Assembly: GCA_030838045.1 (NCBI GenBank)
Contig: JAUTXN010000332.1
Location: 1 to 33,379 of the forward strand
DNA from: Acidimicrobiaceae bacterium
Lineage (GTDB): Bacteria; Actinomycetota; Acidimicrobiia; Acidimicrobiales; Palsa-688
Direction: 5' to 3'
DNA: 33,379 nt
In this document: piece by piece, positions 1 through 33,379 of the stretch
How the letters are laid out: every line of letters begins with the position of its first letter
Position numbering within the stretch: position 1 is the stretch's first letter
Position numbers and translations under genes: made by a program
The notes under the pieces: generated by a model
Told to the model about the DNA's origin: nothing
Databases searched by the model: none
The model's input: only the letters and a program-made list of their open reading frames with translations

Positions 1-710
1 TAATCATGTCTTGACTCCGGTGGTGGATTCGGCTCTCCCAGCAGATCCCCGAGCCCCTCGCGAATGCTCGCCAGGTCACGACGCAGGTTAGCAGTCTCGG
101 CCTCCAGCGCCATGATTCGTTCAATCACGGAGGAGTTCCGGCCTGACGATCGCACGGAGCCGTCCGGCCCGTCCGATCCATCACGCCCTTCACGGATCGC
201 CGTGGGACCGAGAAGGTGGGTGTAGCGATCCTCCCGCTGCCCGGGCATCCGTTCGACCAGGCGAGCCAAAGGTTCGGGTCGCCGGGCCAACCGATCCAAG
301 ATGCCGGGGATGCCCCCGAGGTCGTTCAGGTCGTTGACGTCGCCGTACCGTTCTGTGCGCGCCGCCAATTCGTTCTGGGTCTGACCGCCGCGCAGGAGCA
401 GGACCGCCAGCACGGCCAGTTCCTGGGGCGACAACGCCCAGACCTCGTCGAGGACGTGGCGATATTTGGTCACCCGGGCGTGCGCCGGGTAGACGATGCG
501 GATCAGCTTGGCCTCCCGCAACGAGGTCAAGGCGGCATTGACTGTGTCCTCGCGGTAGCTGACGACCGGCTCCCGGTTGCTGGTCTGGTTGCAGGCCGCG
601 ATCAGGGCGTTCATCGTCAACGGATAACTCTCAGGCGTGGTGGCGCCCTTTTCGATCAGGCAGCCGAGGACCCGTTGCTCTTCGGCCGTCAGCTGTGCGG
701 TTTGCTCCAC
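1..710 (-). CDS. DUF480 / YceH-like protein (3' end at window edge)
   Basis: Read on the minus strand from GTG at 710; 236 codons are visible, then the window ends after the bases TA, so a stop may lie exactly at the edge. The ORF track shows only its plus-strand shadow (216..914). The translation opens [20 protein letters not shown] and contains [24 protein letters not shown] and [11 protein letters not shown], which match the layout of the YceH/DUF480 family (UPF0502) with its two winged-helix-like domains. The family is usually about 215-220 residues, so this copy is slightly longer. The last ~40 residues contain a heptad-like stretch ([18 protein letters not shown]) that is probably a coiled coil, as in E. 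coli YceH. No molecular function is firmly established for the family. It is divergent from acnA. The start could be elsewhere, but GTG at 710 fits the family N-terminus. Confidence 0.85.
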
Positions 711-764
711 GGCGGGAAGCCTACGGGGGGCGTCGAGATGGTCGGAACGGTCGGTGCCCGGCCG

Positions 765-770
765 TATGAT
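765..770 (+). promoter_or_regulatory. Candidate -10 element (TATGAT) of acnA
   Basis: TATGAT matches the TATAAT consensus at five of six positions and lies 37 bp before the acnA GTG start, inside the 97-bp gap between the divergent DUF480 gene and acnA. The -35 region is weak (around TCGGAA at 742-747). Inferred from position and sequence only. Confidence 0.4.
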
Positions 771-807
771 GCAACGCCTCGGACGATCGACCAGAAGGGA
801 GGGATCG

Positions 808-3708
808 GTGCCCGGCATCACGCGCGACAGCTTCAGTGTTCGTGCCGAACTCGTCGCGCCAGACGGCCGTTCGCTCACCGCATACCGGCTGGATCGGCTC
901 CCACCGACGTTTGATATCGGCAGGTTGCCCTTTTCCCTGAAGATCCTTTTGGAAAATCTTCTGCGCCACGAGGACGGGGTGACGGTGACCGCGGCCGACA
1001 TCGAGGCGCTCACCGGCTGGGAGCCCGGCGCCGAACCACGCCAGGAGATCAGCTACGCCCCGGCCCGGGTTTTGCTGCAGGACTTCACCGGCGTGCCGGC
1101 CGTCGTGGACCTGGCTGCCATGCGTGACGCCATGGCCGCCATGGGCGGCGACCCCGACCGGGTGAACCCGCTGATCCCAGCTGAGCTGGTGATCGACCAC
1201 TCCGTGGTGGCCGACGTGGCCGGCGTTCCCGACGCCTTCGCCCGCAACGCGGCATTGGAGTTCGACCGCAACCGGGAGCGCTACCAGTTCCTGCGCTGGG
1301 GCCAGACGGCGTTCGACAACTTCAAGGTGGTCCCGCCCGATACTGGCATCTGCCACCAGGTCAACCTGGAGTACCTGGCCCGGGTGGTGTTCGTGGACGA
1401 CGTCCTGGGCCTCGTGTACCCCGACACCCTGGTGGGGACCGACTCCCACACGACGATGGTCAACGGTCTCGGGGTCCTCGGCTGGGGTGTGGGCGGGATC
1501 GAGGCCGAGGCCGCGCTGTTGGGCCAGCCGGTGTCCATGCTCGTGCCCAAGGTGGTGGGCTTCAGACTCACCGGGGCGTTGCCCGAGGGTTCGACGGCCA
1601 CCGACTTGGTTCTCACGGTCACCGAGCTGTTGCGGCGCCATGGCGTGGTCGGCAAGTTCGTCGAGTTCTACGGCGAGGGTGTGGCGGCGGTCCCGCTGGA
1701 AAACCGGGCCACCATCGGCAACATGTCGCCCGAGTACGGATCGACCTGTGCCATTTTCCCGATCGATGACGAGACGCTGCGATACCTCTCATTTACCGGC
1801 CGCCCGGCAGCGCACGTCGCCCTGGTCGAGGCGTACGCCAAGGAACAAGGCCTGTGGCACGACCCGACCCACGAGGCGCAGTACTCCGAGCGCCTCGAAC
1901 TCGACTTGTCCACCGTCGAGCCCAGCCTGGCCGGGCCGTCGCGGCCCCAGGACCGGGTGCCCGTGACCGCCGCCAAGGCCATGTTCCGGGTCGCCCTGGC
2001 GACGTCGGTTCCGACCGACGCCCGCCCGGCCACCCCACCGGCGGCCACCCCACCGGCGGCTACCCCGGCCCATGACGCCGCCGAGGGCACGGAGGCCGAT
2101 TCGTGGCCATCCGGGGTCATCAACGGCACGCCCGACGAGGCGCTGGTCGAAACCTTTCCGGCCAGCGACCCGACTGCCCCTGGGCGCGGCGATGGTTCCC
2201 GCGAACGGGCCGGACCGAGCGCCCCCGACGTCATGGGGGACCGGCTGAGCAACCCCATCCCGGTGACGCTCGCCGACGGCACCTCCTTCGAGATCGACCA
2301 CGGCTTCGTCGTGATCGCGGCCATCACCAGTTGCACCAACACCTCCAACCCCTCGGTCATGATCGCGGCCGGCCTGCTGGCCAAGAACGCCGTCGAGCGC
2401 GGGCTGGTCGCCCAACCCTGGGTCAAGACATCCCTCGCCCCCGGGTCGAAGGTCGTCATCGACTACTACGAACGCTCGGGGCTGCTGCCCTACATGGAGA
2501 AGTTGGGCTTCGGCCTGGTCGGCTACGGCTGCACCACTTGCATCGGCAACTCCGGCCCCCTCCAACCCCAGCTCAGCGCCGCCATCGACCAGGGCAACTT
2601 GGCCGTGGTGGCGGTCCTCTCCGGCAACCGCAACTTCGAGGGCCGTATCAACGCCGACGTGCGGATGAACTACCTGGCGTCGCCCCCGCTCGTCGTCGCC
2701 TACGCCTTGGCCGGGACGATGGATGTCGACCTGCGCCAGGAACCCCTCGGCCTCGACAGCGACGGCCATCCGGTGTTCCTGCGTGACCTCTGGCCGAGCG
2801 CCCACGAGGTGAGCCGGGTGGTCGCCGAGGCCATCGCCTCGGACATGTTCCGCAAGAGCTACGCCTCGGTGTTCGACGGCGACGCCAACTGGAACACCCT
2901 CGACATCCCGACCGGGCAGCGGTTCGGGTGGGACGGCGCCTCGACGTACGTCCGCAATCCCCCGTACTTCGAGGCCATGTCGGCCGAGCCGACGGGCATC
3001 GGCGACCTTCACGGCGCCCGGGTCCTGGCCAAGCTGGGCGACAGCGTCACCACCGACCACATCTCGCCTGCCGGCAGCATCCGCCGCAGCAGTCCCGCGG
3101 GCCGCTGGCTGGAGGAGCAGGGCGTGTCGGCCGCCGACTTCAACTCCTACGGCTCCCGGCGGGGCAACCACGAAGTCATGATCCGCGGCACCTTCGCCAA
3201 CATCCGGCTGCGCAACCAGCTCGCCCCGGGCACCGAGGGCGGCGTGACCCGCCACTTGCCCGACGGCCAGGAGATGGCGATCTACGACGCGGCCATGGCC
3301 TATCAGGGCGAGCACACCCCGCTGCTCGTACTGGCCGGCAAGGACTACGGGTCCGGGTCGTCACGGGACTGGGCGGCCAAGGGCACCCGCCTGCTCGGCG
3401 TCCGGGCAGTGCTGGCCGAGAGCTTCGAACGGATCCACCGCTCCAACCTGGTCGGCATGGGCGTGCTGCCCCTGCAGTTCAAGGGCGAGACGGTGGCGTC
3501 GCTCGGCCTCACGGGCGAGGAGGTCTTCGACATCACGGGGCTGGCGGGCCTGGCCGACGACGACCGGCTGCCCGACGAGTTGGTGGTACGCGCCGACAAC
3601 CGGGAGTTCCGGGTCCAGCTGCGAATAGACACCCCGAAAGAAGAGGAGTACTACCGCCACGGCGGCATCCTCCCCTACGTGCTCCGCCAGCTGCGGGACC
3701 GCCCCTAA
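808..3708 (+). CDS. acnA: Aconitate hydratase A
   Basis: Converts citrate to isocitrate in the TCA cycle using a [4Fe-4S] cluster. The ORF track starts at 637, but GTG at 808 preceded by GAAGGGAGGG is the better start and gives 966 residues. Visible family motifs are [35 protein letters not shown] (C509) and [14 protein letters not shown] (C575, C578; the three cluster cysteines), SGNRNFEGR, and the swivel-domain motif [18 protein letters not shown] near the C-terminus. Between about residues 402 and 485 there is a low-complexity insert rich in Pro, Ala, Thr and Asp, containing two exact 15-bp repeats and the phrase [12 protein letters not shown]. This makes the protein longer than most AcnA proteins (about 890-930 residues). 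All catalytic motifs seem intact, so the gene should be functional. Single gene, divergent from the DUF480 gene. Confidence 0.97.
2029..2058 (+). repeat. Tandem 15-bp repeat inside acnA
   Basis: Two exact copies of GCCACCCCACCGGCG (2029-2043 and 2044-2058), followed by a decayed third copy, encode [13 protein letters not shown] in the AcnA insert. The unit is a multiple of three, so copy changes keep the frame. Confidence 0.85.
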
Positions 3709-3831
3709 AGGCTGCCTGGGGAAAAGCCTCGCCGGCGACCGGCAGGCGGATGCCTGGGGTAGTGAGCCCAATGCGGCGGTAGGCGGGCGCCGACCACAGG
3801 AGCGGGGAAGCGGCAGTAGCGTTGCCGAGCG

Positions 3832-5229
3832 GTGGGCACCGCGGCCGCATTCTTCGACCTCGACCGGACGCTGCTGCGAGGCGCCAGCGGACCCGTCCTG
3901 GCGGAAGCCCTGGGACGGGCCGGGGTCGTGCCCAACCGCACCCTTCCCGGTCAGGGCTTGCTCTACAAGGCGTACGACCGCTTTGGTGAATCCCTGCCCG
4001 GCATCGCACTGGCCCGCATGGCGGCCGCCGCGGTTCGAGGCCGGCGCCGCTCGGCGTTGGTGGCGGCGGCCGAGTCGGCCACCGACGCCCTGGTGGAAAT
4101 GGTCGCGCCCTACGCCATGGCCCTGATCGAGGAGCACCATCAGGCCGGGCGACCGGTCGTGCTGGCCACCACCTCACCGAGGGACCTGGTCGAACCATTG
4201 GCGCGGCGGCTCGGGCTCGACGACGTCATCGCCACCCGCTATCAGGTGACCGTCGACCGCAAGGGCGCGGAACGGTATACCGGCCGGTTGGACGGTGCCT
4301 TCATATGGGCCGCCGGGAAGCTGACCGCGGTCCGGTGGTGGGCATCGGAGCACGACATCGAGCTGGCGGACAGCTGGGCCTACTCCGACAGCGTGTACGA
4401 CCTTCCCCTCCTCTCGGCGGTCGGCCATCCCGTGGCGGTCAATGCCGACCCCCGCCTGGCGGTGGTGGCCGCCGTTCGACGCTGGCCCCAGGTGCATCTC
4501 GACGCGCCACCGGGCGTGCCGAAGCTCATCGGCATCGAGCCGTTCGAAGTGCTGCGGATGCTGGTGCGGCCCGAGTCGTTCCCCTACGCCCGTTTCGACA
4601 TCGCGGGCACGGACAACATCCCCCGCCGGGGCCCCGCCATCGTGGTCGCCAACCACCGGAGCTACTTCGACGCCATCGCCCTGGGGCTCACCGTGATGCG
4701 AGCGGGCCGCTTGCCTCGAGCGCTGGCCAAGAAGGAGATCTTCGACGCACCGGTGGTCGGCCAGCTGGCCAAGGTGCTGGGTCAGATCGTGGTCGACCGC
4801 GACGCCGGAGGCGGCAACGCCTTGACCAGTGCCATCGCGGCCCTGAAGGGGGGCGAGGTGGTGGTCGTGCTCCCCCAGGGGACGATCCCTCGGGGCGACG
4901 CCTTTTTCTCGCCCAAGCTGGAGGGCAAGACCGGAGCCGCCCGGCTGGCCGCGGCGACCGGTGCGCCTGTCATCCCGGTCGGCATGTGGGGCACCGAGAA
5001 GGTATGGCCCCGGTCGGCCCGGATGCCCAACATGACCAATGTGCTCAATCCTCCGCAGGTCCGGGTCCGGGTCGGTCCTCCGATAAAGGGACTGACGGGC
5101 GACCCTCGGGCGGACACGGTCAAGATCATGAAGGCGATCTCGGCCCAGCTGCCTCCCGAGGCTGGCCGGGCCCGCAAACCGTCCGGCGACGAGCTCCGCC
5201 AGGCTCAACCACCCTCTCGGGAGGCGTGA
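3832..5229 (+). CDS. HAD-IB phosphatase / 1-acyl-glycerol-3-phosphate acyltransferase fusion
   Basis: A 465-residue two-domain protein. The N-terminal part is a HAD-IB hydrolase with the DxDxT nucleophile motif (FFDLDRTLL, D9/D11/T13), the TTSPRD motif II, and the acidic motif AYSDSVYDLPLLSAVGHPVAVN near residues 182-204. The C-terminal part is a PlsC-type acyltransferase with NHRSYFD (H275, D280; the HX4D catalytic pair) and LPQGTIPRG in place of the common FPEGT block. Similar fusions occur in mycobacteria and other actinobacteria and are annotated as phospholipid-synthesis acyltransferases; the substrate of the HAD part is not known. GTG at 3832 begins right at the HAD domain. No strong ribosome binding site is visible, so a weak or leaderless start is possible. 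It converges with gltB across a 77-bp gap. Confidence 0.9.
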   Translation: MGTAAAFFDLDRTLLRGASGPVLAEALGRAGVVPNRTLPGQGLLYKAYDRFGESLPGIALARMAAAAVRGRRRSALVAAAESATDALVEMVAPYAMALIEEHHQAGRPVVLATTSPRDLVEPLARRLGLDDVIATRYQVTVDRKGAERYTGRLDGAFIWAAGKLTAVRWWASEHDIELADSWAYSDSVYDLPLLSAVGHPVAVNADPRLAVVAAVRRWPQVHLDAPPGVPKLIGIEPFEVLRMLVRPESFPYARFDIAGTDNIPRRGPAIVVANHRSYFDAIALGLTVMRAGRLPRALAKKEIFDAPVVGQLAKVLGQIVVDRDAGGGNALTSAIAALKGGEVVVVLPQGTIPRGDAFFSPKLEGKTGAARLAAATGAPVIPVGMWGTEKVWPRSARMPNMTNVLNPPQVRVRVGPPIKGLTGDPRADTVKIMKAISAQLPPEAGRARKPSGDELRQAQPPSREA

Positions 5230-5250
5230 AGGCCCGTTCGCGTTCCTTTC

Positions 5251-5288
5251 TGTTCACTACGCGATGAAATAGATACATGTAGTGAACA
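5251..5288. terminator. Inverted repeat between convergent genes
   Basis: Perfect 10-bp arms TGTTCACTAC and GTAGTGAACA separated by 18 AT-rich bases, in the 77-bp gap between the stops of the acyltransferase fusion and gltB. The position fits a shared terminator. Neither side has a T-tract and the loop is long, so a protein-binding site is a real alternative. Confidence 0.45.
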
Positions 5289-5306
5289 CAATGGTTCGTC
5301 GAGGCG

Positions 5307-8300
5307 TCAGGCGCCGCCGACGCGGCCGACGGTCTGGGCCTCGAGGCGCTTGACCCGGCCCAACGGGACCACATGCCAGAACTCGGCGACCGCGTCCGTC
5401 CAGTTCTCGAGCAACTGCGCCGCCCGGGGGGAACCGGTGAGCTCGTAGTGCTGCTCGATCAGCCACCGCAGTTCCTGTTCGTCGCCTGAGTCGAGCCGGG
5501 TGGGCTCGACCAGCGCCGGGTTGACCTGTCCGGTCGCCCGGTGGTCCGGATCCCACAGGTACACGCCGCCGCCGGTCATACCGGCGCCCACGTTGTAGCC
5601 GATCGGGCCCAGCACGACGATCGTCCCGCCGGTCATGTACTCGCAGCAGTGGTCGCCCGCCCCTTCGACGACCGCCGTCGCCCCGGAGTTGCGGACCGCG
5701 AACCGCTCGCCGACCGAGCCCGCGATGAACACCGTGCCGCCGGTGGCGCCGTACAGGCAGGTGTTTCCCGCCAGTACCGGATAGCCGGCATCGTCGGGCG
5801 GTGGCTGGATCACGATGCGGCCGCCGCCCATGCCCTTGCCGACGTAGTCATTGGCCTCCCCCGACAGGTCGAGCCAGATGCCGTCGGTGATGAAGGCGCC
5901 GAAGCTCTGTCCGGCCGAGCCGTGGAGGCGTACCCGAACGCGGCCGCGCGGGGTCGACGTGCCGAACTCCAGGGCCAGGGCCCCGCCGAGCGCTGCGCCG
6001 AACGTCCGATCGCCATTGGTGATCCGGTAGGAAAGCTCGAAGCGCTCGCCGTCCCACACCGGCCGGTAGGCGTCGGCCAGCAACCGATCGCCGAGGGCCG
6101 ACCTGGACCGCTGCATGGCGACACCGGAAATGTAACGCCGAGGACTGTCGGGATCGACGGGGGGCACCAGCAGAGGCGACAGGTCCAGGCTGTCGGCCCG
6201 GGCGTTGCCGACCGTCTTCTGCCGAAGGCATTCGACCTGGCCGACCGCCTCGTCCATGGAGCGCAATCCGAGCGATGCCAGCCCCTGGCGGACTTCCTCG
6301 GCCACGAACAGGAGGTACTTGGCCACACCCTCGGCAGTGCCTGCGAACTTGGCACGCAGATGGGGGCGCTGGGTGGCGATCCCGGTGGTGCAGGTGTCCT
6401 TGTGGCACGCCCGGAGCATGACACAGCCCTCGGCGATCATCGCGCCCGTGCCGAAGGAGAACTCGTCGGCACCGAGAAGGGCGGCGATCAGCACGTCGCG
6501 GCCAGTGAGAAGGCCGCCATCGATGCGCAGCCGGACCCGGGCCCGCAGCCCGTTGTCGACCAGGGCCGACTGAGTGTCGGCCAGGCCCAGTTCCCAGGGC
6601 ATCCCGGCGTGCTTGATCGACGACAGGGGAGAGGCGCCCGTCCCGCCGTTGGCGCCGCTGATGTGGACCACCTCGGCCAGCGCCTTGACCACGCCCGCCG
6701 CGATCGTGCCGACCCCGTCCTCGGCGACCAGCTTCACCGACACGTCGGCGAATGCGTTGATCTGCTTGAGATCGAAGATGAGCTGAGCCAGGTCCTCGAT
6801 GGAGTAGATGTCGTGATGGGGAGGTGGCGAGATCAGCGTCACTCCGGGTTGGGTGTGGCGCAGGCGAGCGATCTCGTCGCTCACCTTGTGGCCCGGCAAC
6901 TGGCCGCCTTCGCCCGGCTTGGAACCCTGGGCCACCTTGATCTGGAGCTCGTCGGCGAACGCCAGGTATTGCGGGGTGACGCCGAAGCGGCCGGACGCGA
7001 TCTGCTTGATCTTGCTGTTCTTGTCACCTGTCGGCTGGCCTCGGGTCCGGAACCGGTGGGGGTCCTCGCCTCCTTCGCCGCAGTTGGACCGCCCGCCGAT
7101 GAGGTTCATGGCCTCGGCCAGGGTCTCGTGGGCCTCGGCCGACAGGGAGCCGTGGCTCATGGCGCCGGTCGAGAATCGCTGGGCGATGGCCGTCGCCGGC
7201 TCCACCTCCTCGATGTCCACCGGGGGGCCGGCAGGCACCAGTTCGAATAGATCCCGGACCTCGGTCGTGGGCCGGCTGTTGACCAGCTTGCAGAACGCGT
7301 CGTACAACGCCGTGTTGCCTTCGGCGATGGCCCGTTGCAGCAACTTGGCAGCGATCGGACCGCCCTCACCGCTCAGGCCGCCGTTGCCATTGGCGCCGGG
7401 GCTCATGCTGTGGGCCTGGAGGGCGTCGACGACCGACTTGTTGTGGGTGTGGTACTCCCCGCCTCGCTTGAGGTCGCGGTAGTAGCCAGGATTTTCCAGG
7501 GTGGGCGCCTTCTCGGCTTCCCAGCTGGCGGCGGCGTGGCGGGCGATGGCGTCGGCGCCCAACTCGTCCCAGCCGATTCCGGCGATGACCGTCGGCATGC
7601 CGGCGAAGCAACAGTCGACGACCTCGTGGCCGAGACCGATGGCCTCGAAGATCTGCGCGCCTCTATATGAGTCGACGGTCGCGATTCCCATCTTGGAGAG
7701 GATCTTCAGCACTCCGTCTTCGGCCGCCGCCTGGAACCGCTCCTGAGCCTCGGGAGCCGACAAGTCGGAGTCCTCGGATGCGTCGGCGTCCGCGGCAACC
7801 GTTTCGAGGGCCAGCTGGGGGCAGACGGCGTCGGCACCACAGCCGAGCAGGCAGGCGATGCCGTGGACATCCCGGGTGTCGTCGGCCACCACGATGAGGC
7901 TGGCCTGGGTGCGCAGCCCCGAGTCGATCAGGTGATGGTGGACGGCGCCGGTCGCTAGCAAGGACGGTACCGGCACCCTGGTGGCGGACACCCCGGAGTC
8001 GTCGATCAGCAACAAGCCCGCACCGAGGGCCACGGCGCGCTCTGCTTCTACCCGCAAGCGATCGATCGCGGTCGCCAGCCCGGCCGGGCCTTCACTGGCC
8101 GGGAACGTGGCGTCGAGGCGGACGGCAGGGAAGGGGGCGGTGGCGGCGTTGGTCAGGGCGACGACCGCGGAGGGGAACAGGAAGAACGTGTCCATCTCCA
8201 CCAGCTGGGCGGCCGCCGGGACCTCCGACAACAGGGGGTGACGAGGTCCGATGAGGGTGCGCAGGCTCATGACCAGGCGCTCCCGGAGATGGTCGATGGC

Positions 8301-9791
8301 CGGGTTGGTGACCTGGGCGAAGCGCTGCCGCAGGTAGTGGTGGATGGGGCGGGGCCGCCCGGCCAGTGGCGGGAGGGGCGTGTCGTCGCCCATCGAGAAC
8401 GTCGGCTCCTTGGCGTCGCTGGCCATGGGCTTCACCATCATCCGAAGCTCCTCGACGGTGTAGCCGTGGGTGGCCTGGCGCCGGGCCAGGCTGATCGGGT
8501 CGGGGGTTTCCTGCACCGGCTCGCCATTGTTCATCTGGCGCAGACCTTCGGCCGTCCAATGGCCGTAGGGTGCCGCCGCCGTGATGCGGACCTTGCAGTC
8601 GCGGTCCTCGAGGATGCCCCGGCTCGGATCGACGAACAGCATCTGGCCGGGCCCGAGCCGTCCCCGGCGAACCGTGCCGTGGCCCGAGACGTCGACCGCG
8701 CCGGCCTCTGAGCACGCCGCCACCAGCCCGTCTTCGCAGATGGCGTAGCGCATCGGGCGCAGTCCGTTGCGGTCGAGGGCGGCACCGACTCCGACACCGT
8801 CGGAGAAGATCAGGCCAGCCGGGCCGTCCCACGGCTCGACGAGCGAAGAGTGGTACCGGTAGAAGCATCGCACTTCAGGGTCGAGGTCCCGCGAGCCCTC
8901 CCAGGCCTCGGGGATCAGCATGGCGATGGCGTGGCGGATGTCCCGGCCTCCCCGGACCAGCAGCTCGACCGCGCTGTCCAGTTGGCCGCTGTCGGAATCG
9001 GCTGGATGGAGCACCGGATGGAAGAGGTCTTCCTCCCCCAAGCCAGCATCGACGGTGCCGAGCACGGCCCGGCCTTGCATCCGACCGACGTTGCCCGCGA
9101 TGGCGTTGATCTCGCCGTTGTGGCAGAGCGTTCTGAACGGCTGGGCCCGTTCCCACGTGGGCAATGTGTTGGTCGAGAACCGCTGGTGGAAGATGGCGAA
9201 ATGGCCAACGACTTCGGGGTTGGCCAGGTCGACGTAGTAGGAGGGGAGGGCATTTGCCGCCACCAAGCCCTTGTACACGATCGTCAGGAACGAGCAGCTG
9301 GCCACATAGACCTGGGACAGGTCGGGAGCAGTGGCGATACGGCGGCGCAACCGGAACGCCGAGCGTTCCCGACCGCTGGTTGCGCCCGTCGAGAGAATCG
9401 CCTGGAGGAAGCGAGGGCGGCTGTCCCGGGCGCGGTCGCCGAGCTGGCCCTCGTCGGTCGGCGGATCCCGCCATCCTTCGACGGTGAGCCCTTCGAGACG
9501 GGCCAGCTCCTCGATCCGAACCCGGGGGTCGTTGTCGCCTCGGACAAACAGGTTTGCCACGCCACGGTCAGCGCCAAAGATGGCCGCCGGAATCGGAAAC
9601 AACAGACCGGCTCCGTCGCCGGTCTTGGCGTCGGCTGCCACGGCTCCGCGATGTATGACACACGCCAGGCCGCCCAGTGCGGCTTCGATGATGTGGCGGG
9701 AAGCCCGGCCGTGGGCATCGGCGACGAAGCCGATGCCACAGGCGTCGCGCTCGCGCGTAGGTCGCGGCAGGGTATGAGTCGAAGGGCGCAT
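5307..9791 (-). CDS. gltB: Glutamate synthase large (alpha) subunit
   Basis: Makes glutamate from glutamine and 2-oxoglutarate. The ORF runs to 9914, but ATG at 9791 with an AGGAG site upstream gives 1494 residues, the usual size, and a short propeptide MRPSTHTLPRPTRERDA before Cys18, the N-terminal nucleophile exposed by processing. The domains follow the family order: class II glutamine amidotransferase (CGIGFVAD, CHNGEINAIAGN), central domain, FMN-binding synthase domain (SGANGGTGASPLSSIKHAG), the [3Fe-4S] cysteine cluster CVMLRACHKDTCTTGIATQ, and the C-terminal GXGXG helix domain (MTGGTIVVLGPIGYNVGAGMTGG). The small subunit gene gltD is not next to it in this window, so it must lie elsewhere or the enzyme may use another electron donor. 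It is divergent from the repeat-rich membrane protein at 9983. Confidence 0.97.
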   Translation of the reverse strand: MRPSTHTLPRPTRERDACGIGFVADAHGRASRHIIEAALGGLACVIHRGAVAADAKTGDGAGLLFPIPAAIFGADRGVANLFVRGDNDPRVRIEELARLEGLTVEGWRDPPTDEGQLGDRARDSRPRFLQAILSTGATSGRERSAFRLRRRIATAPDLSQVYVASCSFLTIVYKGLVAANALPSYYVDLANPEVVGHFAIFHQRFSTNTLPTWERAQPFRTLCHNGEINAIAGNVGRMQGRAVLGTVDAGLGEEDLFHPVLHPADSDSGQLDSAVELLVRGGRDIRHAIAMLIPEAWEGSRDLDPEVRCFYRYHSSLVEPWDGPAGLIFSDGVGVGAALDRNGLRPMRYAICEDGLVAACSEAGAVDVSGHGTVRRGRLGPGQMLFVDPSRGILEDRDCKVRITAAAPYGHWTAEGLRQMNNGEPVQETPDPISLARRQATHGYTVEELRMMVKPMASDAKEPTFSMGDDTPLPPLAGRPRPIHHYLRQRFAQVTNPAIDHLRERLVMSLRTLIGPRHPLLSEVPAAAQLVEMDTFFLFPSAVVALTNAATAPFPAVRLDATFPASEGPAGLATAIDRLRVEAERAVALGAGLLLIDDSGVSATRVPVPSLLATGAVHHHLIDSGLRTQASLIVVADDTRDVHGIACLLGCGADAVCPQLALETVAADADASEDSDLSAPEAQERFQAAAEDGVLKILSKMGIATVDSYRGAQIFEAIGLGHEVVDCCFAGMPTVIAGIGWDELGADAIARHAAASWEAEKAPTLENPGYYRDLKRGGEYHTHNKSVVDALQAHSMSPGANGNGGLSGEGGPIAAKLLQRAIAEGNTALYDAFCKLVNSRPTTEVRDLFELVPAGPPVDIEEVEPATAIAQRFSTGAMSHGSLSAEAHETLAEAMNLIGGRSNCGEGGEDPHRFRTRGQPTGDKNSKIKQIASGRFGVTPQYLAFADELQIKVAQGSKPGEGGQLPGHKVSDEIARLRHTQPGVTLISPPPHHDIYSIEDLAQLIFDLKQINAFADVSVKLVAEDGVGTIAAGVVKALAEVVHISGANGGTGASPLSSIKHAGMPWELGLADTQSALVDNGLRARVRLRIDGGLLTGRDVLIAALLGADEFSFGTGAMIAEGCVMLRACHKDTCTTGIATQRPHLRAKFAGTAEGVAKYLLFVAEEVRQGLASLGLRSMDEAVGQVECLRQKTVGNARADSLDLSPLLVPPVDPDSPRRYISGVAMQRSRSALGDRLLADAYRPVWDGERFELSYRITNGDRTFGAALGGALALEFGTSTPRGRVRVRLHGSAGQSFGAFITDGIWLDLSGEANDYVGKGMGGGRIVIQPPPDDAGYPVLAGNTCLYGATGGTVFIAGSVGERFAVRNSGATAVVEGAGDHCCEYMTGGTIVVLGPIGYNVGAGMTGGGVYLWDPDHRATGQVNPALVEPTRLDSGDEQELRWLIEQHYELTGSPRAAQLLENWTDAVAEFWHVVPLGRVKRLEAQTVGRVGGA

Positions 9792-9982
9792 TGGATGGGC
9801 TCCTGCTCGTGGGGACGTATCGCCCGACCGGGGCCTTCCCCGTTGAAGGGGAGGCCGCGCTGCCACCCATCCCGGTCTTGGGAGTAAGCCGCGAATGTAT
9901 CGCGTCAGGACCATGGGTCTGCGACGGCAGCCACCCGGTAGCGTTCGGTGATCGGGTCCGACTTTCGGTAGGGAAGGGATCG

Positions 9983-11119
9983 ATGGCAGACAGCGGGAAC
10001 ATCACTCCATCGCCGGATTCGCCCGAAGAACCGGACCACGCGGGGCAGGCTCCGCCCGGCTACCCGCCGACTGTTCCGTCGCCCGCCGCACCGTCGCCGA
10101 CCGAGATCCTGCCCGCGTCCGAGGTGCCGGCCGAGCCGGTGGCAGAGCCGCGTTGGGTCCCGCCCGCACCGCCACCGCCACCGCCACCGCCACCGCCGGC
10201 CTACGGGCCGCCGCCCTCGTCGCAGCCGGGTTCGGGATACGAGCAGTCCCGGCGTTACGAGCAGCCCCCGGTGCCCGGACAAGCGCAGTCGCCTCCGGGG
10301 TACGGGCCGCCCCAGGCACCCCGGCAGGGACCGGGATACGAGCAGCCCTCGGGCCAAGAGCAGCCCCCTCGGTATGAGCAGGCGCCGGGGTCGCAGGGGC
10401 CCCGCTACGAAGAGGCGCCCCGGTACGGCCAGGGGCCGGGCTCCCAGCAGGGGCCGGGCTCCCAGCAGGGGCCGGGCTCCCAACAGGGGCCGGGCTCCCA
10501 ACAGGGGCCGGCGTATCAGCAGCCGCCTGCCTACCAACAAGGGCCGGCCTACCAGCAAGGGCCGGGTTACCAGCAGGCTCCGGGTTACCAGCAGCCGCCG
10601 GGCGGTTGGGGACCGGCCGCGCCGGGACCGGCCGCGCCTCGACGGCGCAGCCTGTCCGAACTGGCGGACACCCCGCCGCAGCTGGTCGCAAGCCTGGCGA
10701 TCAGCGTCGGCGTGGTCGTGCTGTTCGTCGCCAACCTCTTCATCGCCCTGGGCCAGCCGACGGGCACGGCGGGCAATGTCCGGATGCTCCAGTTCCTGTC
10801 CGCCGCCGACCTGGCGGTCGGGGCGATCCTGATCCTGGCGGTGGCCCTGGTGGTGCTCGCCCCGCCGCCGGCGCTCGCACCCATCGAACCAACCATCCAG
10901 GGCCCTGCCGCCGCTGGCTCGGCCGCGCTGCCGGACAAGTTCCGCCTCGTCGTCGGTTTCGTTTCGGTGGCGGTGGCCGCGGCGGGTTTGGTCCGGGCCA
11001 TCGTCGTGCTCACCATCGCCCACCAGCGCGGCGTCGTGAAACTGGGGAACATGATCGACGCCCTGGCGGCGGTCGCAGTGGCGGCGGCCGCCGCCTACTG
11101 GGCGCTGCGGCCCCGGTAA
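9983..11119 (+). CDS. Pro/Gln-rich repeat protein with four membrane helices
   Basis: I do not recognise a named family. ATG at 9983 follows GGGAAGGGA and gives 378 residues; the longer ORF to 9791 reads into the gltB upstream region. Residues 1-230 are a disordered Pro/Gly/Gln/Tyr-rich arm with a run of eleven prolines, four copies of GPGSQQ and five of [AG]YQQxP. Residues about 231-378 contain four hydrophobic segments (LAISVGVVVLFVANLFIAL, AVGAILILAVALVVL, LVVGFVSVAVAAAGLV, ALAAVAVAAAAAYWAL). The pattern of a long cytosolic Pro/Gln arm followed by a small membrane domain is common in actinobacterial envelope proteins of unknown function. It is convergent with the PlsC gene, with only 4 bp between stops. 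A role in membrane or cell-envelope organisation would be guesswork. Confidence 0.8.
   Translation: MADSGNITPSPDSPEEPDHAGQAPPGYPPTVPSPAAPSPTEILPASEVPAEPVAEPRWVPPAPPPPPPPPPPAYGPPPSSQPGSGYEQSRRYEQPPVPGQAQSPPGYGPPQAPRQGPGYEQPSGQEQPPRYEQAPGSQGPRYEEAPRYGQGPGSQQGPGSQQGPGSQQGPGSQQGPAYQQPPAYQQGPAYQQGPGYQQAPGYQQPPGGWGPAAPGPAAPRRRSLSELADTPPQLVASLAISVGVVVLFVANLFIALGQPTGTAGNVRMLQFLSAADLAVGAILILAVALVVLAPPPALAPIEPTIQGPAAAGSAALPDKFRLVVGFVSVAVAAAGLVRAIVVLTIAHQRGVVKLGNMIDALAAVAVAAAAAYWALRPR
10433..10600 (+). repeat. In-frame 18-bp tandem repeats (GPGSQQ, then [AG]YQQxP)
   Basis: Four copies of an 18-bp unit GGGCCGGGCTCCCARCAG at 10433-10504 are followed by five related 18-bp units at 10511-10600 encoding AYQQPP, AYQQGP, AYQQGP, GYQQAP and GYQQPP. 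Copies 1-2 and 3-4 of the first block differ only at a silent CAG/CAA position, which points to recent slippage or unequal exchange. Confidence 0.9.
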
Positions 11120-11123
11120 GGCG

Positions 11124-12056
11124 TTACAGGTCGGGCCAGCGCGGCTCGCTGCGCCGGCGGCTCCGCTCGCGCGGTCCGGCATGGTCACCGAGCGCCCACG
11201 ACCGGCGCCAGGTGCTCGCCGTCGGTCCGGTGAGCGCCGGCGTCGAGCCTCCGGCGGCCCGGCGCCGGGCGCTCCACCAGTCGCTCTGCTGCTCGTCCGC
11301 CAACACCTCCAACGCCGCTTCGATCTGGGTCGCCAAGTCTCGGGCGTCCACCCCAGCGGTGGGCCGTAGGGGTTTGCCGAAGGTGACCCGGGTGGTGGCC
11401 AGCCGGATCCGGCTGGCGTGGCGGGGCAGCACCCGGCGGGTCCCCTCGACGTAGATCGGGACGACCGGGCGCTGGGTCCGCACCGACAGCCAGGCGGCGC
11501 CGGGTCGGTGGGTCTGTCCCCACCCGTCAGGGGACCGCCCGCCTTCGGGGAAGATCAGCAGGCTCCAGCCGTCGTCAAGCAGCGATGCCGCCAGGTTGGC
11601 GGAACGCCGGTTGACCCGGAGGCGTTCGATGGGGATGGCGTTGATGCTGAAGGCGAAGAACGCCGCCTTCCATCGCCGGTCGAAGAAGTAGTCGGCGCCC
11701 GCCGCCACGACTGTCCGGTGTCGCCACCGCTCAGGCAGGACGCTGAGCAGCAGCGGGGTGTCAATGTGGCTGGCGTGGTTGGCCGTGAATATCACCGGCT
11801 CGTCGAGCTGCTCCAGGCGGTCCAGGCCGTCCACCCGGGGTGCGGCCAGCAGGTGGGCCAGGGGACGGGTCAGTCCTTCGGTCACCACGACCCGGGCCAA
11901 GCGGGCGCCGTAGCTGCGGGCCCACTCGGTCTCGTAGTCGACGCCGAGGGTGCTCGGGACCGGGGGCCGTTCCACGGCACCGGGCCACGTCGGCGTGGTC
12001 CACGGAAATGTCGCCCGGGACAGCGCCCGGGCGCCCGGGGCGTTCCTAATGGACAT
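11124..12056 (-). CDS. PlsC-type 1-acyl-glycerol-3-phosphate acyltransferase
   Basis: A 310-residue glycerolipid acyltransferase-like protein. It has the catalytic block FTANHASHIDT (H94, D99), the glycerol-phosphate block LIFPEGGRSPDG (E171), and PVVPIYVEGT further on. These are the standard blocks of the LPLAT/PlsC superfamily, which transfers an acyl group from acyl-CoA or acyl-ACP to lysophosphatidate or related acceptors at the membrane. It is the last gene of the minus-strand operon with the acyl reductase, ADH and LarA-like genes. Its ATG lies inside the end of the LarA-like gene (11-bp overlap), which implies translational coupling. In this context the acceptor might be an unusual alcohol or lysolipid made by the operon, but that is inference. 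Confidence 0.88.
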   Translation of the reverse strand: MSIRNAPGARALSRATFPWTTPTWPGAVERPPVPSTLGVDYETEWARSYGARLARVVVTEGLTRPLAHLLAAPRVDGLDRLEQLDEPVIFTANHASHIDTPLLLSVLPERWRHRTVVAAGADYFFDRRWKAAFFAFSINAIPIERLRVNRRSANLAASLLDDGWSLLIFPEGGRSPDGWGQTHRPGAAWLSVRTQRPVVPIYVEGTRRVLPRHASRIRLATTRVTFGKPLRPTAGVDARDLATQIEAALEVLADEQQSDWWSARRRAAGGSTPALTGPTASTWRRSWALGDHAGPRERSRRRSEPRWPDL

Positions 12057-13632
12057 CGGCGATCATCATTGGCGGGCAATGGAAATGGGTGATGCTGGGG
12101 TCGCGGCCCACGATGTCCTCGGCCATCTCCAGGGCGTCGCGCATGGTGGAGGCCCGCTTGAAGCCCATCCGGTGCACTGCCTTGGTATCGCCCCCGACGA
12201 TGATCACACCGGCCACGTGGTCGAGGGCGTGGGCACACCAGTACCACATGTAGAACGGGTGAACCCCGTGGTAGGCGTAGCTGGTGCGGTACAGGTGGCG
12301 GTACCAATCGTCGGTCGCGAAGCGTTCCTCGTAGGTCTTCTCGATCTCGACGGGGTCGGTGGTGTCGGCCAGGACCTCCTCGAAGAAGTCGATGTAGGAG
12401 GGATGGTGGACCGGGTTGAACGCCCACGGAGTCGGGTGGCTCAGGATCAGGACTCCGCCTGGGCGGACCAGCGGCTTGCCCCGGTACAAGTTGAAGAAGT
12501 AGCCGAGACCGAGGCACGCCACCAGAATCGGGTTCATGATCGAGTTGACGTTGTACGGGCAGATATAGGGCAGTCCGAAGATGACGACGTCGGTCTGGCC
12601 ATCGACGTCGACCAGCTGCTGGCGGTAGACGTTGTCGGTCGTGATGGCATGTACCGCTTCCACCTCGCCGGCCTGCACGCTGCTCATCTTGTGGGGCGAT
12701 TTGATCGACTGGAAGATCGAGCGGGCCAGTCGGTCGGGTGTCCGTTCCAGGGTCTTGCTCACCGCCAGGAAGCTGGCCCGGTCGCGCGACCCCCACTCCC
12801 ACTCCCGCTTCTGGAGGAACCCGAACGCGGAAGGGAAGGTGTCGGTGTTGAGCGTGGTCTCGATCTGGAACACCTTCACCCCGCTGGCTGCGATCAGCCG
12901 CCCCATACGCCAATTGGAGGTGTGCAACTCCGAGCGGGTCTGGTCCATGAAGCTGCGGCTGTGCTGCATGGTCTTCACGTTGTGGTGATGGCGCAGGCTG
13001 TTGTACGACGCCAGCCCGGTGGCCACGCTCTTGTGGCCCCCGTCCATGGCGACCAGGTTGATGTTCACGTAGACGAGGAGGTCCGATTCCGCGGCCCGGC
13101 GGTTGATCTCGACGTCCTCGCCGTGGTCGGTCTGGCCCAGGTGCACCAGGGCGGCGGGGTCCTCGGCGTCGTGCTGGAGCAGCAGCCCGTGGGGGGCGAA
13201 GGCGTCGTAGATCCGGTCGCCCAGGGCGTGGCGCAACTCGGCCGGGGTCATGCGCCGGTGCAGCGCCAGGGCGCAGATGAGCACGACGTCGTCGACCCCG
13301 GCTTCGGCGGCCAGGTCGAGCACCGCTTCGATGACCCGCTGGCGGTTGTCGGGGCGTTCCATCGGCGGCAGTGGCAAGGAGATGTCGTCGAAGGCGATGG
13401 TGAGGCGCATGCCTGCCCTGAGTAGCGCCGGAAGGGGCGCCATGTCGCCTTCGGGGTTGAGCAAGGCCTGACGGATGGCTTCGTCGGGGTCCTTCAAGGC
13501 CTCGACCGGCTCGGGCGGGTACAGGATGCGGCTGCCCTCCGGGAGCCGGAGGAGCCGGAACCCCTCGCCGTGCCAGCAGAGCGTCGGCGGGGTGGACCGG
13601 TCGACCTCGAGGACAAACCCGGGGCGAGACAT
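12046..13632 (-). CDS. Divergent LarA-domain (DUF2088) protein
   Basis: A 528-residue protein; the longer ORF to 13941 overlaps the ADH gene, and ATG at 13632 with AAGGAG upstream is the likely start. The N-terminal half resembles the lactate racemase LarA domain: IAFDDISLPLPPM (like AFDDPTRPTP), ALHRRMTPAELRHALGDRI, LLQHDAED, and DGGHKSVATGLASYNSLRHHHN, which lines up with the SGGxK...HH segment. K201 corresponds to the lysine that anchors the nickel-pincer cofactor in LarA, and H154 and H215-H217 are candidate nickel ligands. The arginine after DD is replaced by Leu, and the histidine expected about ten residues before the lysine is not present. The C-terminal half is longer than in LarA (about 425 residues). 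Either an unusual nickel-pincer enzyme or a family member that lost the cofactor. No larB, larC or larE is in the window. Confidence 0.75.
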   Translation of the reverse strand: MSRPGFVLEVDRSTPPTLCWHGEGFRLLRLPEGSRILYPPEPVEALKDPDEAIRQALLNPEGDMAPLPALLRAGMRLTIAFDDISLPLPPMERPDNRQRVIEAVLDLAAEAGVDDVVLICALALHRRMTPAELRHALGDRIYDAFAPHGLLLQHDAEDPAALVHLGQTDHGEDVEINRRAAESDLLVYVNINLVAMDGGHKSVATGLASYNSLRHHHNVKTMQHSRSFMDQTRSELHTSNWRMGRLIAASGVKVFQIETTLNTDTFPSAFGFLQKREWEWGSRDRASFLAVSKTLERTPDRLARSIFQSIKSPHKMSSVQAGEVEAVHAITTDNVYRQQLVDVDGQTDVVIFGLPYICPYNVNSIMNPILVACLGLGYFFNLYRGKPLVRPGGVLILSHPTPWAFNPVHHPSYIDFFEEVLADTTDPVEIEKTYEERFATDDWYRHLYRTSYAYHGVHPFYMWYWCAHALDHVAGVIIVGGDTKAVHRMGFKRASTMRDALEMAEDIVGRDPSITHFHCPPMMIADVH

Positions 13633-13681
13633 CAGGCGTGCAACTCCTTGGTGCGAGACATCAGGAGTGGATCTCCTTGGT
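13624..13681. repeat. 29-bp tandem duplication at the ADH/LarA-like junction
   Basis: 13624-13652 and 13653-13681 are two adjacent 29-bp units identical at 26 of 29 positions. Each carries, on the minus strand, an AAGGAG site, a TGA stop and an overlapping ATG (TGATG). The distal copy ends the ADH gene; the proximal copy starts the LarA-like gene. Confidence 0.9.
13632..13661 (-). CDS. Nine-codon possible leader peptide MSRTKELHA
   Basis: An ATG overlaps the ADH stop (TGATG) and opens a nine-codon frame, MSRTKELHA, whose TGA in turn overlaps the ATG of the LarA-like gene. Its sequence echoes the ADH C-terminus (FRTKEIHS), as expected from the 29-bp duplication. It may pass ribosomes from one gene to the next or be a harmless by-product. 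Translation is not shown by sequence alone. Confidence 0.35.
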   Translation of the reverse strand: MSRTKELHA

Positions 13682-14893
13682 GCGGAACTTCTTGGTGGAT
13701 CGGAGGTCAAAGGCGACCTTGATGGCCCCGCGGCGGCCGGCGGCGGCGGCGTGCTGAATCGCCTCGCGGTAGCGGCTGAGGGGATAGAGAGCCGAGACCA
13801 GCCGTTCGAGCCCGGCGTCGGCGACCAGATCGAAGGAGAGGTCGAAGGTGCGGCGCGGCAACGCCGCCGCGTCGGTGCCGGTCCCGGGGCCCACCATGAG
13901 TTCGGTGCCGTAGGCGTAGGCGCCGGTGATCGAAACCTCACGCTGCCACAGACCGGTCAGATCGACCTTGACCTCGCCGGGCATGCCGAGCAGGACAACG
14001 GTCCCGCCCGGTTCCACAACCGCCAGGGCCGAGGCCAGCGACTGACTGGTGCCCACGCAGTCGAAGACCAAACTGGCGCCGCCGGTCAACTGGCCGGAGT
14101 CCAGCACCAGCGAGCCGGTGCGCCGGCGCACCGCCCGGGCCAGTTCGCCCGGTTCGACCACGGTGCAATCGGCCAGGTCATGGGCCAGGCGGCGTTGCTC
14201 TGCGTGCTTGGCCACGACCACCAGGCTGGCGATGTCGGGCCGCCACCGGCTGAGGGCGGCCACGGTGCACAGCCCGAGGGTCCCGGCGCCGATGACCACC
14301 GCGGTGTCGTGGCCAGCAGTGCCCCGGCCGATGAGCGCCCCGTGCAGGGCGCACGCCGCGGGCTCGACCATGACGGCGGCCCGGTCGCTGAACGAGTCGG
14401 GCACAGTGTGAAGCTGGCTGTCATGCGCCACGAGTGCCGTCCCCCACCCGCCGCCGGTGAGTGAGCAATAGCCCGTCTGCAGCCCCGGCTTCAGATGACC
14501 GAACGCCAGATTGCGGCAGCGATTGGTCTGGCCTTGGGCGCATGCCGGGCAGGGTGGGTCGATCCCCCGGGCGGCGCAGCGCAGTACCGGCTCGAGCACC
14601 ACCCGAGCGCCGTCGTCCAGCTCACCCACCACTTCGTGGCCGGGCACGAACGGGAAGCTCACAAGGGGTTCGAAGTATCTCGACGCTCGCCCGTCGATGG
14701 TGGCCAGATCGCTGCCGCAGATGCCGGACAGCCGGGGGCGGACCCGTCGCCAGCCGGGTGCGGGCAGGCCGGGTTCGTCGACGTCGGTGAGCCGCAGCGG
14801 TCCCACCCGGGCACCGCTTCCGCTGCGCCACTCCGACGCCACGCGGGCGGCCGCGAACTTGGGCAGGGACCGTTCGAACAGCAGTGCCTTCAC
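13661..14893 (-). CDS. Zinc-dependent alcohol dehydrogenase (MDR family)
   Basis: A 410-residue medium-chain dehydrogenase. I chose GTG at 14893 (VKALLFERSLPKFAAARVAS), which matches usual family starts and lies 13 bp after the preceding stop; the ORF track start at 14965 runs back into that gene. The catalytic zinc site is visible in SGICGSDLATI and PFVPGHEVVGEL, the structural zinc site is suggested by CAARGIDPPCPACAQGQTNRC, and the nucleotide-binding loop is VVIGAGTLGLCTVAAL. The family oxidises alcohols or reduces aldehydes with NAD(P). It lies directly downstream of a fatty acyl reductase, so a long-chain aldehyde/alcohol substrate is a reasonable inference, but the sequence does not prove it. 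Confidence 0.88.
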   Translation of the reverse strand: MKALLFERSLPKFAAARVASEWRSGSGARVGPLRLTDVDEPGLPAPGWRRVRPRLSGICGSDLATIDGRASRYFEPLVSFPFVPGHEVVGELDDGARVVLEPVLRCAARGIDPPCPACAQGQTNRCRNLAFGHLKPGLQTGYCSLTGGGWGTALVAHDSQLHTVPDSFSDRAAVMVEPAACALHGALIGRGTAGHDTAVVIGAGTLGLCTVAALSRWRPDIASLVVVAKHAEQRRLAHDLADCTVVEPGELARAVRRRTGSLVLDSGQLTGGASLVFDCVGTSQSLASALAVVEPGGTVVLLGMPGEVKVDLTGLWQREVSITGAYAYGTELMVGPGTGTDAAALPRRTFDLSFDLVADAGLERLVSALYPLSRYREAIQHAAAAGRRGAIKVAFDLRSTKKFRTKEIHS

Positions 14894-14906
14894 CGGGCCG
14901 CCGCAC

Positions 14907-17267
14907 TCATGAGTTGGCTCCGGCTCGGGCGATGGGCAGCAGCGGTCGGGGGCCACCGGCGGCACGGGGCCACTGCTCGACGTGCCAGCCCCGCTTGCGG
15001 GCGATGGCGGCCAGCTTGGTCTCGGGGTTGACAGCCACCGGATGGCCGACCGCTTCGAGCATGGGCAGGTCGCTGGCCGAGTCGGCGTAGGCGACCGACT
15101 CCTGCAGATCGAGTCCTCGGGCGGCGGCGTAGTCGGCCATCAGCAGGGCTCGTGCCTCGCCCGTGGGCGGACCGGCCAGCAGTTCGCCGGTGTAACGGCC
15201 GTTCTCGATGCCGAGTGAGGCGCACATCACGTCGTCGAACAGCGGCCGCAGCGGCTCGATGGCGACGTCGAGGGCCCCGGTGATGAGCAGCGTGCGATGG
15301 CCCAGGCGGCGGTGCGCCCGGACCCGGCGGATACCCGCGGGGAACGCCTTGGTCAGCAACAGCTCGCTCCACAGCTCCCAGGAGTCGTGTTCGAGGCGAG
15401 CGACCGGGGCGCCCTCGTAGCGGCGGTAGAAGTGGCGGAGAAAGTCCCCGCGGTCCTGGCGATCGAGGGCGAGGAGGCGGGGAGCCTCGCGCACGGTACG
15501 AAGGACCAGTCGGAGGCGATCGTTGTCATCGATCCGTCGGGTTGCCAACCAGGCATAGGAATCGACGACGTTGGAGGCGATGAGGGTGTTCTCCAGGTCG
15601 AACACCGCCAACTGGCGTTCCGGCGCCAGTACCGCCCGGCGCCCACGTTGCTCGCGGGTCGGGGTAGGGACGCTGCGCCGGGGCGCACCCGCGACGCGGA
15701 CGCGGGCGTGCGCCACGACCGACGGCATGTGGGTGTCGCGCACGTACATCGGCCATTCGACGCCCGCGGGGTCGAAGAGGAAGTCGGCCTGGTCGGCTGG
15801 GGGCAGCGTGGCCCACAGTTCCAGGAGGCGGTCGACCCGGAACACCGCTTCGGTCTCGGTGTAGGCGCCGTACAGCTCGACGTAGCCCAAGGCCCGTTCG
15901 GCTTCCGAGCGCTTCTCCTCCAGCCGGGCTGACAGCTCGGCCTGGCGGCCCCGCAAGGGCAGCGTCTGCAGCCCCTTCTCGGCGACCGACAACACCTTCG
16001 CCGCCTGGGCCAGCTGGCGGCGGACGCGACCGCGTCCGGGGTACGACCACTCGGGGACCACGATGGGCTGGCCGTTGCTGTCCGCCAACGGGTGCTCGCC
16101 GAACCAGCCCCGGACCAGCTCGACCAGCTGGCGGTAGCGCAGCGGGTTGCGCGAGCCCGATGCCACCTGGAACACCGCCGGTTTCGCTCCGGGGGGCGGA
16201 CCGCCGTCGGCCGCGACGGCAATGATGGCCGCCACGACGAGGTCGACCGGAATGACGTCCACCACTCCCTCGGGCAGGCCCGGGAACTCCTTCAGCAGGC
16301 CCCGTCCCAGGCTGATGATGACCGGTTCCGCCATACGGAAGCCCCGGATCCATCCCGCATGGGGCTCGGCAAGGGCCGACTCGATGATCGAAGGGCGCAC
16401 GATGGACAGCCGGACGCCATGATGTGACTCGAGCAGCGCCCGTTCGCCCAGCGCCTTGGTGTAGGCGTAGGCGTCGGGCCATCCGAGCGCCTGGGCCCGG
16501 GCCTTGCCGGCCTTGACGAGGTGATCCTTGACCCACTCTTCGCGGAGCTTCTCCGCTTTGGCGGCCAGCACCGGTGTGCCCGCGGCCCCGAGTTCGGCGC
16601 GCGCCGCTTTGGTGAACTTGGACAGGCGCTCGGGCGTGCGGCTCTGGGCGTCGGCGTCAGCCCCGACCCGGCGAGCGGCGGCGACCTCAGGGCGCCACTG
16701 GACCTCGGTCGCGAAGGGGGTGTCGGGAAGGATGGCCTCGGGCGCATCTCCCCGGCGGGACCCCGCGACGTATGCCGTCGAGACCGTGATGAGATGCGGC
16801 AGGGCCGTCCCGGCTGCGGTGCCGCCCTGCGCCACCCGGGCCGCGGTCATGGCCGCCGCCACCCGGCTCGGACCCAGCAGGTTCACCTCGACCGCGCTGT
16901 CGAGCGGTGAGTCGAAGCTGACCGATGCCGCAGCATGGATCACGATGTCGCATCCCGCCAGCACGCCTTGTCCAGCGGCGTCGAGCCCGAGGCCGTCGGA
17001 GCCGACGTCGCCCGCCACGGCGATGATGCGCCGGCCCATCTCCTCGTCGAACGCCGGGCCGAGCTCGCGTCGGAGCCGGTCGAAACAGTCGTTGCGCAAA
17101 ATCTCGCGCCGGACTCGCTCGGCGGCGCCCCGCCGTCCCGGACGGACCAGAAGGGCGACTTCGCAGTCCGGGACCTGGCGCATCAGGCGCTCCACCAGCG
17201 CCGTGCCAAGAAAACCGGTCGCACCGGTGATGGCGATGCGCTGGCCGGCCAGTGCCTCACGGAGCAT
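14907..17267 (-). CDS. Fatty acyl reductase (extended SDR) fused to HAD-IB domain
   Basis: A 786-residue fusion. Residues 9-480 form an extended SDR of the male-sterility/acyl-reductase type: TGATGFLG (NADPH loop), STAYVAGSRRGDAPE, and the YxxxK pair in DAYAYTKALGERAL (Y267, K271). Such domains reduce acyl-CoA to an aldehyde or alcohol. Residues about 553-780 form a HAD-IB domain beginning FDLENTL (D557) and ending AYADSASDLPMLEAVGHPVAVNPETK. The usual second Asp of DxDxT is Glu559, so phosphatase activity is uncertain. Similar fusions are found in actinobacteria. First gene of the operon, starting 24 bp from the divergent tetR with the operator between them. GATAAT on the minus strand at 17278-17273 ends 5 bp before its ATG, so the mRNA may be leaderless. 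Confidence 0.88.
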   Translation of the reverse strand: MLREALAGQRIAITGATGFLGTALVERLMRQVPDCEVALLVRPGRRGAAERVRREILRNDCFDRLRRELGPAFDEEMGRRIIAVAGDVGSDGLGLDAAGQGVLAGCDIVIHAAASVSFDSPLDSAVEVNLLGPSRVAAAMTAARVAQGGTAAGTALPHLITVSTAYVAGSRRGDAPEAILPDTPFATEVQWRPEVAAARRVGADADAQSRTPERLSKFTKAARAELGAAGTPVLAAKAEKLREEWVKDHLVKAGKARAQALGWPDAYAYTKALGERALLESHHGVRLSIVRPSIIESALAEPHAGWIRGFRMAEPVIISLGRGLLKEFPGLPEGVVDVIPVDLVVAAIIAVAADGGPPPGAKPAVFQVASGSRNPLRYRQLVELVRGWFGEHPLADSNGQPIVVPEWSYPGRGRVRRQLAQAAKVLSVAEKGLQTLPLRGRQAELSARLEEKRSEAERALGYVELYGAYTETEAVFRVDRLLELWATLPPADQADFLFDPAGVEWPMYVRDTHMPSVVAHARVRVAGAPRRSVPTPTREQRGRRAVLAPERQLAVFDLENTLIASNVVDSYAWLATRRIDDNDRLRLVLRTVREAPRLLALDRQDRGDFLRHFYRRYEGAPVARLEHDSWELWSELLLTKAFPAGIRRVRAHRRLGHRTLLITGALDVAIEPLRPLFDDVMCASLGIENGRYTGELLAGPPTGEARALLMADYAAARGLDLQESVAYADSASDLPMLEAVGHPVAVNPETKLAAIARKRGWHVEQWPRAAGGPRPLLPIARAGANS

Positions 17268-17275
17268 GCGCCATT

Positions 17276-17293
17276 ATCTACCATCTGGTAGAT
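17276..17293. promoter_or_regulatory. TetR-type operator palindrome
   Basis: ATCTACCA-TC-TGGTAGAT: perfect 8-bp half-sites with a 2-bp centre, filling most of the 24-bp gap between the two divergent start codons and overlapping the ATG of tetR and the candidate -10 of the acyl reductase. Size and symmetry fit a TetR-family dimer. Binding is inferred. Confidence 0.7.
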
Positions 17294-17885
17294 GACAGGC
17301 GCCAACACCCGAGAGCGTGTCGTGGACGCGGCGGTGGCGGCGTTCGGTTCACGGGGCTACGACGGCACCAGCCTCGACGCCCTGGCCGGAGAGTTGGGCG
17401 TCCGTAAACAGACCATCTTGTATTACTGCCCGTCCAAGGAGGCGCTGCTCGACGCGGCTATCGACCGGGCCTCGGGCGAGCTGTCGGCCGCCCTCGAGGA
17501 GGCACTCGACGGCGCCGGGACCGGGTGGAGCCGGGTCGAAGCGGTGGTCCGCTCGGTGTTCCGCCTGGCGGCCCGGCGTCCCGAACTGCTGGGCCTGCTG
17601 CGCGAGGTGAGCCGGCTCGGGCCTCCCGCGGCCACCCGGTTGACATCGGCTCTCGAGCCGTTGATCGGCCGGGCGACGGTGTTCCTCGAAGACGAGATGG
17701 ACTGCGGGACCATGCGCCGCCATGACCCGAAACTCCTCCTGCTGGCCGCCTACTCCGCCGTCATCGGCGTGGCCACCGAGGTCGAGGTGCTGAAGGCGCT
17801 GGGCTACGAGCCCACGGCCCGGTCGCTGGTGCGCCGCCGGCGGGAGCTTCTCTCGTTCCTGCGCTCGGCCCTGGTTCCAGGTTGA
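17292..17885 (+). CDS. TetR/AcrR-family transcriptional regulator
   Basis: A 197-residue regulator. Residues about 5-52 form the TetR helix-turn-helix (RERVVDAAVAAFGSRGYDGTSLDALAGELGVRKQTILYYCPSKEALL). The C-terminal ligand domain is mostly helical and not diagnostic. It is divergent from the acyl reductase operon, and the only sizeable palindrome in the gap lies between the two starts, so it most likely represses both itself and that operon, with an acyl-CoA or related lipid as a plausible ligand (inference). There is no room for a ribosome binding site outside the palindrome, which suggests a leaderless transcript. It converges with the membrane protein gene at 17911. Confidence 0.92.
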   Translation: MTGANTRERVVDAAVAAFGSRGYDGTSLDALAGELGVRKQTILYYCPSKEALLDAAIDRASGELSAALEEALDGAGTGWSRVEAVVRSVFRLAARRPELLGLLREVSRLGPPAATRLTSALEPLIGRATVFLEDEMDCGTMRRHDPKLLLLAAYSAVIGVATEVEVLKALGYEPTARSLVRRRRELLSFLRSALVPG

Positions 17886-17892
17886 CCCCGAA

Positions 17893-17914
17893 CTGACCGG
17901 CCCCGGGTGGTCAG
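17893..17914. terminator. Bidirectional hairpin between tetR and 17911 gene
   Basis: CTGACC and GGTCAG arms around GGCCCCGGGT in the 25-bp gap between two convergent stops. The GC-rich stem has no T-tract, as is common in high-GC actinobacteria. Confidence 0.4.
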
Positions 17915-18459
17915 CTGCGGCGGGTGGGCTTCGACTTCGGTGGCGTGTATCGGCGGTTGGGGGCCGGGGTCTTGGACACGGCCGCCGCGCCCGGGGCGGC
18001 GCGTCCCTTGCGACTGGCCTTGGCGGCCGCCCGGGCCTGGGCCGCCACCCGTCGCTCCGCCGCGGTCAGGACGGGCTGTGCCCGCCGGGCCTTGTTCTGG
18101 GCGTTGCTGGTGCGCATCACCAGGTAGCCGCTGTAGGCCACGCACGCCAACTCGAGGGGTAGGAGTTGCGAAAGCGCGATCCCAACGAGGAATCCCGCCA
18201 GGGCCGTGAAGACGCGTTGTCCGTGGCGTACCGCGACCACCAACAAGGCGGTGGCCAGGGCACCGATGGTGCCCAGCAGCACGTCGTGGGGGCCGGTCAG
18301 GGCCACGCCAGCCGCAGCGGCCGCCGCGAAACCGGCCAGGATGTAGCCGATCCGCTGTTCGCGGGGGTCCATCAGGGTGGGCTTGGGCACTGGTGCCGGA
18401 CGTCCGATCTCCGGCACCGAGTCGGATCCGACCGGTTCGACCTCGTCGGATCCGTTCAT
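17911..18459 (-). CDS. Small membrane protein with basic C-terminal tail
   Basis: Not recognised. 182 residues: an acidic/Pro-rich N-terminus (about 1-35), then three or so hydrophobic segments (IGYILAGFAAAAAAGVAL, VLLGTIGALATALLVVAV, TALAGFLVGIALSQLLPLELACVAYSGYL), and a strongly basic Ala/Lys/Arg tail from about residue 118 (NKARRAQ... KSKPTRRS). The tail could bind nucleic acid or acidic lipids, but that is only suggested by charge. Its ATG overlaps the stop of the upstream 116-aa gene (ATGA), so the two are probably co-translated. Confidence 0.75.
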   Translation of the reverse strand: MNGSDEVEPVGSDSVPEIGRPAPVPKPTLMDPREQRIGYILAGFAAAAAAGVALTGPHDVLLGTIGALATALLVVAVRHGQRVFTALAGFLVGIALSQLLPLELACVAYSGYLVMRTSNAQNKARRAQPVLTAAERRVAAQARAAAKASRKGRAAPGAAAVSKTPAPNRRYTPPKSKPTRRS

Positions 18460-18806
18460 TCGGCCGGATCAGGATCGGCACCGGGCGGTGCCAGGAGCCA
18501 GGGCCGGATCTTCACCACTTTGTCGCTCGGAAGGATGCCGCCCAGATCCGCTTCGACCGAAAGGTCGGTCGGAGGCTCTCCCGATGCCTCCATCACGACC
18601 GCCGCTTCCTCACGGGGCGCCTCAAAGACTTCCTTGAGACCCAAGCCGAAACCGGTCAGCAGTACACCGGCCACACTCCGCCGCCGCCACGACTCCATTC
18701 GGGGAGGGAGGGCGGTATGAAGCTCCCCGTCGGCATCGGGCCCCGCGTCGAGATGAAACTCCATCCCGTCCACGTCTACCGCTCGCGGCTGGTCGGCCTC
18801 CTCCAC
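18456..18806 (-). CDS. Conserved-looking hypothetical protein, 116 aa
   Basis: Not recognised. An acidic protein (MEEADQPRAVDVDGMEFHLDAG...) with a central stretch WRRRSVAGVLLTGFGLGLKEVFE that could be a short membrane-contact or amphipathic segment, and a Pro/Asp-rich end. It is coupled by a 4-bp ATGA overlap to the membrane protein gene downstream, which supports it being a real gene and suggests a shared function. Confidence 0.6.
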   Translation of the reverse strand: MEEADQPRAVDVDGMEFHLDAGPDADGELHTALPPRMESWRRRSVAGVLLTGFGLGLKEVFEAPREEAAVVMEASGEPPTDLSVEADLGGILPSDKVVKIRPWLLAPPGADPDPAE

Positions 18807-18841
18807 ACTCCCACCGTACTCAACCTCGAAGGTGCAGCGTC

Positions 18842-19003
18842 CTAGTCGAGTGCGTCCTTGACCTTGTCTTTCACGTCGTCAACCTTGTCCTTGACCGAAC
18901 CCGTGGCCCGGTCGATCTTGCCTTCGCGCTTCATGTCGTCATCGTCGGTCAGGTCGCCCACGGCTTCCTTGGCGCGACCCTTGAGATCGTCTGTGTTGGT
19001 CAT
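18842..19003 (-). CDS. CsbD-like stress protein, 53 aa (missed by ORF track)
   Basis: Reading the minus strand from ATG at 19003 gives MTNTDDLKGRAKEAVGDLTD followed by a charged Lys/Asp-rich repeat ending VKDKVKDALD and TAG. The start DLKGRAKEAVGDLTDD, the segment KREGKIDRATGSVKDK and the high Lys/Asp/Glu content are typical of the CsbD family of small general-stress proteins, which are usually 55-70 residues. Its biochemical role is unknown; in several bacteria the family is induced by general stress. It follows the glycosyltransferase gene by 35 bp on the same strand and may share its transcript. Confidence 0.85.
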   Translation of the reverse strand: MTNTDDLKGRAKEAVGDLTDDDDMKREGKIDRATGSVKDKVDDVKDKVKDALD

Positions 19004-19038
19004 ACCTGGATTGTTCCCCGCCGGTCAGGGCGGAAACG

Positions 19039-20058
19039 TCAGCTCTGGGCGAGCAGCTCGTCGAAAAGGGCCAAGTGCTCGTCGACCATACGACGGGTAG
19101 AGAAGTAGTCCTCGACCGCCGCCCGGCAGGCTGAACGCTCGAGTTGGTCGACCTGCCCGATCCGCTCGGCCATGTCGGTGACGTCATTGCACAGGAATCC
19201 GGTCTTGCCATCTTCGACGATCTCAGGGGCGGCGCCCTCGGGAAATGAGAGGACAGGAGTTCCGCAGGCCAGCGCTTCGACCATGACCAGTCCGAACGGC
19301 TCGGCCCACCTGATCGGGTTCAGCAGCGCTCGGGCACCGGCGAGGAGACTCAGCTTCTGGGCATGGGGCACCTCACCGAGGTAGCGGATGTCGTCGTTGA
19401 GGTACGGCTTGACGTAGGTGTCGAAGTACTCGAACTCCCATGGTTCGCGCATCTTGGCGGCCAGGAGCAGGGGCACTCCGGCCTTCCATGCCGCTTCAAC
19501 CGCTCGATGGGCCCCTTTCTCAGGCGCCATCCGACCGAGGAACAGGAAGTAGCCGCCGTCTCCATGGCCCACCGGGAACGAGTCGGGGTTGATCCCATGG
19601 TGGATGACGCGGGCGATCGGGATGTCCGGAACCTGGCGCCGCTGGTCGTGGGAGATGGCGATGATGGGCACGCGATGCGCGATCCGGCGGTAGATGTCGG
19701 CCAGCTCTTCATTGAAGGGACCGTGGATGGTGGTCACGACATTCATGTCGGGAAATCGTTCGGAGTAGACGGGACCGAAGACCGTGTGGTCGTGGACGAT
19801 GTCGTACCCCTGGACGGCCTCGTAGGCGTGCATGACGTGGCGCAGCTCGGGGACGGCGATTCCGATGCGATGACCTTCGGCGTGCGGGAGGACCCACTTG
19901 GTGGGCACCTGCGAGGTGGAGTCGCCGGTGGCGAAGAGGACCACCTCGTGGCCCGCGGTTTGAAAACCCCGCGCCAGTTCGTCGACGATCAGCTCGATCC
20001 CGCCGTACAGGTTCGGGGGGATGGGCGCCCAGGGAGGGGCGATAACAGCGATGCGCAT
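19039..20058 (-). CDS. GT4-family glycosyltransferase
   Basis: A 339-residue GT-B enzyme. The N-terminal Rossmann half opens MRIAVIAPPWAPIPPNLYGGIELIVDELARGF, with the GGIE glycine-rich loop. The C-terminal half has FLFLGRMAPEKGAHRAVEAA and the nucleotide-sugar signature EPFGLVMVEALACGTPVLSFPEGAAPEIVEDG (the EX7E motif of GT4). It transfers a sugar from a nucleotide-sugar donor; the acceptor cannot be told from sequence. No export or polysaccharide genes flank it. It is divergent from glpX. Confidence 0.92.
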   Translation of the reverse strand: MRIAVIAPPWAPIPPNLYGGIELIVDELARGFQTAGHEVVLFATGDSTSQVPTKWVLPHAEGHRIGIAVPELRHVMHAYEAVQGYDIVHDHTVFGPVYSERFPDMNVVTTIHGPFNEELADIYRRIAHRVPIIAISHDQRRQVPDIPIARVIHHGINPDSFPVGHGDGGYFLFLGRMAPEKGAHRAVEAAWKAGVPLLLAAKMREPWEFEYFDTYVKPYLNDDIRYLGEVPHAQKLSLLAGARALLNPIRWAEPFGLVMVEALACGTPVLSFPEGAAPEIVEDGKTGFLCNDVTDMAERIGQVDQLERSACRAAVEDYFSTRRMVDEHLALFDELLAQS

Positions 20059-20172
20059 GAGTCGATTGAATCACGCAACGGGAACCTCGCCCGACAGCCC
20101 CGGGGGACGGCCGAGTTCCTTCCACCTCGGCTTCACCATCGCGGGGGAGGTATTTTCCCCAGGTCTTCTCCT

Positions 20173-20178
20173 AGGTTG
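20173..20178 (+). promoter_or_regulatory. Candidate -10 (TAGGTT) for a leaderless glpX mRNA
   Basis: TAGGTT ends 5 bp before the glpX ATG, so transcription would begin at or next to the start codon. No Shine-Dalgarno sequence is visible before the ATG. The -35 region is poor. Confidence 0.35.
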
Positions 20179-20183
20179 AGTCG

Positions 20184-21146
20184 ATGCTCAGCACTACTGA
20201 CGCGTCCTGGCCCGACCGCATGGCCTCCCTTGCACTGCCGCTGCTGGACGCCGCCACCGTCGCCGCGGCCCGCTGCCATGCCTGGATCGGCCGGGGTGAC
20301 AAGCACGCCGCCGACCACGCCGCGGTCGAGGCGATGCGAGCCCACCTCTCGACTGTTCCCGGCCACGGGGTGGTCGTGATCGGCGAGGGGGAGAAGGACA
20401 ACGCTCCGATGCTCTTCGCGGGCGAGGAGATCGGCAGTGGGCACGGGCCCGACTTCGATCTCGCAGTCGACCCGCTGGAGGGGACCAACCTGTGCGCCCG
20501 GGGATGGCCGGGGGCCATCACCGTCCTGGCGGCGGCGCCCCGCCACACCTTCGCCCCGATCGTCGGGTTCTACATGGACAAGTTGGTGGTCGGGCCGGCC
20601 GCCCGGGGCGCGATCGACATCGAGGCGCCGATCGAGGAGAACCTGTCGACGGTGGCCGCGGCCATCGGCGTGAAGGTGTCCAGCCTGCAGGTCGCCGTGC
20701 TGGCCAAGCCCCGCCACGTGGAGTTGATCGCCCGCATCCGGGCGACTGGCGCCGGCGTCGTCGAGATACCCGATGGGGACGTCATGGCGGGCTTGGCGGC
20801 GCTGGTGCCGGGCGGCGGCATCGACCTGTCGGCCGGCATCGGGGGGGCGCCCGAAGGGGTGATCACGGCCTGCGCGGTGCGGCTGTTGGGTGGCGACATG
20901 CAAGGCAAGGCGGCTCCCCAGAGTGACGAGGAGCGCCAGATGGTCGCCGACGCGGGTGAGCTGGGCAAGGTCTACAACCGCGACGACCTGTCCGAGTCCG
21001 ACGACGGCATCTTCGTTGCCAGCGGGGTCACGGGCAGCACGGCCCTGCCTGGGGTGACGATCGCCTCAGACGGCTTTCACGTCCAAAGCGTGCTGATCAC
21101 CCGCGACCAGGGCCTGCTGCGCATCGGCTGCACCGTCCCCGACTGA
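20184..21146 (+). CDS. glpX: Class II fructose-1,6-bisphosphatase
   Basis: Hydrolyses fructose-1,6-bisphosphate to fructose-6-phosphate in gluconeogenesis, and serves the Calvin cycle in autotrophs. 320 residues, normal for GlpX. Diagnostic motifs are the metal-binding VVIGEGEKDNAPML and DLAVDPLEGTNLCA, then GGIDLSAGIGGAPEGVITACAVRLLGGDMQGK and the C-terminal GVTGSTALPGV. The N-terminus has the family's ATVAAARCHAWIGRGDKHAADHAAVEAMR. It sits alone between divergent and convergent neighbours. Because this genome seems to encode RuBisCO 13 kb away, the enzyme may also work in CO2 fixation (inference). Confidence 0.96.
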   Translation: MLSTTDASWPDRMASLALPLLDAATVAAARCHAWIGRGDKHAADHAAVEAMRAHLSTVPGHGVVVIGEGEKDNAPMLFAGEEIGSGHGPDFDLAVDPLEGTNLCARGWPGAITVLAAAPRHTFAPIVGFYMDKLVVGPAARGAIDIEAPIEENLSTVAAAIGVKVSSLQVAVLAKPRHVELIARIRATGAGVVEIPDGDVMAGLAALVPGGGIDLSAGIGGAPEGVITACAVRLLGGDMQGKAAPQSDEERQMVADAGELGKVYNRDDLSESDDGIFVASGVTGSTALPGVTIASDGFHVQSVLITRDQGLLRIGCTVPD

Positions 21147-21152
21147 GCACAG

Positions 21153-21177
21153 CGGCCGCCCCCAGCGGCGGCGGCCG
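21153..21177. terminator. GC-rich hairpin after glpX
   Basis: Arms CGGCCGCC (21153-21160) and GGCGGCCG (21170-21177) lie between the convergent stops of glpX and the 21183 gene. No T-tract; likely a bidirectional terminator. Confidence 0.5.
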
Positions 21178-21182
21178 GACGG

Positions 21183-21575
21183 TCAGAACTGGTTCGGTGA
21201 GGCGGAGGTGCTGACCGGCGGCGCAGGCGTCTTCTTCATGGGCGGCGGGCGGTTGACACCCCAGCGGATGCCGCCGGGTCCCATGGCCTTGCCGCCGAAG
21301 CGGTCGGGGCTCGACTCGAAGTCGGTGCCGCCTTCTTCGCTTTCGTAGGGCTCGTCGATGATGGTGCGCAGCGAGGTCCAGTCGACCGCCACACGGACCC
21401 TGCGGCCCATGTCATCGATCTCGGCAACCTGGCCGTCAGCGACGTCGCCGGTGTAGCCCTCGATGACCATTGCTTCGGCGCCGACGCTGATGGGGCCCAC
21501 GAGTTGGTCGAGCGGGACCCACGACGGCTCCTCGGGGTTGTCGACGTTTCGGGTAATCGTGACAACTGTGATCAT
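21183..21575 (-). CDS. Hypothetical protein, 130 aa
   Basis: Not recognised. The first ~75 residues look like a compact beta-rich domain (ITVVTITRNV, AEMVIEGYTG-like strands, GQVAEIDDMGRRVRVAVDWTSL), and the remainder is a Gly/Pro-rich flexible tail ending PPPMKKTPAPPVSTSASPNQF. It starts 9 bp after the DUF2786 gene stop, so the two are probably one transcript. Confidence 0.65.
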   Translation of the reverse strand: MITVVTITRNVDNPEEPSWVPLDQLVGPISVGAEAMVIEGYTGDVADGQVAEIDDMGRRVRVAVDWTSLRTIIDEPYESEEGGTDFESSPDRFGGKAMGPGGIRWGVNRPPPMKKTPAPPVSTSASPNQF

Positions 21576-21584
21576 GGCTCCAGC

Positions 21585-22067
21585 TTAGCTTTCGGACTCG
21601 GGTGTGTGGCTACCGGACATGACGCGATCCCAGATCAGTTTCTCGATCTTGGCCCGGTCGTTGGGTCGGAAGTGGCGCCGGCAGCCGTACGGCAGCCGCT
21701 TCAGCGGCAGGCACAGGATGTCGCAGGCAACTTCCAGAACTCCGTCGTACTCGTCGAGGACAGCCGACCACTCGGCGGTCTTGGTCTGCCAGGTCTCGTC
21801 CTCGTCTTCGTAGGCCTGGACGATCTCCTTGAGGCGACCGAGCTCGGCCATGACGACCGCGACCTTCAGCTCCTCGCACGGGAAGGCGAGCAGTTCGGCG
21901 TCGATCTCGTAGCGCTCGGCCAGCGACATCGCCTTGGAATAGAAGGCCTGGGTCTCGCCCTCGAACTCGCTCGACTCGGCGGTGGCGAGCAGGGCCCGCA
22001 CCTTGAGCAGGACTTCAAGCTCCTCTTTCTCCTCCATGGCCTGCGCCAGGATCTCGGCCCTGAGCAC
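21585..22067 (-). CDS. DUF2786-domain protein
   Basis: 160 residues. The N-terminal segment EVLLKVRALLATAESSEFEGETQAFYSKAMSLAERYEIDAELL matches the DUF2786 pattern (a short helical hairpin domain with KxRALLAxAES and xKAQxLxxRYxID). The remainder is acidic and ends with a Cys-containing stretch, VACDILCLPLKRLPYGCRRHF. The function of DUF2786 proteins is not known. The ORF track start is a GTG at 22067 with a GA-rich stretch too close to serve well; an in-frame ATG at 22037 (MEEKEELEVLL) is an equally good start. Confidence 0.75.
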   Translation of the reverse strand: MLRAEILAQAMEEKEELEVLLKVRALLATAESSEFEGETQAFYSKAMSLAERYEIDAELLAFPCEELKVAVVMAELGRLKEIVQAYEDEDETWQTKTAEWSAVLDEYDGVLEVACDILCLPLKRLPYGCRRHFRPNDRAKIEKLIWDRVMSGSHTPESES

Positions 22068-22138
22068 CTCTTCTTGTACCGTGCCGCTGCGCGTTGTGAT
22101 GGCTGCTCACCTCTTCAGAGTTGATTCTTGGAACCTCG

Positions 22139-22160
22139 GCGGTTGCCGCCTTGCAACCGC
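22139..22160. promoter_or_regulatory. Inverted repeat upstream of the DUF2786 gene
   Basis: Perfect 8-bp arms GCGGTTGC and GCAACCGC around a 6-base loop, about 70 bp upstream of the DUF2786 start on the minus strand. Could be an RNA hairpin in the 5' leader or a regulator site. Confidence 0.35.
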
Positions 22161-22235
22161 GCGACGCGCTCCTCCTACGAAAATAGCAAACAGCCCGGCC
22201 AAGGCACGGCCAGACTTCGCCCGGATTTGATCCGA

Positions 22236-22289
22236 GCGCCGGGCGAGCGTCAGGCCAGCCCCGGGCCAGCGCCGGGCGAGCGCCAGGCC
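22236..22289. repeat. 21-bp direct repeat after the PilZ gene
   Basis: GCGCCGGGCGAGCGYCAGGCC occurs at 22236-22256 and 22269-22289 (one mismatch), separated by 12 bp. The second copy touches the stop of the PilZ gene. The surrounding GC-rich sequence can form several short stems and may act as its terminator. Confidence 0.6.
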
Positions 22290-22990
22290 TACGGCGGGCT
22301 GGGCTGGGTCGAGGTGATCTTGCCCGACGACCACAGCTTGGCGGCGGCCGTCCCCCCGAGCTTGCGGTAGGCGTAGCGCTCGACGCGCTCACGGGAGTCG
22401 GCGTCGATCGAGGTGAAGGCCAGGCGTATCGTTGCCGGACCTTCGGGGTCGACCGTCACCTGCACCACCCGCCCGAGGACCAGGATGGGATCGCTTCCGG
22501 GAAGGAAGAAGGCCAAGGCCAGCTTGGACCCTTCGACGAGAGAAGGGTGGGCGGCGATGACCATCTTGAGTCCGCCGCCCCCCAGGTTGCTGACCTCACC
22601 CGGGGCGCTCAGGAACGCCTGGTTCTTGCTGTCGAGCAGGGCGCAGGGGATCGTCATGTCGACGTCGGCGCGGACGAATCGGCGCCGCTGCGTCGTGGAG
22701 ATCTGCTTGGGTGGCTGCAGGCGGATGATGCCGGGGGCGTCGGGGGAATCCGACGCCTGGGTCTCGACGACCTCGGTGACGAACTGGCAGAAACCCGAGT
22801 GGTCGCCGTAGCTCCCGCGAACCTTGGTCCCGGTCGGGAAGCTCTCGATGGCCCCGGCGTCGGCGACGGTGAGGATGAGGCCCCGGTCGGTGAAGGCCGC
22901 CATGGCCCCCATCGTCGTCACCCGCGGCTCGCTGTCCACGACCTCGAGCTCGACGCGTTCGGGGAAGACTTCCGCCAAGAGGTCGCTCAT
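22289..22990 (-). CDS. PilZ-domain (c-di-GMP receptor) protein
   Basis: A 233-residue protein with a YcgR-like layout: an N-terminal beta domain (about 1-95) followed by a PilZ domain (about 100-215). The PilZ signature is QRRRFVRADVDMTIPC (RxxxR) followed about 35 residues later by SNLGGGGLKM, in the place of the usual (D/N)xSxxG motif; the first Ser/Asp is displaced, so c-di-GMP affinity is not certain. Such proteins bind c-di-GMP and control motility, secretion or surface polymers. No flagellar or cyclase gene is nearby. It is divergent from the hydrogenase operon, with 291 bp between starts. Confidence 0.82.
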   Translation of the reverse strand: MSDLLAEVFPERVELEVVDSEPRVTTMGAMAAFTDRGLILTVADAGAIESFPTGTKVRGSYGDHSGFCQFVTEVVETQASDSPDAPGIIRLQPPKQISTTQRRRFVRADVDMTIPCALLDSKNQAFLSAPGEVSNLGGGGLKMVIAAHPSLVEGSKLALAFFLPGSDPILVLGRVVQVTVDPEGPATIRLAFTSIDADSRERVERYAYRKLGGTAAAKLWSSGKITSTQPSPP

Positions 22991-23179
22991 GGCGCCATTG
23001 TTACGCCTCAGCCGCCCGCGGGCGACTCGACCCGGTGGATTCTTCGGCTGCGGCCAGCCCCGGCGGCCCAGCCTCCCCCGAATGGGGGATCACCCCTGGT
23101 GAATCTTGACGAAACTGATCGCAGATAGGGCTGAACAGGCCCCCGGTGGGAGGGCGGGGGCTGTGTGAAGACTGTGTAT

Positions 23180-23200
23180 ATGGGTGTGAAAGACACCCAT
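23180..23200. promoter_or_regulatory. Perfect inverted repeat upstream of the hydrogenase operon
   Basis: ATGGGTGT-GAAAG-ACACCCAT, 8-bp arms with a 5-bp centre, about 80 bp before the hhyS start in the 291-bp gap that also serves the divergent PilZ gene. It could be an operator or a hairpin in the hhy leader. The rest of the gap (22991-23281) holds a TTGACG at 23106 but no well-spaced -10, and no convincing gene. Confidence 0.5.
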
Positions 23201-23281
23201 TTACAGGCTTGCCTCGATCCCGTAGACATTCCCCCTGGCGCACCATGCGCCGTCCACTAGGACCGCGGGAGGCAAAGCAGT

Positions 23282-24328
23282 ATGGCATCTGCGCTGGACG
23301 AGACAGTGATCCATGTCTTGTGGATCAATGCTGGGCTCAGCTGTGACGGCGACTCGGTCGCCCTCACCTCAGCGACCCAGCCCAGCATCGAGGAAATTGC
23401 TCTTGGGGCATTGCCCGGACTGCCGAAGATTGCAGTTCACTGGCCGCTCATCGACTTTGAGTGCGGCCCGGTAGGCGGGGCGGATGACTTCATCGAGTGG
23501 TTCTTCATGGCTGAGCGAGGTGAACTAGAGCCGTTCGTGCTGGTGGTTGAGGGGTCCATCCCCAACGAGGCCATCAAGCGTGAGGGTTACTGGTGCGGGT
23601 TCGGCAACAACCCGGCCACCGACCAGCCCATGACGACGAGTGAGTGGCTTGACCGGTTGGCACCGAAGGCGACGGCGATCCTCGCCGTTGGCACCTGTGC
23701 AACCTACGGTGGCATTCACGCCATGTCCGGCAACCCCACTGGGGCCATGGGTGTGGCTGACTACCTCGGCTGGGGCTGGAAGTCAAAGGCCGGCCTGCCG
23801 ATTGTCAACGTGCCGGGCTGCCCGATCCATCCCGACAACCTGTCGGAGACCATTCTTTACCTGCTGTACCAGGCCACTGGCCAGGCCCCGATGATCCCCC
23901 TGGATGACGCCCTTCGGCCCCTGTGGCTGTTCGGCAACACCGTCCATGAGGGTTGCGACCGGGCCGGCTACTACGAGCAGGGCGACTTCGCCGACGAGTA
24001 CGGCTCGCCCAAGTGCATCGTGAAGCTGGGCTGCTGGGGCCCCGTGGTCAAGTGCAATGTCCCCAAGCGGGGCTGGACCAACGGCGTGGGCGGTTGCCCG
24101 AACGTCGGCGGCATCTGCATCGGATGCACGATGCCGGGCTTCCCGGACAAGTTCATGCCCTTCATGGACGAGCCCCCGGGTGCTAGGGTCTCGACCGCAG
24201 CTTCGGGGGTTTATGGCGGCGCGATTCGTGGATTGCGGCGTATTACAGGCAAGACCGTGGACGAGGAGCCGAAGTGGCGTACGCCAGGCAAGAAGCTCCT
24301 GACCGGATACAAGGGCGAGTGGAGGTAG
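23282..24328 (+). CDS. hhyS: Group 1h [NiFe] hydrogenase small subunit
   Basis: The electron-transfer subunit of an actinobacterial-type high-affinity uptake hydrogenase, relaying electrons from H2 through three Fe-S clusters. ATG at 23282 follows GGGAGG. 348 residues, with no Tat signal and no C-terminal membrane helix, as in group 1h. The proximal cluster segment is LSCDGDS: C21 is followed at +3 by D24 instead of the usual Cys, with C139 (GTCATYGG) and C180 (PGCPIHPDN) completing the site. The Cys-to-Asp change is a known mark of this group. Distal ligands H222, C225, C245 and C251 and medial ligands C258, C279 and C282 are visible, with an additional C272. It is followed 3 bp later by hhyL, whose ribosome site GGAGG lies in the last hhyS codons. 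Confidence 0.96.
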   Translation: MASALDETVIHVLWINAGLSCDGDSVALTSATQPSIEEIALGALPGLPKIAVHWPLIDFECGPVGGADDFIEWFFMAERGELEPFVLVVEGSIPNEAIKREGYWCGFGNNPATDQPMTTSEWLDRLAPKATAILAVGTCATYGGIHAMSGNPTGAMGVADYLGWGWKSKAGLPIVNVPGCPIHPDNLSETILYLLYQATGQAPMIPLDDALRPLWLFGNTVHEGCDRAGYYEQGDFADEYGSPKCIVKLGCWGPVVKCNVPKRGWTNGVGGCPNVGGICIGCTMPGFPDKFMPFMDEPPGARVSTAASGVYGGAIRGLRRITGKTVDEEPKWRTPGKKLLTGYKGEWR

Positions 24329-24331
24329 TCG

Positions 24332-26119
24332 ATGCCTAGTAGGACACAACAGGCCAGCGGGCTTGTCGAGATGGCGTGGGATCCGGTTACACGCATCGTC
24401 GGCAGCCTCGGGATCTACACGAAGATCGACTTTGGTCGCGGCAGGGTCGTTGACTGCCACTCCACCTCCTCGATCTTCCGTGGCTACAGCATCTTCATGA
24501 AGGGCAAGGACCCTCGGGACGCGCACTTCATCACCAGCCGTATCTGCGGTATCTGCGGCGACAACCACTGCGAAGTTTCGACCTGGACGCAGAACATGGC
24601 GTTCGGCGTGGTACCTCCGCACCTGGGTGAGTGGATCTCGAACCTCGGCGAAGCCGCCGAGTACATGTTCGACCACAACATCTTCCAGGAGAACCTGGTT
24701 GGCGTCGACTTCTGCGAGAAGATGGTCAGCGAGACGAACCCGGGCGTGCTGGATCTGGCCAACCGGACCGCGTCCCCGCACGCAGAAGACCATGGTTACG
24801 CCTACATCGGCGACATCATGCGGTCCCTCAACCCGTTCTCGGGTGAGTTCTACCGTGAGGCTCTGGCGGTCAGCCGCTGGACCCGTGAGATGTTCTGCCT
24901 CATGGAGGGCCGCCACGTTCACCCGTCCACCCTGTACCCGGGCGGCAACGGCACCACGGCGACCATCCAGCTGTTCACCGACTACTACGCCCGGCTGATG
25001 CGTTATGCGGAGTTCATGAAGCGGGTCGTGCCGTTGCACGATGACCTCTTCAACTTCTTCTATGACGCCATGCCCGGATACGAAGAAGTCGGCCGTCGTC
25101 GCATCCTGACCGGTTGCTGGGGCTCGTTCCAGGACCCGGACGTCTGCGACTTCAACTACCGCAACATGACCGAGTGGGGCCGTGCCATGTTCGTCACCCC
25201 CGGCGTCGTCGTCGACGGCAAGCTGGTGACCAACGACTTGGTCGACATCAACCTCGGTATCCGGATCCTCCTCGGTCACTCGTTCTACGACGACTGGGAA
25301 GGTCAGGAGATGTTCGTGACCAAGGACCCCCTGGGCAACCCGGTCGATCGCCGGCACCCGTGGAACCAGCACACCATCCCGCAGCCCCAGAAGCGTGACT
25401 TCGACGGCAAGTACAGCTGGGTCATGGCGCCTCGTTGGTTCGACGGTCGGGATCACCTGGCCCTGGACACCGGCGGCGGCCCGCTGGCCCGTCTGTTCGC
25501 CATCGCCCTTTCGGGCCTGGTGGACATCGGCTACATCAAGGCCACCGGTCACAGCATCGAGTTCCATCTGCCCCGTACCGCGCTGAAGCCCGAGAAGGAC
25601 TTCGTGTGGGAGGTACCGAAGTGGTCGAACGCCATCGAGCGTGACATCGCCCGTACCTACTTCCAGCTGTACGCCTGCTGCTGCGCCCTGCACTTCATGG
25701 ACAAGGCGCTGGCGGAAGTGCGAGCTGGACACACCAAGACCTGGTCGCCGTTCACGGTTCCCGACGAAGCCATCGGTTGCGGCTTCATCGAGGCGGTCCG
25801 CGGTGTTCTCTCCCACCACCTGGTTATCCGCGGTGGGAAGATCGCCAACTACCATCCGTACCCGCCGACCCCTTGGAACGCCAACCCGCGTGACAGCTAC
25901 GGCACTCCCGGACCGTATGAAGATGCGGTCATGAACACGCCTATCTTCGAGGAGAACAGCCTCGAGAACTTCAAGGGCATCGACATCATGCGTGCGGTCC
26001 GGTCGTTCGACCCGTGCCTGCCGTGTGGCGTCCACATGTACCTTGGCAAGGGCAAGGTCCTCAAGCGCACGCATTCGCCTTCCGCGTCCGCCGAGGATTG
26101 CACCCTGCAGGTAGGCTAA
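24332..26119 (+). CDS. hhyL: Group 1h [NiFe] hydrogenase large subunit
   Basis: The catalytic subunit holding the NiFe(CN)2CO centre. 595 residues. The N-terminal Ni-binding motif is SRICGICGDNHC (C72, C75) and the C-terminal motif is DPCLPCGVHM (C562, C565, H568). A 27-residue tail (from M569) follows the histidine and is expected to be cut off by the maturation protease encoded downstream. Codon choice contains many CGT and GGT codons compared with its neighbours, as expected for strong expression. The chain is long and, like other group 1h subunits, carries inserts relative to group 1 membrane-bound enzymes. The gene is followed by a strong hairpin before the accessory genes. Confidence 0.97.
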   Translation: MPSRTQQASGLVEMAWDPVTRIVGSLGIYTKIDFGRGRVVDCHSTSSIFRGYSIFMKGKDPRDAHFITSRICGICGDNHCEVSTWTQNMAFGVVPPHLGEWISNLGEAAEYMFDHNIFQENLVGVDFCEKMVSETNPGVLDLANRTASPHAEDHGYAYIGDIMRSLNPFSGEFYREALAVSRWTREMFCLMEGRHVHPSTLYPGGNGTTATIQLFTDYYARLMRYAEFMKRVVPLHDDLFNFFYDAMPGYEEVGRRRILTGCWGSFQDPDVCDFNYRNMTEWGRAMFVTPGVVVDGKLVTNDLVDINLGIRILLGHSFYDDWEGQEMFVTKDPLGNPVDRRHPWNQHTIPQPQKRDFDGKYSWVMAPRWFDGRDHLALDTGGGPLARLFAIALSGLVDIGYIKATGHSIEFHLPRTALKPEKDFVWEVPKWSNAIERDIARTYFQLYACCCALHFMDKALAEVRAGHTKTWSPFTVPDEAIGCGFIEAVRGVLSHHLVIRGGKIANYHPYPPTPWNANPRDSYGTPGPYEDAVMNTPIFEENSLENFKGIDIMRAVRSFDPCLPCGVHMYLGKGKVLKRTHSPSASAEDCTLQVG

Positions 26120-26134
26120 AACCATTGGTAGGTC

Positions 26135-26166
26135 CCGGCCGCCCGGCCCAAAAACCGGGCGGCCGG
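26135..26166 (+). terminator. Strong hairpin between hhyL and the accessory genes
   Basis: Perfect 12-bp GC arms CCGGCCGCCCGG and CCGGGCGGCCGG around loop CCCAAAAA, 16 bp after the hhyL stop, with no T-tract. It could be a partial terminator or a 3' stabiliser that keeps hhySL mRNA in excess over the accessory genes. Confidence 0.7.
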
Positions 26167-26211
26167 TAGTATGTGCTTCAGGTAACTAACTTGACCCCGG
26201 AGGGGGGGCCC

Positions 26212-26793
26212 ATGGCCGAGAAGAAAAACCTCCGGGCCGTTGGTGATCGGATCGAGCAGCTGCTCGACGAGCTGCGAGCAGCTGCTGATCCGCGCTTATA
26301 CGGCCAGGCTGAAGAGATGTTGGGCCTGGTCACCGAGTTGTACGGCGGTGGCTTGGCGAGAATCGTCGAGGTAGTGGGGGAGAGCGATCCGGCAACATTG
26401 GAACGCCTGTCTCACGACGAGCTCATTTCGAGCTTGCTCCTCGTTCATGGCTTGCACCCAGACGACCTGGAAACTCGGGTCATCCGGGCGCTGGAAGGCG
26501 TCAGGCCGATGCTGGCCGGCCATGGAGGCGACGTCGAGTTGCTGGACATCGATGCGGCCGCGGGAGCGGTGCACCTGAACTTGCTGGGTAGCTGCCATGG
26601 CTGCCCGTCGTCGACGGTGACCCTCCGGATGGCAGTTGAAACCGCTATCGCCGAGGCCGCGCCTGAGATCGTCATCATCGACGTCGAGCAGCCGACCGAG
26701 GAAGCTCCGCCCGTCGGAGAGCCGGTCCCAATCACGCTCGGGGCCAAAAAGACTGTCTTTGAGGAGTGTCCGGCGGAGCTGGTGCAGCGATAA
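26212..26793 (+). CDS. NifU C-terminal-domain protein of the hydrogenase operon
   Basis: 193 residues from ATG at 26212, preceded by GGAGGGGGGG; the ORF track start at 26173 is upstream of this strong site. Residues about 1-80 are a helical domain I do not recognise. Residues about 88-165 match the NifU C-terminal (Nfu) scaffold domain, with VRPMLAGHGGDVELLDI and the Fe-S binding GSCHGCPSS (C128, C131). Nfu domains carry or transfer Fe-S clusters. Here it may help load the hydrogenase small subunit or act as an electron carrier. Homologous NifU-domain genes are a regular part of group 1h operons in actinobacteria. A C-terminal tail of about 30 residues follows the domain. Confidence 0.87.
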   Translation: MAEKKNLRAVGDRIEQLLDELRAAADPRLYGQAEEMLGLVTELYGGGLARIVEVVGESDPATLERLSHDELISSLLLVHGLHPDDLETRVIRALEGVRPMLAGHGGDVELLDIDAAAGAVHLNLLGSCHGCPSSTVTLRMAVETAIAEAAPEIVIIDVEQPTEEAPPVGEPVPITLGAKKTVFEECPAELVQR

Positions 26794-26802
26794 TGAGTAC
26801 AT

Positions 26803-27465
26803 ATGACAGATTCAATTAGCGATCCCGTGAGCGCCCCCCGGGAGCCGCTCAAAGTTCTCGAGCGCATCCGTGACCGGAGCATGGCCCGCCGGCCGCGGCC
26901 GGGCGAGGTGTGCGAGTTGTGTGGGGAGCCCATCCCCGACGAGCACAACCACTTGGTCGACCTGAAGGCCCGCAACCTGATGTGCTCGTGCCGGCCGTGC
27001 TACTTGCTGTTCACCCCGGACGGGGCGGGCGGCCAGCACTACCTGGCGGTGCCCGACCGCTACTTGATGTTCGAGGATTTCTCCTTGACGCAGTCGCAGT
27101 GGGACGCCCTGCAGATCCCGGTGAGCGTGGCCTTCTTCCTGGTCAACTCCGAGTTGAAGCGCGTCGCCGCCTTCTACCCGAGCCCGGCCGGGGCGACTGA
27201 GTCGCTCCTGTCGCTCGAGATCTGGGACGAAGTCGTGGCGGCCAACCCGACCCTGGGCAGCATCCTGCCCGACGTCGAGGCGTTCCTCGTGCAGAAGGAC
27301 AAGACGGGCAACAACCCCGAGTGCTATCTGGTGCCGATCGACGCCTGTTACGAGCTGGTCGGCGAGATGCGCAAGCTGTGGCGAGGATTCGACGGCGGCA
27401 AGGAAGCCCGAGAAGCTCTCGAGGCGTTCTTCGACCGGGTCAAGTCGAGAGCCACGAAAGTCTGA
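26803..27465 (+). CDS. DUF5947-like hydrogenase-associated protein
   Basis: 220 residues. The N-terminal third has a likely metal site: CELCGEPI (C37, C40), HNH (H48, H50), then MCSCRPCYLLF (C61, C63, C66), resembling a treble-clef zinc or Fe-S site. The remainder is a mixed alpha/beta region with WDALQIPVSVAFFLVNS and FYPSPAGATESLL. The family matches what I know as DUF5947, found beside actinobacterial group 1h hydrogenases; its function is unknown. It lies 9 bp after the NifU-domain gene, and its stop overlaps the next ATG (TGATG), so it is part of one translationally coupled operon. Possible roles are metallocentre assembly or electron transfer. Confidence 0.8.
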   Translation: MTDSISDPVSAPREPLKVLERIRDRSMARRPRPGEVCELCGEPIPDEHNHLVDLKARNLMCSCRPCYLLFTPDGAGGQHYLAVPDRYLMFEDFSLTQSQWDALQIPVSVAFFLVNSELKRVAAFYPSPAGATESLLSLEIWDEVVAANPTLGSILPDVEAFLVQKDKTGNNPECYLVPIDACYELVGEMRKLWRGFDGGKEAREALEAFFDRVKSRATKV

Positions 27466-28109
27466 TGAGCTCTCTCGATTTCGAGGTCCTCGGCGCCCGG
27501 GCACAGCCCTACGCCGCGGTCCCTACGATCATGTTCAAGATCCGGATCACCGAGGCGTCGGGCTACTACGTCCACGCCGTCGCCCTCCGGGCCCAGATCA
27601 TGATCGAGCCCCAGCGGCGGTCCTACAACAGCGAGGACCACGATCGGCTCTACGAGCTGTTCGACGACCCCAAGCGGTGGGGGACGACGCTCAAGCCGTT
27701 CCTGTGGACCCACACCGGGATCGTGGTTCCCCGCTTCGACGGGACGATCGAAGTCGACCTGCCCATGACATGCACCTATGACTTCGAGGTGGCGGGCAAC
27801 AAGTACCTCCACAGCCTGCGCGACGGCGAGGTCCCGCTCCAGTTCCTCTTCGCCGGGACCTTCTTCACCAACGGCGACAACGACTCGGGATTCGCCGCCG
27901 AACCGGTGGGCTGGAACAAGGATCGTTCGTTCAAGATGCCCGTCCAGGTGTGGCGCGAGTGCATGGACATGTACTTCCCCAACAGCGGCTGGATCCGGGC
28001 CCGCAAGGAAACCATCGACCTGTTGACGAAATATAAGGTCAGCAAGGCGCTCCCGACATGGGAAGACACCATCGAGGCCCTCCTGAAGCAAGCGGGCGAG
28101 GACGTATGA
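27465..28109 (+). CDS. DUF6084-like hydrogenase-associated protein
   Basis: 214 residues from ATG at 27465, which overlaps the preceding stop (TGATG); the longer track ORF from 27321 lies inside the previous gene. The sequence starts MSSLDFEVLGARAQPYAAVPTIMFKIRITEASG and reads as a beta-sandwich-like protein without transmembrane segments or metal-binding cysteine pairs. It fits DUF6084, a family known mainly from its place in actinobacterial hydrogenase operons. No function is established. A structural or chaperone role in hydrogenase assembly is inference. It overlaps the next gene by 4 bp. Confidence 0.78.
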   Translation: MSSLDFEVLGARAQPYAAVPTIMFKIRITEASGYYVHAVALRAQIMIEPQRRSYNSEDHDRLYELFDDPKRWGTTLKPFLWTHTGIVVPRFDGTIEVDLPMTCTYDFEVAGNKYLHSLRDGEVPLQFLFAGTFFTNGDNDSGFAAEPVGWNKDRSFKMPVQVWRECMDMYFPNSGWIRARKETIDLLTKYKVSKALPTWEDTIEALLKQAGEDV

Positions 28110-29794
28110 CCGGCACTGGCACTGGCACCACGGCAACGGGCACCACGGCAACGGAGAAGATGCTGATCGACAAGATGGACACCCGCTTCGCAACCGCCGG
28201 TGGCGTGGCCGACGCCGTCTTGTACGAGGGCTACATCCTGTACCCCTACCACGCGACCCACGGCAAGAACCGCGGGGGCGTCCGATTCCAGTGGGGTGTC
28301 CTGGTCCCGCCATCGTGGCGCGAGGTCGACTCCTCCGAGCGCTCCGTCATGCGCACCGAGCTCATCGTCGATCCCGGCACCGAGCCCATGATCGCCGTCC
28401 GGCTCCGCTTCCTGCAGCTGCAGCACCGGGGCCTGGAAGAGGCTGACCCCAGCGCCGAGAGCGGCTACCGCCCCACCTCGAAGTTGGAGATCGGCGACGA
28501 GGTCTGGATGGAGTGGGACGAGGCCATCGAGCAGACGTTCGACCTCGGGGTCATGGCGCTGCTCCCATTGGCGCAGGCGTCGCGCACGGTGCCGATCGAC
28601 TTCCCGGCATCGAGCCTCATCGCCATTGTTGGCGAGGACGGTGTGGAGGCCGAAGTCGGCGCCGCGGCCGGGCCGCCGGCGGGGCGGATCGTTCGTTCGA
28701 CCGAGCCGATCACCGGTGAAGTGCGTGTGACCGTCGGCTGGGCCGATGGGCCGGGCGTGTTGCTCAAGGTGACGATCGAGGTGGAGAACACCACCGACTG
28801 GAAGGTGAAGGGAGCCGGTCGCGAAGACGTGATGCGGCGGTCGCTCATCGCCGTCCATACCCTGGCGGCAGTCGAGGATGCGGCGTTCTGCTCCCTGTTC
28901 GATCCCCCTGAGGGGGCGGAAGAAGCGGTGGCCGGTTGCCAGAGCATCGGTTCCTACGCCGTGCTCGTGGGCAAGCAGGGTGCGACGGACCTGGTGCTGG
29001 CTTCGCCCATCATTCTGTACGACTACCCCGCCATTGCTCCCGAGAGCGACGGTGATTTCCATGACGGTTGCGAGATCGACGAGATCCTGGCGCTTCGGGT
29101 CTTGACCTTGACCGACGACGAAAAGGCCGAGGCCCGGGGCACTGACCCGCGCTCGCGCGCCATTATTGACCGCTGCGACAACATGGTCGACGCATCCTGG
29201 GACAAGCTTCACGGCATCATGCGCGATGTGCGCACCCTCGATGACCCCGGTGACAACCGGATCGATCCCAACGAGCCCGAGCCTGTTCCCTGGCTCGACC
29301 CGGTGATCGACGCTTCGTTTGACCCGTGGAGCGACATCGTCGTGATCCGCGATGTCGAGATCAGCAAGGGTTCGCGGGTCCGGTTGGCGCCCAACCATCG
29401 CGCCGACGTGCACGACATGTTCCTCGCCGGGCTGACGGCCACGGTGGCCGGCGTGTTCCACGACGTCGACGGTGGCTTCCACGTGGCCGTGACGGTCGAC
29501 GGCGACCCGGCCACGGAGCTGTACGAGGTGCAGGGCCGCTTCTACTACTTCCATCCCGACGAGATCGAGCCTCTGAGCGCGGCCGAGGCCGATGCCTTCG
29601 GCCAGGCCGAGACGATGCGCCAAGCCGGTCGCGACGTCGACGCCGCCCGCAGCGCCCAGGTGGGCTGGGCCGGTGGGTTCGACTTCCCGACCATCGTCGG
29701 TGACGGCACTGAATCGGCGAAAACTGAATCTGGGGAAAACGCCGCCGGGTCCGGCGAGCGTGCCGTGGGCGCGGACGGGGACTCGGCTCAGTGA
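28106..29794 (+). CDS. Uncharacterised 562-aa hydrogenase-operon protein
   Basis: No named domain recognised. The start at 28106 forms an ATGA overlap with the previous gene; ATG at 28160 (MLIDKMDTRF) is a possible alternative. The first 17 residues are a Thr/Gly run coded by short repeats. Residues about 20-70 read VADAVLYEGYILYPYHATHGKNRGGVRFQWGVLVPPSW, and near residue 430 there is a second conserved-looking block, GSRVRLAPNHRADVHDMFLAGLTATVAGVFHDVDGGFHVAVTVDGDPA, ending FYYFHPDEIEPL. I know similar proteins in actinobacterial group 1h loci, always annotated hypothetical. The body is acidic and has no signal peptide or membrane helix. It overlaps the maturation protease gene by GTGA. Possibly a large-subunit chaperone or scaffold, but unproven. 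Confidence 0.85.
   Translation: MTGTGTGTTATGTTATEKMLIDKMDTRFATAGGVADAVLYEGYILYPYHATHGKNRGGVRFQWGVLVPPSWREVDSSERSVMRTELIVDPGTEPMIAVRLRFLQLQHRGLEEADPSAESGYRPTSKLEIGDEVWMEWDEAIEQTFDLGVMALLPLAQASRTVPIDFPASSLIAIVGEDGVEAEVGAAAGPPAGRIVRSTEPITGEVRVTVGWADGPGVLLKVTIEVENTTDWKVKGAGREDVMRRSLIAVHTLAAVEDAAFCSLFDPPEGAEEAVAGCQSIGSYAVLVGKQGATDLVLASPIILYDYPAIAPESDGDFHDGCEIDEILALRVLTLTDDEKAEARGTDPRSRAIIDRCDNMVDASWDKLHGIMRDVRTLDDPGDNRIDPNEPEPVPWLDPVIDASFDPWSDIVVIRDVEISKGSRVRLAPNHRADVHDMFLAGLTATVAGVFHDVDGGFHVAVTVDGDPATELYEVQGRFYYFHPDEIEPLSAAEADAFGQAETMRQAGRDVDAARSAQVGWAGGFDFPTIVGDGTESAKTESGENAAGSGERAVGADGDSAQ
28124..28153 (+). repeat. Tandem 15-bp repeat at the start of the 562-aa gene
   Basis: Two exact copies of GGCACCACGGCAACG, preceded by GGCACT repeats, encode TGTGTTATGTTAT. 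In-frame unit. Confidence 0.85.
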
Positions 29795-30330
29795 GCCCCC
29801 GCATCCTGTGCGCCGGAATCGGCAATGTCTTTTTCAGCGATGATGGCTTTGGCGTCGCAGTGGCCAACCGTTTGGCCCGCATGCCCGTGCCGGATTGCGT
29901 TCAAGTCGAGGACTACGGCATCCGTGGGGTGCACCTGGCGTACGAGCTGTGCGAAGGCTACGACGCGTTGGTGCTCATCGATGCCATGCCGATGGGCGAT
30001 GAGCCCCCGGGCACACTAGTGATCCTCGAACCCGATGCGCCGCCGCCCGCTGCACATGGCGATGACGACGACGTCGTACCGGTGATGGATGCCCACACCA
30101 TGAGCCCACTTGTGGTGTTGACAACTTTGGCTAATCTCGGTGGTTCCGTCGACCGGATCCTGGTAGTTGGATGCCAGCCGGCGACAATCGAGGAAGGGAT
30201 GGGACTCTCGGAACCGGTGGCTGCGGCTGTCGACCGAGCAATAGAGATGGTGAGCGAGCTGCTCACTGAGCTGGTGGGCGACCTGCTCACCGATGCGTGC
30301 CAACCTGCTGGAAGGGAGACCAGAACATGA
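29791..30330 (+). CDS. Hydrogenase maturation endopeptidase (M52 family)
   Basis: 179 residues from GTG at 29791 (GTGA overlap). Cuts the C-terminal tail of the hydrogenase large subunit after nickel insertion. The family signature is GIGNVFFSDDGFGV (residues 9-22), and the three nickel-sensing positions (E16, D62, H93 in E. coli HybD) correspond to D18, D64 (LIDAMPMG) and H102 (DAHTMSP). The Glu-to-Asp change at the first position is conservative. Its target is almost certainly HhyL, encoded in the same operon. The C-terminal helix SELLTELVGDLLTDACQ is a little longer than in HybD. Confidence 0.93.
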   Translation: MSPRILCAGIGNVFFSDDGFGVAVANRLARMPVPDCVQVEDYGIRGVHLAYELCEGYDALVLIDAMPMGDEPPGTLVILEPDAPPPAAHGDDDDVVPVMDAHTMSPLVVLTTLANLGGSVDRILVVGCQPATIEEGMGLSEPVAAAVDRAIEMVSELLTELVGDLLTDACQPAGRETRT

Positions 30331-30431
30331 TTCGACGTTTGATGATGTCATTGGTGTTTGCGCTACTCGCGGCTGTGGTCGTGAAGTCGCTGCCCGACAT
30401 CGCTCGGTACCTGAAGATCCGGGAGATGTGA
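30327..30431 (+). CDS. 34-aa single-pass membrane microprotein (DUF6893-like)
   Basis: Too short for the ORF track. ATG at 30327 overlaps the protease stop (ATGA). Sequence: MIRRLMMSLVFALLAAVVVK followed by SLPDIARYLKIREM. One hydrophobic helix (about residues 6-19) with Arg on the N-side and a basic amphipathic tail. It resembles the DUF6893 family of small proteins that I associate with actinobacterial hydrogenase loci. Function unknown; a membrane anchor or adaptor for the otherwise soluble hydrogenase is a plausible idea. It is followed after 1 bp by a second microprotein with a similar tail. Confidence 0.82.
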   Translation: MIRRLMMSLVFALLAAVVVKSLPDIARYLKIREM

Positions 30432-30432
30432 C

Positions 30433-30552
30433 ATGAACATCCTCGGCCTGATTTTCCTTGTTGTCCTCGCTCTAGTTGTCCTCTTCGTGATCGGGCTGCT
30501 TGTGGCCTCGCTCTCCAGCATCTCCCGGTACAGCCGCATCCGGAAGATGTGA
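30433..30552 (+). CDS. 39-aa single-pass membrane microprotein, paralogue-like
   Basis: Too short for the ORF track. ATG at 30433, 1 bp after the previous stop. Sequence: MNILGLIFLVVLALVVLFVI then GLLVASLSSISRYSRIRKM. A long hydrophobic helix (about residues 3-27) is followed by ISRYSRIRKM, matching the preceding protein's IARYLKIREM at six of ten positions (I.RY..IR.M). The GAGATGTGACATGAAC context shows tight coupling of the two. The shared tail suggests a shared docking site. The function is not known. Confidence 0.78.
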   Translation: MNILGLIFLVVLALVVLFVIGLLVASLSSISRYSRIRKM

Positions 30553-30577
30553 CAATCAAAAAAGAAAGGCGACTTCT

Positions 30578-30877
30578 ATGTGCCTAGGAATCCCCGGTCA
30601 AGTCATCGAGATGCTTGACCATGAGCATCTCGCCCGGGTTGACGTCGCCGGCGTAGGCCGGATCATCAACATCGGGTTGCTGGAGGAAGAGCCGGTGACT
30701 GTTGGTGACTGGGTTCTCATCCACGTCGGCTTCGCCATGTCCAAGATTGACGAGGAAGAAGCACAGCAGGCGATGGAAGGGCTTCAAATGATGGGCGAGG
30801 CATACACCGACGAGATGACGGCGATGTCGTCATCGAGTGTCACGACCAGTACAGGAGGAGAAGCATGGCAGCGATAG
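30578..30877 (+). CDS. hypC: Hydrogenase maturation chaperone HypC
   Basis: 99 residues from ATG at 30578; the track ORF from 30500 reads through the microprotein gene. It begins MCLGIPGQVIEML, with the essential Cys2 after Met removal, followed by the beta-barrel segment ARVDVAGVGRIINIGLLEEEPVTVGDWVLIHVGFAMSKID. HypC binds HypD and carries the Fe(CN)2CO moiety to the large-subunit precursor. The C-terminal ~25 residues (DEMTAMSSSSVTTSTGGEAWQR) extend beyond the usual domain. The next gene starts inside this gene (13-bp overlap). Confidence 0.96.
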   Translation: MCLGIPGQVIEMLDHEHLARVDVAGVGRIINIGLLEEEPVTVGDWVLIHVGFAMSKIDEEEAQQAMEGLQMMGEAYTDEMTAMSSSSVTTSTGGEAWQR

Positions 30878-31107
30878 TGGGGCTGATCATCGGCTACCTG
30901 CTAGGTACTCGCGCTGGGGACAAGGGTCACGAAGAGCTCCAAGAGTCGTGGCGCACCATCACCACGTCCCAGGGCTTCCGGGACATGCTCGGCGGTTTCT
31001 TTGCCCTCATGGGTGAGTTCCTGAACCGGGGCCGGGGAGCACTGGCGCAGAAGCTTCAGACGCCGGAAATCGAAGCTCGTTCGCGCGAGCTCGAGCAAGC
31101 AGCGTAG
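30865..31107 (+). CDS. 80-aa membrane protein with GYLLGxxAG motif
   Basis: ATG at 30865 lies inside the end of hypC, preceded by GGAGGAG. An N-terminal membrane helix MAAIVGLIIGYLLGTRAG is followed by an amphipathic, charged helical region (SQGFRDMLGGFFALMGEFLNRGRGALAQKLQ...). Not a family I can name; it is YtxH-like only in general form. The protein at 32377 has a closely similar start (GFVLGYLLGSEAG) and similar helical segments, so the two look like paralogues in one operon. A role in membrane association of the hydrogenase is possible but untested. Confidence 0.82.
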   Translation: MAAIVGLIIGYLLGTRAGDKGHEELQESWRTITTSQGFRDMLGGFFALMGEFLNRGRGALAQKLQTPEIEARSRELEQAA

Positions 31108-31120
31108 GGCCAGGGTCCAG

Positions 31121-32248
31121 ATGCGCTTCGTCGACGAGTACCGTGATCCCGCCGCCGCGCGGGCCTTGGTGGCACGGATCACCGAGCTGGCCGGCGACGA
31201 TCATTTCAAGTTCATGGAGGTGTGCGGGGGACACACCCATACCATCTACCGTCACGGCATCGAGCACGTCCTGCCGTCCAGCGTCGAGCTGGTCCACGGC
31301 CCGGGCTGTCCGGTGTGTGTCATCCCGATGGGCCGTGTCGATGACGCCATCGCGGTTTCGGAGAACCCTGGCGTCATCTTCACGTCCTTCGGGGACATGA
31401 TGCGAGTCCCCGGAAGCAACGGCAACCTGCTCGAGGCGAAGGCCCGCGGCGCGGACATCCGGTTCGTGTACTCGCCGCTCGACTCCCTCCGGATTGCCAT
31501 GGAGAATCCCGACCGAGAGGTTGTCTTCTTCGCGGTCGGATTCGAGACCACCGCTCCCTCGACAGCTCTCACATTGCTGAAGGCTCGCGAGCACGGAGTC
31601 ACGAACTTCAGCGTGTTCTGCAATCACGTGACCATCGTCCCCCCCATCAAGGCCATCCTCGAATCCCCGGACCTGAGGCTTGATGGGTTCTTGGGACCAG
31701 GTCACGTGTCGACGGTGATCGGACAACGTCCGTACCGTTTCGTCACGGCTCAATATGGCAAGCCGTTGGTCACAGCCGGGTTCGAACCACTGGACATCCT
31801 CCAGGCGATCGCCATGCTCCTCCTGCAGATCCGGGAGGGCCGCTGCGAGATCGAGAACCAGTACACCCGAGTGGTCCGTGATGAAGGCAACCCGCGGGCG
31901 CTGGCAGTGCTGGGCGAGGTGTTCGAGCTTCGGCCCCACTTCGAGTGGCGGGGACTCGGGTTCATCTCTCAGAGTGCGTTGAAGCTGCGTCCCGAGTTCG
32001 CCGAGTTCGATGCCGAGCTCAAGTACCACGTGCCTGGTGTCCGGGTCGCTGACCCCAAGGCGTGCCAGTGTGGCGAGGTGCTCAAGGGCGTCATCAAGCC
32101 CTGGGAATGCAAGGTCTTCGGTACCGCCTGCACACCCGAGACTCCGATCGGCACCTGCATGGTGTCCTCGGAAGGGGCGTGCGCGGCGTACTACAACTTC
32201 GGTCGCCTGCACCGTGAAGCGGCCGTGACGCTGGGTCGCCGGGCGTAG
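31121..32248 (+). CDS. hypD: Hydrogenase maturation factor HypD
   Basis: 375 residues, full family length. HypD is the [4Fe-4S] scaffold on which, with HypC, the Fe(CN)2CO unit is assembled. Signature motifs are FMEVCGGHTHTIYRHG, VHGPGCPVCVIP, VGFETTAPSTAL, FLGPGHVSTVIG and the C-terminal cysteine-rich cluster-binding segment CQCGEVLKGVIKPWECKVFGTACTPETPIGTCMVSSEGACAAYY. It lies 13 bp after the 80-aa membrane protein gene. The partners hypA, hypB, hypE and hypF are not in this window. Confidence 0.97.
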   Translation: MRFVDEYRDPAAARALVARITELAGDDHFKFMEVCGGHTHTIYRHGIEHVLPSSVELVHGPGCPVCVIPMGRVDDAIAVSENPGVIFTSFGDMMRVPGSNGNLLEAKARGADIRFVYSPLDSLRIAMENPDREVVFFAVGFETTAPSTALTLLKAREHGVTNFSVFCNHVTIVPPIKAILESPDLRLDGFLGPGHVSTVIGQRPYRFVTAQYGKPLVTAGFEPLDILQAIAMLLLQIREGRCEIENQYTRVVRDEGNPRALAVLGEVFELRPHFEWRGLGFISQSALKLRPEFAEFDAELKYHVPGVRVADPKACQCGEVLKGVIKPWECKVFGTACTPETPIGTCMVSSEGACAAYYNFGRLHREAAVTLGRRA

Positions 32249-32376
32249 TCGCTCCGGCCAAGTCGGGGCGGGACTACTCGAACTCGCATTCTGTACAGAG
32301 ATGGACAAGACTGCGGACTGCCGCGAACGCGGTGGCCTGCTGAGGGACCTACTCGGACGATGAGAGGAGCAGGGAC

Positions 32377-32721
32377 GTGGAAGTTCTGGCAGGTTTTGTG
32401 CTGGGGTATCTCCTAGGTAGCGAGGCCGGAGGCGACAGCGTGTCGGTCATAAAAGACGCTGTGGGATCCGTCGTCGGGTCTGGAGATGTCCAGTCCGTAT
32501 TCACCGGTGGTATGGCCACGGCCCAAGGGCTGATGGGTGGCCTGTTCAGTGGTGGGGGGTCGGCCAAGGGCGCCATCACCGACATGGCTTCCTCCGACGA
32601 AGTGAAGGGCATGGTTACAGCGGGGTTTTCGACCGCGCAGGGGCTGGTCATGGACCTGTTCGGGCGCGGCCAGGAGATGGTTTCACAGCAACGGGGCAAA
32701 GGGCTCCGGCTGGTTATCTGA
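32377..32721 (+). CDS. 114-aa Gly-rich protein with internal repeat and GYLLG motif
   Basis: GTG at 32377, preceded by GAGGAGCAGGG. The N-terminal helix MEVLAGFVLGYLLGSEAG parallels the 80-aa protein at 30865. The body has two copies of a ~26-residue unit with a 38-residue period: S35-G60 (SGDVQSVFTGGMATAQGLMG...) and S73-G98 (SDEVKGMVTAGFSTAQGLVM...). The units share TAQGL and LFxxG. They look like amphipathic helices that could lie on a membrane or pack together. Unknown function. A 128-bp gap after hypD, which contains a TCTGTACAGA palindrome at 32290, may hold its own promoter. Confidence 0.75.
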   Translation: MEVLAGFVLGYLLGSEAGGDSVSVIKDAVGSVVGSGDVQSVFTGGMATAQGLMGGLFSGGGSAKGAITDMASSDEVKGMVTAGFSTAQGLVMDLFGRGQEMVSQQRGKGLRLVI

Positions 32722-32745
32722 ACGAAAGGCGAGGGAGAGCGGGAA

Positions 32746-32976
32746 ATGGCCGACATCTTCGAGACTGTCATTGGAATGGCCGAGCCGGCACTGAAGGTGG
32801 TCGGTGGCTTCGTAGGAGGGGTACAGCAGTCTGTCCAGAAGGTCATCAACAATGCCGTAGCTGAGGCCCTGAAGGCCTCGGGTGCCGGTGCGGCTGCGGC
32901 CGCCCCGGAGGCTCCTCCGGCTCCGGCTCCGGCCGCCGCAGGTCGGGTCCGTCCCCTTCGAGCGCCCGGCCGATAA
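32746..32976 (+). CDS. 76-aa small protein with Ala/Pro tail
   Basis: ATG at 32746 preceded by GAGGGAGAG, 24 bp after the previous gene. Residues 1-47 form a probable amphipathic helix pair (MADIFETVIGMAEPALKVVGGFVGGVQQSVQKVINNAVAEAL); the remainder is a low-complexity Ala/Pro tail ending RVRPLRAPGR. Not recognised. The Gly/Val-rich helical start resembles the repeat units of the preceding protein in style but not closely in sequence. Last gene of the cluster before the hairpin at 33108. Confidence 0.65.
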   Translation: MADIFETVIGMAEPALKVVGGFVGGVQQSVQKVINNAVAEALKASGAGAAAAAPEAPPAPAPAAAGRVRPLRAPGR

Positions 32977-33107
32977 CACCGGCGGTTCGAGGCAGTTCCT
33001 CGCCTCGCACCTGCCTCGAAGCGAGAGCAGATCCGCCGGCGCCACGAGTGGCGACGGCGTTCGGGGGCTTCACGTTCCCGTGAAACCAGTGCCCATAGCA
33101 AGCGACA

Positions 33108-33140
33108 CGGCCTGATCGGCGGTACCCGCTGATCAGGCCG
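33108..33140 (+). terminator. Terminator-like hairpin ending the hydrogenase cluster
   Basis: Perfect 10-bp arms CGGCCTGATC and GATCAGGCCG, with an inner GCGG/CCGC stem around GGTACC. No T-tract. It separates the hydrogenase genes from cbbL. Confidence 0.7.
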
Positions 33141-33171
33141 GTTCGCGTCATGACGCCTTCTGCTGCGTGCG

Positions 33172-33195
33172 ATCGATAGGCGTATAGCTATCGAT
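33172..33195. promoter_or_regulatory. Operator-like inverted repeat upstream of cbbL
   Basis: ATCGATAG-N8-CTATCGAT, perfect 8-bp arms; ATCGATAGG also recurs as a direct repeat 18 bp apart. About 40 bp upstream of the candidate -10. It contains no T-N11-A match, so it is not a textbook CbbR site. Confidence 0.6.
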
Positions 33196-33211
33196 AGGTG
33201 GAGAATTGGTA

Positions 33212-33241
33212 TTGGACGGGTTAACCCCCGTGCGGCACTAT
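33212..33241 (+). promoter_or_regulatory. Candidate cbbL promoter with palindrome in the spacer
   Basis: TTGGAC (33212-33217), 18 bp, then CACTAT (33236-33241), 40 bp before the cbbL ATG. The spacer holds the perfect palindrome GGGTTAACCC (33218-33227), which could be a repressor site. Confidence 0.4.
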
Positions 33242-33281
33242 GGATTCAGGTGCAGTACAGCCATTCGACCTAGGAGGCTTC

Positions 33282-33379
33282 ATGGCAGATGGTGGCGGTA
33301 ACGGAAAGCAGGGCCAGCAGCAACTCGAAGGCGAGAAGCGCTGGGGTGCCGGCGTTATTCCCTATGCCAAGATGGGCTA
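33282..33379 (+). CDS. cbbL: RuBisCO large subunit, N-terminal fragment (cut by window end)
   Basis: ATG at 33282 follows a strong TAGGAGG site; 32 codons are visible before the window ends. After a Gly/Gln-rich start (MADGGGNGKQGQQQLEG) the sequence EKRWGAGVIPYAKMG matches the N-terminus of form I (red-type/actinobacterial) RuBisCO large subunits, where (A/S)GVxPYxxMGYW precedes PDYxPKDTD. Catalytic residues lie outside the window, so the call rests on about 15 residues. RuBisCO beside a group 1h hydrogenase is a known arrangement in H2-oxidising actinobacteria, which supports it. The form (IE or other) cannot be decided here. Confidence 0.8.
   Translation, partial: MADGGGNGKQGQQQLEGEKRWGAGVIPYAKMG

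Follow-up and report, generated by a model that had tools for sequence, protein, structure and literature searches.

A group 1h hydrogenase gene cluster followed by the predicted start of a form IE RuBisCO operon in an uncultured Acidimicrobiales genome

Do the genes for H2 oxidation and CO2 fixation that meet at the end of this contig belong together, such that hydrogen feeds the Calvin-Benson-Bassham (CBB) cycle? The window, meaning the whole stretch of DNA analysed, is the entire 33,379-base contig C46 of a MAG (G000; 4.0 Mb, 89.7% complete), and it stops 98 bases into an open reading frame (ORF) that reads as cbbL, encoding the RuBisCO large subunit. Co-occurrence of form IE rbcL and group 1h hhyL in one genome is well described (PMC9561532, PMC7437527), and the first-pass annotation of this DNA took the hydrogenase next to RuBisCO as the genetic signature of carbon fixation driven by atmospheric H2. 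That signature stands as co-occurrence within a genome, but the literature does not describe it as adjacency (PMC9561532). No paper in the literature searched was found to describe form IE and group 1h genes lying side by side, but coverage was incomplete and this is weak evidence; what appears unusual here is the tight gene linkage. Overall, we consider it probable that this uncultured member of the Acidimicrobiales carries a group 1h cluster and, after it, a form IE RuBisCO operon with a promoter of its own, and runs an H2-fed CBB cycle. The hydrogenase (Hhy) would oxidize H2 and pass the electrons to the respiratory chain, and ATP and reductant from H2 oxidation would supply the CBB cycle.

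The hydrogenase gene cluster

In phmmer searches, HhyL scored 1055.7 bits against PDB 5AA5 (Cupriavidus necator HofG) and 164 bits against the next structure, and on the basis of this margin its sequence identifies the enzyme as a group 1h hydrogenase, in agreement with the first-pass annotation. Consistent with this assignment, hhyS and hhyL adjoin, an HhyE-like NifU-type iron-sulfur protein is encoded, and the L1 and L2 cysteine motifs are intact. The group 1h structural genes appear complete and the maturation set partial, the contig carrying hhySL, nifU/DUF5947, DUF6084, a protease gene, hypC, and hypD. The order hhyS, hhyL, nifU, DUF5947, DUF6084, p563, protease, hypC, hypD (Table 1) is common to other Acidimicrobiales; p563 had no family match, including in NCBIfam. 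HhyE functions as an electron-transfer protein (PMC6883350). The mycobacterial protein has a NifU domain and a CxxC domain; at 26209-27465 these seem to be divided between two genes, one for a NifU protein and one for a DUF5947 protein, the latter possibly being the rubredoxin-like half of HhyE.

Table 1. Features of the hydrogenase cluster and the contig end, in window coordinates
Feature	Position	Strand	Evidence or remark
hhyS, group 1h [NiFe]-hydrogenase small subunit	23282..24328	+	92% to contig-end HhyS of G012; 87-91% to most other Acidimicrobiales HhyS
hhyL, group 1h [NiFe]-hydrogenase large subunit	24332..26119	+	L1 RICGICGDNH and L2 DPCLPCGVH present
NifU-domain protein, N-terminal half of HhyE-like electron-transfer protein	26209..26793	+	PF01106, E=6.6e-21
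DUF5947 protein, CxxC motifs CELC and CSCRPC	26803..27465	+	PF19372, E=1.1e-72
DUF6084 protein, conserved in Hhy clusters, found in relatives	27453..28109	+	PF19562, E=4.8e-86
p563, cluster-conserved protein of ~563 aa	28103..29794	+	orthologues 37-50% identical, same place in relatives
Hydrogenase maturation protease, HycI/HyaD type	29791..30330	+	PF01750, E=3.5e-16
hypC	30578..30877	+	PF01455, E=1.2e-25
hypD	31121..32248	+	77-88% to HypD of relatives and M. intracellulare plasmid
Small ORF, 114 aa, GxxxGYLLGxxAG start	32377..32721	+	small-protein family beside hypC/hypD in other Acidimicrobiales Hhy clusters
Small ORF, 76 aa, Ala/Pro-rich tail; function and reality uncertain	32746..32976	+	no convincing family match (Pfam)
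Hairpin, 21-nt arms 86% complementary, no T-run	33102..33146	+	candidate transcription boundary between hydrogenase and cbb units
Perfect 8-8-8 inverted repeat, ATCGATAG-N8-CTATCGAT	33172-33195		overlaps cbb promoter/operator
Predicted cbb-type promoter/operator: CbbR-like sites ATAG..CTATCGATAG, then -35 TTGGAC, 17-18 nt, -10-like GCACTATG	33176..33237	+	matrix from 10 relatives
Start of cbbL (RuBisCO large subunit), 32 codons up to the contig end; form IE by proxy	33282..33379	+	25/27 aa to G076 CbbL; tree clade

G+C content is 0.61-0.66 across 24001-32000 and 0.66-0.74 in the first 20 kb, a difference that may reflect horizontal gain. A second group 1h HhyL, 68% identical to that of the window, is encoded elsewhere in the genome (G000:C160 8552-10273, L183); hhyS was the only further cluster gene in the 20 kb read there, and a similar copy occurs in the sister genome G001.

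The first-pass annotation had called the hydrogenase high affinity, which membership in group 1h does not imply. The closest solved structure is that of the C. necator enzyme, which has a Km of 3.6 uM and whose host cannot oxidize atmospheric H2, whereas a Methylacidiphilum organism reaches subatmospheric H2 with its group 1h enzyme (PMC7174314). Atmospheric affinity, like autotrophy, cannot be read from sequence.

The start of cbbL and its promoter

The terminal ORF is preceded by a good ribosome-binding site, AGGAGG, and translates as MADGGGNGKQGQQQLEGEKRWGAGVIPYAKMG, a peptide too short for Pfam, in which it had no match. Its best match is the complete CbbL of another member of the Acidimicrobiales (G076, L105), GNGKQGQQALEGEQRWGAGVIPYAKMG, to which 25 of 27 residues are identical. 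The identity covers a nonconserved N-terminal extension, GNGKQGQQxLEGExRW, that is absent from other CbbLs. Most of the last 84 bases of the window align to G076 cbbL, and the nearest cbbL within the family, that of G023, is 88% identical over the last 43 bases (E = 6e-9). Sequence comparison thus confirms the earlier reading of the 98-base contig end as the predicted start of CbbL.

Form I CbbL was present in 4/32 family genomes and 36/397 order genomes in our search of relatives. In a maximum-likelihood tree, G076 CbbL clustered with those of G023, G205, G051, G014, G012, and G002 and with a CbbL encoded on an M. intracellulare plasmid (support 97/99), apart from form IC (Cupriavidus, Afipia, Phyllobacterium) and form IA. 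The CbbL of mycobacteria is form IE (PMC12999727), and since G076 CbbL shares a clade with mycobacterial CbbL, the cbbL of the window, through this closest relative, is by proxy probably form IE. The form IE placement expected by the first-pass annotation was therefore obtained for G076 and extends to the window gene itself by proxy only. In the same way, the continuation as PDYxPKDTD, cbbS, and cbbX is seen in relatives only; cbbS and cbbX lie downstream of cbbL in nearly all form IC and IE relatives with sequence there.

The upstream regions of cbbL in relatives have AT-rich LysR-type sites and a TAGACA -35 box in common. We built a matrix from these regions in 10 relatives (leave-one-out scores, -2.3 to 51.5; a weakness is that its anchors were placed by eye), and it scored 39.6 on the 62 bases at 33176-33237. 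The next best site in the window scored 1.9, and the best score in ~130 kb of other contigs of this genome and the sister genome was 6.3. A standard scan for sigma-70 promoters and terminators gave no match above chance. By the matrix, cbbL has its own predicted promoter, and together with the hairpin this disfavors read-through into cbbL from the hydrogenase operon. The hydrogenase cluster had been described as directly followed by the RuBisCO gene. The two are indeed neighbors on the same strand, with 7.2 kb between hhyL and cbbL, but the hairpin and two small ORFs separate hypD from cbbL in a gap of ~1.03 kb, of which ~0.3 kb is gene free. The first small ORF (32377-32721) had no Pfam match; small proteins starting MGxxxGFxxGYLLGxRAG adjoin hypC/hypD in several Acidimicrobiales Hhy clusters (L201, L175, L179, L177, L180). 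The predicted form IE cbb operon would thus be a transcription unit separate from the hydrogenase cluster, lying 3' of it, with its first 32 codons ending the contig.

CBB genes on a second contig and linkage in relatives

Other key CBB genes appear to lie on contig C9 of the same genome, again beside hydrogenase maturation genes. According to Pfam, the order on C9 is PAS protein, cbbR-type LysR gene, GAF kinase, NarL-type regulator, rpe remnant, phosphoribulokinase (PRK), and class I aldolase (FBA), after which come hypF, a hypC-like gene, SIS, and hypE; hypB follows by sequence. The PRK exceeds its NCBIfam cutoff (372.9 versus 236). The same PAS-to-hypE order is found in the sister genome (G001:C80) at 87-90% identity, with rpe intact. 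On C9 (L196 4242-4271), deletion or misassembly has removed most of rpe (~640 bases) from the interval separating the response regulator from PRK. Because C46 carries hhy/hyp genes with cbbL and C9 carries cbbR, PRK, and FBA with hyp genes, CBB and hydrogenase maturation genes are, by sequence, linked on two contigs of this genome, and C9 reinforces the linkage of H2 and CBB genes proposed in the first-pass annotation. Contamination was ruled out: bases 1-18986 of the window are syntenic with the same-genus genome G001 at 83-88%, and the contig therefore belongs to the genus.

Several other genes bear on the CBB inventory. Three PRK-type genes occur in G000 (C100, C15, C9), those on C100 and C15 being paralogues away from cbb genes. 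PF00016 matches on C261 (L002) and C103 (L003) were rejected as the missing RuBisCO, as they encode RuBisCO-like proteins that share 20-28% identity with form I CbbL; the gene on C261 adjoins mtnA (methionine salvage). The glpX gene of the window, cited earlier in favor of autotrophy, was discarded as evidence for the CBB cycle, since it belongs to the general gluconeogenic machinery and the cbb-linked FBPases of relatives are only 44-55% identical to it.

Of the CbbL loci read in the order and phylum samples, those of G012, G047, G132, G447 (Huc), and G680 have hydrogenase or hyp genes no more than 10 kb from cbbL; this rate is a lower bound, many other CbbL loci being cut by contig ends. The window and the family member G012, in which hhyS is 6.7 kb from cbbL, are the only two cases with group 1h structural genes close to cbbL, and tight linkage of a group 1h cluster to cbbL is rare. 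At the genome level, 6 of the 20 group 1h genomes in the order also have form I RuBisCO, where ~1.8 would be expected (p=0.006). Form IE accounts for two of the six (p=0.07), and the IE-only excess is not significant unless G000 itself is counted. In G047:C80 (L174), a form I CbbL on the form IC side of the tree lies 2.3 kb from hypE/hypD, and the nearby group 1-like hydrogenase is only 42% identical to HhyL.

These patterns bear on whether the two gene sets are coupled. As a tentative extension, H2 oxidation and CO2 fixation might constitute one coregulated genomic island in this genus, with hydrogenase maturation and the RuBisCO operon both under the control of CbbR and the GAF/NarL pair, as a hard-wired H2-autotrophy module that was also assembled independently, with Huc, in mycobacteria. 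Somewhat less likely is the contrary proposal, that a real cbb operon and a real hydrogenase are mere neighbors, with a low-affinity hydrogenase and a RuBisCO that serves redox balance or a different electron donor. The separate promoter and hairpin, the many cbbL loci in the order and phylum (most of them) that have no hydrogenase nearby, and the low affinity of the C. necator group 1h enzyme (PMC7174314) would all fit functional independence, but hyp or hydrogenase genes recur beside cbb genes in C9, C80, G012, G132, G047, G447, G680, and the M. intracellulare plasmid.

We think it improbable that the contig end is a short-read chimera in which the hydrogenase cluster was joined to a cbb promoter and cbbL start that come from elsewhere or from a different organism. 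The contig does break less than 100 bases from the cbbL start, the junction region is absent from the sister G001 bin, and none of the 80 closest named group 1h Hhy loci has CbbL within its flanks of up to 10 kb. Moreover, cbbL in relatives is usually preceded by a divergent cbbR, whereas cbbR in G000 is away from this place, on C9. Against this, the cbb promoter, operator, and coding sequence form a stretch of ~200 bases that joins without a break the sequence behind the small ORFs of the cluster, and the terminal 35 bases of the window occur only once in the binned genome. In addition, PRK and cbbR lie with hyp genes in both G000 and its sister, as hhyS does with cbbL in G012. The presence of a cbb promoter upstream of cbbL argues against a random chimeric join at the ATG; any chimeric join would have to sit upstream of the promoter. 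Least probable of all is a truncated or decaying cbbL in a heterotroph whose hydrogenase serves persistence only: just 32 codons are visible, no CbbS, CbbL body, or contig-end overlap was found in the bin, and most of rpe is missing on C9, but what can be seen of cbbL, with its ribosome-binding site and promoter, is conserved, the PRK and FBA genes are intact, and an assembly break accounts for the absence in an 89.7% complete bin.

Comparison with known systems

Atmospheric chemosynthesis has so far been inferred mostly from two marker genes in one MAG. Here a cbb promoter adjoins a hydrogenase cluster and CBB genes adjoin hyp genes; physical linkage of this kind raises the likelihood that the two functions are coupled and makes such coupling testable. 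We infer that the hydrogenase and cbb genes are jointly regulated and support H2-dependent CO2 fixation; the locus would add a form IE lineage in the Acidimicrobiales and provide candidate genomes for isolation. H2/CBB linkage recurs with different hydrogenases (group 1h, another group 1-like enzyme, and Huc), including on a mobilizable plasmid.

The atmospheric chemosynthesis gene set (PMC9561532, PMC7437527) pairs these marker enzymes within a single actinobacterial genome, but there they are reported as co-occurring, whereas here the clusters are contiguous. The Acidimicrobiia of PMC8528921 have form IA RuBisCO, unlike the nearest relatives of the window, which have form IE. Aciditerrimonas, an example of a close cultivated relative, possesses Hhy together with a form IA CbbL. 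Cupriavidus necator H16 likewise carries group 1h HofG and CbbL on one megaplasmid, pHG1, but its CbbL is form IC and lies ~63 kb away round the circular plasmid, and its group 1h enzyme has low affinity (PMC7174314). In G012 (L012), hhyS, whose product is 92% identical to that of the window, shares a contig with the cbb operon, but it points away from the PRK/regulator/cbbR/cbbLSX block and the contig ends inside hhyS. The plasmid of M. intracellulare subsp. chimaera (NZ_CP012886.2, L159) resembles the G000 arrangement in bringing together form IE-like cbbLSX, PRK, a response regulator and GAF kinase, hyp genes, and a hydrogenase, and its HypD is 81% identical to that of the window. The region (308588-349976) contains PRK, tkt, rpe, response regulator/GAF kinase genes, cbbLSX, and convergent hyp-Huc genes, and is a mobilizable H2/CBB region. 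It differs from the window in that the adjacent, convergent hydrogenase belongs to group 2a (Huc, with 1071.8 bits against 7UUS), the group 1h hydrogenase of the plasmid lying ~52 kb away.
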